A stretch of 64,000 bases of DNA, taken from Polyangia bacterium. GTDB lineage: Bacteria; Myxococcota_A; Polyangia; Nannocystales; Nannocystaceae. Made by a program: the position numbers and the translations under genes. Location of the stretch: positions 248,001 through 312,000 of the forward strand of contig JAUIKS010000002.1 of NCBI GenBank assembly GCA_030430565.1, written 5' to 3'. Positions 1-64,000 of this stretch are shown here, one piece after another. A model generated the notes under the pieces. That model saw only the letters and a list, made by a program, of their open reading frames with translations. It had not been told where the DNA came from and did not search any database. Each line of letters opens with the position of its first letter. The first letter of the stretch is position 1.

Positions 1-1347
1 ACGCAGGTCGCCCTCGGTCGCCCCGAGGCCGCGCGCGAGCCGCTGGCGCGGGCGTTGACCGAGTTCGAAGCGCTCGGTCAACGCCGGCAGCTGGCCGAGG
101 CGCTGCGCGAGCTCGGCTTGTGTGAGCTACGGCTCGACGCGCCGGGCCGCGCCCGCGCCCACCTGGAGCGCGCCCGCGCGCTGTACGTCGAGCTCGGCGA
201 CGCGATCGGCGAGGCCGACGCGCGCTGTGAGCTCGCGCGCTGCCTCCTGCGACACGACGAGCGAGCTCAAGCGCGCGCGGAGCTCGAGCGCGCGCTCACC
301 TGCTACCGCGCGCACAAGATCGCCGATGGCGAGCGCGCGGCGATCGAGCTGCTCACCCGCGCGCGCGACCGTGAGAATGAGAGTGAGAGTGAGAGTGAGA
401 GCGGCGCGCCCGAGCGCGCCCGCGTGACTGCGGCGCTCGAGCGGCGCGCCCGCGCGTGCCTTGCGGAGGGACGTCACGACGCCGCGATCGAGGCGCTCGA
501 GCAGCTGCGGGACCACCTGGGGCGTGAGCCCGCAGAGCTCGGGCGACGCGCCTGGGTGTTCGCCACCCTGTCCACGACGCGCGAACAACAAGGGCGCCGC
601 GAGCGGGCGATCGAGCACGCTCACCAAGCGCTGGTCTGCTACCAGTCGCTCGCCGATCGCAACCAGCAGCTCTACTGGCTGCATCGGATCGCGTGGCTCC
701 ACGACGGCGCCGAGCGCTGGGGACGAGCGGCGCGCTACTACCGACTCGCGCTCGAGCTGCTCGAGCGTCACCCCGCGCCCGAGCGCGCCGCGGAGCTCCA
801 GCGCGCGCTGGCCGAGTGCCTCGTGCACGCCGAGGAGTTCGAGGAGGCGCTGCAGCTGTTCACCCGCGCCGAGGCCTACGACCGCGTCCACGGCGACGAG
901 AAAGACCAGCTGCGCTGCGCCCTGGGCATCGGCGTCTGCCGCGGCGCGCTCGGTGAGCACGCGCGCGCGCTGCCGCCGCTCGAGCGCGTCGTCGACATCG
1001 CTACGCGACGCGGCTGGAGCGGATTTGAGCGCCGCGCTCGGATCGCGCGCGCGGAGCAGCTCGGCGCCCAAGGGCGCTTCGCCGAGAGCGAGACGGACCT
1101 CGTGCGCGCGCTCGCGCTCGCCGCGTCACCCGATCACGTACGCGACCGGATCAAGTGCCTCGTCGGCCTCGCGCACGTTCGCTACCACCTGCACGCGGAC
1201 GCCGAGGCGCTCGACGCCATCGAGCGCGCGATTGTGCTCGCGCGCGAGCACAATCGCGACGGCGAAATCTGGGAGGATGACTACGAGCTCCTCAAGATCC
1301 TGGAGCCGACGAGCGCGCTGCTGCCCGACGCTCACTCCTCGCGCTGA
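1..1347 (+). CDS. TPR-repeat protein, C-terminal part (5' end outside window)
   Basis: The frame is open from base 1, so the start codon lies upstream and only the last 448 or so residues are seen. The protein is almost entirely helical, with repeated pairs of amphipathic helices typical of tetratricopeptide repeats (for example the stretch around residues 215-300 of the visible part). An acidic Glu-Ser spacer encoded by a hexanucleotide repeat separates two TPR blocks. In myxobacteria such arrays usually form the C-terminal half of Ser/Thr kinases or of AAA/transcription-regulator proteins, but the catalytic part is not visible, so the function cannot be assigned. Confidence 0.8.
   Translation, partial: TQVALGRPEAAREPLARALTEFEALGQRRQLAEALRELGLCELRLDAPGRARAHLERARALYVELGDAIGEADARCELARCLLRHDERAQARAELERALTCYRAHKIADGERAAIELLTRARDRENESESESESGAPERARVTAALERRARACLAEGRHDAAIEALEQLRDHLGREPAELGRRAWVFATLSTTREQQGRRERAIEHAHQALVCYQSLADRNQQLYWLHRIAWLHDGAERWGRAARYYRLALELLERHPAPERAAELQRALAECLVHAEEFEEALQLFTRAEAYDRVHGDEKDQLRCALGIGVCRGALGEHARALPPLERVVDIATRRGWSGFERRARIARAEQLGAQGRFAESETDLVRALALAASPDHVRDRIKCLVGLAHVRYHLHADAEALDAIERAIVLAREHNRDGEIWEDDYELLKILEPTSALLPDAHSSR
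371..400. repeat. Hexanucleotide tandem repeat (RTGAGA)5
   Basis: Five consecutive 6-bp units, four GTGAGA and one ATGAGA, lie inside the TPR gene and encode alternating Glu and Ser. Copy-number change in whole units would keep the reading frame and only lengthen or shorten the linker between two TPR blocks. Confidence 0.8.
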
Positions 1348-1775
1348 ACGGAGGGCGGCGGGAGCCGCGGGCGGAAGCGACGGCTACGGGCGACGCGGGG
1401 CGTCTCGTGGACCTCGAGCGCCCGCGCGTCGATGTCGAGCGCGCGGCCGCGCTGGAGCGCAGCGCGGGCGGCCGAGGCCGACACGCCCGCCGCGGGGGTC
1501 GGGACGCTGAAGCTGATCCGCGTCTCGCGACCGTTGTACGCGCACTCGACGGACATGTCCTCCGGGCCCGACACGCCGCTGATCCGGACCGTGACGCTCC
1601 GGCTCTCCCGCCCGCTCGGCCCCGGCAGGCCGAACTCCAGCACCAGCGGCCGCGCCGCGGTCGACGCGGGCTCGCGGCCACGCGTCGGCGGCTCGACGTT
1701 GGCGGCGTCGAGATCAACGAAGGTCGGGACACGCATTAGCGTCGAGGAGTTGGATGCGAACGGGAGAGAAGACAT
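1332..1775 (-). CDS. Small hypothetical protein
   Basis: A 147-residue protein that I do not recognise. The middle third reads as beta-rich, with patterns such as LVLEFGLPGPSG, VTVRISGVSG and TRISFSV, followed by a basic, proline-rich tail. Codon use in this frame is typical of the window. The ATG at 1775 is preferred because a GGAG lies about nine bases upstream; an ATG at 1735 (residue MRVPTFVDLD) is the alternative. It converges on the TPR gene and its 3' end overlaps that gene by 16 bp. No signal peptide or membrane segment is evident. Confidence 0.5.
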   Translation of the reverse strand: MSSLPFASNSSTLMRVPTFVDLDAANVEPPTRGREPASTAARPLVLEFGLPGPSGRESRSVTVRISGVSGPEDMSVECAYNGRETRISFSVPTPAAGVSASAARAALQRGRALDIDARALEVHETPRVARSRRFRPRLPPPSVQREE

Positions 1776-1908
1776 GACCGTGACTCCGACCGCCTGCGGC
1801 GTCGACGGGAGACAGCCGCTCGCCGTCTCACCGCCGCCGTCACGCGCGGCGTACATATTGGTAGTGTCGGTACGGGCCAAATCGATTAACCCGCGCGGCA
1901 GAAAGTTC

Positions 1909-1924
1909 CGCCTACCTGTAGGCG
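1909..1924 (-). terminator. Small hairpin downstream of the methyltransferase
   Basis: Inverted repeat CGCCTA / TAGGCG with a 4-base loop, about 32 bases after the methyltransferase stop on the minus strand, followed by a short CTTTC. It could end that transcript. The stem is short, so this is tentative. Confidence 0.35.
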
Positions 1925-1956
1925 CGAGGCGCCCAGCAGCGCCGCGGACTCGGTCG

Positions 1957-2691
1957 CTACCGCCCCTGTACACCCACGAGCACGACCTGGGCGTCAGGTT
2001 CATCCGGGAACGAGACGCCCGCCTCCTCGTGGACCTCGAGACCAGCCTCCTCGAACAGGCGCCGCCAGGTCGCGCGCGGGAACACGCCAAAGCGCTGCGA
2101 CTCGTGCTCGACGCGGACCTCCCCGCCCTCTCGGAGCATCAGCGCGAACTCGACGCGCGCCTCGGTCCCGCGCGCGCTCGGCATCCAATTCCACTCCAGG
2201 TACCGGAGCCCGCGCTCGCCCGACGGATCGTCGTGACCGCCCTGCGAGCTGCCCGGCGCGTAGGTCTCGCGCACGCAGTCCGGGACCACCACCACCACGC
2301 CCCCGGGCGCGCAGTGGATCGCGGCCGTCTCGAGCGCCTGCCGGAGCTCGCGCTCCTCCGTGAGGTACATGATCGCGTCGTGAATGAAGACCGCGTCGAA
2401 CGCACGCCCGAGCCGCATGGTTCGCATGTCCCCGACGACATGTTCACACTCCGGGTTGATCTCGCGGCTCTGCGCCAGCATCTCCGCCGAGATGTCCGTG
2501 AGCGTCATCGAGAACTCGCGCTTCATGTGCAGCGCGTTGTTGCCACCGCCCGCGCCGAGCTCGAGCACCTCGCGAAGCGGCCGCCGCGACCACGCGCGCA
2601 TCACCTCGACGTAGCGCGCGGCCTCCTCGCCGTAGTCGTCAGGGGAGGTGAGCAGGTGAAACCACGGCGCCAGCTCGCTGTACAGTCGCAT
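1957..2691 (-). CDS. Class I SAM-dependent methyltransferase
   Basis: A 244-residue soluble protein with the Rossmann-type methyltransferase motifs in order: motif I LELGAGGG near residue 43, the acidic residue after strand 2 (LTDIS), the VVGDMR motif II region, and FDAVFIHDAIMYL as the post-motif II strand. The C-terminal half carries the usual antiparallel strands. The substrate cannot be told from sequence; proteins of this type act on small molecules. It stands alone, downstream of the protease operon on the same strand but separated from it by about 150 bp. Confidence 0.85.
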   Translation of the reverse strand: MRLYSELAPWFHLLTSPDDYGEEAARYVEVMRAWSRRPLREVLELGAGGGNNALHMKREFSMTLTDISAEMLAQSREINPECEHVVGDMRTMRLGRAFDAVFIHDAIMYLTEERELRQALETAAIHCAPGGVVVVVPDCVRETYAPGSSQGGHDDPSGERGLRYLEWNWMPSARGTEARVEFALMLREGGEVRVEHESQRFGVFPRATWRRLFEEAGLEVHEEAGVSFPDEPDAQVVLVGVQGR

Positions 2692-2772
2692 CGCGCACGA
2701 GCGTGTCGGAGGATCGTCCGCCGCGCCAGCAGCTCGAGCGCGCGCGAGGCCGCAGACGTCCTCGCGGGCTCG

Positions 2773-2798
2773 CCCGTCGCTGCGCGCTCGTGAGCCCG
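2773..2798. repeat. 26-bp direct repeat, left copy
   Basis: A 26-base sequence beginning CCCGTCGCTGCGCGC is identical, base for base and in the same orientation, to 7278-7303. The two copies bracket the four-gene protease operon and its AT-rich upstream region. No integrase or transposase gene is present between them. Confidence 0.75.
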
Positions 2799-2844
2799 TA
2801 CAGCGAATTTGCGAAGTCGAGACGATCGACGCCGCGGCGGGCAG

Positions 2845-3363
2845 CTACTTGATCGAGCGCCGCAGCCGACGAATCTCGTTGGCATGCTTGGCGATATCGA
2901 CCGCCCACTGCTCGATGCCGTCGGCGCTCGCCTCGATGTCGTCGGCGTTGTCCTTGACCTCCGCCTCATTGCTGACCTTACCTTTTACGGCATCAACATG
3001 GGCTTTCAGCTGGTCGACTTGTTCACTCAGCGCCGCGATCTCCCGAAGAATCGCGTCAGCCGCCTGCTTCGCCTGCGGCGGTCTAGGGAACAAGAGCGAG
3101 CAGTTGGCCCGCCCTGACGGGCTCTCCTCCCAGTGACGCTCGGCGGCCCGCCAGTGACGCGAGGCCGCGCGCGCGTGGCGTCGTGAGATCGGCGTCTTGC
3201 TCTGGTGGAACTCCGCCTTCGCCTCGTGGAAGCAGGCCATCACGATGGCGCTGCGATCCAGCGCGCCAGGGGCGACGCTGTACGGCGGGGTCGACCCATT
3301 GTGTGTGCAGCCAGATCCGAGCGTGAGGGCGGCGGCGGTGACGATAGAGAGGTGGCGCATCAT
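2845..3363 (-). CDS. Putative coiled-coil lipoprotein, last gene of the protease operon
   Basis: 172 residues. A short hydrophobic N-terminal segment ends in the lipobox LGSGC (Cys at residue 19), so lipid attachment after signal peptidase II cleavage is expected. The second half is a long amphipathic helix with heptad-like spacing of Ala, Ile and Leu (around residues 105-165), reading as a coiled coil. The start overlaps the stop of the upstream lipoprotein gene (ATGA) and a GAGGAGG Shine-Dalgarno sits inside that gene's last codons, so translation is probably coupled. The family is not recognised. Confidence 0.75.
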   Translation of the reverse strand: MMRHLSIVTAAALTLGSGCTHNGSTPPYSVAPGALDRSAIVMACFHEAKAEFHQSKTPISRRHARAASRHWRAAERHWEESPSGRANCSLLFPRPPQAKQAADAILREIAALSEQVDQLKAHVDAVKGKVSNEAEVKDNADDIEASADGIEQWAVDIAKHANEIRRLRRSIK

Positions 3364-4403
3364 CCCTCCTCAACCGTGATCGTCGCAGCAGGGCCGGCTT
3401 GCCCAAAGCCGTCCGTGCATGTGATCGAGACCGAGTCGCCGGCTACCGCGGTCATCAGCGCGCGCGCCGTGAGGTCGAGTCGCCCGTCTTGATCCTGGTC
3501 AACGCCGCCAGGCGTGACGGACAGGTCGACCCCGCCCGAAATCACCTCTAGGTTCGCGTGCGGGCTCGCCTGGCAGCGGATGTTGGAGGCGACGCCGCCC
3601 TGGGAGCCGACCGCGATCGGCACGCTCGCGTCCGGCTTGAGGGTCCAGGTCAAGGGAGAGATGGCCGGCGGGCCCGCGACAGCGATGACGGAGGTCGCTA
3701 CCGCGTCCTTCGCCGTGGCGATGACCAGCTTGCTCCCGGGGACCTCCGAACGAATCGACAGGAGCCCGCGCGCGCGATCGCCCTCTAGCGCGAGCTTGAC
3801 GCTCGCCGAGCCGACATCGGGAAACTGTAAGCCCTCGCCTGTGACCGCGACCGTCACGCCCGCAGCGGTGTCGGCCGCGCTGATCTCGAGCACCCCCTTG
3901 AGTCCCGTGGTAGCGGGGAGCGCGTCGATATTCGCGTTTGGGTAGTCAACGACGAGCGCGAGGTCCGTGACGACGATCCCGGCCTCGGGGTCGAGCTGCA
4001 GACGCCCGAGCTCGACGGACTCGGCCATCTCGCAGGTCTCGTCGACATCGACGCGCAACGTAACCGTGTTATCGACCGCATACTCACGCATCAGCGCGAC
4101 GGGGACGAGCGCCGACCAGGACGCGAAGTTCTCGTCGTCGCGCTTGACCGGGATGCGCGCAGCGACGCCGGTGCTGTCGGGCCGCTCTAGCCGGATCCAC
4201 AGCTTGTGTATCGCCGCCCCGTCGAGATGCGCCGCGCTGCCGAGGAGGTTGATATCGGCGTCGACAGGCTTACTCGTCGGGAGGTTGGAAAACACCGTGA
4301 CCTCACCGGTGGAGCAGGCCTCGGGGTCCTCGACGATGGCGTCGGAGTCGCAGGCGCACAACGCGACCGTGCAGAGCGCTAGGGATGATAGTTGGGGGCG
4401 CAT
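3360..4403 (-). CDS. Putative surface lipoprotein with beta-sandwich domains
   Basis: About 347 residues. The ATG at 4403 is chosen over a GTG at 4412 because AAAGG lies eight bases before it. The N-terminus is a signal peptide with lipobox ALCAC, followed by a region rich in short beta strands that resembles Ig-like or invasin-like modules (for example ITVEEG at the end and VTVAVTGEGLQ in the middle). No catalytic motif is visible. It lies 3 bp to 12 bp after the membrane-protein gene and overlaps the next lipoprotein gene, so it belongs to the four-gene operon. It probably sits in the envelope as partner or substrate of the other products. Confidence 0.75.
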   Translation of the reverse strand: MRPQLSSLALCTVALCACDSDAIVEDPEACSTGEVTVFSNLPTSKPVDADINLLGSAAHLDGAAIHKLWIRLERPDSTGVAARIPVKRDDENFASWSALVPVALMREYAVDNTVTLRVDVDETCEMAESVELGRLQLDPEAGIVVTDLALVVDYPNANIDALPATTGLKGVLEISAADTAAGVTVAVTGEGLQFPDVGSASVKLALEGDRARGLLSIRSEVPGSKLVIATAKDAVATSVIAVAGPPAISPLTWTLKPDASVPIAVGSQGGVASNIRCQASPHANLEVISGGVDLSVTPGGVDQDQDGRLDLTARALMTAVAGDSVSITCTDGFGQAGPAATITVEEG

Positions 4404-4415
4404 CAGCGTCACCTT

Positions 4416-5846
4416 TCAGAGAAAGTTGCGACTGTTACTGGACGCAAACCGGAAGAACTCCGGGCTCAGGTTCAGGACGAGGCCGAACGCGAAGCGTATC
4501 GTCTGTCGAGTTGGTATCTCGAAGCCGGCCGCGACCGCCTGCTCGAGCGCGTAGCCCGACGCGAGGCGCTTGACGCGTCGCGCGATCAGGGTGAAGGCGA
4601 TGGAGAAGTTGCGCTGCGGCTCCCACTCGATTCCAAGGTGGATGGACTTCAGCAGCTCGACACCGGTCGCGTTGGCCTGCAGCGCCCCCAACCCGATGTA
4701 GGGCGCGAAGCCGGCGGAGCGCTCGCGCAGCGTCTGACCGACGTAGCGTCGGCCGGTCCCCTCGCCGATGAAGTCGAAGGCGTAGGGCGCGTATCCGAGC
4801 ACGAGTTCGAACTCGGCGGGGCCGGCGTCCGTGGCGACGATCTCATGCTGGTCCGAGCCCGGACGCTGGACCGCTTGATAGGTCCTATCGCGGTTCAGGC
4901 TCCCCGGCGGGAACACGACCCCGAGCCCAAGGCGAATCGCGCCGGCGTAAGATTTCTCGACCACCAACTCGACGGTCGTGGTGACCCCGTTGGCGGTGAG
5001 CGTGATGTCAGCTTCGCCGGGTGTGCGGGACGCGAACGACCACGTACGAACTAGCGGGCCGTCATTACCACTCGGCCCTACCTGAACGCTATTCGGCCCA
5101 TCCAGCGGGGGCGTGTAGAGACCACGTGTGCCGCGCATAGCGACGTTGACGTTGGTGCCCCTCGGCGCGACCACCGTGACCTTCACACTGGTGTTCGGGG
5201 GCACGACGTGATTCTTGAACTTGGGCGGGATGTACTGATCGCTGACCGAGCCGTCCGGCTGGACGAAAAGGCAGATCGCGCGCTTATCAAGGCTGGGATC
5301 GCTGCAATTATATAGCGCTTTGGGCGCGGGCGTTCCGTGTACCTCTTTGGTGAGTTTCGCGCGGAAGACCTGATTATCTGGCTGAAAGAAGACGATCTCT
5401 GGCTCTGGGCTTACCCTAACGTCTCTGATTTCAATCGGGAGTTCGGTACTTTCCGGCTTGAAGTCGTCGATACACCGCCACTTACCGTCGCCTTTTTTTC
5501 CGCGAAAGCAAATCATCGTCGCGCTGATATCTGTCTTGAGGAGACCGTCCCCTTTGAAGACGATGTCGTTGCTATCGTTGACCTTGGGAAGGTTGATACG
5601 CTCTTTCCTACCCGTGGCGTCGCTGAGCGTGAATTCGGCCTCGCGAGGTTTGTTCGTGTCCACTAGGTAGTCAATACACTCGCTAAAATTTGCACCCCCT
5701 CCATCAATCTTGATTTTGCAACCTTCCACTGTCCAGATCCCATCAACGCCTGTTTCACTACTATTGTCTGCCAGGTTGATCGCCGCGCCGTCCAAGGTCA
5801 GGGCGAGCAAGCCGATGGATGATAAAACTGACAACGAAACGGTCAT
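4416..5846 (-). CDS. Putative secreted/outer-membrane protein
   Basis: 476 residues. It has a hydrophobic N-terminal segment like a signal peptide (about residues 4-22), a central region with Cys pairs and beta strands, and a C-terminal part (from about residue 300) with alternating hydrophobic strands such as IRLGLGVVFPPG, FAPYIGLGAL and IRFAFGLVLNL that looks like a small outer-membrane barrel. The last residues do not end in the classical aromatic signature. The gene overlaps the protease stop (ATGA) and has noticeably lower GC around 5.3-5.85 kb than its neighbours. I infer an envelope protein; the family is not recognised. Confidence 0.7.
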   Translation of the reverse strand: MTVSLSVLSSIGLLALTLDGAAINLADNSSETGVDGIWTVEGCKIKIDGGGANFSECIDYLVDTNKPREAEFTLSDATGRKERINLPKVNDSNDIVFKGDGLLKTDISATMICFRGKKGDGKWRCIDDFKPESTELPIEIRDVRVSPEPEIVFFQPDNQVFRAKLTKEVHGTPAPKALYNCSDPSLDKRAICLFVQPDGSVSDQYIPPKFKNHVVPPNTSVKVTVVAPRGTNVNVAMRGTRGLYTPPLDGPNSVQVGPSGNDGPLVRTWSFASRTPGEADITLTANGVTTTVELVVEKSYAGAIRLGLGVVFPPGSLNRDRTYQAVQRPGSDQHEIVATDAGPAEFELVLGYAPYAFDFIGEGTGRRYVGQTLRERSAGFAPYIGLGALQANATGVELLKSIHLGIEWEPQRNFSIAFTLIARRVKRLASGYALEQAVAAGFEIPTRQTIRFAFGLVLNLSPEFFRFASSNSRNFL

Positions 5847-6811
5847 TTAAAAAACCTCGCGCAGTAGCGTTTGCCCAGAGAATCGTTCAGCAGGTTGCTG
5901 AGGCTCAGCACGTAGCTCTTCGAGTAGTCAGCCGAGCCGCCGACGATCATCCCGACCGCGCGAAACGAGTTCGTGCCGACCTTGACGGCGACCAGCCCCC
6001 CAGAGTCGCCGGGCTTGGAGAACGGGAGCGCCCCACTCGCCACGACGGTCGTGACGCCCTCGTAGGTCTCGGAAGTGCCGTCCCCCATGTCGAGCGCGAC
6101 CGATCCCGGAAGCGGGCCGTCGGGGCCGCGCAGCACCATCCCGCGGATGCGTTTTCCCTGGACGCGTGAGTAGTGATATACGATCTCGCCGGGCGCGAGC
6201 CGCTTCTTGCGGTAGGCGAGCGGGCTCTTGGCGCTGGTCAACAGGTGGTGGGTATCGATCCGATCCTCGTAGAGGTCATCGAAGCGCACAACCGCCCAGT
6301 CGGTCTTTCCACCGCCACAGGCCCCGGCGACGAGCGTACCGTTGTAGCGGAGGTGGGTCGCGCTTCGGACCTCGACGGGCCGAACGGCCTCACCGCGCTT
6401 GCTCCGGTAGCGGCGATGCAGCTTCTTCTGGTGCCAGAGCGCGCCGTGCCCGGAGGTCAAGACCCACGCGTCCCGATTGTTCTTGTCGAGATTCACGATG
6501 GTGATCGCGGCCTCGCCGTGATCATTGACAACCCTGTCGGTGTGGTCGAGATTGTAGGTAATATTGTCACCGGTCGGGAGCACGTCGACGCGCACTCCCG
6601 CGATCTCCCCGGGCAGCAACAACTCGTCACGGATCTGATTCTTCGGGCGTTTGCGGCGCACGTAGGCGCACACGCAGCGCTCACTGTGTTCGACATTACG
6701 ACCCCGCGTGGGCACCCCCCAGCTCACGCCTATCACGTCGGGGTGATCAGCTAAGGCGCGAACCGAGTCACGAAACTTACGATTCGTCGGAGGTTTCCTA
6801 CGCATAACCAT
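5843..6811 (-). CDS. Trypsin-fold serine protease (S1-like), first gene of operon
   Basis: 322 residues from the ATG at 6811; a TTG at 6877 would add 22 residues, but that stretch is AT-rich and looks non-coding. The likely triad is His122 (TSGHGA), Asp171 (KTDWAVVRF) and Ser270 in KPGDSGG. Before the protease domain there is a module of about 80 residues (VIGVSWGVPTRGR ... EIAGVRVDVLPTG) like the N-terminal region of many bacterial and plant Nal1-like trypsin proteins. No signal peptide is seen, which is odd beside three exported partners. It overlaps the next gene by 4 bp. Confidence 0.85.
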   Translation of the reverse strand: MVMRRKPPTNRKFRDSVRALADHPDVIGVSWGVPTRGRNVEHSERCVCAYVRRKRPKNQIRDELLLPGEIAGVRVDVLPTGDNITYNLDHTDRVVNDHGEAAITIVNLDKNNRDAWVLTSGHGALWHQKKLHRRYRSKRGEAVRPVEVRSATHLRYNGTLVAGACGGGKTDWAVVRFDDLYEDRIDTHHLLTSAKSPLAYRKKRLAPGEIVYHYSRVQGKRIRGMVLRGPDGPLPGSVALDMGDGTSETYEGVTTVVASGALPFSKPGDSGGLVAVKVGTNSFRAVGMIVGGSADYSKSYVLSLSNLLNDSLGKRYCARFFK

Positions 6812-7408
6812 TAGTGCATTGATTCTTGGCTTATCAAACTGTTCTGCGTTAACTCTGCGCTCGAGAAACAATTGCAAAGCTAGGCTCGCGGCGTCAAGCT
6901 AAATTCACACGACGGATCGGCTGGTGTTTTTTATCGCGTAAATACGTGCAGTCCCAACGTGTACAAAAACGCGCGCCAACATAACGACACCTGTCATTTG
7001 CGTTTTAAACCCGCATCTAAACAACGTTCGAAGAACAAAGCAGCAAAGAGCCGCGCGAAAAACCGCGAGCCCTAGACTCTCGGGCCTGTCCGTCGCATGC
7101 GGCTAGCACGCGTCCCCGCCCGCCACTCCCGACGAAATCGTTCCGCGGCTTGTAACCGTGCTGCTCGATCCCCGCCGCGCGCGCGGCCGCGAGCCCGTAC
7201 CTGCCTGAAGGAACACCTCGATCATCACGCGCCAACTCGGCGCGCTCCCCCGCGCCGCCCGAGATCGAACGTCACGCCCCGTCGCTGCGCGCTCGTGAGC
7301 CCGAGCTGTCCACACGACCCGGTCGCGGCGCGCCCTCGCTCGACACGCCTCGGCGCGCGGGGTAGCGTCGGCGCTCGCGCGGCCGCGAGCTCGCGCGAAG
7401 GAGACGCC
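6812..7408. other. Intergenic region with AT-rich stretch
   Basis: About 600 bp with no supported gene. The part from roughly 6800 to 7030 is clearly AT-richer than the window average and should hold the promoter of the protease operon on the minus strand. The right part contains the second 26-bp repeat. Short reading frames here lack normal codon use. Confidence 0.6.
7278..7303. repeat. 26-bp direct repeat, right copy
   Basis: Identical to 2773-2798 in the same orientation. Similarity stops abruptly at both ends. It lies between the AT-rich upstream region of the protease operon and the next plus-strand gene. Confidence 0.75.
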
Positions 7409-7876
7409 GTGGGACACCGCATCGACAGCCCGAGCACGATGTTTCGCTCGGTCGTGTACAACATCAAGACCACCCCGCAGCTGCGCGCGGCGATGGAGAA
7501 GAAGCTCGTCGAGCTCACCGGGCTGATCGCCGACCGCGAGACGCGAGTGCAGCGCCTGCGCGACGAGTACGAGATCGGCGCCGAGCAGCTCGCGCAGCTC
7601 GTCATCAAGTTTCAAAACGACGACTCGGGCTTCGTCTCGTACAACCAACAAGGGGACGGGCGACGCGAGAAGCTCGTGCCGGCGGGCGTGATCGCCAACA
7701 TCATCCGCGAGCGCGAGATGGTCGACTCCGAGCGCAACCAGATCCGCAAGCTCAACCTCATCCTGCGCAACATCAAGGACGAGGAGTTCTACACGAACCC
7801 GCGCACGGGCGAGATCGGCACGCGCCAGAGCCTCCACAAGCTGACCGACGCCGAGCTCGAGTACCTGGGGTTTTGA
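7409..7876 (+). CDS. Hypothetical coiled-coil protein
   Basis: 155 residues beginning at a GTG with an excellent AAGGAG Shine-Dalgarno five bases upstream, which is why the longer upstream frame is not used. The protein is charged and helical, with a likely coiled coil around residues 22-55 (EKKLVELTGLIADRETRVQ), then QNDDSGFVSYN and a second helical stretch to residue 120. It has no signal peptide, membrane segment or known motif. It converges on the histidine kinase gene with only 12 bp between the stops. Function unknown. Confidence 0.7.
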   Translation: MGHRIDSPSTMFRSVVYNIKTTPQLRAAMEKKLVELTGLIADRETRVQRLRDEYEIGAEQLAQLVIKFQNDDSGFVSYNQQGDGRREKLVPAGVIANIIREREMVDSERNQIRKLNLILRNIKDEEFYTNPRTGEIGTRQSLHKLTDAELEYLGF

Positions 7877-7888
7877 CCTCGCGCGGAG

Positions 7889-9733
7889 CTACTCGGGCGC
7901 CGGCAGCTCGATGAAGAACTCGCTGCCCTCGCCCAGGACCGAGGTCGCGCCGATCGTGCCGCCGAGCATCTCGCAGAACTGCGTGCAGATCGCGAGCCCC
8001 AGGCCGGTCCCCGCGATGTTGTGCGCGCTCGGGTCCTTCGAACGCGAGTAGGCCTCGAACAGCCCGGGGATCTGGTCCTCGGGGATCCCGACGCCCGTGT
8101 CGCGCACCCCGAGATGCACGCGTCGGTCCAGGCCCTCGCCGAGGTAGCGCACCACGATCGTGATCGTCCCGCCGCTGGTGAACTTCGTCGCGTTGCTCAA
8201 GAAGTTGAGCAGGATCTGGCGCACCTTGCTCTCGTCGCTCTGGAGCGGCTCGAGCTCCTCGCACAGCTCGACGCGCAGCGCGTTGCCGCTGTGATCGGCC
8301 AGCGCCTCGATCGTCGTGTAGACCTCGTCGACGACGTTCGCGAGGTTCACGCGCGCCAGCACCACGTCCATGCGACCCGACTCGATCTTCGAGATGTCAA
8401 GGATGTCGCTGATCACGAACAGCAGGAGCCGCGCCGAGACCTTGATCTTGCCGAGGTCCGCGCGCGCGACCGGGTCGTCGATGTCGTCGAGCAGCAGCTC
8501 GGTGAAGCCGATGATCGCGTTCAGCGGCGTGCGCAGCTCGTGGCTCATGTTCGCGAGGAACACGCTCTTCGCTCGGTTGGCCGCCAGGGCCTCGTGCTCA
8601 GCTCGTTCGCGGACCTTGATCTCCCGGGCGAGCGCGGCGGTCCGCTCTCGCACGCGCAGCTCCAGCTCATCGCGCGCCTTGATCAGCTCCTGCTCGGCGA
8701 GCTTCCGCTCGGTCGTGTCGCGCGTGTACAGCCGCAGGCACGACCAGCTGCGGATGTAGTGCACCTGCTGCTCGTACCAGCGGTCGCCGACCGCGAACTC
8801 CTGGTGCGTGTACGACTCGCTCGAGTCCACGAGCGACGCGCTGATCGAGCGCGCGACCTCGATCAGCGGATCGAGGCGCCCCTCGGCCTGAAGGCGCTCC
8901 GCCGCCGGGTTGACGTACGAGACCTCGCCGTCGAGGCTGAGCTCGATCTGCGGGTTCGGGTCGAACTCCGGGAACGAGGACAGCTGCGCGAGCTCCTCCT
9001 CGATCTCCATCCGCGACGAGCGATCGATGATCCGCAGCCCGAAGACGTCAGGGCCGACGCGCGGCGCGGCCGTGACGAGCAGCTCGGCCGGGAACTCGCG
9101 CCCGCTCGCCTCGACCAGCTGCTGCTCGTCGCTCAAGCTGGGCGCGGCGCGGGTGAGCACGCCGAGCAGCTTCTGCCGCCGCTGCGCCCCGTAGCGCGAC
9201 GGCATGATCTCCGTCAGCGACCGCGGGCGGCCGAACAGCTGCTCGGCCGCGTCGTTGAGCTCGAGCACGCGCCCGCTCGCCGCGAACACGATCAGCGCCT
9301 CGCTCGAGCTGTTGACGACCTCACCCAGCCGCCGGTCCGCGCGCGCTCGTGGACGCGCGAGCGCCTGCTTCACGCGCAGCTCCGCCTGCGGCCGACGAGC
9401 CGGGAGCACGAGCAGGTGCTCAACCTCCAGCGCGAGCGCCTCGACCTCGGGCCGCGCGAGCGCGAGCTCGTGAACGACGCCGAGCCGCGGCGTCCCGTCG
9501 GGCGCGTCGAGCAGCAGCGAGCCCGCGCTGGCGTGCGCCAGGTCGACGAGCAGCAGCCCCAGCTCGTCAGGCTGTGCCTGTAGCGCCTCGACATCGCGCC
9601 AGCGCACCGGCGAGAGCCCGCGCGCCTCCACGACCTCGAGCACGAGCGAGAGCGCCTCGGTGACGTCTCCACCGCCCGAGACGACCGCCGCGGTCGACCG
9701 GGGCACGGTGGCCGGAGCTGCCAAGCCGTTCAC
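7889..9733 (-). CDS. PAS-domain sensor histidine kinase
   Basis: 614 residues from a GTG start. An N-terminal region of about 120 residues looks like a degenerate receiver-like fold. PAS domains follow near residues 145-250 (SSSEALIVFAASGRVLELND) and 260-355, then a coiled coil, a HisKA domain with the phospho-acceptor His in NMSHELRTPLN, and a HATPase domain with N box NFLSNATKF, G1 DTGVGIP and G2 GTGLGL. No membrane segment is seen, so it is probably a cytoplasmic sensor. No response regulator lies next to it, so its partner is unknown. Confidence 0.92.
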   Translation of the reverse strand: MNGLAAPATVPRSTAAVVSGGGDVTEALSLVLEVVEARGLSPVRWRDVEALQAQPDELGLLLVDLAHASAGSLLLDAPDGTPRLGVVHELALARPEVEALALEVEHLLVLPARRPQAELRVKQALARPRARADRRLGEVVNSSSEALIVFAASGRVLELNDAAEQLFGRPRSLTEIMPSRYGAQRRQKLLGVLTRAAPSLSDEQQLVEASGREFPAELLVTAAPRVGPDVFGLRIIDRSSRMEIEEELAQLSSFPEFDPNPQIELSLDGEVSYVNPAAERLQAEGRLDPLIEVARSISASLVDSSESYTHQEFAVGDRWYEQQVHYIRSWSCLRLYTRDTTERKLAEQELIKARDELELRVRERTAALAREIKVRERAEHEALAANRAKSVFLANMSHELRTPLNAIIGFTELLLDDIDDPVARADLGKIKVSARLLLFVISDILDISKIESGRMDVVLARVNLANVVDEVYTTIEALADHSGNALRVELCEELEPLQSDESKVRQILLNFLSNATKFTSGGTITIVVRYLGEGLDRRVHLGVRDTGVGIPEDQIPGLFEAYSRSKDPSAHNIAGTGLGLAICTQFCEMLGGTIGATSVLGEGSEFFIELPAPE

Positions 9734-10403
9734 CGCTGACCAACACCTCCCGGCGGCGACAAATTTTCCGGCGCGCGCGCGCCAGACTGCCGCGTCCGCT
9801 CACCCACGGTCACGCTCCGGCGCTGTGCCTGCGTCTGCATTCGCAGCATCATCACTTGCTACTCGAGACCGTACCGCGAAGCCACGCGCGCACCCGTCAC
9901 AAGAGTGTAGCGGAGAACATCCCCTCAGGGTTGGAGCGCGATTCCGCCTGCGTGAACGCCGTTGCGCGCGACGTCGAGTCATCGACTCGTTGTCCTCGAG
10001 GACATCTGGTCCGCGCAACCTTTTCCACTCTTCGCAGTAGAAAATGCGTGAAACGCCTGCGCATTCACGGGCGGTCGCGATCGAGTCGCGGCGGGCCGCG
10101 AAACTGCGCCCTCGAGCGCACGGATGAGCCTGCGATCATGCCGGTCGCGCGCGTTATGAGTGCACCGTTCGGGCGCGTCACGGCTCCACCGTTTGTCGTT
10201 CACGGACCCCTCGAGACGCCGAGCCGGAGGTCCGCGGGCCGCAGCGCCCCGCCCGAGGCCCCGCGAACACGCCGCTCGCGCCAACGATCGGATCTCCTGC
10301 GTGATCCCCTTTCACCTGTAACTACGAACAGATCACCAGATAGCGACGCATACGCTACCTGCGCCTACATGGAGCGGAGCGCCCGATCGTGCTCGCCGCG
10401 CGC
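9734..10403. other. Long intergenic region upstream of the histidine kinase
   Basis: 670 bp between the kinase start and the rhodanese-gene stop, both on the minus strand. No reading frame here has believable codon use. The central part is crowded with inverted repeats (listed separately), so a regulatory region or structured RNA is possible. Confidence 0.55.
9975..10068. promoter_or_regulatory. Cluster of inverted repeats
   Basis: Within 94 bp there are CGAGTC-ATC-GACTCG (9975-9989), the perfect 14-bp palindrome TGTCCTCGAGGACA (9991-10004), TTTTC/GAAAA arms (10021-10025 and 10040-10044), AATGCG/CGCATT arms (10043-10048 and 10060-10065) and GTGAA/TTCAC arms (10048-10052 and 10064-10068). They lie about 240-335 bp upstream of the histidine kinase start. 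The first two look like operators; the later nested ones could fold as RNA. Confidence 0.45.
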
Positions 10404-11909
10404 TCAGCGAGAGTTCACCTCCACCGAGTCGGCTCCGACGCGGACCGTGAAGCTCGGCAGCTCGGGCGCGAGATGCTGCAGCGTGCTGGTCAGCTGCGCG
10501 CGCGCGAGCGACTTGATCTGCGCGCGGTACTCGTCGAGCGCGAGCCCCTCCCACGCGTCGTGCTCGGCGAAGAACTGCGCTTGCTGCTCGCGGATGAAGG
10601 CGGCGATCTGGGGGTGATAGACGAACATCGCGCGACCGCCGTAGCGCGGCGGGATCGCCGGTACGCTTGTATATGCGTGAACTGAACCGACGATCTCGAC
10701 GCTGAGCACGGCGCCCTCCTGGTGCTCGCCGTCGAGGACCACGTAGTGGAGGCGTCGCTCTCCGCTCCACAGCTGGCGAAAGAACAACCGGATGAGCTCG
10801 CGCGTCAGCTCGCTCCGGACGCGGTACTCCTCGGGGTGCTGGAGGATCAGGCGAAGATGCCCGCATCCCACGAAGCCTGGCTCAACGAGCAGCTCGAGCA
10901 GCTCGCGCTCAGCCGCCCGCGGCGGCCGCAGGACCACGCCGAGCACCTCGTCGGCGCTCGCGTCGGCCGCGAGCGACACGCCGGGGATGGGGCGGCGCGC
11001 GAGCGCGTCACCCAGGCTCGTGAGCGCGTGCGTGTCGGTGTGCATGTAGAAGTCGCCGAACGCGGCCGTGTGGGTGAGGAACAGCTCGCGCAGCTCGTCT
11101 GGCTCGAGCGCGGCGCCCCGGACCTGTTCGAACACGGTCAGCGCGAGCACCAGCTCGCCCATGTCGCCGCCCGGGGTCCCGAAGACCGCGTGCTCGTCGC
11201 GCCCGTCGACGCACGCGGTCGTCCCGTGCAGCATCAACGCGGCGACCTTGACCCGCCGGAGGCGATCCGGCGCGCCGACGTGCTGCTTGATCAGCTCCGC
11301 CGTCAACGGGCCGTCAGGTTCCTCCGGCGGTCGCGCGCGCTGCTTCTCGAGCTCGCTCGCTACCGCCGAGAACTCTCGCGCGTGACCCGCGAGCCGCCAC
11401 GCCAACATCCCGCCGGTCATCGACGCGACCGCGCGGAAGCCCTGCTCCTCGAGCATCCGAGCCGCGCGAGCGGAGCGCCGCCCCGAGCGGCAGACCAGCA
11501 CGACCGGGATCGTCGGGTCCCACTCGGCTGCCTCCGCGGTCAGCTCCCCCATCGGGATCCACTCGACCCCCGCGATATGACCTTCAGGACCGATAAACTC
11601 AGCGCGCTCACGAACGTCGATCAAGCGCGCGTGGCACTGGTGCGCGCGCACCCAGTCGACGCTGACCTCTGGGACACCTCCCGGCGCGCGCTCAAAGACG
11701 AGCTCGGCGGCGCGCTGGCTCGACGGTGAGCAGGCCGCGTCGTCGGGCTTCTCCGTCGACGCGACGCTGGGAGCGGTCACGGGGGCGACGACGCCGGGCG
11801 GCGCGTCCTCGACGGCCGCGGGCGCCCCACAAGCCGCGTTCACGAGCAGCGTCAGCAGCGACCAGTCCACCGCGCGCCTCCAACGTTGGATCGATTCCGT
11901 CGTATCCAT
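10404..11909 (-). CDS. Rhodanese-domain lipoprotein with a long unknown C-terminal domain
   Basis: 501 residues. After a hydrophobic N-terminal segment the likely lipobox is VNAAC (Cys27). A rhodanese domain spans about residues 80-175 with the active-site loop CRSGRRS (Cys near residue 140), which has the length of sulfurtransferases of the single-domain (GlpE/PspE) type. About 320 further residues form an unrecognised domain containing HTDTHAL and FVYHPQIAAF. Periplasm-facing sulfurtransferase activity is plausible, but the large extension suggests a different main role. An AGAGG sits four bases before the ATG. It appears to be transcribed alone. Confidence 0.8.
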   Translation of the reverse strand: MDTTESIQRWRRAVDWSLLTLLVNAACGAPAAVEDAPPGVVAPVTAPSVASTEKPDDAACSPSSQRAAELVFERAPGGVPEVSVDWVRAHQCHARLIDVRERAEFIGPEGHIAGVEWIPMGELTAEAAEWDPTIPVVLVCRSGRRSARAARMLEEQGFRAVASMTGGMLAWRLAGHAREFSAVASELEKQRARPPEEPDGPLTAELIKQHVGAPDRLRRVKVAALMLHGTTACVDGRDEHAVFGTPGGDMGELVLALTVFEQVRGAALEPDELRELFLTHTAAFGDFYMHTDTHALTSLGDALARRPIPGVSLAADASADEVLGVVLRPPRAAERELLELLVEPGFVGCGHLRLILQHPEEYRVRSELTRELIRLFFRQLWSGERRLHYVVLDGEHQEGAVLSVEIVGSVHAYTSVPAIPPRYGGRAMFVYHPQIAAFIREQQAQFFAEHDAWEGLALDEYRAQIKSLARAQLTSTLQHLAPELPSFTVRVGADSVEVNSR

Positions 11910-12216
11910 GGCACCTCTGTCCTCGCGTCCCTCCCGCTACCGTATTCAACAACCTTGCCAACTCCCTCCAAACGAGCCTCACGCCCGTCTCCAGGCTCGC
12001 GCGCGCGCTGCTCTCAGAATGTGGAACCGATGTTGAGACATGATCAAACACGGCGAACGACGCAACGACGCGAAGAGACCCAAAACCGCGCACGATCCCG
12101 CGGCCGCGCGCGCCCCCGATCTCCCTGCGAAGAGGGCTTCGATCAGTCCCGCGAGCGACTTCGGATCTGCTTATCAGGGCTGCTCGATCCGCCGTAGACC
12201 CGAGCGCGGCGGGGCC
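11910..12216. other. Intergenic region, no feature seen
   Basis: 307 bp between the rhodanese-lipoprotein start and the Ser/Thr kinase stop. It should carry the promoter of the lipoprotein gene. No repeat, hairpin or reading frame with good codon use was noticed. Confidence 0.5.
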
Positions 12217-14283
12217 TCAGTGGAGGTCGCGGGAGCGCACGACCTCGGGGCGCGGCAGCTGCCAGGCCTTGATCACCACGAGCATGCCGACGAGCGACGA
12301 GGCGGCCGCCCAGACGTACACGTGCTCAGGCCAGATCAGGCCGAGCGCGCCGGTCACGATGTACACGACGGGGAGCCAGCGCATGCGCGCGTCGATGCCG
12401 AAGGCGACCGTGGCCGCGCCGACGATCTGCGGGACGTTGGCGAGCGCCAGCGCCCACGTGAAGGGCGTGCCCGCGGCGCCGAGCGCCAGCCAGATCAACA
12501 TGGTCGAGCCGGCGGTCGCCGAGAACGCCATCCCGTACACGCGGTTGAAGGTGCTGCGCAGCTCAGTCGCCCCCAGGCGCCACCACAGGCCGACGAGGAA
12601 CACCAGCGAGACGGTGTTGAGCCCGCCGTACGCCAGGTACTCCGCGCGGTAGACGGTCGTCCGCGCGAGCAGCTCGGCGCCCGCGTTCCACAGCAGCAGG
12701 AACACGCAGCTGAAGATAAAGACCCGCTGCCGCGTGCCGACGTGCGCGTTGACGTCGACCTCGCGCTCGAGCAGCTCGAGGCGCGCGGCGTCGTGGGCGA
12801 GCGCGCGCCGCAGGGCCTCGACGCGATCGACCAGCGCGGGGGGCGGGACGTCGAGCTCGTCGAGCAGCGCCGCGGCCGCGCCGGGTCGGCGCGCGCGGAG
12901 CTCGTGCTCGATCATCAGCAAGTAGGCGGTCATCCGCCCCTTCAGCGCGACCTGGCTCTCGGGCCACTCCGCGAGCGCCCGGTCGAAGCCGAAGCGACAC
13001 TCCCCGAACAGCCCGTGGATCCGGGACTCGTCACGTCGAGGGTGGTCTTCGTCAGCGACGTCTTCGTCATGAGTCGGCGCGACGAGCTCGCGCAGCTCCG
13101 CCAGGCTGCGCTCGGCGTGCGCGGCCAGGCTGGCGGCGCCGCGGTGGCGGATGTACTCCTCGATCGCGAGGCGCAGCGCCTCGGCGCTCGCGTAGCGCTC
13201 CTCGGGCGCGGCGCTCATGGCACGCCGGGTGATCGCGGCGAGCGGCGCGGGGACGTCGACGAGCGCCTCGCTCGGGGCGCAGGCCCGGGCCTGGGCGAGC
13301 GCCTCGCTGACCTTGGAGCCAGCCCAGGGAGGACGTCCGGTCAGGATCTCGTGGAGGATCGCGCCGAGCAGAAACACGTCGGTGCGCGCGGTGATCGGCG
13401 CGCGCGCCGTCTCCACCATCTCGGGGGCCATGTACGCGGGCGTCCCCGAGGCGGTGGACGTCCGCGCCGCGCCGGTCGCCGGGTCGACGTGCAGCGCGAG
13501 CCCCCAGTCGAGCACGTAGACCTCGCCGAAGGCGCCGATCATCACGTTCGCGGGCTTGAGGTCGCGGTGGACGATCCCCCGCGAGTGGGCGAAGTGCACC
13601 GCGCGACAGACCTGCCCGAGGATCGCCAGGTGCCAGCTCAGCCGCTCCTCGCCGGCGCCGGAGAGCAGCGCGTGCGCGGGGTCGCGCAGGACCTCGGACC
13701 AGACCGCGCCGTCGATGCGCTTCATGACGATCAGCGGCAGGCCCTCGTCGTCGCAGCCGAGGCTGTAGATCGGCACGATGTTGGGGTGCTCGAGCGCGCC
13801 GGTGATCTGCGCCTCGGTCAGGAGATCGCTGACGACGTGTCGGTTGTCGCGCTGGTTCGGGTGCACCGTCTTGACCGCGACCTCGCGGCCGATGGAGAGC
13901 TGCACCGCGTCGCGGACGAGCCCCATGCCGCCCTCGCCGATGACCGCGCGCAGGTCGTACTCCGCCGGCTCCGCGCCGCGCCCGTGGAGCGCGAGCCGAG
14001 GGAGCGCGCCGAGCAGCCTGCGCGGCGCGTCGCCGGCCGCTGGATCGAGCCGACTCTCCGTGTCAAAGCGCGTGCTCGCGGTCGCCTTCGCCAGCTCTGG
14101 ATCCTGCTCTGGCGCGGGCCTCGTGGGCTCGGCCGGCGGCGTACGGGGCAGCCGCGCGAGCACGGTCTCCTCCGAGCGCATCGCGGCCGAGCGCTCAGGC
14201 GAGCGCGGGGCGGCGCGCGGCCCAACGCGCGCGCGACTCCACGGCTCCCCGGCCGCGACGACGCGACGGGTCTCCTTCACCAT
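12217..14283 (-). CDS. Ser/Thr protein kinase with C-terminal membrane domain
   Basis: 688 residues. A Pkn2-type kinase domain spans about residues 105-385: glycine loop GEGGMGLV, catalytic Lys in VAVKTV, catalytic loop HRDLKPANV, the common bacterial DWG variant of DFG (VLDWGLAL) and APE in YMAPEM. It should be active. A helical linker follows, then at least five hydrophobic segments from about residue 510 to the C-terminus (for example FIFSCVFLLLW and VVYIVTGALGLIW). The kinase is therefore tethered at its C-terminus rather than by the usual single central segment. The gene is divergent from the EF-hand gene. Confidence 0.92.
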   Translation of the reverse strand: MVKETRRVVAAGEPWSRARVGPRAAPRSPERSAAMRSEETVLARLPRTPPAEPTRPAPEQDPELAKATASTRFDTESRLDPAAGDAPRRLLGALPRLALHGRGAEPAEYDLRAVIGEGGMGLVRDAVQLSIGREVAVKTVHPNQRDNRHVVSDLLTEAQITGALEHPNIVPIYSLGCDDEGLPLIVMKRIDGAVWSEVLRDPAHALLSGAGEERLSWHLAILGQVCRAVHFAHSRGIVHRDLKPANVMIGAFGEVYVLDWGLALHVDPATGAARTSTASGTPAYMAPEMVETARAPITARTDVFLLGAILHEILTGRPPWAGSKVSEALAQARACAPSEALVDVPAPLAAITRRAMSAAPEERYASAEALRLAIEEYIRHRGAASLAAHAERSLAELRELVAPTHDEDVADEDHPRRDESRIHGLFGECRFGFDRALAEWPESQVALKGRMTAYLLMIEHELRARRPGAAAALLDELDVPPPALVDRVEALRRALAHDAARLELLEREVDVNAHVGTRQRVFIFSCVFLLLWNAGAELLARTTVYRAEYLAYGGLNTVSLVFLVGLWWRLGATELRSTFNRVYGMAFSATAGSTMLIWLALGAAGTPFTWALALANVPQIVGAATVAFGIDARMRWLPVVYIVTGALGLIWPEHVYVWAAASSLVGMLVVIKAWQLPRPEVVRSRDLH

Positions 14284-14444
14284 CCCCTCAACCGTACCCC
14301 GCGATCCGGCGGCCGCAAACCAACGACGCTCGCGCGCGCGCGCGTCGGCGCGCCTCCCCGCGCGTCACGTAGATTCTGCGTGTGCGCGCGTCTGGGACAA
14401 TACCTGCGCCCTGACACCACCCGCGCGGAAGGAATCAATTCGGC

Positions 14445-14669
14445 ATGAGCAAGCGCGTCGCCGACGGCACCGGCGCGCTCGACCGCTTCGAGCTGCGGGT
14501 GCTGCTCGTCGAGTGGGGGCCGCCGGAGGATGAGGTCAAGCGCTACATCTCGCTGTTCGACGCGGACCGTGACGAGCAGCTGTCGTTGGAAGAATTTCGC
14601 CGCCACTTCGCGCCGATCTGGCGCGACTGCTTCCACCTGCTGGAGACCGGCGAGGCCGGCGCGAGCTGA
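14445..14669 (+). CDS. Small EF-hand calcium-binding protein
   Basis: 74 residues with one canonical EF-hand loop, DADRDEQLSLEE (about residues 45-56), which supplies Asp at loop positions 1, 3 and 5, Ser at 9 and Glu at 12. A degenerate partner hand may precede it (ADGTGALDRFEL). AAGGAA lies about 11 bases before the ATG. There is no signal peptide, so it is cytoplasmic. It starts a short plus-strand series but its neighbours give no clear functional link. Confidence 0.8.
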   Translation: MSKRVADGTGALDRFELRVLLVEWGPPEDEVKRYISLFDADRDEQLSLEEFRRHFAPIWRDCFHLLETGEAGAS

Positions 14670-14711
14670 AGAGCGCCGCGACGGCGCGCGCCCGCGTGAT
14701 ACCGTGCTTGC

Positions 14712-15359
14712 ATGTACCAGCACCGCCCCGCCCCTCCGCGCCTCGCCGCGCGCGCGCTCGGCACCTTGACGGTTGTTACGCTCGTCTCGCTGAGCGCGTG
14801 CGGAGACAGCGGATCCGCGACGAGCGGCGACGCGGGCACGAGCGAGGCGGACTCGGACGACGCGAGCAGCACCGACGCCGAGGGCTCGAGCACGGGCGGG
14901 ACCACGGCCGCGGGCGACTCGTCGTCGGGCGGGCCGATCCTGCTGTGCGACGGCGGCACCGTCGAGAACCTGTTCGACTGCGAGCCGTGCACGGAGTGCG
15001 GCTCGTGGGACGACACGAACATCAGCGACTCCTACCCCGCCGCGCTTCAGTGCATGCTCGAGGGCATGCGCGACCGCGCGCTCGTGAGCGGCTCGAAGGT
15101 CACGTGCCAGCTGATGAAGTGCACCGACAACCGCTTCGCCGTGACCATGGAGAGCTCGATGCTCAACCAGCTGCGCGTGTACGACGAGGGCATGCCGCCG
15201 AACAACTACTTCGCGCCGGTCGAGTACACGCTCAAGGACCCCGACTACTTCGAGAGCTGTCTGCACGCGACCGACCCGGCGGAGGTTCAACCCTGCGCCT
15301 CGCCCAGCAATTGGTTCGTCGAGCAGCTCGGCGAGCACGAGTCGCTCGTGTGCCCCTGA
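14712..15359 (+). CDS. Putative lipoprotein with Ser/Asp/Thr-rich linker
   Basis: 215 residues. The signal peptide ends in LSLSAC (Cys30), followed by about 45 residues rich in Ser, Thr, Asp and Gly, then a compact Cys-rich domain with motifs CDGG, CEPCTECG and CQLMKC. The even Cys count suggests disulfides in an exported domain. Linkers like this are common after lipoboxes in Nannocystis-type myxobacteria. The family is not recognised. It ends 28 bp before the epimerase gene. Confidence 0.75.
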   Translation: MYQHRPAPPRLAARALGTLTVVTLVSLSACGDSGSATSGDAGTSEADSDDASSTDAEGSSTGGTTAAGDSSSGGPILLCDGGTVENLFDCEPCTECGSWDDTNISDSYPAALQCMLEGMRDRALVSGSKVTCQLMKCTDNRFAVTMESSMLNQLRVYDEGMPPNNYFAPVEYTLKDPDYFESCLHATDPAEVQPCASPSNWFVEQLGEHESLVCP

Positions 15360-15387
15360 GCGCCCGGCCGCGCGAGCGACGATCAGC

Positions 15388-16350
15388 ATGAGCACCGACT
15401 CCACGACCCCTCCCCGCGTGCTCGTGACGGGCGGCGCGGGCTTCATCGGCTCGCACGTCGCCGAGGCCTTGATCGCGCGCGGGCACCCGGTCGTCGTCGT
15501 CGACGACCTCTCGACCGGGCGTCGCGCGAACGTCCCTGCGGGCGCCGCGTTCGTCGCTGGGGACATCCGCGACGCCGCGCTCGTCGAGCGCGTGTTCACC
15601 GAGCACCGCCCGCGCTGGGTCAGTCATCACGCGGCGCAGACGAGCGTCGTCCGCAGCACCGCCGCGCCGATCGAGGACGCCGAGATCAACATCCTGGGGA
15701 CCATGCGGCTGCTCGCGGCGGCGCGGCGCGTCGGCGTCGAGCGCTTCGTGTTCGCCAGCACGGGCGGGGCGATGTACGGCGAGGTCCCCGAGGGCCAACG
15801 AGCGTCGGCGGCGCGCTGCGCCGCCGAGCCCGTCAACCCCTACGGCTGCTCGAAGCTCGCCGCGGAGGTCTACGTGCGCGGCAGCGGGCTGCCGTATCGG
15901 ATCCTCCGCTACGCCAACGTCTACGGGCCCCGGCAGGACCCCCACGGCGAGGCCGGCGTGATCTCGATCTTCAGCGAGCGACTGGGGCGCGGCGACCCGA
16001 TCAAGATCTTCGCTCGCGCCGCGCTCGGGGACGCGGGCTGCGTGCGCGACTACGTGTTCGTCGCGGATGTCGTGCAGGCCAACCTCGCCGCGCTCGACGG
16101 GCGCGTCCCGAGCGTGATCCTCGACGTCGGGACCGGCGTCGCCACGACGACCCGGGCGCTCGCCGAGGCCCTGCGGACGCGCTTTCGCTCCAGCGCCCCG
16201 ATCGAGGACGCGCCGCCGCGGGCGGGGGACGTCGAGCGCTCGGTGCTCGACCCGAGCGCCGCGCGGGCGGTGATCGGCGCGCTCACCCCCCTCGCGCGCG
16301 GCCTCGATCAGACCGTCGCCTGGTTCCGCGAGCGCGCGCTGGCGCGCTGA
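15388..16350 (+). CDS. NAD-dependent epimerase/dehydratase (UDP-glucose 4-epimerase-like)
   Basis: 320 residues of the extended short-chain dehydrogenase family. The NAD site GGAGFIGS is at residue 16 or so, Asp after strand 2 (VVVDDLSTG) favours NAD, and the catalytic YxxxK is YGCSK following the conserved Pro-Tyr. The segment RYANVYGPRQDP is typical of the GalE/WbpP/Gne group. It would interconvert UDP-hexoses for envelope polysaccharide. Which sugar cannot be told. No glycosyltransferase neighbours are present. Confidence 0.9.
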   Translation: MSTDSTTPPRVLVTGGAGFIGSHVAEALIARGHPVVVVDDLSTGRRANVPAGAAFVAGDIRDAALVERVFTEHRPRWVSHHAAQTSVVRSTAAPIEDAEINILGTMRLLAAARRVGVERFVFASTGGAMYGEVPEGQRASAARCAAEPVNPYGCSKLAAEVYVRGSGLPYRILRYANVYGPRQDPHGEAGVISIFSERLGRGDPIKIFARAALGDAGCVRDYVFVADVVQANLAALDGRVPSVILDVGTGVATTTRALAEALRTRFRSSAPIEDAPPRAGDVERSVLDPSAARAVIGALTPLARGLDQTVAWFRERALAR

Positions 16351-16392
16351 CGCGTGACCGTCCGCGGGCGACGGTGGCAGGAGAACAAACGC

Positions 16393-16412
16393 CCATGTCC
16401 ATTCGGACATGG
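16393..16412. terminator. Perfect 8-bp inverted repeat between epimerase and membrane-protein genes
   Basis: CCATGTCC and GGACATGG are perfect complements separated by ATTC. The site is 43 bases after the epimerase stop and about 84 bases before the next start, followed by CGCTTGATTT. It could terminate the epimerase transcript or be an operator for the downstream pair. Confidence 0.45.
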
Positions 16413-16495
16413 CGCTTGATTTCACCCCTCGTGGCGCGCGCCGGGCCCGGAGCCGCTGGTGCGCCCGCGCCCGCGCCGGTACGATCCGCGTGTCT

Positions 16496-16936
16496 ATGGC
16501 GGACCAGAACCCCTTCGCCCCCCCGTCCGCGACCGCGGATCGTCCCCAGGGGACGGGCCTCGTCTTCTCGCCCGAGGGCGCGCGCGTCGTCGCCAGCCTG
16601 GCGAGCTGGATGCGCGGCCTCTCGATCGTGTACTACATCGCCGCCGCGGGCCTGCTCGTGAGTTCGTGCTCGACGCTGGCCATGGTCGGCTCGGGCCCCT
16701 ACAGCTCGCTCGCGCTCGGCATGGCCGTCGTCATCATCATCGCGGTCGGCCTCATCGCGCTGGCCGCGAGCTGGCTCAGCTCGGCGGGCTCGGACTTCGA
16801 ACGCGGCGTGATCAGCGACGACGAGTTCCCGATCGGCCAGGGCTTTCGCAGCCTGCGCAACTACCTGATCCTGTTCGGCGTGCTCGGCATCCTCACCCTG
16901 CTGTCGGCGATCTCGAACGCGCTGGAGATGATGTGA
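16496..16936 (+). CDS. Small membrane protein (DUF5362-like), first of a pair
   Basis: 146 residues. The ATG at 16496 is used because the longer frame from 16409 starts inside the inverted repeat and has poor codon use. There are three hydrophobic segments, about residues 43-62, 70-92 and 122-142 (VVIIIAVGLIALAASWL is the second), with a loop containing FRSLRNY before the last. The pattern resembles the small DUF5362 membrane family, recalled from memory and not verified. It overlaps the following paralogue by one base (TGATG). Confidence 0.75.
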   Translation: MADQNPFAPPSATADRPQGTGLVFSPEGARVVASLASWMRGLSIVYYIAAAGLLVSSCSTLAMVGSGPYSSLALGMAVVIIIAVGLIALAASWLSSAGSDFERGVISDDEFPIGQGFRSLRNYLILFGVLGILTLLSAISNALEMM

Positions 16937-17328
16937 TGCAGGAGATCACGACGGAGAAGCGCATCCCGTTCACGCCGGAGGACGAGCGCGCGATCGCGAG
17001 CGCGTCGACCTGGGGGCTGATCGTCGCCGGCACGAGCCTCGCCACGGGCCTCCTCTCGCTGCTCGTGCAGGTCCCCGTGGCGCTGAAGCTGGCGGGGATG
17101 TCGGCCCTCATCGCGCTCCCAATCCTGCAGGCGGCCTTCACGGTGCTGATCAACGTCTGGCTGCTGCAGGCGAGCATCGCGTTCCGCAAGGTCGCGCTCA
17201 CCAATGAGGCCGACCAGGCCTTCCTGCTCGAGGGCTTCCGCCAGCTGCGCGCCTACTTCATGATCCAGGTGGTGCTGATCCTCGTCGCGGTCGCGCTCAG
17301 CCTGCTCTCCTTCGTGCTGCTGTTCTAG
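16936..17328 (+). CDS. Small membrane protein (DUF5362-like), second of a pair
   Basis: 130 residues with the same layout as the upstream gene: two or three hydrophobic segments in the N-terminal two thirds, a loop with FRQLRAY matching FRSLRNY of its neighbour, and a last hydrophobic segment VVLILVAVALSLLSFVLLF. The two are evidently paralogues from a tandem duplication, and translation is coupled through TGATG. They could form a hetero-oligomer. Function unknown. Confidence 0.8.
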   Translation: MQEITTEKRIPFTPEDERAIASASTWGLIVAGTSLATGLLSLLVQVPVALKLAGMSALIALPILQAAFTVLINVWLLQASIAFRKVALTNEADQAFLLEGFRQLRAYFMIQVVLILVAVALSLLSFVLLF

Positions 17329-17337
17329 CCGCGCGGG

Positions 17338-18644
17338 CTACAGCAGGTGCCGCGCCTTGATCTCGAGGTAGCGGTTGACGAGCGCGATCGTGAGCCGCTG
17401 CGGCTCGACGTCGAGGACCAGCGCGCCGAGCTGTCGCAGCGTGTGGACCTGTCGGTCCCGCCAGCCCAGCAGCTCGGCCGCGGCCGCGCGTCGAAACAGC
17501 GTCGGCGCGGCGTCGCCCGGGCGCACCCTCGCCATGTCCTCGAGCTCGGGATCGCGCAGGAGGATGATCAGCGGGAGGTGCCGGGGCAGCAGCCCGCGGG
17601 TGTAGCGGACGAGGGCCTGGGCCGACACGTCGTCGTGGACCTGGGTGAAGACCACGATCAGCGCGCGCCGGCGCAGCTGGTGACCCAGGCGCGTGAACGC
17701 GACCTCGTAGTCTGACGGCGCCAGCTCGGCGTGGAACTCGTAGGTCGCGCGCACCAGCCGAGCCGTCACGCCGCGCCCGGCGCTCGGCGCGAGCGCGGCG
17801 CGAGGACGATCGGAGAACGCGAACAGGCCGACACGATCGCCGCCGCGGGCGGCCACGTGCGCGAGCAGCAGCGCGGCGTTGAGCGCGTGGTCAAAGAGCG
17901 GGAGCCCGCCCGCGGTCTCGACGGTCATCAGGCGACCTGCGTCGAGGACCAGGTGCACCGACTGGTCGCGCTCGAGCTGGTACTGGCGCGCGATCAGCTT
18001 CTGCCGGCGCGCGGTCGCCTTCCAGTCGATCGCGCGGAACTCGTCGTCGCGCGTGTACTCGCGCAGGCGCTCAAACTCGCTCTGACCGCCAGGCCGACGG
18101 CTCGCGCGGACCATCGCGCCGTGCCGGTCCTGACGCGCGAGCAGCTCGTAGGCGCGCACGGCCTGCACGTCGGGGTAGACGCGCACCTCGCCCGTGACCG
18201 GCAGCCGCAGCTGGCGGGTCCACAGCCGCAGCGGGGTCGCGTAACGCACCGTGACCGCGCCCAGCTCGTAGGCGCCGCGCCGCTGCGGACGCAGCTGGTA
18301 GCGCACCGTGACCGCGCCGCCCGGCGCGACGCGAACACGCGCGGGCAGGCCCTCGCGCTCCGCGGGCGCGAAGGCGTCATCGGTGACGTCGACGACCAGG
18401 GCTCGACGCGCGCGCGAGCGCAGGTGCAGCGTGACGGGGTTGTTGCGGCCGATCGACAGCACCGCCCGGAGCTCCCGGCGCGCCTCGACCCGGCCGCGCG
18501 CGCCCAGCAGCGCGTCGACGCCGGCGAGGACGACGAGCGCCCCGTCGACGGTGACGACGGCGCCGAGCAGCGCCGCGTCGACCAGGGTCAGCAGCGCGAG
18601 CGCGAGCGGGCCGAGCGCCAGCAGGAGCAGGAGGGGCGAGGGGA

Positions 18645-18648
<4 letters not shown>
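17338..18648 (-). CDS. DUF58-domain protein
   Basis: 436 residues from the ATG at 18648, which overlaps the MoxR stop (ATGA). The N-terminus has two hydrophobic segments. A beta-rich region follows, then the DUF58 signature with GGQSEFERLREYTRDD and RAIDWKATAR (about residues 200-225), and a von Willebrand A-like C-terminal fold with LVLDAGRLM in place of a full DxSxS metal site. DUF58 proteins work with MoxR ATPases in envelope or protein-assembly functions that are poorly defined. It is the last gene of the six-gene operon. Confidence 0.92.
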
Positions 18649-19606
<958 letters not shown>

Positions 19607-19610
<4 letters not shown>

Positions 19611-22021
19611 CTCGCTCCTCCGCTCTCGCTCGCGCGTGCTCGCGCCGCGCCGCGGGTGTGCTCGACCAGGCGGCCGAGCTCGCGGAGCGTCGCAACGTCC
19701 TCATCATCACCGTGTCCGTCGCGCTCGTCGTCGCGGGCGTCGAGCGCGAGCGCCAGCAGCCGCGCGACCTCGGTCTCGTCACGCCCGCTGCGGGCCGCGA
19801 TCCGCTCGGCGAGCCGCTGCAGCCCGCCCCGGCGACCGCCGTAGCGCTCGAACATCCGCTCCAGCGCCCAACCCGAGTACACGCGCAGCGCGTGCCGGCG
19901 CGCGCCCGCGCGCAGGTAGTGCTGCGCGAGCGCGTCGGCGTGCTCCGTGAACCGTCGACGCGAGCGCGGCGGCGGATCCCGAGGCTGTCCGAAGTGCCAT
20001 CCTCGCCACAGATACAACAGCAGGATCACCAGCAGCAGCTGGAGGATCACCGGCGTCAGCTCGGCGCGCCAGACCGCGGCGAAGGGGCTGTCGGACCCGC
20101 GACCGCCCGCGCTCGCCGCGACCGCCGTCGCCGCCCGCAGCCCGCCCTCGACGACCGCGAATTCGGGGCCCCAGGGGCGCAGCAGCTCGAGCAGGAACGG
20201 GCCGTTGTCGGGCACGGCCAGCGCCGCGTTCTCGAGCAGGCGATCGTCGGCGATCACCAAGATCTCGCCCGCGCCGAGCTCGAGCTCGACGATGTAGGCG
20301 GTCCCGTCGGCGTCCGCGATCAGCGTGCGCGCGCCGGGGTGCCCGACGACGACGCCCTCGTGGTCGGGCGCGGCGACCTGGGCCGCGACGTCGCGCAGCG
20401 GCGACCCGCGCGGGACCGCCATCACGGCCCCCTCGCGCCGCGCGTAGCCGACCTCGAGCTCGGCCGGCAGCCGCTCGCGCGTCGCCAGCACGGCCCGCCC
20501 GCCCCCGCGGACGTGATCGAGCAGCGCGCCCCATTCGTCACGCGTGAGCTCGGCGAGGTCGAGCACCAGCGGCGTCGGCCCGTCGGGCGTGAGCGCCGGG
20601 GCGCCGGTCAAGGGCTCGCCGCGGTAGCGCAGCTCGAGGCCGCCGCGCTGCAGGTACTCGACGACCGCCGCCTGCCCCCAGGGCGACACTCCCCAGGCCT
20701 CGTCCGCCTGCGCGCGCGGCTCGTCGCCCTGGCACGCGAGACATGTCCACGCGAACACGGCGATCGCGACGAGCGATCCCACCAAGGCGCGCGCGCGCTC
20801 GAGGAGCTGATCGAACTGCGCGCGCGTCGGGCCGCCGCCGCCGAACTGCGTGCGCTCGACCTCGCGCATGATCACGCGCACGGCCTGCTGCAGCTCCGGC
20901 TCGCGCGCCAGCGATCGGAGATGATCGCCGTTGGTGCGCGAGCGGTGCAGCTCGATCCGCCCGACCGCCGCGAGCCGGCGGAGCAGCGCGCTGTGGACGT
21001 CGCCGACGGCCGCCAAGAGCTGCCCGCTGTCGGCGCGTCGCCGCGCGCGTCGCAGCAGACGCTCGACGTCGGTCTCTGAGGGGCGCTCCGGGTCCTCGCC
21101 GCGCTCCTCCTCCGAGTCGTCCCGCTCGGGCTCACGCGCGACCGCGGGCCCGCGCGCGAGCCTCGGCCCGCGCAGGTTGAAAAGCAGCAGCAGTATCATC
21201 GCGATGACGATGACCCACACGAGCACGTGGGCGATCGGCGCGAGGGACGAGCGCGTGACGCTGTCCTCGGGCTCCTCGACGGACGCCTCCTCGTCGCCCG
21301 GATCGTCGCGCGGCGCGGCCGCGTCACCGGGTCTCGATCGATCCGGCGCGCGCGAGCCCTCTCCGCCCTCGCCCGCGCCGCCCTCTCCGCCCTCGCCCGC
21401 GCCGCCCTCATCACCCGCGCCCTCGCCCTCGCCCCGCGCGTCATCGCCGGAGTCTTCAGCGCCCGAGTCCCGACCGACACCACCTGCTCCGCCGCCGCGC
21501 GGATCGTCACCGTCGCGCGCACGCGAGGCCGTGTCGCCGCCCGTCGCGTCACCGCCGTCCTCGCCCGGATCATCACGCGGGGGGTCGCCGTCAGCCCCGC
21601 CTCCCGGCTCACTGGCCGCGCCGAAACCATCGGGACCGACGCCGGCACCGCCCCGCTCCTCCGCGCGCCCCGGACCGCGGAGCTCGACGCCCTCGTCGAG
21701 CTCTCCATCGGCCTCGTCGCGCCCGCGTAGAAAGACGCCCCCGCCAGCGCCCCCGCCACCGTCGAGGCGCGGCGCTCGGCAGGCGGCGGGCAGCGCCGGG
21801 CAGCGGCTCGCGTCCTCTGGCAGCAGCGGGCACCAGGCCCCGGCGTGCTCAGAGAGCCGGCGCTGTTCGTCGTGGCAGAAGTGATAGGTCTTCTTCGACA
21901 GGACCTCACGGACATCCGGGGCCGCGGTCGCGACCGCGGGCCACCCCGCCGCGGCGACGAGCGTGAGCGCCATCGCTCCGCGGCGGAGCGCGGCCCGTCG
22001 GTTCGCGCCGGCGCTGCTCAT
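19607..22021 (-). CDS. DUF4129 / DUF4350 fusion membrane protein
   Basis: 804 residues. A signal-like segment is followed by a Cys-rich stretch, a disordered Gly/Asp/Glu/Arg linker of about 170 residues with tandem GEGGAGEGG units, a membrane segment (APIAHVLVWVIVIAMILLL, about 265-290), a DUF4129-like helical domain, a second membrane segment, a DUF4350-like domain (EAWGVSPWGQAAVVEYL), a third membrane segment (VILQLLLVILLLYLWRGW) and a helical C-terminus with ADALAQHYLRAGA. These are often separate genes in MoxR operons; here they are one frame. It overlaps both neighbours by 4 bp. Confidence 0.85.
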
Positions 22022-22812
22022 CGGGTCACCTCGCCGGCCTCGCGCGCGGCCTCCAGCGCCATAAAGCGCAGCTGGATGTCCCAGCCGTCGCCGCGCGTGC
22101 GCTCGTCGATGTAGCCGAGAAAGCGCGCGACCGCGACGTAGGGGATCGCGGCGTGGAAGCCGACCAGCGCGTAGGGGGTGACGCCGTCCACAAACAGCGA
22201 TCCGAGCGGGCGCCCGAGCTGCAGCACGAACTCCACGATCCCCTGGCCGATCAGCTCGGCCGCGAGGGTCGCTACCACGAACGCGAGACCGAGCCCGCCG
22301 AGCAGGAGCGCGACCTCGATCGCGCGGGCCTGACCCATTCGCCAGGCGCGTGAGCTCGCCGCGAGCGCGCCGCTGCCCTCGAGCAAGACCGCCTCGTGGA
22401 CGTAGGCGACGCGGGCCCAGGCGAAGGGCAGCAGCGCGACGGTGACCGCCGAGATCGCGAGGATCACCCGCGAGATCGCGAGCGCGGCGAGGTAGCGCGG
22501 CGCGCTCGCCACGAACTGCCGCAGCACCGCGCGCGCGGGGACGTCGCGCTCAAACATCGCGCGGCTGGTCGCTACCGTGAACACGCCCTGACACACGGTC
22601 GCGAGCGCCGCCGCCAGCAGCCAGACGCTCGTCCACGCCCAGCCGCCCAGCCAACGCGCGCCCAGGCACAGCGCGAGCGAGGGCAGCAGCACGATCGCGG
22701 CGAGGCGCAGGTACAGCCAGCGGTCGGCGCTGAAGCACCACAGCGCCGCGAGGTCGAGCAGCTCGCCCTGCGAGCGCGGTCGCAGGACCACCCGCGCGTC
22801 CGCGAGCCTCAC
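22018..22812 (-). CDS. Polytopic membrane protein of the MoxR operon
   Basis: 264 residues from a GTG at 22812 that overlaps the SpoIIM-gene stop (GTGA) and has GGGAGG five bases upstream; longer starts would run far into the upstream gene. About six hydrophobic segments are visible, for example LAAIVLLPSLALCLGA, VWLLAAALATVCQGV and LLLGGLGLAFVVATLAAEL. No catalytic motif is seen. Unnamed multi-spanning proteins often sit at this position beside SpoIIM-like and RDD genes. Confidence 0.8.
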   Translation of the reverse strand: MRLADARVVLRPRSQGELLDLAALWCFSADRWLYLRLAAIVLLPSLALCLGARWLGGWAWTSVWLLAAALATVCQGVFTVATSRAMFERDVPARAVLRQFVASAPRYLAALAISRVILAISAVTVALLPFAWARVAYVHEAVLLEGSGALAASSRAWRMGQARAIEVALLLGGLGLAFVVATLAAELIGQGIVEFVLQLGRPLGSLFVDGVTPYALVGFHAAIPYVAVARFLGYIDERTRGDGWDIQLRFMALEAAREAGEVTR

Positions 22813-23768
22813 GGTCGCCCTCCCCGCCCCGCGAGCGCGAGGTACAGCGCCACCAAGACCGTCAGCACGCCCGAGACCGCCCACTTGAGCTCCGCGAGCG
22901 CGGACGAGGGGGACCAAAAACCCTCGATGCCCGCCGCGATCACGAGCATGATCGCCGCGCCGCCGACGATCGTGCCGACCGCCGGCGCGTTCGCTTGCAG
23001 TGAGCCGAGCCGCGTGCGCCCGTGGGTGCGGACGAGCGAGTAGCCGAGCTGCAGGCCCGCGCCGCCGGCGATGCAGATCGCCGTCAGCTCGAAGGGCGCG
23101 TGCCCGCAGATGAACGTCAGGATGTTGCGCCCGTGCCCCTGGGCGATCACCCAGCCGATCGTCGCGCCGATGACCGCGCCGTTGTAGACGAGGAAGAACA
23201 CGCTGCCGAGCCCGAACAGGACGCCGGTGGCGAAGCAGCGGAACGCGATCCCAACATTGTTGCGCACGTAGAAGCCCGCCATCGTCGCGTCTACGCCGCT
23301 CTCGCGGCCGTGGAGCCCGTCGGCGTAGGACTCAGCCGAGGCCTCGAGCGCGCCGCGTGGCAGGAGCGCGAGCGCGAGCTCAGGCTCGACCAGCGTGGCC
23401 GTGAGCGCGAGCGCGAGCGGGACGAAGAACAGCGCGCTGGCGAGCGCGAAGAAGCCGGCGTGGGCCCGCAGCGTCCGCGGGAACTGGCGCGTAACGAACT
23501 CCGAGAGCGCGCGCAGGCGCACCGGGCGAGCGCCGTACAGCTCGTTGTGCGCGCGCGCGGCCAGGCCGTCGAGCTGCGCGACGAGTTCCGCGTCGTAGCC
23601 CGTCGCGCGCGCGCGCGTGAGGTCGGCGCAGAGGCTGCGGTACAGCGCGGCAAACCGCGAGATCGAGCTCGGCGCCAGCTCGTGCAGGCGCGCGTCGCCC
23701 GAGAGCAGCGTCTCGAGCTCCCGCCAGCGCGGCTGCCGTGCGGCGACGAACTGATCTTGAGGTTGCAT
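22809..23768 (-). CDS. Stage II sporulation protein M (SpoIIM)-like membrane protein
   Basis: 319 residues. A cytosolic helical region of about 110 residues precedes five or so membrane segments. Family-typical motifs include FYVRNNVGIAFRCFATGVLFG and the late HAPFELTAICIAGGAG. Relatives outside endospore formers are standard members of MoxR/DUF58/RDD operons, where their task is unknown. The gene follows the RDD gene by 10 bp and overlaps the next by 4 bp. Confidence 0.88.
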   Translation of the reverse strand: MQPQDQFVAARQPRWRELETLLSGDARLHELAPSSISRFAALYRSLCADLTRARATGYDAELVAQLDGLAARAHNELYGARPVRLRALSEFVTRQFPRTLRAHAGFFALASALFFVPLALALTATLVEPELALALLPRGALEASAESYADGLHGRESGVDATMAGFYVRNNVGIAFRCFATGVLFGLGSVFFLVYNGAVIGATIGWVIAQGHGRNILTFICGHAPFELTAICIAGGAGLQLGYSLVRTHGRTRLGSLQANAPAVGTIVGGAAIMLVIAAGIEGFWSPSSALAELKWAVSGVLTVLVALYLALAGRGGRP

Positions 23769-23778
23769 GGCGGGAAGG

Positions 23779-24600
23779 TCAGGTCGACGCGCGCTCGAGC
23801 GAGCGCAGGTACAGCAGCGCGAGGCTGCGGGCCGGCTGGGCCGACGCGCCCTCGGGCAGGCGATCGGCGAAGCTCGGCAGCGCGAGCGCGGCGAGCTCGT
23901 CGGCGCGGGCGGGGCTCAGGCGATCGAGGCGGCGCACGAATAGGTCGAGCGCCTCGCGCTCGTCCGCGCGCAGCAGCGCCGAGGCGGGCATCGTCGCCAG
24001 CTCCTCGGGCCGCGCCGGCGGCGTGAGTTCGATCGCCGCCGTCCCCAGGCGCGAGGGCTGCTCGACGACCACCATGGTCCCCGCGACCAGGTCCCCGAGC
24101 CGCCGGAAGCGCGCGTCGAGCCCCATGACCAGCACGCCCAGGGCGTAGAGGCTCGGCAAGAAGTCGGCCGCGCGCAGCAGGTTGCGCAGCAGCGCGTCCA
24201 TGAAGTTGATCGGGTAGCCGCCGGTCTTGACGACCCGCAGCTTCATCGCGCGCTTGCCCGGCGTGCGCCCCCCCGTCAGGGACTCGAAGAGCACGAAGTA
24301 GCCCCACTCCATCATGAAGATCACGACCGCGTAGAGCCCGGCGGTCCAGCCGCGGAGGCTCTCGAGCTCGTAGCCGCCGATGAGCAAAAGCAGGCTCAGC
24401 GCGAGCACCACCACCACCTTGATGAACAGATCGATCAGGTAGGCGACGCCGCGGCGCGCCGGCCCGGCGAGTCGGTACTCAAAGCGGACCTGCTCCGGCG
24501 AGTCCACGCGCGCGATGGTGTCGAGCCGCGGGTCGTCCGCGCGCCGCCGCCGCTCGCGTCGCAACGCGCCCCGGCCGTGCCCCGTGCTCCGTCGCGTCAT
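23779..24600 (-). CDS. RDD-family membrane protein, first gene of operon
   Basis: 273 residues from the ATG at 24600 (an ATG seven codons upstream is possible). The RDD signature is present: AGPARRGVAYLIDLFI with the Arg and Asp of the name, then a membrane segment, TPGKRAMKLRVV, and RNLLRAADFLP with a further Arg-Asp pair. It spans about residues 60-190, with a soluble helical tail of about 80 residues. The gene is divergent from the AgmX/PglI-like gene with 56 bp between the starts, which must contain both promoters. Confidence 0.9.
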   Translation of the reverse strand: MTRRSTGHGRGALRRERRRRADDPRLDTIARVDSPEQVRFEYRLAGPARRGVAYLIDLFIKVVVVLALSLLLLIGGYELESLRGWTAGLYAVVIFMMEWGYFVLFESLTGGRTPGKRAMKLRVVKTGGYPINFMDALLRNLLRAADFLPSLYALGVLVMGLDARFRRLGDLVAGTMVVVEQPSRLGTAAIELTPPARPEELATMPASALLRADEREALDLFVRRLDRLSPARADELAALALPSFADRLPEGASAQPARSLALLYLRSLERAST

Positions 24601-24656
24601 CGCGGAGCTCGAGGGTAGCACCGCGCGCGGCGACAGAAGCCCGACGTGACCGTGCT

Positions 24657-25349
24657 ATGAACGCGACCGTGCACAAACGCTCCCTCGCCATCGTCGTCGT
24701 CACCGCGTTGGCGATCCTCGTGGGGCTCGCGTTGCGCTGGCGCCGATCCGCGAGCGCTCCCCCAGCGCGCGCGCCCCAGCACGAGCCCGCGTCGTCGCGG
24801 ACGCGCGCGGACGCGCCCGAGGCGACGAACGATCGGCGCCGAGCCGCCCGCGTCCCCGAGCCCAGCGCGCCGGTGAAGCCGGTCGCGTCGCCGCAGCGAG
24901 ACCGCGTCCGCGCGGCCGCGCTGCGCGACCAGATCGCGCGCTCGCTCGCCGAGCGAGGACGACGCGCCGCCCCGCCTCCGGCAGACGACGACGACGACGA
25001 GCGTCCGCCCGGCGACCTCAAGGACCGCACGGGCGGCGGACCGGGCCGCGCCGCGATGCTGCAGCAGCTCAACCACGACCTGATGCCGCTGATCGACGAG
25101 TGCCTCGAGCAGGCCCGCGAGCGCGACCCGGAGCTCGCCGGGCTCTTGGCGATCGGCATCGAGACCGCCGCGGACGAAGAGCTCGGCGGGGTCGTCGAGG
25201 ACGCCTACGCGCACGAGCAGAACACCGTCGCGGCGCCCGAGCTGATCGAGTGCGCGCGCGAGTCGGCCTTGAGCATGATCGTGCCGCCGCCGGCGTCGAG
25301 CGGGCGCGACAAGATCATGCTGACGATCCCGGTCGGCGAGGGCGCGTAG
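24657..25349 (+). CDS. Membrane-anchored protein with AgmX/PglI-like C-terminal domain
   Basis: 230 residues. One hydrophobic segment near the N-terminus (about 9-26) anchors the protein. A long Pro/Ala/Arg-rich linker with a DDDDDE run follows. The last 95 residues (LMPLIDECLEQA ... IVPPPASSG) fit the small C-terminal domain of myxobacterial AgmX/PglI gliding-related proteins, with a conserved Cys in IDECLEQ and another in LIECARESA. This TonB-C-like domain is common in Myxococcota. A role in envelope or motility complexes is inference only. Confidence 0.7.
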   Translation: MNATVHKRSLAIVVVTALAILVGLALRWRRSASAPPARAPQHEPASSRTRADAPEATNDRRRAARVPEPSAPVKPVASPQRDRVRAAALRDQIARSLAERGRRAAPPPADDDDDERPPGDLKDRTGGGPGRAAMLQQLNHDLMPLIDECLEQARERDPELAGLLAIGIETAADEELGGVVEDAYAHEQNTVAAPELIECARESALSMIVPPPASSGRDKIMLTIPVGEGA

Positions 25350-25385
25350 CGTCGCGCTGGAAAAACATGTCTCTTTAGCCAGAAG

Positions 25386-25850
25386 CTATAGACGCAGCGG
25401 AGCTGACTCCTCCGCCAGGATCGACAGCGGGTAGATCGGGCCGCCGCGCTCGACGTAGGTGAACAGGCGCGCGACCTCCGGGCTGCGCGTCGGCAGCTCC
25501 TCGAGCGCCGCTCGCGTCACCCAGCGCGCGCGCAGCGAGTGCTCGTCCGCGAACTCCTTGAGCGGCGCGTCGCTGAGCGGCCGCGCCACGAAGATCACCC
25601 GCAGCCGCGCGTCGCCGCGCTGGCTGGCGGAGTGCTCGACGCGGATGATCCCCTCCAGCGCCACCCTGATCCCGGCCTCCTCGAGGGTCTCGCGTCGCGC
25701 CCCGGCCGCGATCGACTCGCCCGGCTCGACGCGCCCCGCCGGCAGATACCACTCGCGCGCCCCCTTGGCCTCCTGCACCACCGCGAAGCGGTGACCGCAG
25801 CGCACGACGACCAGCGCGTAGCACCAGGTCGGGATCGCGGCGCGCGTCAT
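25386..25850 (-). CDS. Nudix hydrolase
   Basis: 154 residues. The Nudix box is complete, GRVEPGE followed by [10 protein letters not shown] (about residues 39-61), giving the metal-binding RExxEE core. The short chain is a bare Nudix fold, and substrate specificity cannot be read. Its start overlaps the msrA stop by 4 bp (ATGA), so it is co-expressed with a methionine sulfoxide reductase. A role in clearing oxidised nucleotides would fit but is not shown. Confidence 0.9.
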
Positions 25851-26503
25851 GTCGCGGCCACGCCGACGGGGCAGCCGACGCCGGTCCCCCCGAGCCCGCA
25901 GTAGCCGTTCGGGTTCTTCATCAGGTACTGCTGGTGGTACTCCTCGGCGTAGTAGAAGGTCGGCGCGTCGATGATCTCGGTCGTGATCTCGCCGTGGCCC
26001 GCGCGCGCGAGCGCCCGCTGATACGCCGCCCTCGAGGACTCGGCCTCGGCCTTTTGTGCGGGCGAGTAGCAGTACACCCCCGAGCGGTACTGCGTGCCGA
26101 CATCGTTGCCCTGGCGCATCCCCTGCGTCGGGTTGTGGCTCTCCCAGAACACCTTGAGCAACGCCCTGTAGGAGACGCGCGCGGGCTCGAAGATCACGCG
26201 CACGACCTCGTTGTGCCCCGTGCGGCCCGAGCAGACCTCGCGGTAGGTCGGGTTCGGCGTGTAGCCGCCGGCGTAGCCCACGGCGGTGCTGTAGACCGCG
26301 GCGCCGAGCTGCCAGAACTTGCGCTCAGCGCCCCAGAAGCAGCCCATGCCGAACATCGCCTGCTCGGTCCCCGCCGGGAAGGGCGGCACGAGCCGGTTAC
26401 CGTTGACGAAGTGGACCTCGGGGACAGGTATCGGCTGCGCGCGCCCCGGCAGCGCCTCCTCCGGGCGTGGCAACCGCAACTTCTTGGGATTGACGAAGAA
26501 CAT
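25847..26503 (-). CDS. msrA: Peptide-methionine (S)-S-oxide reductase
   Basis: 218 residues. The catalytic motif GMGCFWGAE holds the active Cys near residue 54, with [14 protein letters not shown] and the substrate-pocket region HNPTQ as in the MsrA family. Further Cys residues near the C-terminus (NGYCGLGG and GCPVG) are placed to act as resolving cysteines. MsrA repairs Met-S-sulfoxide in proteins at the expense of thioredoxin. No signal peptide is seen. It is the first gene of a two-gene unit with the Nudix gene. Confidence 0.96.
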
Positions 26504-26654
26504 GCTCGTGGTGCCTCCGGCTCGAAGCCTACTCCATCGCGCGCGGACCGGGTACGCGCGCGTTCACGGCCCCCTCCGCGCGAGGGCGCAAATTTGGCTC
26601 GCGTCGCAATATCCACGCTTCCCGCCGACAATGAACGCACAGGAGACCGCTCGC

Positions 26655-27947
26655 ATGCCCACTCGACCCTACGCGCCCGCCTCGACGTTGCTCCTCGCGC
26701 TCCTCGCCTCGGCGCCGCTGCTCGCCAACGCCGGCTGCGCCGACCGACAAACCAGTCAGCACCGGCTGCGCGCCCCGCATCAGCAGCCCGTGGTCACGCC
26801 GCACGCGAAGAAGCTCTACGCGCTCGCCGAGCAGCGCTACGCGGAGCATGACTACGGCGGCGCGGTCGCGCTCTGGCGGCAGGTGTTCTTGCAGCTGCCC
26901 TCGGACCCCTCCGGCGACGCGCTGCGCCACAAGCTGGTCGCGCGCATGGCCCACGCGCTCACCCAGCGCTACACGGAGACGCGCGACCCGGCGCCGCTGC
27001 GCGCGGCCCAGGGCCTGCTGACGCGCTACCTCGAGAAGCACGAGGCGCTGTTCGGCGACGGCCCCGAGGGCGTGCGCGCGCGCTGGGAGCTGGTCGGGAT
27101 GCTCGTCGAGATCGAGTCCGTGCTCGAGGCGGGCGAAGAGCAAGCGCAGGAGCAGGAGCAGGAGCAAGCGCAGGAGCCAGAGCCGGAGCACGATCGCCTC
27201 GCGGTCACGCGAAGCGCCGACGCGCCTCCCCCGAAGGTCGAAGCGCCGAGTCTCCGCGAGCATGACTCATCAGACAGGCCGTCCAGCACGCCGCGTCGTC
27301 GGGCGCGGGTCGGCCGCGCCGCCCCGCGCCAACGCGCCGTCGCCGGTGAGGACGGCGTGCGCGTGGTCGAGGTCGGCGGCCAGGAGCCCACGCGGCACAA
27401 GCTCGGCTTCATCGACAACCGAGGCGCGCGCGCGTTCATGCTCAACCCGGGCCTCAACGGCGCCTCCGTCTTCGACACCGACCAGCGCTACCTCCACGGT
27501 CCGCGGGTGCTCGTCCGCCTGGGGATGCCCGGGGTCGAGAGCGCGGAGATGTCGTCCGACGACCGCCAGCGCGCGCGCGCCCACGCGCGCGCGACCGTGG
27601 TCGCGCTGCGCCCGGCGATCGCCTCCTGCTTCACCGAGGCCATGGGCCGCGCGCAGAGCTCGTGGACCCGCGTCACCGTCGACTTCACGATGCTGCCCGA
27701 CGGACGAATCGAGCGCGTCAGCATCTCCGACGGCGTCATGCTCGACGTGGTCGGCGACCTCTGCCTGCTCGAGAGCTTCGAGCGCGCGCGCAGCGAGTAC
27801 CTCGGCGACGCGCGGGTCGCCGCGCGCGTGCCCCTCACCGTGTTCTTCCAGCCCGGCTTCAAGATCGACCCCAACGCCATGCGCGACCCGGACGCCGAGA
27901 GCAGCGCGCCGCCCAACCAGCTGGACCAGCCGGCCTCGGCGGGCTAA
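26655..27947 (+). CDS. Putative lipoprotein with helical repeats and AgmX/PglI-like C-terminus
   Basis: 430 residues from the ATG at 26655 (AGGAG nine bases upstream; an ATG at 26631 lies before that site). The signal peptide ends in LANAGC. A TPR-like helical region (YALAEQRYAEHDYGGAVALW) is followed by a low-complexity Gln/Glu stretch (EQAQEQEQEQ) and a basic linker. The C-terminal domain (about 300-410) has a Cys in IASCFTEA and a DGRIERVSI strand, similar in layout to AgmX/PglI C-terminal domains. It converges on the next gene with a 4-bp overlap of the stops. Confidence 0.75.
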   Translation: MPTRPYAPASTLLLALLASAPLLANAGCADRQTSQHRLRAPHQQPVVTPHAKKLYALAEQRYAEHDYGGAVALWRQVFLQLPSDPSGDALRHKLVARMAHALTQRYTETRDPAPLRAAQGLLTRYLEKHEALFGDGPEGVRARWELVGMLVEIESVLEAGEEQAQEQEQEQAQEPEPEHDRLAVTRSADAPPPKVEAPSLREHDSSDRPSSTPRRRARVGRAAPRQRAVAGEDGVRVVEVGGQEPTRHKLGFIDNRGARAFMLNPGLNGASVFDTDQRYLHGPRVLVRLGMPGVESAEMSSDDRQRARAHARATVVALRPAIASCFTEAMGRAQSSWTRVTVDFTMLPDGRIERVSISDGVMLDVVGDLCLLESFERARSEYLGDARVAARVPLTVFFQPGFKIDPNAMRDPDAESSAPPNQLDQPASAG

Positions 27948-28615
27948 CCCTGCGGGAGCTCGTCACGACGACGCCGCAGCAGCAGCGCGAGGCCGGCGAT
28001 CGCGAGCGCGCTGAGCGGCGGCGCCTCCTGACCGATCGAGCATCTTCCCGAGGGCGACGAGGACACCAGGGAGAGCGTGCAGCGCTCGTCGTCGATCCGC
28101 TCCGCTCGGAACCGATCCTCGACCTTGTCGGCCGACGAGAGCCGCGAGACCGTGTGCCGCGGGTTCAGCGAGACCGAGCACTCCACCACGTCCTCCCGCG
28201 CGAACAGGGCCTCGAGCGCCGCGTCGTCCTCGTCGAAGTGATCCGCGACCGGCGTGTAGCCCTGCTTCCACTCCTCGTAGGCCGCGCGGCGCATCGCGTG
28301 GACCTTCGGCGTCCCGCTCACGCGGCGACCGACGCCGACGCGCACGCCCTCCTCGATCTGCGTGTACTCGCGGGTCGGCGCGCCGTTCGACAGGCTCCAC
28401 GGGTAGATGAGCAGCACGTGATCGGGGAAGGCCGCGAGGTTCTCGACGACGAAGCCGTAGCCGACGCGCTTCTTGCCGGCCGGCGGCGGCGCGTCGGCGC
28501 GCGCGAGCGTGGGAGCCCACGCGCCGGAGGAGGCGAGGGTGAAGGTGAAGGCGAGCGCGGTCGCGGCGATGAGCGCCGCTCGGCGGAGCGCGGTGCGGGC
28601 GTCCCGGACGTGCAT
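27944..28615 (-). CDS. Exported protein with MYXO-CTERM-like tail
   Basis: 223 residues from the ATG at 28615. A GTG at 28687 overlaps the P450 stop, but the intervening codons look non-coding. A signal peptide (ALIAATALAFTFTLASSGA) opens the protein. The C-terminus reads GRCSIG, a hydrophobic helix (LSALAIAGLALLL) and RRRR, the tripartite layout of MYXO-CTERM signals thought to be handled by the rhombosortase-like myxosortase at the invariant Cys. The body is about 140 residues with no family recognised. It follows the P450 gene by 68 bp. Confidence 0.8.
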   Translation of the reverse strand: MHVRDARTALRRAALIAATALAFTFTLASSGAWAPTLARADAPPPAGKKRVGYGFVVENLAAFPDHVLLIYPWSLSNGAPTREYTQIEEGVRVGVGRRVSGTPKVHAMRRAAYEEWKQGYTPVADHFDEDDAALEALFAREDVVECSVSLNPRHTVSRLSSADKVEDRFRAERIDDERCTLSLVSSSPSGRCSIGQEAPPLSALAIAGLALLLRRRRDELPQG

Positions 28616-28683
28616 ACGAAGAGCAGTGTGTCGGAGGACGCGTCGCCGCGCCACGCGGCGCGAGTCCGCGCGCCCGCGCTCGT

Positions 28684-30033
28684 TCACGCGCGACGACGCA
28701 GCATCAGGCGAATCGGCTTGTCCGACTTCAGCGTCGTCGACATCCGCGGCTGCGGCGGCGCGCCGTCGTCCACGACGACCGGGGTGAAGCGCGTGAGCAG
28801 CTGCGTGAGCGCCCGCTCGAGCTCGAGCAGCGCGAGCCCCTTGCCGAGGCAGATCCGCTGACCCGCGCCGAACGGCGACCACGCGAGGCGCGGCCGCGCG
28901 CGCGCGGCCTCGGCGTCCATGAAGCGCGCGGGATCAAAGCGCGCCGGGCTCGGCCACCAGCGCGGGTCGCGATGGATGAGCCATGAGTAGACGAGCACGA
29001 GCGTCCCCGCCTTGACCCTGAAGCCGCCCAGCACGTCGTCCGCGACCGCGCGCCGCGGGACCATCACGCCCGGCGGGTAGAGCCGCAGACCCTCTTGAAT
29101 ACACGCCCGCAGCAAGGGCTTGTCGTCGCCGTCGCCGTCGAGCTCCTCGCGCAGCGCCGCGAGCAGCTCGGGGTGCTGCGCGAGCAGCAAGGTCGTCCAC
29201 GCGAGCGAGGCGCCGGTCGTCTCGAAGCCCGCCGTGTAGATGAAGATCGCCTCGTCGCGGAGCTGCTCATCGCTCATCGCGCCGGCCTCGTCGGTCGCGT
29301 TGACCAGCATGCTCAGCAGGTCCTCGCCAGGACCCCGCTCGCGCTTGTCGGCGATGACGGCCATCAACGCGTTGTCGACTCGCTCCCGCGCCGCGGCGAG
29401 TCGCCCTCGCCCAGGCCGCGGCAGCCAGCGCGGCAGCTTGCGCAGGACCATCTCCGGGAGCACCGTCGCGAACAGCGCCGACATCGACTCCCGCACCTCG
29501 CGGATCTGCTCCAGCGGCAGGTTCGTCCCCAGCAGGATGCGGACGGTGAGCACGGACAAGAGGTCGTTGGACCACTGATCAAATTCGATGGGCGCGTCGA
29601 CCTTGACCGCGTCCAACGCCGAGCTCACCGTCTCGTCGATCATCCCGCGGTAGCCGGAGATCGCGGCGCGCCGAAAGCTGGGGAGCATGAGCTTGTGCTG
29701 TCGACGCCACAGCTCGCCCTCGCTCGCGCCGATCCCGTGCCCGAGGAGCTCGCGGGCGCTGTCCCAGAACTCGCCGCCCTTGTCGTAGCGATCGGCCCGC
29801 GTGATCAGCACCTCGTCGGCGGCCTCGGCGTCGCCGACGACCAGCGCCGTGAGCGGCCCGAGCTTCAGCTCAAAGATGGCGCCCTCGTCGGCGAAGACCT
29901 GCTCGAGAAAGCGAAACTGTCCCCGCAGCAAGCTCGCCAGCGAGCCGATCAACGGGAGCCCCTTGGGCCGCGGGGGACGCCGGCCCTCAGCGTTCGGGTC
30001 GTTGGGCGCTCGGGACGAAGGGCCGCGCGGCAT
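28684..30033 (-). CDS. Cytochrome P450
   Basis: 449 residues, full length for a bacterial P450. The oxygen-activating I helix is AGFETTGAS (about residue 268), the K-helix ExxR is EGLR, and the heme loop is FGAGQRICLG with the axial Cys near residue 397. The lack of a signal peptide and of a fused reductase means separate electron donors are required. The only ferredoxin in the window starts 366 bp away, divergently transcribed. P450-ferredoxin pairing is common, so this may be the donor, though that ferredoxin more likely serves the bilin reductase. Substrate unknown. Confidence 0.95.
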   Translation of the reverse strand: MPRGPSSRAPNDPNAEGRRPPRPKGLPLIGSLASLLRGQFRFLEQVFADEGAIFELKLGPLTALVVGDAEAADEVLITRADRYDKGGEFWDSARELLGHGIGASEGELWRRQHKLMLPSFRRAAISGYRGMIDETVSSALDAVKVDAPIEFDQWSNDLLSVLTVRILLGTNLPLEQIREVRESMSALFATVLPEMVLRKLPRWLPRPGRGRLAAARERVDNALMAVIADKRERGPGEDLLSMLVNATDEAGAMSDEQLRDEAIFIYTAGFETTGASLAWTTLLLAQHPELLAALREELDGDGDDKPLLRACIQEGLRLYPPGVMVPRRAVADDVLGGFRVKAGTLVLVYSWLIHRDPRWWPSPARFDPARFMDAEAARARPRLAWSPFGAGQRICLGKGLALLELERALTQLLTRFTPVVVDDGAPPQPRMSTTLKSDKPIRLMLRRRA

Positions 30034-30399
30034 GCTCGCGCAAGACTACATCGAAGGGCCGCGCGCGTTCGCCCGCGCGCGCGCGTTGTCGAGCGCCGAC
30101 CGGGGCGCCGCGGGCGTTCAATCCGCCGGGGCAACCCTGAACGCTCCTTGCGCACGACGACACAGCTCGGCGCGCGACGTATGCGCGACGCGCTCAAAAT
30201 TTTTTGATGCGCCCCTAAAACAGACCTGACCCTTTATACATGTCGAAATTTTTACCTTCGTGCCCCGCGGCCGGCCGCGTGACGCGTGGACTAGTCCCTT
30301 TTCGTCATTGCACAACCTCCGAATAGACTTCACAAAACAATCAACACACGCTGAACAACCGCGGTCTCGACCCCGGTCTGAGCGTCCGAGCGAGCGGCT
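30034..30399. other. Divergent intergenic region upstream of the bilin cluster
   Basis: 366 bp between the P450 start and the ferredoxin start. It is AT-richer than its surroundings from about 30190 to 30360, as expected for promoters. It contains the dyad at 30190-30212 and, just after it, TTATAC at 30233-30238, which could be a -10 element for the plus strand. No small gene was seen. Confidence 0.55.
30190..30212. promoter_or_regulatory. Dyad between P450 and ferredoxin genes
   Basis: GCGC-TCAAAA, two T bases, then TTTTGA-T-GCGC: a 10-bp imperfect palindrome with one bulged T. Its location midway between two divergent genes and its AT-rich centre fit an operator. A hairpin acting as a terminator is less likely because no gene ends here. 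Confidence 0.45.
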
Positions 30400-30885
30400 A
30401 TGCGACAGGTGTACTTTGAGACAAGTCAAGACCCGATCGAGGTCGAGACCAACCGGCGGCTGCTCGACGCGCTGAAGGACTCCAGCGCCGACCTGCTGAT
30501 GGCCTGCGGCGGCAAGGGGCTGTGCGCGACCTGCCACGTCTACGTCGATCACGGCGCCGAGAACCTCTCGAAGATCACGCCGCGCGAGCAGACCACGCTG
30601 CGGATGATCACCGGGCTGCGCCCGAACTCACGGCTCGCGTGCCAGGCCAAGATCCGCCGCGGTCACGTCGAGGTCTCCAAGCCCGGCGGCCGCTACATCA
30701 CGAGCAGCTCACAGCTCGATCAGCTCGTCGGGCGACGGGCGCAGCAACGAATCCTCCACCCGATCGACGGCACCGTGCTCGTCGAGAGGGGGAAGATCAT
30801 CACGCGCAGCCGGATCCGCCGGCTCGCGCAGCTGGACATCGACGTAGCGACCATGCGTCGGCGCTCGATGTCGCTTCCCCGATAG
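30400..30885 (+). CDS. [2Fe-2S] ferredoxin with C-terminal extension (bilin cluster)
   Basis: 161 residues. The N-terminal 90 residues are a plant/adrenodoxin-type ferredoxin with cluster ligands Cys36, Cys42, Cys45 (ACGGKGLCATC) and Cys81 (LACQA). About 65 residues follow, containing GTVLVERGKIITRSRIRRL, a pattern unrelated to electron transfer. As first gene of the cluster it is the obvious electron donor for heme oxygenase and the bilin reductase seven genes downstream, both of which need reduced ferredoxin. An iron-sulfur protein is also a reported member of BBAG clusters. It is followed by the V4R gene after 70 bp. Confidence 0.92.
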   Translation: MRQVYFETSQDPIEVETNRRLLDALKDSSADLLMACGGKGLCATCHVYVDHGAENLSKITPREQTTLRMITGLRPNSRLACQAKIRRGHVEVSKPGGRYITSSSQLDQLVGRRAQQRILHPIDGTVLVERGKIITRSRIRRLAQLDIDVATMRRRSMSLPR

Positions 30886-30955
30886 ACGCGTGTACGGGCG
30901 ATCGCCACCGCGCGCGGGGCGGCTCACGGGGCCCAAACAACCACAGGAGCGAGAG

Positions 30956-31618
30956 ATGACAGTCACAACGGCGACCGCGGTCGAGATCGCGGGTGGGCAG
31001 CACGCGCTGCACAATCACTACACGAAGCAGAAGTTCTTCCGCTGGGACGGCGAGGGGCGCCTGTTCAACCGCATGAACCAGCGGATGATGCTCGTCTCCG
31101 AGGACTTCGTCGTCGGCTTTCAGGTCGCGCTCGACGAGGAGCTCGGCGACGCCGCCGCCGAGATTATGTACCGCTGCGGCCTCGAGTGGGGGAAGCGCGA
31201 CTTCGGCACCTTCGCGCGGGACTACGAGGCGGACTTCGGGCACCCGCTGCGCTCGGCGCCGATCGAGTACGTGCTCACCCAGTGGTGGTGGCCGCTGCAG
31301 ACGGCCGGCTGGGGCAACTTCACCTTCGACCTCAGCCGGCGCGCGGACGACCTGATCTTCGTCGACCTCTACGAGTCGGCGATCGCCAAGAGCGTCGGCA
31401 ACATCGGCAAGGTCGCCTGCCACTACTACGCCGGGCTGTTCGCCTCGGTCTTCGGAGAGCTGCTCGGGGGCCAGGAGCTCAGCGGGATCGAGATCCAGTG
31501 CTACTCGATGGGCGAGGACTTCTGCAAGTTCCTCATCGGATCCGCCAAGCGCATCAACGCCGCGCAGTTCTGGGTCCGCGAGGGCGCGACCGCGACCGAG
31601 GTCATCGACCGCCTCTAG
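30956..31618 (+). CDS. V4R-domain protein 1 (bilin cluster)
   Basis: 220 residues with AGGAG a few bases before the ATG. The C-terminal two thirds fit the V4R (4-vinyl reductase) fold also found in BchJ and in ligand-sensing regulators. Characteristic features are the CGLEWGKRDF helix near residue 75 and the late YSMGEDFCKFLIGSAK segment with its Cys. No DNA-binding or catalytic domain is attached. V4R domains are small-molecule binders, and in published BBAG clusters two V4R proteins are standard members. Here it may bind or deliver a bilin; that is inference. It is related at the N-terminus (RMMLVSEDF) to the second V4R-like protein downstream. Confidence 0.85.
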   Translation: MTVTTATAVEIAGGQHALHNHYTKQKFFRWDGEGRLFNRMNQRMMLVSEDFVVGFQVALDEELGDAAAEIMYRCGLEWGKRDFGTFARDYEADFGHPLRSAPIEYVLTQWWWPLQTAGWGNFTFDLSRRADDLIFVDLYESAIAKSVGNIGKVACHYYAGLFASVFGELLGGQELSGIEIQCYSMGEDFCKFLIGSAKRINAAQFWVREGATATEVIDRL

Positions 31619-31639
31619 GCGGCCCCGGGAGAGCCCACC

Positions 31640-32905
31640 ATGGGAGCGATCGACAGCATCACCCGAGGCCTGCGCCGCGCGCTGCGGGGCCCAGACCGAC
31701 CCACGCACCTGCGCGCCCTGCCCCCGGAGAACCAGGACACAGGCGCGCTGTACAACGAGCAGGCGCTCGCGCGCGCGCGGGCCGAGGACGAGCTGCGCGC
31801 GCTCCTCGAGCGCCTCGAGCGAGCCGCCGGCGACGCGGCCGAGCTCGACGCGAACCTGCAGGCCGCGCGCCGCGAGCTCAACGCATTAACCGAGAGACAG
31901 GCGGCGGAGCTGCGCGCGCTCGAGCGGATCCGCGGCGATCGGAGCGAGCTCGCCGCCGCCGTCGAGCAGCTCCGGCGCGAGCGCGGCGGCCTCACGAGCG
32001 CGCTCGAGTCGACGCGTCGCGAGACCGCCGAGCAGCTCGAGAAGCTGCGCCGCCATCGCGAAGAGGCCGACCGCAGGACCGAGCTCGTGCGCAAGCGCGA
32101 GGCGTCCCTGCAGCAGCAGCGCGAGCGCCTCGAGACCCTGCGCGACCAGGCGATCGCCGCCAAGGTCAAGTCGGAGGAGGCGCGCATCAAGGGCCTACAG
32201 CAGCAGGCCCAGCTCGAGCGCCAGCGGGCGCAGCTGAAGGCCGAGGCCGAGGCCCATCAGCGCGCCCGCGAGACTGCGGATGACGACCGTCGTCAGGAGC
32301 TCGCGCAGATCGAGCTGGAGCGCGCGCGCATCGAGCTGGCCCGCGCCCGCGAGGCGCTCGCGCGCGAGCGCGAGTCGGGCGGACCGGAGACCGAGCGCGA
32401 GCTCGAGCGGGCCCGCGACGAGCTGAGCAGGCTCCGCGAGCAGCTCCTGCGCGAGCGCGCCGCTCGTCAGGCTCCGCAGCCCGCGGCCGCGCCCGCGAGC
32501 CCGCCGGTCCGCGTGCAGCCGGCGGCGCCCGTCAGCGCGCCGCAGCCGGAGCCAGCGAGAGCCGCGCCCGAAGCTTCGCGCGAGCCAGTCCGCGTGCCGA
32601 CCGCGAGCACCTCGCCGAGCTCCGAGACGCGGGTCCGCGAGCGCGCCGCCGCGCCGACCCCACCCGCGCCCAAGCGCGCGCCAGCGAGGGCCGCCGCTGG
32701 CGAGCCCCTGCTCGCCCCCGAGGACGCGCGCAAGTCCGTCAGCGCGTTCTTCCGCTGGCACGACGCGAGCCCGGCCGCGGCGGGGGCGAGACCCTGGAGC
32801 GCGGACTCTGTCCGCGGCTACTTCTCTCGCTTCGGCCTCGAGCGCGCCGCCTCAACGCGGTCAGAAGACCGCCTGAGCACCCAGCGCTCGCGCGCCGCTC
32901 ACTGA
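31640..32905 (+). CDS. Long coiled-coil protein (bilin cluster)
   Basis: 421 residues. Residues 45-285 are an almost unbroken Ala/Glu/Arg/Leu coiled coil. A Pro/Ala-rich linker follows (about 290-365), then a short conserved-looking C-terminal block with SVSAFFRWHD and SVRGYFSRFGLE, which looks like a docking peptide or small helical domain. There is no signal peptide. It sits 21 bp after the first V4R gene. The layout (rod, linker, docking module) suggests a scaffold for the bilin proteins. No family is recognised, and high charge makes composition-based similarity searches unreliable. Confidence 0.8.
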   Translation: MGAIDSITRGLRRALRGPDRPTHLRALPPENQDTGALYNEQALARARAEDELRALLERLERAAGDAAELDANLQAARRELNALTERQAAELRALERIRGDRSELAAAVEQLRRERGGLTSALESTRRETAEQLEKLRRHREEADRRTELVRKREASLQQQRERLETLRDQAIAAKVKSEEARIKGLQQQAQLERQRAQLKAEAEAHQRARETADDDRRQELAQIELERARIELARAREALARERESGGPETERELERARDELSRLREQLLRERAARQAPQPAAAPASPPVRVQPAAPVSAPQPEPARAAPEASREPVRVPTASTSPSSETRVRERAAAPTPPAPKRAPARAAAGEPLLAPEDARKSVSAFFRWHDASPAAAGARPWSADSVRGYFSRFGLERAASTRSEDRLSTQRSRAAH

Positions 32906-33042
32906 GCGATCGACGACGCCCTCGCAGCCCACCGACACCACCGAATTGATTCTGCCCGCGCGCCCGCTCGTCGAGGTGAACGAACACCGGGACCGAGCGC
33001 GCGCGCCAGCCCCCGACACACCCGAGACACAGGAGAGAGACC

Positions 33043-33531
33043 GTGAACCTGTCCCTTGAAAACATGTTTAGCGCCGCCGCCGGGCGGTACCCGACCCGCG
33101 CCGAGAGCGCCATGCTGACGAGCTGGGCCGCGACCCTCGAGGCCCGGGTGGCCGCGGTCCACGAGCTCGCGGCGGCCGAGGAGAAGATCGTCAACCTCGC
33201 CGCCGCCGAGGTCATGCGCAGCTCGCCCGAGCTGCGACGACGCGGCGAGGAGACGCGGGCGAAGGCCGCCCGCGACATGGCGCTCGTGCTGCGTCACTGC
33301 GCGCACGCGCTGCTGCGAGACGACGTCGACTACCTCGACCGCGAGCTGCTCGTGTGGCTCCGCTCGGTCCTGCTGAGCCTCGGCTTCGACACGCGCTTCC
33401 TCGCCTCCTCCTACCGGCTGCTCGCGATCGCGGTCGAGGAGAGCGTCTCGCCGCGCGCGGCCAAGCTGCTCAAGCCCTACCTCGCCCGCTGCGTGCAGAC
33501 GCTGGGCGAGCGCCAGCAGGAGGCGTCATGA
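33043..33531 (+). CDS. Phycobiliprotein-like globin (BBAG-type)
   Basis: 162 residues, the size of an allophycocyanin subunit, from a GTG with AGGAGAG upstream. Residues 74-117 align without gaps to the central helices of phycocyanin: ARDMALVLRHCAHALLRDD matches the [20 protein letters not shown] region, followed by the matching LD and LG positions. Arg77 and Asp78 keep the residues that contact the bilin propionate and pyrrole nitrogens, but the chromophore-attaching Cys84 position is Ala75. It fits the bilin-biosynthesis-associated globins. Any bilin would be non-covalent or bound elsewhere (Cys86 is nearby). The stop overlaps the next gene by 4 bp. Confidence 0.85.
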   Translation: MNLSLENMFSAAAGRYPTRAESAMLTSWAATLEARVAAVHELAAAEEKIVNLAAAEVMRSSPELRRRGEETRAKAARDMALVLRHCAHALLRDDVDYLDRELLVWLRSVLLSLGFDTRFLASSYRLLAIAVEESVSPRAAKLLKPYLARCVQTLGERQQEAS

Positions 33532-34157
33532 GCCGCGGCGCGCTCAACTACTTCTCGACGCCCGGCTTTCTCGAGTTCGACAACCGCAAGGGCACGCTGC
33601 GAAGCCGCGGCGGGATGCGGATGCTCGGCGTCAGCGAGGACTTCCTGCGCGGCTTCGTCGAGGCCTGTGAGTACGAGACCGGCCCCGCGACGCCCGCGCT
33701 GCTGCGCCGCTGCGGAGAGTTCTTCGGCCGCCGCCTCGCGCTGTGGTTCGAGCGCGAGCTCTCGCAGCACGCCGCCGCGTCGATCCGCGAGCGCGACATG
33801 GCGGAGTTCAGCGCGCTGCTGCACGACCTGTGGCGCGGCCTCGGGCTCGGCGTCATCAGCGTCGACTGGCGCCACGGCGGCCGCGGCGTCATCGCGATCA
33901 AGATCGAGGACAGCGCGATGAGCACGATCGCGCTCGAGGAGCATGTCGGTGAAGACATGTTCGAAGGGCTGCTCGAGGGCTTCTTCACGAGCTTCTGCGA
34001 CGGGCCGATCCGCTGCGTCCAGACCGGCGACGCGCGCCTCGGGGACAAGCAGGGCACGACCTTCGTGATCGCCTCGCGCGCTCGCGAGGCCGAGCTGCGC
34101 GGGCTCAAAGAGCAGGGCGTCGCGCACGCGGAGCTCGTCGCGGCGATCGTCGCGTGA
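33528..34157 (+). CDS. V4R-like protein 2 (bilin cluster)
   Basis: 209 residues; the ATG overlaps the globin stop (ATGA), so the two are translated together. The N-terminal region RGGMRMLGVSEDFLRGFVEA is clearly related to RMMLVSEDFVVGF of the first V4R protein, and the helix CGEFFGRRLALWFE and late segment FTSFCDGPIRCVQTGD occupy the same places. It is more divergent from classical V4R domains than the first one. Two V4R proteins beside a phycobiliprotein-like globin are the reported hallmark of BBAG clusters. It probably partners the globin. Confidence 0.8.
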   Translation: MSRGALNYFSTPGFLEFDNRKGTLRSRGGMRMLGVSEDFLRGFVEACEYETGPATPALLRRCGEFFGRRLALWFERELSQHAAASIRERDMAEFSALLHDLWRGLGLGVISVDWRHGGRGVIAIKIEDSAMSTIALEEHVGEDMFEGLLEGFFTSFCDGPIRCVQTGDARLGDKQGTTFVIASRAREAELRGLKEQGVAHAELVAAIVA

Positions 34158-34176
34158 CGCGGCCGCAGCAGGAACG

Positions 34177-35694
34177 ATGATGAACCACGACGCCACCCCC
34201 GCCGCCAAGCCCGCCCCGCCGGTGATCCTCGGTCGCTACCGCGTCACCGGCAGGATCGCCGCGGGCTCAGTCGGATCGGTGCTCGCGGCCGTCGACGAGC
34301 GCACCGGCGCGCCCGTCGCGATCAAGTGCTTCGACGGCGGCTACGACAACTACGCGGCGTGGCTCGACGAGATGCGCCTGATCATGCGCCTGCGCCACCC
34401 CAACATCGTCGCCGTGCTCGACGTGGGCCACGACGACGGCTGGGAGCTCGACGTCTTGGTGTTCGCGCGCGCGCTGGGGGGCTCGCTGCGTCGCGCGCTG
34501 GTCCAGGGCCCGCGCTTTGATCGTCCGCAGATCCGCGCGCTGCTGCGCGCCGTCGCGACCGCGCTCGCCCACGCCCACGCCCACGGCGTGATCCACCGCG
34601 ACATCAAGCCGGAGAACATCCTCGCGCTCACGAGCGACGCGCGCCCGGTGTGGGCCGTGACCGACTTCGGCGCCGGGCGATCGCTGACGAGCGGCTCGGA
34701 GTTCTTCCACGGCTCGTTCGCGGGCTCCCCCGGCTACTACGCGCCTGAGCTGCTGCACGGGCGCGTCGGGCCGGCCCTCGACCAGTACTCGCTCGGGGTC
34801 GTCGGCGTCGAGCTGCTGCTCGGGCGTCGACCGGACCACAACGACTGCCTCGAGTTCGCGCTCGCGCACCACGACGCGCCGGGCCTCGAGGGGCTGATCG
34901 CGCGGATGATCTCGGTCGACCGAAGCCGTCGGCTGCCGAGCATGGACGCGGTGGCGCGCGCGCTCGCCAGCGACCGCGCGCCGGCGATCGATGTCACCCA
35001 CGATGATCAAGGCCGCCGGTTCGCGCTCGTCGGCAACGAGCTGCGCTGTCACGCCCCTGAGCAGGCGCCCAAGCGCGGCGTGGTCCCGCGGGCGCGCCGA
35101 TTCTGTAGCCTCCGCGGACAGCCGACGCTGGTCGCGGGCGAGCGCCGGCTCGTCTCGTTCACCACGCGCCCGCGCACCGAGTACGTCAGCGACAGCCCCT
35201 TCGAGACGCTCGCGGCGTCGCGCGAGCGCGGCGTCGCGTGGATCCGCCGCGGCGCGCGGCTGGTCCGCCTCGAGCTCTCGGGCCTCGAGGAGCAGGACTG
35301 CGAGCTGCCGAGCGCCGCGCTCGCGCTGCTCGACGCCGACCCCGGCGCGCGGCCGATCGGGGTCGTCGTCAGCGACAGCGTCGCGATCATCGGCGTCGCC
35401 GGGCGGGCGCGAGTGCTGTGGTGCTCGGCGCTGCGCGACCGGCTGCGCGTGACCTGCTTCGACACGCGCTCCCCGCTGTTCGACGGCTTCTTGTGCGCGC
35501 GCGGGCCGGTGCTGCTGTGCGGCGGCTCGACCGACGCCGTGCTGCTCGAGCCCACCGTCGACGGCCTGCGCGAGCTCGACCGCCGCAAGGCGAACGTCGC
35601 CAGCGCGCTGGTCGACGGCAAGAGCGATCCCCCGCGTCTGCTGCTCGACGCGCTCAGCGAGCGCGAGCGCGTCGGGAGCGGGGGGCAGCCATGA
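34177..35694 (+). CDS. Ser/Thr protein kinase (bilin cluster), predicted active
   Basis: 505 residues. The kinase domain (about 20-270) has a complete catalytic set: VAIKCF (ATP Lys), HRDIKPENIL, DFG in VTDFGAGR and YYAPELL. The glycine loop is AAGSVGSV. About 230 C-terminal residues form short hydrophobic strands and turns (for example GVVVSDSVAIIGVAGRARVLW) that look like a small beta-propeller or sandwich. No membrane segment is seen. It follows the second V4R gene by 19 bp and overlaps the pseudokinase gene (ATGA), so it is an integral member of the operon. Likely targets are the neighbouring proteins. Confidence 0.9.
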   Translation: MMNHDATPAAKPAPPVILGRYRVTGRIAAGSVGSVLAAVDERTGAPVAIKCFDGGYDNYAAWLDEMRLIMRLRHPNIVAVLDVGHDDGWELDVLVFARALGGSLRRALVQGPRFDRPQIRALLRAVATALAHAHAHGVIHRDIKPENILALTSDARPVWAVTDFGAGRSLTSGSEFFHGSFAGSPGYYAPELLHGRVGPALDQYSLGVVGVELLLGRRPDHNDCLEFALAHHDAPGLEGLIARMISVDRSRRLPSMDAVARALASDRAPAIDVTHDDQGRRFALVGNELRCHAPEQAPKRGVVPRARRFCSLRGQPTLVAGERRLVSFTTRPRTEYVSDSPFETLAASRERGVAWIRRGARLVRLELSGLEEQDCELPSAALALLDADPGARPIGVVVSDSVAIIGVAGRARVLWCSALRDRLRVTCFDTRSPLFDGFLCARGPVLLCGGSTDAVLLEPTVDGLRELDRRKANVASALVDGKSDPPRLLLDALSERERVGSGGQP

Positions 35695-37019
35695 GCCGCA
35701 GCGCGAAGTGGGGACGGGCCGAGCTGCTGCGCGAGATGGTCCGGCACTTCCTGCTGCGCAGCGGGGCGCCCGAGGACGAGCTCGAGTCGCTCTTCGACCT
35801 CCAGCGCGTCGAGCTCGACGATCTGATCGAGCGCCTGCAGTCCCGGGGCCTGCTCCAGCCGGGCGAGGCGCGCATCATCACCGGCGTCTGGCGCGGCTAC
35901 CTCAAGGGCCCGCTCGCCGAGCTGATGCCGTCCTTCGCCCCCGGCGAGCGGCGCAGCGCGACCCCCCCCGCGGGCGTCCCGATCGCCGCGGCGACCGCCG
36001 CTGCGCCGCTCGACCCCAACGAGCTGCCCGCCCCGCCGGTGTTCGGCACGCTCTCCGGGCCCGGGGTCCAGGATCGGGAGAGCGCGCTCGAGCTCGTCAC
36101 GCCCGCGCCGTCGGTCGTCAAGAAGAGCCGGCCGCGCGCGCCCGCGGGCGCGGACGCGACGGAGCGCCCGGTGATCGGGGAGCGCCTCGGCGTCTACACG
36201 ATCGCCGCGCGCCTCGGCGCCGAGCGCTGGAGCGACCTGTATCGCGTCGAGCGAGCGGAGGGGGAGCCCGCGGTCGCGCTCGCCCGCGTCCTCCGGGCCG
36301 ACGCGCCCCGCGAGGTCGCGCAGACGCTCCGCGTGCGCACGCCGTCGATGCTCAAGCTCCGCCACCCCGCGATCCTCGGCCCCTTCGCCGGCGGCACCTA
36401 CCGCGGGCGCCCCTACCTCGTGTTCCCCTTCATCGTCGGTCTCAACCTCGGCGACCACCTCGAGATCGTCGGCCAGCTCGAGCCGCGCGCGCTGCAAGAG
36501 CTCGCGGCGCAGCTCGTCGACGGGCTGACCGCCGCGCAGCGCGCTGGGATCGCGCACGGCGACGTCCGCCCCGAGCACGTGCTGCGCGACGACTCGCAGC
36601 GCTACAAGCTCACCGGCTTCGGCTTCTCGCCGACCCGCCACGCGCGCCTCGGAACGAAACCACCGACGCCCGTCGACGCGATGTACTGCGCGCCCGAGCA
36701 GCTCGATCACGGCGAGCCGATCGACCACCGCGCCGACATGTACGGCCTCGGCGCGACGCTCTACCGCGCGGCGGTCGGCCACGCGCCCTTCTGTGAGCCG
36801 CGGGTCGCCGACCCCGTGCAGGCGCGGCTGCACCGTGACCCGGTGCCGGTGGAGGTCCACGTGAGCGAGTTCCCGAGCCTGCTCTCGCACTTCATCAGCC
36901 GCATGCTGCGGCGCCGCCCCGAGGACAGGTTCCCCGCGTGGAGCGAGGCCCGCGCCGCGCTCCGTCACATCATCAACGTCGGCGGCCCGCGCGAGGCCGC
37001 GGTGGAGCGCCGCTCATGA
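35691..37019 (+). CDS. Pseudokinase of the Ser/Thr kinase family (bilin cluster)
   Basis: 442 residues; the ATG overlaps the active kinase's stop and much longer upstream frames are shadows. Residues 1-80 are a helical domain (LLREMVRHFLLRSGAPEDE). A Pro/Ala linker leads to a kinase fold (about 160-430) with degraded catalysis: the ATP-Lys region is VALARVL (no Lys), the catalytic loop is HGDVRPEHV, and DFG is GFG (LTGFGFS). APE (CAPEQL) and the C lobe are retained. It is probably inactive and could regulate or scaffold the adjacent active kinase. It overlaps heme oxygenase by 4 bp. Confidence 0.88.
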   Translation: MSRSAKWGRAELLREMVRHFLLRSGAPEDELESLFDLQRVELDDLIERLQSRGLLQPGEARIITGVWRGYLKGPLAELMPSFAPGERRSATPPAGVPIAAATAAAPLDPNELPAPPVFGTLSGPGVQDRESALELVTPAPSVVKKSRPRAPAGADATERPVIGERLGVYTIAARLGAERWSDLYRVERAEGEPAVALARVLRADAPREVAQTLRVRTPSMLKLRHPAILGPFAGGTYRGRPYLVFPFIVGLNLGDHLEIVGQLEPRALQELAAQLVDGLTAAQRAGIAHGDVRPEHVLRDDSQRYKLTGFGFSPTRHARLGTKPPTPVDAMYCAPEQLDHGEPIDHRADMYGLGATLYRAAVGHAPFCEPRVADPVQARLHRDPVPVEVHVSEFPSLLSHFISRMLRRRPEDRFPAWSEARAALRHIINVGGPREAAVERRS

Positions 37020-37822
37020 ACCTGTCTGTGAATACATCTCTTCACGCGCGCCCCCCCGCGCGCGCCGTCTCGCCGACGCGCGCCCCCGGCGGCCAGGCCC
37101 CGCTCTCGCTCGCGCTGCGCGAGGGCACACGCAAGGCGCATCGGCTGGTCGAGAGCGCGGGCTTCGTCCAGGCGCTGCTGCGCGGGGTCGTGGATCGCCG
37201 CGCCTACGCGCGCCTGCTCGCCGCGCTGCTGCGCGTCTACTCGGCGCTGGAGCGCGCGCTCGAGCGTCACCGTGACCACCCCGACGTCCGCGCCATCTAC
37301 CTCCCCGCGCTCGCGCGCCGCGACGCGCTCGCCCAGGATCTCGCGCTCTACGATCCGACCCGGGCGCTGCTGCGCGAGCCGCCCTCCCCGGCCACGCGCG
37401 CCTACGTGCAAAGGATCCTCCAGCTCGAGCGCGAGGCGCCCGAGCTGCTCGTCGCCCACGCCTACACGCGCTACCTCGGGGACCTCTCGGGCGGCCGCGT
37501 CCTCCGGGGCCTCGTCCAGCGCGTGCTTCGCCCGCCGCCCGGGCGCGGCCTCGAGTTCTACCGCTTCCCCGCCATCCCCGACCCGGTCGCGTTCAAGCAC
37601 GACTACCGCGCGCGCCTCGACACCCTGGGCACGAGCCCCGCGCGCGCGCAGGCGATCGTCGCCGAGGCGACGCGAGCGTTCGACCACAACCACGCGCTGT
37701 TTCGCGAGCTCGAGGGCAGCGCGCTGCGCACCGTGCTGCTGCTGCTGCGCAGCGCCAACCCGTTCCGTCAACGCGCCCACAACGCCGGAGAAGACCGTGC
37801 CCCAGAGCTTGTTCACACCTGA
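37016..37822 (+). CDS. Heme oxygenase
   Basis: 268 residues, with an extra N-terminal tail of about 28 residues. The proximal heme ligand is His42 in TRKAHRLVES, and the distal helix carries GDLSGG at residues 155-160, both diagnostic of HO-1/HmuO-type enzymes. It opens heme to biliverdin IX-alpha, CO and Fe(II), using reduced ferredoxin or another donor and O2. The product is the substrate of the reductase encoded next, whose start lies inside the last 26 bases of this gene. The start overlaps the pseudokinase stop. Codons at the start are unusually AT-rich, as in the globin gene (both begin Met-Asn-Leu-Ser). Confidence 0.95.
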   Translation: MNLSVNTSLHARPPARAVSPTRAPGGQAPLSLALREGTRKAHRLVESAGFVQALLRGVVDRRAYARLLAALLRVYSALERALERHRDHPDVRAIYLPALARRDALAQDLALYDPTRALLREPPSPATRAYVQRILQLEREAPELLVAHAYTRYLGDLSGGRVLRGLVQRVLRPPPGRGLEFYRFPAIPDPVAFKHDYRARLDTLGTSPARAQAIVAEATRAFDHNHALFRELEGSALRTVLLLLRSANPFRQRAHNAGEDRAPELVHT

Positions 37823-38624
37823 ATCTTTCGACACCTCCACCCCGATCCAGCGCGGCCTGCTCGCGCTGCTGAGCGAGGTCGAGCGCGCCTACGTCGACGC
37901 GCTCTCGCTGCGCGAGGTCTCGATCTCGCCGCGCTTCGAAACCCTCGCCGGCGGGATCGGAGAGCGCCGCCTGCTCCTCGAGACCAAGGTGTTCACCGGC
38001 GGCGCGCTCGAGCGGCTCACGATCGCCGTGATGTACACGCCGTCGCCCGCCGGGGCCCCGCCGGCGCTGGTCTCCTGCACCGTGAGCGCGCTCCCTGCCT
38101 TCGGGGTCGCGCTCCCGATCCTCGGCCTCGACTACGTCGCGCTCGGCAGCAAGCTCTCGCTGGTCGCCTTCGACCTGTCGCCCACCGACATCGAGACCTG
38201 GTCCGACGCGCGCAACAACCTCATCGACCTCAGCCGCCGCGCCGACGCCCGCCTGACCGCGCGCCCGCGGCCCCAGTTCGTCGACCAGACCTTCTCCCCG
38301 CTCGCCGTGTTCGCGCGCGCCGACCGGGAGTTCGCGGAGCTCGCCTGCGGTCTCGGCGTGACGCTGCTCGAGCGTCACGCGGGCCTCTGCGCCGCCGCGC
38401 GCCCGCTCCCCTTCGCGCGCGCGAACGCGGCGGACACCATGGTCGAGTGCTGGTGCGGGGCGATGCGCCGCAACAAGAAAGAGTCGCGCGCGCTGCAGCG
38501 CATCTTCGGCCCGGTCGCGGTCGACTACCTCGAGGACTTCCTGTTCACCCGAGACCACCGCGATCCCTGTCACGTCACGACCGCGAGCGACAGCCCCGCG
38601 CGACGCGTCCCCGCCTTCGCGTGA
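37797..38624 (+). CDS. Ferredoxin-dependent bilin reductase (PcyA/HY2 superfamily)
   Basis: 275 residues from a GTG with GGAG seven bases upstream. Family landmarks are LPILGLDYVALG followed by FDLSPTD (compare the LPMFGCDIV...DLSPT region of PcyA), and near the C-terminus NKKESRALQRIFG then YLEDFLF. By alignment from memory it keeps the proton-donating Asp (D105 of PcyA) and the Asn/Lys of the NxK motif, but lacks the PcyA residues Glu76 and His88. It should reduce biliverdin with ferredoxin electrons, but probably not to phycocyanobilin. It is the last gene of the cluster, and a pre-PcyA-type enzyme is the best guess. Confidence 0.88.
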   Translation: MPQSLFTPESFDTSTPIQRGLLALLSEVERAYVDALSLREVSISPRFETLAGGIGERRLLLETKVFTGGALERLTIAVMYTPSPAGAPPALVSCTVSALPAFGVALPILGLDYVALGSKLSLVAFDLSPTDIETWSDARNNLIDLSRRADARLTARPRPQFVDQTFSPLAVFARADREFAELACGLGVTLLERHAGLCAAARPLPFARANAADTMVECWCGAMRRNKKESRALQRIFGPVAVDYLEDFLFTRDHRDPCHVTTASDSPARRVPAFA

Positions 38625-38633
38625 GCGACCCGG

Positions 38634-38667
38634 CGTCCGCCGCTGCGCCGAGCGTCAGCGACGGACG
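38634..38667. terminator. Bidirectional hairpin between convergent genes
   Basis: CGTCCGCCGCTG (38634-38645) and CAGCGACGGACG (38656-38667) form a 12-bp stem with one mismatch and a 10-base loop. It lies 10 bp after the bilin reductase stop and 25 bp from the stop of the convergent hydrolase gene, so it can end both transcripts. There is no T run, as is usual in such GC-rich DNA. Confidence 0.5.
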
Positions 38668-38691
38668 GACCGCGCGGGGCGGCGCAGCCTG

Positions 38692-41109
38692 CTACAGGTC
38701 CTCGGGGCGACCGGCGTCGGGCAGCGTGTAGTCGCAGACGCCCGAGGCCTCGAAGATCGCCTTGAGCTGGGTCAGCTCGTCGCCCTCAAAGACCACGCCG
38801 CCGTAGGTGCCGTCCTCGAGCGCGTCCTCGAGCTTCTTGGTCTGACACTTGAAGACATCGGCCGAGAAGTCCTCGCCCGCGACCATCCGCGGCCCGCGGA
38901 AGACCTCGTAGGTGTCCGCGCAGGGGCCGTTGTCGAGGTCCTCGACGGTCTGGATCCCGTCCCAGACATCATCGCCGCTGGCGACCATGTCGAGGCCGTC
39001 GGTGTAGCAGGCGTCGACCGCGTTGTCGGGCTTCTGCCCCTCGTCCAGCCAGATCTCGAGGGTCTCGAAGGCGTCGATCGCCAGCTCCATGAGCTCGCCG
39101 CCGGACGACCCGAGCCCCCAGATCACCAGGTTCGGCGTCGGCCCGCCCTGGGCGTCCTCCATCCGCTGGCGGATGATGAACGGCTGCTTCGAGTTGTGCA
39201 TGTCCAGCTCGGGCTCGAGGTAGGGCATGAGGTTGATGATCGGGTCCTCGATCTCGCCGAGGTACACCAGGCCGGCGTAGTAGGCCGTGTTCATCGCCTC
39301 GACGTCGCCCTCGGCCCGCGGCGCGACGGGCAGCCCGAGGCTCGAGGTCGAGTTGCGGGCGCTCCAGACGTCGAGGTCGTTGAAGTCGTCGCCGAAGAAC
39401 GGGAAGCCCTCCTGGACCATGTCGTCCGGCTGCTTCCAGCCGCCGATCTTGGCGTTGAGGTCGAGGAACTCCTGCTTCGTGATCTGCCCGTCGAGCAGCG
39501 CTTGGAGCCCGTACTGCACGCCGACGTTGTCCCAGGTGTTGCGGGCGTAGCCGTTCGCCGACTCGGGGTCCGGGCCGAAGATGTCGATTAAGTCGTCGTG
39601 GTAGGTCCACGCGGTCTGGGCGAAGCCCTCGGGGTCGTAGGACAAAATCTGCTCGTGGCTGTCGTCGATGTCGACCCAGTGGGGGTTGAGCGAGAGCGGC
39701 GAGAGGCCGCGCCAGCCCTCGATGCACTCGCCGCTGCCCGGGTCCGCGCTCGAGCCCAGCGGCTTGCCCTCGTTGAGAAAGTCCCAGCCGCTCGGCGCCC
39801 CGTTGATCGCGTTGAAGCCCTCGATCAGCTGGCGGTTCTCCCAGTCCTTCCACGTCGGGTTCGCGCCGTCGGTCACGTCGAAGTAGAACTCGAGCAGCTC
39901 GCAGTCGCCGACGCGGGTGGTCTGCGTGATCATGTCCGCGTAGGAGTGCGTGGGCACCAAGCCGTCGAGCAGCTCGGGGTGGTTCTGCTCGTAGACGTAC
40001 TGCTGGATCGCGCCGCCCGAGCCGCCGATGCCGAAGGTGTACTTGGGCTCGTTGTAGCGCAGCCGGAAGTGCTCCTTGACCATCACCGCGGTCGTGCCGG
40101 TCAGCTTCAGGTTGTAGGTCGTGTCGGTGACCGTGCCGCTCGAGTAGACGATCGCGTAGCCGCGCTCGAGCAGCGGCTGGTACAGCGGGCCGTCTTTGTA
40201 GGGGTCGTTGGCGACCGAGTCCTTGAGCCGGTTGACGCCGAGCCCGCTCGACTGCTGGTGCCCGATGCCGACGCCGCCGCCGAACCAGAAGATCAGGTTC
40301 TCGTTCCACGCGCTGAGGTCCGGCGAGTTCGGGTCGACCGCCGGCTCCGGCTCGAGCACCGCGACGCCGTAGACGAAGCGGTTGATGGTCCCGCGCTCGT
40401 AGCGGACGATGTAGTTGTACTCCTGCCCGTCGACCTCGATCGTCGCTACGTCATCTGGGAGGTTCTGCGGATCGGGCAGCGGGGTCAGCCCGCCCTCGGG
40501 GGGCGGATCGGTGGAGAGGTAGAAGTAGTTAACGCGGGTCTTCGCGCCGCAGTCGCGGCTCCAGCCGACGACCTCGTCGTTGTCGTCCAGCACCGGCAGC
40601 CCGACCTCGTCGAGGTTGTCGACCTCGGGCTGCCCGAGGCCGATGTCCTCGGTCCGGCAGGCGAAGGGGTACTGCAGCGGGTTCTCGGGATCGATCGGGC
40701 CCACGTCGCCGACCTCGACCGGGAACAGGCCGTCCCAGGGGTTGTCGCCGGTGTCGCTGTCGCCCTCGGTCTCGCCGCCCGTCGTCTCGCTCGTGGTCCC
40801 GTCGCTCGTGGTCGACGTGGTCGTGGTCGTCTCGGGCGTGTCGGTCGTCGCGTCGGTGCTGCCCGTCGTCGCGTCGGTGCTGCCCCCCGTGCTGCCCCCC
40901 GTGCCGTCCGTGACCGCGGTGCCCCCCGTGGAGCTGGTCGGGTCGCTCGCGCCGGTCGTCGCGGGCCCCGCGGTGGTGCCCGCGTCGGTGTCGGACGTGC
41001 CGGCGTCGGTCGCCGTGCCGCTGGTGTCATCGCCGCTGCAGGCGGGCGCGAGCGCGAGCGCGCAGAGCGTCAGCGCGAGCGTGGCGGTAGACGAATTCTT
41101 CAACATCAT
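38692..41109 (-). CDS. Secreted DUF6351-type alpha/beta hydrolase, lipoprotein
   Basis: 805 residues from the ATG at 41109 (GGAG nine bases upstream; an ATG codon follows directly). The signal peptide ends in LALAPACSG, then about 110 residues of Thr/Ser/Gly/Asp linker with repeated STDATTG units. The catalytic body has the nucleophile elbow GIGGSGGAIQQYV, and late segments DMHNSKQPFIIRQRMED and LGSSGGELME consistent with Asp/His placement of alpha/beta hydrolases. The architecture resembles the DUF6351 (tannase-like) family, recalled from memory. It is probably a surface-anchored esterase for large or plant-derived substrates. Confidence 0.75.
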   Translation of the reverse strand: MMLKNSSTATLALTLCALALAPACSGDDTSGTATDAGTSDTDAGTTAGPATTGASDPTSSTGGTAVTDGTGGSTGGSTDATTGSTDATTDTPETTTTTSTTSDGTTSETTGGETEGDSDTGDNPWDGLFPVEVGDVGPIDPENPLQYPFACRTEDIGLGQPEVDNLDEVGLPVLDDNDEVVGWSRDCGAKTRVNYFYLSTDPPPEGGLTPLPDPQNLPDDVATIEVDGQEYNYIVRYERGTINRFVYGVAVLEPEPAVDPNSPDLSAWNENLIFWFGGGVGIGHQQSSGLGVNRLKDSVANDPYKDGPLYQPLLERGYAIVYSSGTVTDTTYNLKLTGTTAVMVKEHFRLRYNEPKYTFGIGGSGGAIQQYVYEQNHPELLDGLVPTHSYADMITQTTRVGDCELLEFYFDVTDGANPTWKDWENRQLIEGFNAINGAPSGWDFLNEGKPLGSSADPGSGECIEGWRGLSPLSLNPHWVDIDDSHEQILSYDPEGFAQTAWTYHDDLIDIFGPDPESANGYARNTWDNVGVQYGLQALLDGQITKQEFLDLNAKIGGWKQPDDMVQEGFPFFGDDFNDLDVWSARNSTSSLGLPVAPRAEGDVEAMNTAYYAGLVYLGEIEDPIINLMPYLEPELDMHNSKQPFIIRQRMEDAQGGPTPNLVIWGLGSSGGELMELAIDAFETLEIWLDEGQKPDNAVDACYTDGLDMVASGDDVWDGIQTVEDLDNGPCADTYEVFRGPRMVAGEDFSADVFKCQTKKLEDALEDGTYGGVVFEGDELTQLKAIFEASGVCDYTLPDAGRPEDL

Positions 41110-41386
41110 GATCGCAATCTCCGTCGTGACGCGGGCGCGGCGCGCCCGGGGCGTGTGCACATGCAACTGCCAGCCGCGACTGCCTAGCGCGCGCCCGCGC
41201 GCCGTGTCAACGCGGCCGCGCGCCGCCGCCGCGTGTGTTCACGCCGCGCGCCGCCCTACGCCGCTGATGACGTCCGCACATGCGCGCCGCGCGGGCTGAC
41301 GCTTGACAAGGCCGACGCGCCGCGACCACGCTCAGGAGGTGAAGCTCGCGGGCGCGCTGCGCTATCTCCTATCTGCTCCTACAGAC

Positions 41387-42295
41387 ATGTCCCCGATCGG
41401 GGAGCTCGAGACCTGGTGGACGGGTCATGTCGCCCTCCCCGCCGACGACGCGATCACGCGCGCGGCGCTCGGCGGCTTCGCGGCGGATCGCCTGGGCTAC
41501 GCCTTCGCGTCGGGCTACCAGGCGGCGCTGCAGCGGCTGACCGGCGGCGCGCCGACGATCCGGCGATCGCTGCTGGCGACCGAGCTCGGCGGCGCCCACC
41601 CGCGGAAGATCCAGACGGCGCTGCGCGAGGACGCGGCCCGCCCCGGGGGCTGGCGGCTGCGGGGCGAGAAGCGCTTCGCCACGCTGGGCGCGAGCGCGGA
41701 CGAGCTCTTGGTCGTCGCGCGCGCGCCCGCCCCGGAGCAGGAGCTCGACCGCCCCCGGCTCGTCGTCGTCGTCATCCCCAGCGATCGCGCCGGCGTTCGC
41801 TTTGAGCCGCTCCCCCCCACGCCCTTCACGCCCGAGCTCCCGCACGCGCGCGCACGCCTCGACGACGTCGAGGTCGCCCCGAAGGAGCGGCTCCCCGGCG
41901 ACGGCTACGCGTCCTACCTCAAGCCGTTTCGAACCATCGAGGACTGCTTCGTGCACGTCGCCGCGCTCGCGTGGTGGATCCGGCTCGCCCGCGCCCCGGC
42001 CGTCGCCGCGCCCGAGTCGCTCGTCGAGCGCCTGCTCGCGGCGCTGCTCGCCGTCGCGACGATCGCCGGCATGGACCCGCGCGCCCCGGCGGTCCACCTC
42101 GCGCTCGCCGGCGAGCTCGCCCGCGCCCGGGCGCTGCTCGCCGAGCTCGAGCCGCTGCTCCGCCGGCTCGGTCCCGAGGCGCGCGCGCGATGGGAGCGCG
42201 ATCGAGCGCTGCTCGAGATCGCCGGGAACGCGCGCGCGCGCCGACGAGAGGCGGCGTGGCGCAGGATCGCGGCGCACCCCGGCGAGCGCGGCTGA
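41387..42295 (+). CDS. Acyl-CoA dehydrogenase-like protein
   Basis: 302 residues from the ATG at 41387. The frame extends to a TTG at 41303, but those codons look non-coding. The middle domain matches acyl-CoA dehydrogenases: LLATELGGAHPRKIQT, then WRLRGEKRFATLGASADELLVVA and GVRFEPLPPTPF. The C-terminal helical domain is shorter than usual and I see no clear catalytic Glu, and the N-terminal domain is also reduced (typical enzymes have about 380 residues). FAD binding is plausible; normal beta-oxidation activity is doubtful. It is divergent from the DUF6351 gene. Confidence 0.7.
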   Translation: MSPIGELETWWTGHVALPADDAITRAALGGFAADRLGYAFASGYQAALQRLTGGAPTIRRSLLATELGGAHPRKIQTALREDAARPGGWRLRGEKRFATLGASADELLVVARAPAPEQELDRPRLVVVVIPSDRAGVRFEPLPPTPFTPELPHARARLDDVEVAPKERLPGDGYASYLKPFRTIEDCFVHVAALAWWIRLARAPAVAAPESLVERLLAALLAVATIAGMDPRAPAVHLALAGELARARALLAELEPLLRRLGPEARARWERDRALLEIAGNARARRREAAWRRIAAHPGERG

Positions 42296-42467
42296 GTCGG
42301 CGCGGGCGAAAGCGCCACGCCTTTCGGACATGTTGTAAGAGTCACCACGCTCACGGCGCCCGTGTACGCTCGACGAGCGCGCCGACGCCCGCCTCGGTGA
42401 CGGGCCCCAGGAGATTCGCTACAACGACCTGGGGGCGCGCGTCTGAGCTGCGCCTCCTCAATCAGGC

Positions 42468-45400
42468 ATGCAGACGATCGCCGGCCACGAGGTGCTCGAG
42501 CGTCTCCACGAGGGGAGGAGCCACGCGGTGCTCCGCGCGCGACGCGGCCCCGGCGACGCGACCGTGATCCTCAAGATGCTGCGCTCGCGCGTGCCCACGC
42601 AGGCCGCGGTCGCCGGGCTGCGCGGCGAGTTCTCGCTGCTGCGCGAGCTCGACGCCGTCGGCGCGATCAAGGCCAACGAGCTGATCAGCGATGACAACCT
42701 CTGGGTCCTCTCGCTCGAGGACTTCGGCGGCAGCTCGCTCGCTCGCCTGGCGCTCGCCGGCGCGATCCCGCTGCGCGAGCTGATCGCGCTCGCGCTCGCG
42801 CTCGTGGACGCGGTCGACAGCGTCCACGCCGCCGGCGTCGCGCACCTGGGGATCAGCGCCGGCAACATCGTCTGGAACCGTGAGACCGGCGCGCTCAAGC
42901 TCATCGACTTCGCGGCCGCCGCCCCGCGCGGGCCTCGGCGCCCGCGCATCAGCGACGCGGTGCTCCCGGCGGGCTCGCTCGGCTACATCGCGCCCGAGCA
43001 GACCGGCCGGATCAACCGCGTGATCGACTTCCGCTCCGACTACTACGCGATCGGCGTCGTGCTCTACGAGCTCCTGACCGGGCGCCGCCCGTTCGTCGCC
43101 GAGAGCCCCGTCGAGCTCGTGCACTGTCACATCGCGGTCGAGCCCACGCCGCCGCGCGAGCTCGACGCGCGCGTCCCCGAGTCGCTCTCGCGCGTGGTCC
43201 TCAAGCTCTTGGCCAAGCGCGCGGAGGACCGCTACCAGTCGGCGCACGGGCTGCGACGCGACCTCGAGCGGATCGCGGGCTGGATCGAGCGCGGCGAGGA
43301 CGACGCCAGCTTCACGCCTGGCGCCGAGGACACGCGCGAGAGCTTTCAGCTCGCCCAGGGTCTCTACGGCCAGGCGCGCGCGCTGGGCAAGCTCGGCGAC
43401 GCGCTCGCGCGGGTCCGCGAGGCCGGGGTCGCCACGGTCTTCGTCCGCGGCCAGACCGGCGCCGGCAAGTCCGCGCTGCTCGGCGAGCTCGGGCGCCTCG
43501 CCGCCGACGCTGGCGCGCGCTGCGTGGTCGGCCGCTTCGACCCCATCACGGCGCGGCTCGAGCCCCACGGCGCGCTGCTGCAGGCGCTGCGCGGGCTCGT
43601 GCGCCAGCTGCTCGGCGAGGACGACCGCGGCGTCGCGCGCTGGCGGGCGCGGATCCTCGTGGCGCTCTCGAGCAACGCGTCGCTGCTCGCCGAGTCGCTG
43701 CCCGAGCTGCGCGCGCTGCTCGGCCCGCAGCCCGCGATCCAGGCGCTGACCGGCGGCGCCGCGCGCCACCGCTTCCGGCTCGCGCTGCGCGGCTTCGTCG
43801 AGGCGCTGGCGACCCGCGACGAGCCGCTGGTGCTCGCGCTCGACGACGTGCAGTGGGCCGACGACGACTCGCTGATGCTGATCGAGGACCTCGCCTGCTT
43901 CGCCGAGGTCGACGGCCTGCTGCTGGTGGTCTCCTGTCTCGACGGACACTTCGACGGCGGGCTCGACGGCGGGCTCGACGAGGAGCTCGGCCGCGACGCC
44001 GTGGATCGGCTGCGCGCGCGCCTGCTCGAGCTCGGCGCGCCGCACCGGACCATCCAGCTCGACCCGATCGGGCCCGCCGACATCACGCGCCTCGTCGCCG
44101 ACACGCTGCTGTGCGCGCGCGCGCGCGCGGCCCCGCTCGCGCGCGTCGTCCACGACAAGACCGCCGGCAACCCGATGTTCGTCCGCGAGTTCCTCAGCGA
44201 GCTCCACGCCGCCGGCGCGCTCCGCTACGAGCGTTCGGCGCGCGCATGGACATGGTCGATTGACCAGATCGAGCGCAGCGACGTGACCGCGAACGTCGTC
44301 GAGCTGCTCGCGCGCCGGCTCGACGAGCTGCCGCGAGCGCTGCGCGAGGTGCTCACGACCGCCGCGTGCCTCGGCCGCAGCTTCGACGCCGCGCGGCTCG
44401 CCGCGGTCGGCGAGCACGACACCGCGACCTGCCGCGCCGCGCTCACGCGGGCGGCCGCCGAGGGCTTCATCGTCGACCTCGGCGACGACAGCTACCGGTT
44501 CACGCACGAGCGCGCGCAGCAGCTCGTCTACACGAGGATCGCCGAGGCGCGCCGCGCCGAGACCCACCGCCGCGCCGCCGAGCGGCTGCTCGAGGGCCTC
44601 AGCGAGGACGCGGCCAAGGACTCGCCGGAGCTCTTCACGATCGTCCGCCACCTCAACGCCGGGCGCACGGGCGACGCGCTCCCGCCCCGCCCGAAGCGGG
44701 CCGCGCGGCTCAACCTCGCGGCCGGCCGGCGCGCCCGACGAGCGGCCGCCTACGCGCCGGCGCACGAGTTCTTCGAGGTCGCGGCCTCGCTGTGCGCGCG
44801 CGCGCCGTGGGACCAGCTGCGGCTGGAGGCCTACCTCGACGCCGCTGACACGGCCTACCTCACCGGCGACCACGCGCGCGCTGAGGCGCTGATCCAGGAC
44901 GTGCTCGTGAACGCCCGCTCCACGCTCGAGCGCGCGCGCGCGCTCGAGCTGCGGGTCCAGAGCCACACCGCGCGCGACGACCTCGACGGCGCGCTGCGGG
45001 CCGCGCTCGCCGGGCTCCGCGAGTTCGACGTCCACATCAGCGAGCACCCCGGGCGCCTCGACATCCTGCGCGAGCTCGCCTCGCTGCGCGCCCGCCTGCT
45101 CGGCCGCCGCGTGTCGGCGCTGCGCAGCCTCCCGCGGATGCGCGACGCGAGGGCGCAGGCGATCGCCCGGCTGATCCTCGTCGCGCTCCCGCCGGCCTTC
45201 CGCGCCAACCAAGAGCTCTACGTGCTGCTCGCGCTGCGCGTCGTCATCCTCTCGCTGCGCTACGGGCAGTCGCCGGCCTCGCCGATGGCCTTCGTCACCT
45301 GCGCGCACCTGATGTGCTCGGTGCTCGGCGACGTCGAGACCGGGATGGAGTTCGCGGCGCTCAGCCGCGAGCTCAACAGCTCCATCGGCGCGCCCGAGTT

Positions 45401-47756
45401 CCGCGCGATGACCCCCTTCGCGATCGGCGCGCTGATCAACCACTGGCGCGAGCACGCCAAGCGAGACCTCGACTTCCTCCGCGACGCCAAGCGGGTCGCC
45501 CTCGAGACCGGCGCGATCGAGTACGCGGCCTACTGCATGAGCAGCGAGTCCGGCTACGCGATGGTGCTCGGCGAGGATCTCGAGGAGGTCGCGCTGCGGG
45601 CGACCGAGAACGCGGCGGAGCTGCGTCAGACCGGCAACCCGATCTTGACCATGCTCGGCGAGTTTCACCTCGACGCGATCACGGACCTGCGCGACCCCGA
45701 CGCGCGCCTGCTGACGCTGCTCGGCGGCGACTCGACCGTCGACGCGCGCCGCGATCAGATCAGCCGCTCCGGCGACGTCACGGTCATCAGCACGGTCGGC
45801 GTCATCCGCATGATGCTCGCGCTGTACTTCGAGCGCTTCGAGCTCGGGCGCGCGGTCTCCGAGGCGCTCGCGCCCGCGCTCGAGAGCCTGTCGGGTTTTA
45901 TCTACCTGCCCGTCTACCGGTTCGCCGACGCGCTCTCGCTGCTCGCGGGCGCGCGCGACGTGCACGGGCGCGCCCGCGCCCGCGTGCTCAAGCGGGCCCG
46001 CGCCGGGCGGCGAGCCATCGCGCGCTGGGCTCGCCTCGCGCCGATGAACTTCGAAAACAAGGTCGCGCTGATCGACGCCGAGCTGGCGCGCGTCGAGGGG
46101 CGACACGGCGACGCGCGCGAGCACTACGACCACGCGATCCGGCTCGCTACGCGGCACGGGTGGACCCACGAGGCCGGCCTCGCCTGCGAGCTCGCGGCCC
46201 GCTACTACCTCGGGCGCGACATGGGCTCGCTCGGCGGCCACTACCTCCGCCGGGCGCGACACAGCTACATCCGCTGGGGCGCGCGCGCCAAGGTCAGCGA
46301 GCTCGAGCGGCGCTACGCCGCGCACCTGCAGCTCCACGACGCGGTGTTCGAGGAGCGCGCCGACCCGAGCGCGCGCGAGCGGACCGAGACCGGCTCGCAG
46401 CTCGCCTCCTCCCTCGACTTTCACAGCGTGCTCAAGGCCTCGCAGGCGATCGCGGACAAGATCGTGCTCGACGAGCTGCTGCGCACGCTCATGCGGACGG
46501 TGCTCGAGAACGCGGGCGCGAGCCGGGGCGCGCTCGCGCTCGAGCGCGCCGGCCAGTGGCTCGTCGAGGCCCACGGCGCGCCGTCGGCCGAGTCGATGCG
46601 GGTCCTCGAGGGGGCGCCGGTCTCGGCCGCGCACCTGCCGATGTCCGCCTTTAACCTGGTCGTGAGGACGCGCGAGCCGCTGGTCGTCACCCACGCGACG
46701 CGCGAGGAGCCGTTCGCGCGTGACCCCTACGTCGTCACCCATCAGCCCCAGTCGCTGCTGTGCGTGCCGCTGCTCCACCAGCGCGCGCTGCTCGGCGTGC
46801 TGTACCTCGAGAACGACCTGATCCCGAGCGCCTTCACCCACGAGCGCCTCACGGTCGTCAACCTGCTCTCTACGCAGATCGTGATCTCGATCCGCAACTC
46901 GGCGCGCTACGGCGACCTCGAGCAGGCGGTCGCCGAGCGCACCGCCGAGCTGCGCGAGACCAACGACTCGCTGAGCGCGAGCAACCGCGAGCTCGACGCC
47001 TTCGCCCACACCGTCGCGCACGACCTCAAGATCCCGCTCGGCACGCTGATCGGCTACGCCGAGCTGATCGCCGAGGAGCCCGAGCTCGACGCCGAGGAGC
47101 TGCGCGAGCTCGTCGACAAGCTGCGGCGGACGAGCCACGACATGGCGACGATCGTCGACGAGCTGCTGCTGCTCGCCAGCGTGCGCCGCGGCCAGGTCAC
47201 GCCCCGCGCGGTGGCGATGGCCGAGGTCGTCGATCGCAGCCTCGACCGCCTCTCCGGGATGCTCGCGCGGCACGGGCTCACGCCCGCCGACATCGAGCGA
47301 CCGACGCGGTGGGAGCCCGTGCTGGGCTACGCGCCGTGGATCGAGGAGGTCCTGGTCAACTACCTCAGCAACGCGCTCAAGTACGGCGGCCGGCCGCCGC
47401 GCGTCGAGCTCGGGCAGCTGCGCGAGCCGGACGGCGCGCTGCGCTGCTTCGTGCGCGACAACGGGCCCGGCGTCGATCCGGCGATCCAGGATCGGCTGTT
47501 CAGCGAGTTCGCCCAGCTGGAGAACGCCCGGGTCGACGGGCACGGCCTCGGCCTCTCGATCGTGCAGCGCATCATCACGCGCCTGGACGGCCGCGTGGGC
47601 GTCGAGACCGCGCCCGGCGAGGGATCGAGCTTCTACTTCTGCCTGCCCGCGCCGCCCGACGAGGCGCGCTCCGTGGACGCCGCGGACGACGAAACCTCGG
47701 ACGAAGCGGCGGACGAAGCGGCGGACGAAACGGAGACCGCCGCGCCGACCTCCTAG
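42468..47756 (+). CDS. Giant kinase-like / AAA ATPase / GAF / histidine kinase fusion
   Basis: 1762 residues in the layout of the HstK-type multidomain kinases of cyanobacteria and myxobacteria. Residues 1-280 are a Ser/Thr-kinase fold; the ATP Lys is kept (VILKML) but the catalytic loop is HLGISAGNI (Asp replaced by Gly) and DFG is DFA, so it is probably a pseudokinase. An AAA/STAND ATPase follows with Walker A GQTGAGKS near residue 330 and LALDDVQWAD as Walker B, then a long helical repeat region, a GAF domain (about 1320-1470), HisKA with HTVAHDLKIPL near 1513, and HATPase with NYLSNALKYG, DNGPGVD and GHGLGLS. The histidine kinase looks active. Confidence 0.93.
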   Translation: MQTIAGHEVLERLHEGRSHAVLRARRGPGDATVILKMLRSRVPTQAAVAGLRGEFSLLRELDAVGAIKANELISDDNLWVLSLEDFGGSSLARLALAGAIPLRELIALALALVDAVDSVHAAGVAHLGISAGNIVWNRETGALKLIDFAAAAPRGPRRPRISDAVLPAGSLGYIAPEQTGRINRVIDFRSDYYAIGVVLYELLTGRRPFVAESPVELVHCHIAVEPTPPRELDARVPESLSRVVLKLLAKRAEDRYQSAHGLRRDLERIAGWIERGEDDASFTPGAEDTRESFQLAQGLYGQARALGKLGDALARVREAGVATVFVRGQTGAGKSALLGELGRLAADAGARCVVGRFDPITARLEPHGALLQALRGLVRQLLGEDDRGVARWRARILVALSSNASLLAESLPELRALLGPQPAIQALTGGAARHRFRLALRGFVEALATRDEPLVLALDDVQWADDDSLMLIEDLACFAEVDGLLLVVSCLDGHFDGGLDGGLDEELGRDAVDRLRARLLELGAPHRTIQLDPIGPADITRLVADTLLCARARAAPLARVVHDKTAGNPMFVREFLSELHAAGALRYERSARAWTWSIDQIERSDVTANVVELLARRLDELPRALREVLTTAACLGRSFDAARLAAVGEHDTATCRAALTRAAAEGFIVDLGDDSYRFTHERAQQLVYTRIAEARRAETHRRAAERLLEGLSEDAAKDSPELFTIVRHLNAGRTGDALPPRPKRAARLNLAAGRRARRAAAYAPAHEFFEVAASLCARAPWDQLRLEAYLDAADTAYLTGDHARAEALIQDVLVNARSTLERARALELRVQSHTARDDLDGALRAALAGLREFDVHISEHPGRLDILRELASLRARLLGRRVSALRSLPRMRDARAQAIARLILVALPPAFRANQELYVLLALRVVILSLRYGQSPASPMAFVTCAHLMCSVLGDVETGMEFAALSRELNSSIGAPEFRAMTPFAIGALINHWREHAKRDLDFLRDAKRVALETGAIEYAAYCMSSESGYAMVLGEDLEEVALRATENAAELRQTGNPILTMLGEFHLDAITDLRDPDARLLTLLGGDSTVDARRDQISRSGDVTVISTVGVIRMMLALYFERFELGRAVSEALAPALESLSGFIYLPVYRFADALSLLAGARDVHGRARARVLKRARAGRRAIARWARLAPMNFENKVALIDAELARVEGRHGDAREHYDHAIRLATRHGWTHEAGLACELAARYYLGRDMGSLGGHYLRRARHSYIRWGARAKVSELERRYAAHLQLHDAVFEERADPSARERTETGSQLASSLDFHSVLKASQAIADKIVLDELLRTLMRTVLENAGASRGALALERAGQWLVEAHGAPSAESMRVLEGAPVSAAHLPMSAFNLVVRTREPLVVTHATREEPFARDPYVVTHQPQSLLCVPLLHQRALLGVLYLENDLIPSAFTHERLTVVNLLSTQIVISIRNSARYGDLEQAVAERTAELRETNDSLSASNRELDAFAHTVAHDLKIPLGTLIGYAELIAEEPELDAEELRELVDKLRRTSHDMATIVDELLLLASVRRGQVTPRAVAMAEVVDRSLDRLSGMLARHGLTPADIERPTRWEPVLGYAPWIEEVLVNYLSNALKYGGRPPRVELGQLREPDGALRCFVRDNGPGVDPAIQDRLFSEFAQLENARVDGHGLGLSIVQRIITRLDGRVGVETAPGEGSSFYFCLPAPPDEARSVDAADDETSDEAADEAADETETAAPTS

Positions 47757-47775
47757 GCGGCGTGCGCCTCGCGGC

Positions 47776-48070
47776 TCACGGCAGCTCCAGCAGCCTGTAC
47801 TCCGACGGCGCGACCCGGTGCACGCCCCCGTCGACGAAGATCGCCGACCGAGATCAGCGACAGCTCGGGGCGCAGCCAACCTGTCTCATCGAGCAAGCCG
47901 TAGCGATCGAGGATCTCGAGCAGCCGGGCGCAGGAGCTCGGCGGATCACCGACGACGAAGCGACGCGCGCACGCGCGGCGCCCGGGGCGGCCGCGAGCGA
48001 GCGCGGCCTGTACGGCCGGGCTTCGGTCCTCAGAGTTCTCGAGCGCGGTGATGGTATCGCGCTCGATCCG
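47776..48070 (-). pseudogene. Remnant of a metallophosphoesterase with internal deletion
   Basis: In one minus-strand frame the segment RRFVVGDPPSSCARLLEILD through RPELSLISVGD matches the N-terminal metal-binding strands of calcineurin-like phosphoesterases (the usual GDxHG and GDxxDxG motifs are here GDPPSS and SVGDLRRRG). At about 47845 the frame shifts, and the next frame carries IFVDGGVHRVAPSEYRLLELP and a stop, which reads like the C-terminal end of the same protein. About 200 residues of the middle are missing. The start codon was not located and the upstream limit is approximate. It may be a deletion pseudogene. The region to 48314 holds nothing else that I can support. Confidence 0.5.
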
Positions 48071-48314
48071 CGCGCTTCTGCGCGAACGACCACGCGCCCG
48101 CGATTGCAGACGCCAGCGGACGCGCGGCGACGAGACGCGGTCCATGACCCAAGGGCCACGCGCTTACTTGTATCAACATTTGTCGCGCACGCGCTCGCGC
48201 AGGCGGCTGCACACGCGCCGCGCGGCGTTGCCTCGCGCGGTCGCGGGGCGCTATCGTCGACGTGATCGGTGGACAACGCCAGCCTCGCTGGCGAACGACG
48301 AAAGGCATTGGTCA

Positions 48315-49448
48315 ATGCGCGCGCCCCCTCGCTCCTCTCCTCCACGCTATGCGCTGCTCACGGCCGTCTGCGCCCTCGGGCTCGCCTGCGGCGACCCTGA
48401 TGATCGCGACACCGACACCAACAGCAGCGGCCCAGCCGGCTCGCTCGGGATCCCGACCCCCTCCGGCTCGAACTCCGGCGAGGGCTCGGACGGCGACCCC
48501 AGCGGGACGACCAGCGGCGGCGGCACGATGGGCTCGGAGACCTCGATGGGCGGCGGCTCCGCCCCCGACACCGGCGGCGTCAAGTTCGACCTCGGCATCA
48601 CCCCGGACTCCCCGCCGATGGAGGAAGACGAGGGCTGCAAGAAGGTCGACCTGCTGTTCGTGATCGACAACTCCGGGAGCATGCAGGACGAGCAGGTCAA
48701 CCTCGTCAACAGCTTCCCGGGCTTCATCGACGAGATCCAGACCCAGCTCTCGGGCACCGAGGGCTACCACGTCGGCGTGACCACCAGCGACGGCTACCTC
48801 TTCAACACGCTCGGCTGCTCGGGCGAGGGCGCGCTGGTCACCAAGACCGGGGGGACCGGCGCGAGCAACATGACCTGTGGGCCATACGCGGAGGGCTACA
48901 ACTTCATGACCGAGGCCGACGACCTCGCGTCGAAGTTCCAGTGCGCGGCCCAGGTCGGCATCGCCGGCGACGGCGACGAGCGGCCCATGAAGACCATGGG
49001 GCTCGCGCTCTCGCAGGGGCTCAACGCGCCCGGAGCCTGCAACGCCGGCTTCCTCCGCGACGACGCGCTGCTCGTGATCGTCGTGATCACCGACGAGGAG
49101 GACGACCACGAGGTCGACGGCTGCCTCCAGCTCCCCCAGCCCGGCTCGCCCGGCGATCCGCAGGACTGGTACAACACCGTCGTCGCGGCCAAGGGCGGCG
49201 TCGAGCAGAACATCGTCGTGCTCACGCTCATCGGCCCGCCCGGCCCCGACCCCGCCCAGTGCCCGCCGCTCGACAAGTGCCAGGGCGGCATCATCGGCGC
49301 CGAGATCGCGCCGCGCATCGACGCGTTCTCGACCTTCTTCACCTACGGCTTCGTCGGCCGCGTCTGCGAGGCCTCCTACGCCGCGTTCTTCAGCGAGGCG
49401 GTCAGCGTGATCAAGAGCGCCTGCGACGAGTTCATGCCGCCGGGCTGA
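48315..49448 (+). CDS. VWA-domain lipoprotein
   Basis: 377 residues. The signal peptide ends in ALGLACG (Cys24), followed by a Ser/Gly/Asp-rich linker of about 75 residues. A von Willebrand A domain begins near residue 113 with LLFVIDNSGSM, giving the DxSxS metal-binding motif. ITDEEDDHEVDG supplies the later acidic residues. Six or more Cys suggest disulfides outside the cytoplasm. Such proteins bind ligands through a divalent metal; the partner is unknown. The ATG at 48315 is used because the region before it is non-coding. Confidence 0.85.
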   Translation: MRAPPRSSPPRYALLTAVCALGLACGDPDDRDTDTNSSGPAGSLGIPTPSGSNSGEGSDGDPSGTTSGGGTMGSETSMGGGSAPDTGGVKFDLGITPDSPPMEEDEGCKKVDLLFVIDNSGSMQDEQVNLVNSFPGFIDEIQTQLSGTEGYHVGVTTSDGYLFNTLGCSGEGALVTKTGGTGASNMTCGPYAEGYNFMTEADDLASKFQCAAQVGIAGDGDERPMKTMGLALSQGLNAPGACNAGFLRDDALLVIVVITDEEDDHEVDGCLQLPQPGSPGDPQDWYNTVVAAKGGVEQNIVVLTLIGPPGPDPAQCPPLDKCQGGIIGAEIAPRIDAFSTFFTYGFVGRVCEASYAAFFSEAVSVIKSACDEFMPPG

Positions 49449-49491
49449 GCGCGACGCGAGCGGCGCCCCGCTGCGGCGCTACACTGGAGCC

Positions 49492-50619
49492 GTGCAGCCT
49501 CGGCTCTTCGCAGTCGCGCTGGTCGCGTCCGCCTGCGCGACGTCGCCGACGCCCTCTGTCGCGCCCGCGCCCGCGCCCGCGCCCGCTGTCTCGTCGCGCG
49601 CGGAGACGCCGCCCCCGCGCGAGCCCCTCGAGGGCTACGTGGTGCTCGCCCCCTCCGCCGACCTGCTCGAAGCGCCAGGCGGAGAGTCGCGGGCCTACCC
49701 CTGGTCGCCGGGCCGGACCGCGCGGGCGCTGTCACGACGCGGCGCGTACATCGAGGTCGAGAGCGTCGTCGCGAGCCCCGGCTGTCACCCCAGCTTCGAC
49801 CCGATCGACCGCGTCCGGCTGCGCGTGTGGGTGCACGAGGACGACCTCATGGAGGTCGTCATCAAGCCGCTCGATCTCGAGTTCGCCGACGGCTCGGCGA
49901 TGCACGTGTTCCCGGGGACACCTGTTCGCCGCCGCGCCGACGGCGCGCGCGAGCTCGTGCTCGGGCGCTCCTACCTCGTGCTGCCGATCCCCGAAGACGC
50001 CCTCGGCCGAGTGTTCGTCGGCGGATCCGAGCGCGCGCCTGGCCAGGAGCTCGAGCTGCCGGTGACCCCCGCGCCGACGCTCAACGGCCTCCCAGTCCCG
50101 CTCGAGAGCGTCGCGCGCGTCCGGCGAAGCGTGATCGGCAACCCCGCCCGCGCCCCGCTCGTGTTCCCGCCCCCCATGTACGTCGTGTACTCGTGGCGCC
50201 GCGCCCCCGACGACGCCCTGCTCGTCGAGCTGCGCTCGCGCTGCGGCCCGATCACCGCGCGCGTCGAGACCGACGCGACCCCGCAGCCGATGCTCACCGC
50301 GCGTGAGCGCGAGCGCCCGCTGGTCGACCGTCCCGCGGCGATCATGCCGGATGAAATTTACTACCCGTACAAAGGGCCAGGTTACGCCGACGAGCGTTAC
50401 ACCGCGCGCGAGGGCGCCGCGGTCTACTGGCCCAGCGGGATCCAGGCCGGCACCACGATCGCCGGCGCGGTCTTCAAGGCGCCGGGCCAGCGCGTCGAGG
50501 GCCGGCGCTGCTTTCATGGCGTCGGCGCGGGCATCGGCTCGCCGCTCTGTCTCGACGAGGCCGATCTCGAGCTCCGCAGACCTGATCGTCTGAGGGGCGG
50601 CGGCGGCGGCTACGGCTGA
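49492..50619 (+). CDS. Putative lipoprotein of unknown function
   Basis: 375 residues from a GTG. A short signal peptide leads to lipobox LVASAC (Cys15), then a Pro/Ala repeat (PAPAPAPA). The rest is beta-rich; one segment, GYVVLAPSADLLEAPGG, looks like the start of an SH3-type fold, and a second half-repeat begins near EFADGSAMHVFPGTPV. No enzymatic motif is evident. The Gly-rich end (RGGGGGYG) overlaps the convergent methyltransferase gene by 10 bp. It lies 43 bp after the VWA lipoprotein gene and may share its transcript. Confidence 0.7.
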   Translation: MQPRLFAVALVASACATSPTPSVAPAPAPAPAVSSRAETPPPREPLEGYVVLAPSADLLEAPGGESRAYPWSPGRTARALSRRGAYIEVESVVASPGCHPSFDPIDRVRLRVWVHEDDLMEVVIKPLDLEFADGSAMHVFPGTPVRRRADGARELVLGRSYLVLPIPEDALGRVFVGGSERAPGQELELPVTPAPTLNGLPVPLESVARVRRSVIGNPARAPLVFPPPMYVVYSWRRAPDDALLVELRSRCGPITARVETDATPQPMLTARERERPLVDRPAAIMPDEIYYPYKGPGYADERYTAREGAAVYWPSGIQAGTTIAGAVFKAPGQRVEGRRCFHGVGAGIGSPLCLDEADLELRRPDRLRGGGGGYG

Positions 50620-51836
50620 GCCCGCGCCTTGCGGGCGCGCGCGCGACCGCCGTCGGCGGCGAGCGGCTCCTCATCGTCGTCGGCCTCGAGCAGCGCGGGC
50701 GTCCACACCTTGTAGGGCTTCGCCCGCGCCGCGCCCCCGCTCGGCCCGGCGTCGTCGCGCTCGCGCTCGCCGACGAACCGCCCCTTCGCCCCCGCGATGT
50801 AGTCCTCGCGCAGCTCGCAGCAGGCCCAGCGACGCCCCAGCGACTCGCAGACCTCCCCGGTCACGCAGCTGCCGCCAAAGGGGTCGACGACCAGATCGCC
50901 GGGGTCGGTCAACATGCGCACGAAGAAGCGCGGGATCGCGGCGGAGAAGCGCGCGGGGTGGACCACCAAGTCGTGCTTTTGACAGTACTTGATGTACGCG
51001 CTGTTGCTCTCGTTGTTGCCGGCGACGAGCAGGTTCGGCGGGATCGAGCCGCGGTTGCGACGATTAAATTTCTTCGTGATCGCGTGCCCGCTCGGCCGCG
51101 GCTTGACGCGATAGCCCCGCTTGAGCAGGCGCTCCATGTCCGCGGAGTAGGGCTGCAGGACGCGGCGGTTGGAGGCCCGCGGGAACGCGCTCGGCGACAG
51201 CCACCAGATGCAGTCCACGGCGTCCTTAACCCGGATCCGGCGGACGTTGACCCACTCGGCGGGCGAGGGCAAGCGCGCCGGGTTCCACCAGTAAAACTCC
51301 TGCGCGAGCTTGAAGTCGAACTCCTCGCACAGCATCACCAGCAGCTTGAAGTGGTAGAGGTTGCGGGTCGGCTCGCCCCGGTTCCAGGCGCCGCCGATGT
51401 CGATCACCAGGCTCCCGTTGGGCTTGAGCACGCGACGAAAGCCGCGCGCGAACGCCCTGAACCAGTCGAGGTACTGGTCGGCGTCCTCGTTGCCGTAGGA
51501 CTTCTTGAACACCAAGCCGTAGGGCGGGCTCGTGACGATGAGGTCGACCGAGGCTGGCTCGAGGACCTTGTCGAGCAGCGCCCGCGAGTCGCCGTGGTAG
51601 ATCGTGCCGTGCTTGCGGCGATGCTTGACCTTGGGCCGCTTGAGCGCCTCGTCGGCCGGCCGCGTCACCCCGCCCGCCCCGGCCTCGCCCGCCCCGGCCT
51701 GCTCGTGCAGCGCGAGCAGGTAGTCCTCGGGCGACATCCCGCGGGCCCGCGCCGCCCGCTGGATCGCCGCGAGCTGACGCTCGCTCGCGTTCACGGTGAT
51801 GGCCTGCGCAGGCTTGGGCTCTCGCGTTCGCGGCAT
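50610..51836 (-). CDS. Orphan DNA methyltransferase (N4-cytosine/N6-adenine type)
   Basis: 408 residues. Motif IV is TSPPYG near residue 100, and motif I comes late as VVDPFGGSCVTGEV (about residue 327), the order of beta-class enzymes. TSPPY is more frequent in N4-cytosine enzymes, DPPY in N6-adenine, so cytosine is slightly favoured. The N-terminal 60 residues contain an RHH-like or short helical segment (ITVNASERQLAAIQRAARAR). No restriction endonuclease is adjacent, so it is an orphan methyltransferase or part of a split system elsewhere. It is 53 bp downstream of oxyR on the same strand. Confidence 0.9.
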   Translation of the reverse strand: MPRTREPKPAQAITVNASERQLAAIQRAARARGMSPEDYLLALHEQAGAGEAGAGGVTRPADEALKRPKVKHRRKHGTIYHGDSRALLDKVLEPASVDLIVTSPPYGLVFKKSYGNEDADQYLDWFRAFARGFRRVLKPNGSLVIDIGGAWNRGEPTRNLYHFKLLVMLCEEFDFKLAQEFYWWNPARLPSPAEWVNVRRIRVKDAVDCIWWLSPSAFPRASNRRVLQPYSADMERLLKRGYRVKPRPSGHAITKKFNRRNRGSIPPNLLVAGNNESNSAYIKYCQKHDLVVHPARFSAAIPRFFVRMLTDPGDLVVDPFGGSCVTGEVCESLGRRWACCELREDYIAGAKGRFVGERERDDAGPSGGAARAKPYKVWTPALLEADDDEEPLAADGGRARARKARAQP

Positions 51837-51889
51837 GAGGTGCCGCGCACTCTATCAGAACGCGCGCGGCCGCGCTCGCGCGCGCGCCC

Positions 51890-52855
51890 TCACCCGTCGA
51901 CTCGCTGCGGGCGCACCGGCAACACCGTGAGCGCGCTCGGGGGCTCGCGGAACGGCTGCGGGATCGTGCGCCGCACGGTCGACTCGAGCGCCTCGACGAG
52001 CCGCGACTTCCACGTGTCCTCGAGGTGCACGAGCCCGATCTGTCGCGTCGGCGTGGGCTCGCTAAACGGCCTGATCTGCGCGAGCCGACGCGCGCGCGGC
52101 AGCAGGCGCGCGAAGGTCTCGGGCACGAGCGTGTAGCCGCGCGAGCTGTCTACCAGATGCCGCAGCGTCTCGATGGTGCCGACTTCGAAATCGACGTTGC
52201 GCATGTGCGCGCAGCCCTCGACCTCGTCGCAGAGCGCGAGGCTCTGGGCGCGCACGCAGTGGCCGTTGCCGAGCAGCCACATCTTGTCGGCCTCGAGCTG
52301 CGCCGGGTCGACCTCGTCGAGCTCGAGGATCGGCTCGGAGGGCGCCGCGTACAGGTAGAAGGGATCGTGAAACAGCGGCCGCTCCTGGATCCCGGGCGCG
52401 TCGAGCGGGATCGCGAGCAGGCCGACGTCGAGGCGATGCCGCGTCAGGTCGGCGACGATCGTGTCGGTGGTCTGCTCGGTGATGGTCAGCTTGACCTTGG
52501 GGTAGCGGCCCGAGAAGGTCTGCAGAAACCACGGGATGACGTAGGGCGCGAGCGTCGGGATCACGCCCAGCGTCAGCTCGCCGGCGAGGCCCTCGAACTG
52601 CCCCTCGGCGTCGCTGACGAGCCGCGCGTGGGCGCTCAGCACCGCGCGCGCGCGCTCGATCAGCAAGCGACCTTTCTCGGTGGGCGCGACGGGCTTGGTC
52701 TGGCGCAGAAAGATGGTCAGGCCGAGGGTCTCCTCGACCTTGCGGATCTGCGCGCTCAGGGTCGGCTGTGAGACGTGACAGGCCCGCGCCGCCCGCCCGA
52801 AGTGGCCGTGCTCGTAGACCGCGAGGATGTAGCGAAGCTGCGAGATCGTCGGCAT
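51890..52855 (-). CDS. oxyR: LysR-type peroxide regulator OxyR
   Basis: 321 residues from the ATG at 52855, which starts the helix-turn-helix directly (MPTISQLRYILAVYEHGHFGRA). The effector domain keeps both redox cysteines of OxyR, Cys200 and Cys209, in GHCVRAQSLALC, at almost the positions known in E. coli (199 and 208). FRATSLETLR of E. coli is matched by VDFEVGTIETLRHLV. Oxidation to a disulfide would activate transcription of katG, encoded immediately upstream on the same strand. This strand order (katG then oxyR) suggests co-transcription or a separate oxyR promoter in the 122-bp gap. Confidence 0.95.
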   Translation of the reverse strand: MPTISQLRYILAVYEHGHFGRAARACHVSQPTLSAQIRKVEETLGLTIFLRQTKPVAPTEKGRLLIERARAVLSAHARLVSDAEGQFEGLAGELTLGVIPTLAPYVIPWFLQTFSGRYPKVKLTITEQTTDTIVADLTRHRLDVGLLAIPLDAPGIQERPLFHDPFYLYAAPSEPILELDEVDPAQLEADKMWLLGNGHCVRAQSLALCDEVEGCAHMRNVDFEVGTIETLRHLVDSSRGYTLVPETFARLLPRARRLAQIRPFSEPTPTRQIGLVHLEDTWKSRLVEALESTVRRTIPQPFREPPSALTVLPVRPQRVDG

Positions 52856-52911
52856 GTGCCCTGGCACCATCGCACATCGTCGCGTCGGGCGTCCTCCCGG
52901 CGACACGACAG

Positions 52912-52955
52912 CGGCCCGGCGCTCGCGGAGCGTGTGCTCGCGAGGCGCCGGGCCG
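52912..52955 (-). terminator. Long hairpin between katG and oxyR
   Basis: CGGCCCGGCGCTCGCG (52912-52927) pairs with 52939-52955 over 16 bp with a single bulged base and an 11-base loop. It lies 23 bp after the katG stop and about 57 bp before the oxyR start on the minus strand. It could terminate or attenuate the katG transcript. No T run follows. Confidence 0.5.
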
Positions 52956-52977
52956 GCCGGTCGAAGCGCTCGTTTTG

Positions 52978-55608
<2,631 letters not shown>

Positions 55609-56976
55609 TTAGGCCATGATCGCGGTCAGCGGCGTGTTCGAGTAGCCGTTGCCGCCGCCGACCTCGGTCGCGTCGGGGTTGACCGTCTTGAGGCAGGTCA
55701 GCAGCATGTCGCTCGCGTTGGCCGAGCCGGCGTCGACGTGCACGCCCGGCGTCTTCAGCGCGCCGCCGCCGCCGCCCGCGACGATGCAGGGCATGTCGAA
55801 GTCGGTGTGGTAGAGCCCCGAGGCGGTGTCGCTGCCGAGCAGCACGCAGCTGTTGTCGAGGATGTTGCCGTCCCCCTCGGGCTGGTCGCGCAGCGCCCTC
55901 AGTAGGGTCGCGAAGCACTCGACCATCTTGACGGTCGACGCGTTCACGCCGTCGTTGTCCGCCGCCTCGTGGGTCATGTCGTGGTGGCCCTTGCCCTGCC
56001 CGAGCATGTGGAAGACCGTGTAGCCGACCGAGCCCGTGAACTGGATGCTGGCGACCCGCGTGATGTCGCAGCTGAAGGCGAACGCGAGCAGGCTCGCCAT
56101 CACCGCGTTGACCTCCTCGAGCGGCTCCTTGCCGTCGACGTCGTCGTTGGTCTGCCCGGGCGCGCCGGGCGGCTGGCACAGCGGCGCGATCGCGTCGATC
56201 TGGCTCTGGAGCTGCGCGACGCTCTCGAGATGCGCCTCGAGCCGCTGGCGGTCGTTCATGCTCACGACCTGCTGCAGGCGCTGGACGTCCGCGGCCACGG
56301 CGTCGAGCGCCTTGAGGCGCATCGGCTTGGTCGGGTCGTCGGGCGGGGTGAAGCCGTTGAAGAGCTTGTCGAACAGCGCCTGCGGCTGGTGGATCGGCGG
56401 CAGCGGCTGGTCCGGGCCCTTGTGCGAGAGGAACTCGAGGGTCGGCCCCTCGCTCGTGACGACGCGCTTCGAGATCCGCAGCTGAACCGAGGGCAAAAAG
56501 GTCTGGCCGCCGATGAAGGCGGCCGCGGCCTGGTCGATCGAGGGCCCGCCGAACTTCGACGAGTAGGCCGCGTTGCCCGGGTCGAGCTTGATGTAGGGGT
56601 AGCCCGAGAAGAAGCCCGAGACGCCGGTGTGGTGCCCGCGGACCTCGGGGTGCTTGGCGCGGACCTCGAGCTTGCTGATCACCGAGACGTAGTCGCGGAC
56701 GTCGGCGAGCGGCGCGAGCTGCTCGGTCAGCGTGTAGCCGGGCCCGGTCTCGGCGGGCGCCCAGCGCAGGCTCGCGGCGTTGTTGGTGTCGGAGAGCGCG
56801 ACGCCGTTGCCGAAGTGCCAGGTGATGAACCGGCGCGCCAGCTGGGTGCCGTCGGCGTAGGCCGTGCCGTTGGCGTTGAGCATCGCCTCGAGGGGCGGCA
56901 GCGCGAGCGCGACGGCGGATCCACCGACGACGCCGCGGAGCATGGCGCGACGGCTGAGCTGAAACTTCTTGCGCAT
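55609..56976 (-). CDS. DUF1552 protein, Tat-exported
   Basis: 455 residues from the ATG at 56976 (AAGGA eight bases upstream). The N-terminus has a Tat-type signal (LSRRAMLRGVVGGSAVALALPP). The body matches DUF1552: ITWHFGNGVAL near residue 50, VRGHHTGVSGFFSG, a GPSIDQ strand and late HHDMTHEA and GSDTASGLYH segments rich in His and Asp, suggesting metal binding. DUF1552 and DUF1592 genes are classically paired in Planctomycetes, Verrucomicrobia and Myxococcota. Their biochemical task is unknown. It follows its DUF1592 partner by 32 bp. Confidence 0.88.
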   Translation of the reverse strand: MRKKFQLSRRAMLRGVVGGSAVALALPPLEAMLNANGTAYADGTQLARRFITWHFGNGVALSDTNNAASLRWAPAETGPGYTLTEQLAPLADVRDYVSVISKLEVRAKHPEVRGHHTGVSGFFSGYPYIKLDPGNAAYSSKFGGPSIDQAAAAFIGGQTFLPSVQLRISKRVVTSEGPTLEFLSHKGPDQPLPPIHQPQALFDKLFNGFTPPDDPTKPMRLKALDAVAADVQRLQQVVSMNDRQRLEAHLESVAQLQSQIDAIAPLCQPPGAPGQTNDDVDGKEPLEEVNAVMASLLAFAFSCDITRVASIQFTGSVGYTVFHMLGQGKGHHDMTHEAADNDGVNASTVKMVECFATLLRALRDQPEGDGNILDNSCVLLGSDTASGLYHTDFDMPCIVAGGGGGALKTPGVHVDAGSANASDMLLTCLKTVNPDATEVGGGNGYSNTPLTAIMA

Positions 56977-57008
56977 CGTGATGATCCTTCGTTCTCGTGC
57001 GGTGTGGA

Positions 57009-58778
57009 CTACTCCGCCGCGCCGACCATTCGGAACGCGTCGCTGGCGACCAGCTCGACGAGCAGGTCCTGCATGTGGAAGCCGTCGGCCGCGAAGCGAT
57101 CGTCGATCTCTTGGAGCGTCGGCAGCTCGCCGATCACCTCGACGTGACCGGTCGCGTGCCGGAAGATGTTGCGGACCATGCACAGCGAGACCTCTGGGGC
57201 CTCGCGCAGCAGCGCCCCGAGCTCGCGCGCGCCGTCGAACTCGCCGTAGGGGTCGAGCAGCGAGACGCTGTTGATGGTCGCGCCGTTCTCGGTGGTGCGG
57301 AACAGGCCGACGCCGTCGTAGTTCTCGAGGCCGAAGCCGATGCCGTCCATCGCAACATGGCACGAGGCGCAGGCCGGATCGGACATGTGGATCTCGAGGC
57401 GGTCGCGCATGGTCGGCGTGTCCTCGGTGGTGTCGGGCAGCACCGTCTCCACGTCGGGGGGCGGCGCCGGGATCGTCTGGCACATCAAGGCCTCGCGCAC
57501 GAACTTGCCGCGCAGCGTCGGCGAGGTGCTGGAGATGTGCGAGAACGCGGCCAGGTAGGCGCCCTGCCCGAAGATGCCGCCGCGCTTCTCGCTCGCGGGC
57601 AGCGGGACCTTGAGGAAGTGGTCGGGCGCGAAGCTGCCGCCGGTCGGGTGCGAGAGCCCGTAGAAGCTCGCCAGCGTGTCGTTGACGAAGGTATAGGGCG
57701 CGTCGAGGATGTCGCGCACGTCGCCGTCCTGCTGCCAGATCACGTCCTCGATCAGCGTCAGCGTCTCGACCCGCAGCGCCGCGGCCAGCTCGGGCGACCA
57801 CGAGGGGTAGATCCCGGCGTCCTTGGGCAGCGACTCGAGGTCGCGCAGCCGCAGGATCTCGGCGTAGAAGTTCGAGAGCGCGACGCGGGCGTCGTCGTCC
57901 AGCAAGAGCGCGCGCGCGACCGCGCGGACGCCCTCGGGGGTGTCGAGCGCCCCGCCCTCGGCCTCGTCGAGCAGCTCGGGGCTGGGCGTGGTGTCGAGCA
58001 GGAAGAACGACATGCGCGTCGCCAGCTCGACGCCGCGGAGTCGGCGGACGCTGGGGTCGTCGGGCTCCGGGGTCCCGAGCTCGACCTGGTACAGGAAGAA
58101 GGGCGACTGCAGGAAGGTCGCGATCGCGTACTCGATACCGGTCCAGAAGTCGTCGGCCTCGAGCGCCGCGGTCTGGGCGACACTGACGTAGAGCTCGACC
58201 TCCTCCTGGGTGAGCGCGCGCCGCCAGGCGACGCGGCCGAAGCTGCGCACGAACTGCTCGTGGCAGGCGGCGTCGCTCGGCCCCGTCGGCGCGCAGGCGA
58301 GATGGGCTTGCAACCCTGCGGGGTTTTGAATCGCGGCGGCCGCGGCCGCGCGCGCGGAGCTCTCGTAGGCGTCGACGGAGGCGTCGCTGAGCGCGAGCTG
58401 GGCGGCCGCGATCGCCTCGAGGCCGTTGATCTGCGCGTCGTCGGGCGGCGTCACCACGGCGGCGGCGGCGGGCCCGAGGAGGTCGCGGATCGAGTTCTCG
58501 TACTGCCGCGCGAGCAGCAGGCGCAGGCTCGCGGGCGCGGGCTTGAGCTGCGGCGCGGGCTCGTCGCCCGTGTCGTCGTCACCGCCGCCGCTGTCAATGC
58601 CCGTGTCCGGATCGCTGGAGTCTGCGCCGCTGAGGCCCTCGTCGCCGGTCTCCGAGACGCGACCGTCGGGCCCGACGTAGCAAGCGGTGGACGCGAGCGC
58701 GAAGATCGCGAGGAGGAAGGGCGCGGCGTGACCCCGGCCGCGCGCCCCCACGCCATCAATTCTCCGGGTCGTCATCAC
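57009..58778 (-). CDS. DUF1592/DUF1588/DUF1585 protein with c-type heme motif, lipoprotein
   Basis: 589 residues. The N-terminal signal ends in ALASTAC (Cys33), with an Asp/Gly/Thr linker after it. The order is DUF1587-like (LRRLLARQYENSIRDLLG-like region near residue 85), DUF1595 (FGRVAWRRALTQEE), DUF1592 (FLQSPFFLYQVELG), DUF1588 with DPACASCHVAMDGIGFGLENYD, whose CASCH is a CxxCH heme-binding motif, and DUF1585 at the end (RNIFRHATGHV). It is likely an exported single-heme protein working with the DUF1552 partner. Which reaction is unknown. It starts the two-gene unit. Confidence 0.9.
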   Translation of the reverse strand: MMTTRRIDGVGARGRGHAAPFLLAIFALASTACYVGPDGRVSETGDEGLSGADSSDPDTGIDSGGGDDDTGDEPAPQLKPAPASLRLLLARQYENSIRDLLGPAAAAVVTPPDDAQINGLEAIAAAQLALSDASVDAYESSARAAAAAAIQNPAGLQAHLACAPTGPSDAACHEQFVRSFGRVAWRRALTQEEVELYVSVAQTAALEADDFWTGIEYAIATFLQSPFFLYQVELGTPEPDDPSVRRLRGVELATRMSFFLLDTTPSPELLDEAEGGALDTPEGVRAVARALLLDDDARVALSNFYAEILRLRDLESLPKDAGIYPSWSPELAAALRVETLTLIEDVIWQQDGDVRDILDAPYTFVNDTLASFYGLSHPTGGSFAPDHFLKVPLPASEKRGGIFGQGAYLAAFSHISSTSPTLRGKFVREALMCQTIPAPPPDVETVLPDTTEDTPTMRDRLEIHMSDPACASCHVAMDGIGFGLENYDGVGLFRTTENGATINSVSLLDPYGEFDGARELGALLREAPEVSLCMVRNIFRHATGHVEVIGELPTLQEIDDRFAADGFHMQDLLVELVASDAFRMVGAAE

Positions 58779-58954
58779 CCCGCGACCCTACCGCAAAAGC
58801 GCACCGTTTGGCGTGGGTTCGAGGGACGCCGCCGCGAGTGCGCAGGAGTGTGCACCACGTCCCCCGCGGCGGTCCGCAGTCGCTGACTGCTCCGCGCAAT
58901 ACCGCGTACGTGCACATGCAAGCGACTCGCCGCGGTGATCGGCCACGCGTCGCC

Positions 58955-61813
58955 TTAGCGCGGCTCGGGGGCTTCGGATCCCTCGGGCGCGGCGGGCAGC
59001 TGATGCGCAGGCTCGGCGAGCCAGCGCGCGATGCCTCCGCGCAGCTCGAGCGCCCGCGGGCCCGCCCCGTGCAAGCGAGCGTGGGCCCGCTCCGCCAGCG
59101 CGCGCGCGCGCGACCGATCGCGCTCGGGTCGCGCGGGATCGTCCCACAGCGCCCGCGCGAGCGTGAAGCTCGCGGCGGCGTCGAGCGCCGGCGACGGGTC
59201 GATCGAGCTCACCCGCGTGAAGATCTCCTCGGCGAGCGGGAGCGCGTCCTCGCCGCGTCCCTGCTCGAGGTACAGCTCCGCGAGCTCGAGGAGCGCCGCG
59301 ATCGCGTCCTCGTCGGCCGCGCCCGCGGATGTCCCGAGTGACAGGCGCGCGCGTTCGAAGTAGCGCGCCGCGCCGCGGTCGTCGCCGCGTTCGCGCAGCG
59401 CCCGACCGAGCAGGTTCCACACGGACCCGAGCCGCGGGTCCTCGGGGAGCAGCGCGTCCTCGTAGATCACGCGGGCGCGCTCGAGGGCCTCGAGCGCGCG
59501 CGGGTCGTGACGATCGAGGTAGAGCGCGCCGATCTCCGCGAGCAGCGCGCCGACCTCGGGGATCGCGCTCGCGGCCGTCGGGGAGCTGTCCTTCGAAGCA
59601 GCTCCCACGGCGCCCGCGGGCGCGTCGTCCTCGATCCCGGGCGCCAGCGCGACGTGCTCGATCCCGAGGGCCTTCTCGTGCAGCGCGAGCGCCCGCTCGA
59701 AGTGCGCCAGCGCCTCGTCGTCGGCGCCCTGATCGGCGTGCAGCGTGCCGATGGTCTCGACGAGCAGCGCGACCGTCGGGTGGTCCTCGCCGAGCGCTGC
59801 GGTCCGGAGCTCGAGGGCGCGATCGAGCAGCTCGAGCGCGCGCGCCGGATCCCCGCGCTCCGCGTGCACGAGGCCGAGGTTGTGCAGCGCGCGGGCGCGG
59901 CGGAGGTCGGTCGCGTCCGCGCCCTCACGATCGAGCGTCATGACGGCGAGGTCGCGCCAGTGCTCGGCGTCGCGGACACGCTCCGGGGCCCGCCCGACCA
60001 CCGTGATGAGCGCGGTCGCGGCGTTGATCGCGAGCTCGTCCGCCCCCGCCGCGCCGGCGGTGAGGTACGCGTCGGTCAGCGCTCGCTCCGCCCGCGCGTG
60101 CTCGCCTGTCGCCTCGAGCGTGACGCCGCGTTGATACAGCGCCGCCGCCTGCAGCGGCGGCCAGCGCAGCCCCGCGGCGGCGGCTTCCTCCTCGACCTCG
60201 GCGACGCGCGCGAGGCTCTCGCGGTGGCGGCCGACCGCTCGCAGCGCGTCGGCGGCGGTCAAGCGCTCGCGCAGGCGCTGCACCGCCCCGTAGTCAGCGT
60301 CGGTCGTCGCGAGGTGCGGGCGCGCGCGCAGGCGGTGCTCGACGCGACAGCCGGCGAGCTGCGGCAGCTCGGCGGCCGCGAGCACGGCGCCCTCGAGGAT
60401 GTCGACCGCGCCCGCGTCGTCACCCACGCCGCGCAGGGTGTCGACGAGCGTCTCGAAGTGCGCCCGACGCTCGGCGAGGCAGCCGACGGCGAGCGTCGTG
60501 ACCTCCTCGTCCCAGCGCCGCTCGATCGTCGCCGCGCGGCAGACCGCGACCCGCGACCCGCGCCACTCCTCGGCGTAGGCGTCGAGCATCGGCGCGGTCT
60601 TGTCGATCACGGTGGCGGCGAAGCTCACCCCGGTCGCCTCCGCGCGCGACCGCAGCTCGACGCGCGCGGCCTCGTCCCAGCGCGCCGAGATCAGCGCGCC
60701 CTCGGCCTCGCAGGCCGCGAGCGCGCGCTCGTGGGCGAGGCGATCGCTCGTGTAGCCGACGCCGGCGATCAGCCCGAGCCCGAGCGCGCCGCCGAGGATC
60801 CAGCGCCGCCGCGTCGGGTCCGCCGCGAGCGCCTCGAGCAGCGCGTCGACGCTGGGGTAGCGGCGCTCCGGCTCGGCCGCGAGCCCGCGCAGGACCGCGC
60901 GCCGCAGCCACGCCGGCACCGCCGCGTCCTCGCTCGGCGCGCGCACGCGCCCCGAGAGCACGGCGTCGTGCAGCGCCGCGATCGTGTCGCCGGCGAAGGG
61001 GCGCTCGCCGTACAGCGCGGTCCACAGCGTCGCGCACAGCGAGAACGTGTCTGTTCGGACATCTGTTGGCTCACCGGAGTACTGCTCGGGGGCCATGTAC
61101 GCGGGCGTCCCCAGCAGCGATCCGTGGCGCGTCAAGTCGGTGGTCAGCGGGTCCGCGCGCGCGCGGGCCGTGCTGGCATCGGACGCCGCGGCCGCGCGCG
61201 CGCGGGTCTCGCTGTCGCCGTCACGGCGCACGAGCCCGAAGTCCATGACGCGCACGCGCCCGTCGCTGCCGACCATGATGTTATCGGGCTTGAGATCCCG
61301 GTGCAGCAGCCCCGCGGCGTGCGCCGCCGCGACGCCGCGGGCCGCCGGCTTGAACACCTCGAGCACGGCGCGCCACGTCGGCGCCTGCTCCTTAAGCCAG
61401 GCCGTCAGCGTCTGCCCCTGCACGAACTCCATCAGGATCCACAGCTGGCCGTGGTGCTCCCCGACGTCGAGCACGGTGACGACGTTCGGGTGCGCGAGCT
61501 TGGCGAGCGCCTGGGCCTCGCGCTGAAGCCGGAGCCGCGCGTCGGCGTCGCGGCTGCGGTCCCCGAGGATCATCTTGAGCGCGACCTTGCGGTCGAGCTC
61601 GGGATCGTGGGCGGCGTAGACGACGCCCATGCCGCCCTTGCCGAGCTCCGAGAGGATCACGAGGCGCCCCACGAGGTCACCGGGCCGCAGGCTCGCGCCC
61701 GGGGCTCGCGTCGCGCTGGCGTCGCGGCGCCGCGCGTCGTGTGGGAGCGTGTCGTCGACCGCGGCGGAGGAGGACGACGCGGCGCTCGAGCCCGCGACGA
61801 CGGTCTCCTCCAT
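58955..61813 (-). CDS. Ser/Thr protein kinase with TPR repeats
   Basis: 952 residues. After a Ser/Ala-rich tail the kinase domain (about 48-315) has GKGGMGVVY, VALKMI, HRDLKPDNIM, DFG in VMDFGLVRR and YMAPEQY, so it should be active. A hydrophobic segment (WILGGALGLGLIAGVGYTSD, about 337-356) anchors it in the membrane. The C-terminal 550 residues are TPR repeats, facing the opposite side (LHNLGLVHAERGDPARALEL is one clear unit). Such kinases are abundant in myxobacteria. The RCC1 lipoprotein gene ends 141 bp upstream on the same strand. Confidence 0.93.
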   Translation of the reverse strand: MEETVVAGSSAASSSSAAVDDTLPHDARRRDASATRAPGASLRPGDLVGRLVILSELGKGGMGVVYAAHDPELDRKVALKMILGDRSRDADARLRLQREAQALAKLAHPNVVTVLDVGEHHGQLWILMEFVQGQTLTAWLKEQAPTWRAVLEVFKPAARGVAAAHAAGLLHRDLKPDNIMVGSDGRVRVMDFGLVRRDGDSETRARAAAASDASTARARADPLTTDLTRHGSLLGTPAYMAPEQYSGEPTDVRTDTFSLCATLWTALYGERPFAGDTIAALHDAVLSGRVRAPSEDAAVPAWLRRAVLRGLAAEPERRYPSVDALLEALAADPTRRRWILGGALGLGLIAGVGYTSDRLAHERALAACEAEGALISARWDEAARVELRSRAEATGVSFAATVIDKTAPMLDAYAEEWRGSRVAVCRAATIERRWDEEVTTLAVGCLAERRAHFETLVDTLRGVGDDAGAVDILEGAVLAAAELPQLAGCRVEHRLRARPHLATTDADYGAVQRLRERLTAADALRAVGRHRESLARVAEVEEEAAAAGLRWPPLQAAALYQRGVTLEATGEHARAERALTDAYLTAGAAGADELAINAATALITVVGRAPERVRDAEHWRDLAVMTLDREGADATDLRRARALHNLGLVHAERGDPARALELLDRALELRTAALGEDHPTVALLVETIGTLHADQGADDEALAHFERALALHEKALGIEHVALAPGIEDDAPAGAVGAASKDSSPTAASAIPEVGALLAEIGALYLDRHDPRALEALERARVIYEDALLPEDPRLGSVWNLLGRALRERGDDRGAARYFERARLSLGTSAGAADEDAIAALLELAELYLEQGRGEDALPLAEEIFTRVSSIDPSPALDAAASFTLARALWDDPARPERDRSRARALAERAHARLHGAGPRALELRGGIARWLAEPAHQLPAAPEGSEAPEPR

Positions 61814-61954
61814 CCCCGAGACGCTGGCCGCGTGCGTGTCGTCCAGCGCGTGGGGACGCGCCGCCGCCTCATCACGCGCCTCGCTGTTGCCGATGGACCC
61901 GATCGTCGACCTCCCGAGAGAGGATACCGCCGCCCGCGCGTCGCCGGTGGCGGC

Positions 61955-63697
61955 TCAGGTCTCGTCGCAGGTCATCGGCACTGGCATCTTCGGACAGGCG
62001 CCGCCGCAGCGGCTGCTCCCGTCCGGCCCGAGCACGCAGCGGAACGTGTGGGGCGCCGCGGGCTTCCCCGCCGCGCCCGGGCGATCCCGTTCGTGCCAGC
62101 GACCGAGTCGCAGCGGGCCACGCGGGGCGGTCCCCACCGCCTCGGCGGCGTAGCGCTCGTAGAAGGGATTGTCGAAGTAGTCGTAGGCGCGCCGCGTGTG
62201 GAGGACCGCGCGCCGCCGCGACGCGCTCGCGCGCCAGCACTTCACGGCGCCCCCCCGCTCGAGCGCGCAGGCTTGAAAACCGTCGACGTCGAGCGCGACC
62301 GCGTCGGCGACGCCGAGCACGGGCTTGGCCCGGACGTAGGGCCGCGCGACGCCGCTCTGCCCACGCGAGTTCGCGCCCCAGCACCACACCGAGTGATCCG
62401 CCCGCAGCGCGCAGGTGAACCTTCGGCCGCGCGCCACCGAGACCGCGTCGTCGATGCCGACGATCGAGTGCGGCGGCTGCAGCGACGGGCGCCCGTCCGG
62501 GTTCCGCGAGGGGCCGACGAGCGCGGCGTAGCTGACCCGGCCGCAGTGCACCCGACCGCCCGTGATCGCGCACAGGCCCTCGTAGTCAGCCGCGAACTCG
62601 CCGTAGCGCGCGCCGGGCCAGGCCAGGTCGTCGCAGCGGACCCCGCCGTTGAAGGTGCGAAAGCACTCCGAGTCGGCGACCTCGACCCGCTCCGCGACGC
62701 CGCCCGTGGTGTCGCGCTTGGACTCGGGCAGCGACTCGCGCAGGATCTCCATCGTCCTCCCGACCTTGTCGGTGCAGCTCGATCGGCGCTCGTCGATCAC
62801 GCCGCACGCCGCCATGGTCGAGAGGATGAGCCGCGTGCTCCCCTCGAGCGCCGCGACCGGCGTGGGCTCGGCGCCCGACTTGGTCCAGTTGGCGCTGCCC
62901 CAGCAGTACACCGGGCCGTTCTTGGTGCGGGCGCAGGCGGCGTGGTCGCTGGTGGCGAGCTCGACGACCTCGCCGCGGATCGGCACGCGCTCCGGCGCGA
63001 TCACGGGGCTGTCGTAGCGCGGCTCCGGGATGTCGGGGTGCAGCGGGAGGGAGAGCTCCCAGCACGCGACGCCGCCCTCCGCCGTGATCGCGCAGCCGAG
63101 CCGACCGCTCAGCGCGACCTCGATCGCGCCCTCGATCCCCGTGACGCGCGTGGACTCGCCGTCGTCGCCGACGCAGCGGACGCCTTCCTCGGTCGCCGCG
63201 CAGATCTCAGCGCCGACGGCGAGGTCCCGGGCCCCCGGCATCGCCGCCTCAAGCTCGGCCTCGGCGCCCTCGACCAGCTCCACGCAGCGGAGTCGCTCGC
63301 CCTCGACCGTGGCGCACAGCGTCGCGCCCCAGCCGTCGATCATCGTCGTCTTGTCGAGACCCTCGACGGGGCGCGTGACGCTGAGATCGTCGAGCCGCCA
63401 GCACACGACCTGCCCGCCGCGCCGCCGCGCGCAGGCCTTCTGCTCCGACTCCAGCAGGTCGGTGAGTTCCACGGCGTCGCGCAGCCCGGCGACCGGCGCG
63501 CGCGGCTGCCCGCCGCGCCAGCACTCGACATGTCCGTCCGACCAGACCGCGCAACCGCTCGGGCCCGGCGCGATGTCGACGATCCGGAGCTCCTCCGCGG
63601 CGGATCCGTCACCGTGCGACGCGCAGCCGACGAGCAGCAGCAGCCCAAGCAGTCCAAGCAGCCCCGGACGCCCTGTCGCATGTCTCGCGCCCCCCAC
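61955..63697 (-). CDS. RCC1-repeat lipoprotein
   Basis: 580 residues from a GTG at 63697; the longer frame would overlap the divergent Hen1 gene. The signal peptide ends in LLLLVGCAS. The body has many repeats of about 45 residues with the form GxxxCAxxxxGxVxCWG, for example CAVWSDGHVECW, CARTKNGPVYCWGSAN and CALRADHSVWCWGANSRGQSG, i.e. RCC1-type propeller blades. Myxobacteria carry many such exported RCC1 proteins, thought to bind surface partners. Cys pairs in the blades suggest disulfides. It lies upstream of a TPR kinase gene on the same strand. Confidence 0.85.
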   Translation of the reverse strand: MGGARHATGRPGLLGLLGLLLLVGCASHGDGSAAEELRIVDIAPGPSGCAVWSDGHVECWRGGQPRAPVAGLRDAVELTDLLESEQKACARRRGGQVVCWRLDDLSVTRPVEGLDKTTMIDGWGATLCATVEGERLRCVELVEGAEAELEAAMPGARDLAVGAEICAATEEGVRCVGDDGESTRVTGIEGAIEVALSGRLGCAITAEGGVACWELSLPLHPDIPEPRYDSPVIAPERVPIRGEVVELATSDHAACARTKNGPVYCWGSANWTKSGAEPTPVAALEGSTRLILSTMAACGVIDERRSSCTDKVGRTMEILRESLPESKRDTTGGVAERVEVADSECFRTFNGGVRCDDLAWPGARYGEFAADYEGLCAITGGRVHCGRVSYAALVGPSRNPDGRPSLQPPHSIVGIDDAVSVARGRRFTCALRADHSVWCWGANSRGQSGVARPYVRAKPVLGVADAVALDVDGFQACALERGGAVKCWRASASRRRAVLHTRRAYDYFDNPFYERYAAEAVGTAPRGPLRLGRWHERDRPGAAGKPAAPHTFRCVLGPDGSSRCGGACPKMPVPMTCDET

Positions 63698-63758
63698 CGC
63701 GGGTAAGTCAAGCACACCCGCGCCCGGCCGGCACGACCTGCTACCATCGCGGCCCGCG

Positions 63759-64000
63759 ATGCTCCTGACCATCAGCACCACGCGCGCGCCCGCGACCGAC
63801 CTGGGCTACCTGCTGGGCAAGCACCCCGACCGCGCGCAGTCCTTCGAGCTCGCGTTCGGGACCGCGCACGTCTTCTACCCCGAGGCCAGCGCGGAGCGCT
63901 GCACGGCCGCGCTGCTGCTCGAGCTCGACCCCGTGGGCCTGGTCCGTCGTCCCCCGGGCAGCGAGGGCTTCGCGCTCGCGCAGTACGTCAGCGATCGCCC
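63759..64000 (+). CDS. hen1: 3' terminal RNA ribose 2'-O-methyltransferase Hen1 (cut by window end)
   Basis: Only the first 80 residues are in the window. The start MLLTISTT, then DLGYLLGKHP, FELAFGTAHVFYPEA and ERCTAALLLELDPVGLVRR are the N-terminal domain of bacterial Hen1, which methylates the 2'-OH of an RNA 3' end during repair. In other bacteria hen1 is paired with pnkp; the partner would lie beyond the right edge. It is divergent from the RCC1 lipoprotein gene with 61 bp between the starts. Confidence 0.85.
   Translation, partial: MLLTISTTRAPATDLGYLLGKHPDRAQSFELAFGTAHVFYPEASAERCTAALLLELDPVGLVRRPPGSEGFALAQYVSDR

Follow-up and report, generated by a model that had tools for sequence, protein, structure and literature searches.

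A probable pre-3 bilin reductase from a bilin gene cluster of a myxobacterium, predicted to form phytochromobilin and not phycocyanobilin

Pre-PcyA enzymes, a family described recently and ancestral to the cyanobacterial PcyA, have been proposed as the source of phycocyanobilin (PCB) synthesis and hence of the phycobilisome. Clusters for the pre-3 type occur mostly in Myxococcales and combine a heme oxygenase, an Fe-S protein, two V4R proteins and a BBAG globin (PMC10151467). The pre-3 enzyme MBL9008304 yields phytochromobilin through a two-electron reduction of the A-ring and phycoerythrobilin through a four-electron reduction, not PCB; the pre-2 enzyme tested gives phytochromobilin only, and PCB was made by none of the pre-PcyA enzymes tested (PMC10151467). 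An Fe-S protein, two V4R proteins and BBAG are also found in the cyanobacterial slr0144-slr0152 cluster, which contains ferredoxin 5 (Fd5) and the kinase SpkG; unlike the locus described here, the cyanobacterial clusters are devoid of heme oxygenase and ferredoxin-dependent bilin reductase (FDBR).

A 64,000-nucleotide stretch of DNA from a Polyangia bacterium, hereafter the window, carries a reductase that is very probably a pre-3 pre-PcyA enzyme of a myxobacterial bilin cluster, predicted to produce phytochromobilin, perhaps phycoerythrobilin, and not PCB. The pre-3 kind of enzyme is already known. The additions made here are a possible replacement of the reductase and a widely kept kinase, both of which are modest.

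Gene cluster in the window

The cluster lies on the plus strand in the order given in Table 1. It is the pre-3 cluster of PMC10151467 plus kinases, as heme oxygenase, Fe-S protein, two V4R proteins and BBAG are common to both. With it, a non-photosynthetic myxobacterium should hold the genes predicted to turn heme into bile pigment. Kinase 2 overlaps the start of the heme oxygenase gene by 4 bases, and the reductase gene begins inside the heme oxygenase gene, sharing its last 26 bases. Three relatives from two families carry ferredoxin, V4R-A, BBAG, V4R-B and the two kinases in the same order as the window, and kinase 2 is kept there, adjoining the FDBR.

Table 1 Features of the bilin cluster, numbered by position in the window
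Feature	Position	Strand	Evidence
[2Fe-2S] ferredoxin, likely electron donor	30400..30885	+	Pfam Fer2 6.8e-11; 56-59% identical to same-place ferredoxins of three relatives
V4R-A	30962..31618	+	Pfam V4R 1.7e-14; V4R-A tree; 62-67% identity to relatives
Coiled-coil protein between V4R-A and BBAG	31640..32905	+	Weak SMC-like coiled-coil match only; no Pfam family matched
Phycobilisome-domain globin BBAG-3	33043..33531	+	Pfam PF00502 2.2e-24; BBAG tree
V4R-B	33528..34157	+	Homology, 50-58% identity to relatives' V4R-B; V4R-B tree; no Pfam match by itself
Ser/Thr protein kinase 1, directly 3' of V4R-B	34177..35694	+	Pfam Pkinase 1.2e-36
Ser/Thr protein kinase 2	35691..37019	+	NCBIfam kinase families
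Heme oxygenase, myxobacterial pre-3 type	37016..37822	+	Pfam PF01126 9.8e-63
FDBR, pre-3 type	37797..38624	+	275-aa open reading frame, GTG start

Just upstream of the cluster, a cytochrome P450 is encoded on the opposite strand (28684-30033), and a tannase-like DUF6351 protein lies directly downstream, also on the opposite strand (38692-41166). Further along, positions 42468-47756 encode a very long signalling protein that joins a protein kinase, an AAA ATPase, a GAF domain and a histidine kinase in one chain.

Reductase family, pocket and clade

The bilin reductase seen in the original prediction is a real gene with an intact frame, and both sequence and fold place its product in the FDBR superfamily. 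Pfam PF05996 (FDBR) matches it at 2.7e-9 and 37.4 bits, above the cut-off of 31, and phmmer matches a solved PcyA at 2.7e-4; among structure sequences, only PcyA was matched, apart from one unrelated entry at E 0.33. An AlphaFold2 model computed from eight homologues (pLDDT 87.9, pTM 0.85) gave PcyA 4qcd as its best Foldseek match (E 1.9e-12, TM-score 0.83 on target), followed by PebB, RCCR, PebA and HY2; superfamily and fold are likewise shared with PebS. The NCBIfam PcyA equivalog model gives 40.6 bits, far below its cut-off of 206, and identity to PcyA in the profile alignment is about 19%. Identity to the other pre-3 proteins compared is only 29-37%, and the hairpin is 4-5 residues longer than in all others of a ten-protein pre-3 alignment. 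It is the sole FDBR detected in the genome, which is about 88% complete.

The register of the pocket was taken from a profile-profile alignment of ten pre-3 proteins, drawn from this and other genomes, with eight cyanobacterial PcyA proteins (E 1.4e-18), and thus from sequence profiles and not from superposition of the model; a separate alignment, of 42 FDBRs, places the residues in the same columns. With Synechocystis PcyA residues in brackets, the correspondences are T75 (H74), A77 (E76), S93 (I86), T95 (H88), D112 (D105), N226 (N219) and K228 (K221). The Asp of the GLDYVA motif and the Asn-x-Lys of RNKKES are therefore kept, as had been predicted. The alignments place no Glu at the Glu76 site and no His at the His88 site, so the proposed absence of Glu76 and His88 stands. 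The residues that had been named at these sites are one to two positions off: the Thr/Ile assigned to Glu76 are Thr75 and Ile76, which align with His74 and Leu75, and the Ser assigned to His88 is Ser93. A Ser at the His88 site results from a two-residue gap put in by the phmmer alignment with PcyA, and is ruled out by the profile-profile alignment together with the ungapped alignment of the ten pre-3 proteins. There are no gaps between the Thr95 strand and Asp105, the 17-residue spacing from Thr95 to Asp112 equals that from His88 to Asp105, and Thr95 is nearly invariant among pre-3 homologues, with an unshifted register.

Across the 42 sequences, the pre-3 pattern A-T-D-N-K/R differs from the E-H-D-N-K of PcyA, while pre-2 has Asn at 88; PebA and PebB keep Asp105, have Asn at 88, are without Asn-x-Lys and form separate clades. 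Thr at the His88 site is a pre-3 feature (Rockwell et al. 2023, PMC10151467), and MBL9008304, compared by its description and not by sequence, has the same pocket as the window reductase (Asp105, Thr at His88, no Glu76). A tree of 46 FDBRs puts the window reductase within a 13-row pre-3 set (support 98/91), labelled from residues and cluster context and not from published pre-3 sequences, that stands apart from pre-2, PcyA, PebA and PebB. Other FDBR-like proteins of Myxococcota (L008, L011, L012, L014, L017, L020) form a separate clade of their own (99/97), with Asp105 present and Ala, Val or Ser at His88.

Predicted product and bilin acceptor

The heme oxygenase would supply biliverdin by opening the heme ring, and the reductase would be fed single electrons, probably from the cluster's own [2Fe-2S] ferredoxin. 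Reduction of the A-ring, with Asp112 as the central proton donor, would then lead to phytochromobilin, and further reduction at C15 perhaps to phycoerythrobilin. Phytochromobilin, with or without phycoerythrobilin, is the product expected by homology at 29-37% identity, a distance at which regiospecificity could differ. No PCB is predicted, because Glu76, required for reduction of the 18-vinyl group, is Ala in the reductase.

The original prediction had seen an early FDBR that fails to complete the four-electron reduction to PCB. That the enzyme does not make PCB is likely right, given its place in the pre-3 clade and the products of the sole tested member. Incomplete four-electron reduction, on the other hand, cannot be read from the site, since that same enzyme also performs a four-electron reduction. 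The further proposal of an uncommon dihydrobiliverdin finds no backing in the phytochromobilin and phycoerythrobilin formed by the tested pre-3 enzyme (PMC10151467). A reductase that stops at an isolated 15,16- or 18-vinyl-reduced dihydrobiliverdin is improbable: two-electron FDBRs such as PebA exist and the window protein is divergent, but PebA-type pockets differ at Asn219/Lys221, the residue on which 18-vinyl reduction depends is missing, and pocket and clade fit pre-3, where the enzyme tested acts on the A-ring (PMC10151467). Marginally less probable still is an inactive enzyme, or one recruited to bind bilin without reducing it. The loss of His88 and Glu76 would suit such a protein, as would the relatives L030 and L032, which have Glu for Asp105, L032 being also without the Thr; against it, the reductase has all of Asp105, Asn219 and Lys221, its confident model resembles PcyA, and the gene is retained beside heme oxygenase in one cluster with a ferredoxin. 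Synthesis of PCB through an alternative proton route is highly improbable, for although some algal HY2 proteins make PCB (PMC13193486), so that other lineages of FDBR can acquire 18-vinyl reduction, Glu76 is absent and no tested pre-PcyA has yielded PCB (PMC10151467).

The predicted product would likely be taken up by the BBAG globin. Motif alignment shows that this globin reads KAARD at the CXRD chromophore site, with Ala for Cys, which prevents covalent attachment at the usual site. The loss is not special to the window, as most BBAGs in the sample are also without this Cys; it is absent as well in the congener BBAG (L026, 6282-6782). The BBAGs of the window, L026 and L027 have a Cys eleven residues beyond the CXRD site (LRHC/LRYC). 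A phytochrome was considered as acceptor and rejected, since the genome, about 88% complete, yielded no PHY domain.

Possible reductase replacement and the kinases

Sericytochromatia are non-photosynthetic and a sister group of cyanobacteria. Three FDBR trees join the window reductase to the pre-3 of L048, a Sericytochromatia MAG, with support of 99/94 (46 rows), 95/98 (20 rows) and 96/95 (10 rows). An AU test rejects both a single clade of myxobacterial pre-3 (p 0.027) and one that unites the window reductase with those of its two family relatives (p 0.021), p-values that are optimistic because the groups were named after the tree was seen. The neighbouring genes group differently: the window lies with Myxococcota and L048 outside for V4R-A (98/97), V4R-B (100/99) and BBAG (96/97), and the heme oxygenase falls among those of the myxobacterial type (100/100) in a tree without the heme oxygenase of L048, which was not found. 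According to Rockwell et al. (PMC10151467), the heme oxygenase in pre-3 clusters of Sericytochromatia is a different one. Moreover, in other myxobacterial clusters with both genes after kinase 2, the FDBR comes before the heme oxygenase; in the window the order is swapped, and kinase 2 abuts the heme oxygenase.

The tree conflict and the swapped order are most simply read as in situ replacement, in which the cluster lost its first FDBR and a different pre-3 arrived downstream; we give this event an even chance. The reductase, myxobacterial by cluster and of Sericytochromatia by grouping, is a candidate case of exchange, recent or ancient, between the two groups known to have pre-3. A recent transfer marked by odd composition was rejected, as the GC (0.721) and GC3 (0.946) of the gene match its neighbours, so any replacement is old or came from a similar genome. 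Instead of replacement, old pre-3 paralogues may have been sorted by loss, and such paralogues do exist in L030 and L032. The pairing with L048 may also reflect attraction of two long branches; no second Sericytochromatia pre-3 to break the L048 branch was found in 18 genomes of the class. Within a sample of 386 Cyanobacteriota genomes, the matches listed besides L048 were weak, with E-values of 1e-13 or worse and identities of about 23-32%, and no second close relative was recognised.

The second, pre-3-like paralogues lie at L030:9270-10034 and L032:2220-2954 (minus strand), both with Asp105 changed to Glu; that of L032 has Ala where pre-3 has Thr, and that of L030 follows an apparent V4R+STAS fusion gene (8146-9207). 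L139, which is related to them, keeps the Asp.

Kinases are not counted among the cluster's genes in the main text of PMC10151467, where the word 'kinase' occurs once. SpkG, the last gene of Synechocystis slr0144-slr0152, is the proposed kinase of ferredoxin 5, whose phosphorylation depends on it (PMC11863333); ferredoxin 5 is encoded by slr0148 in the same operon (PMC7363133). Kinase 1 of the window stands in the same place as the SpkG-type kinases of other clusters, and in many cyanobacteria a kinase follows the second V4R gene, as it does here. The cluster might serve as a bilin-loaded signalling module and not as a pigment route, with the two adjoining Ser/Thr kinases reading out bilin that V4R proteins and the Cys-less BBAG have bound, and a Sericytochromatia-type reductase swap re-setting bilin specificity; we consider this speculative and rather unlikely.

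The first kinase is kept adjoining V4R-B from myxobacteria to cyanobacteria. Among 60 V4R clusters whose sequence runs at least 2.5 kb past V4R-B (loci L037-L116), 37 have a same-strand kinase starting within 2 kb of it, mostly within 200 bases, although some of these adjacencies could be chance because kinases are common in myxobacteria and planctomycetes. The adjacency extends over four phyla (Myxococcota, Planctomycetota, Sericytochromatia and part of Cyanobacteriota), which makes it a testable lead on the role of BBAG/V4R clusters. In many cyanobacteria, the spacing is 41 bases, a recurrence that partly reflects related genomes.
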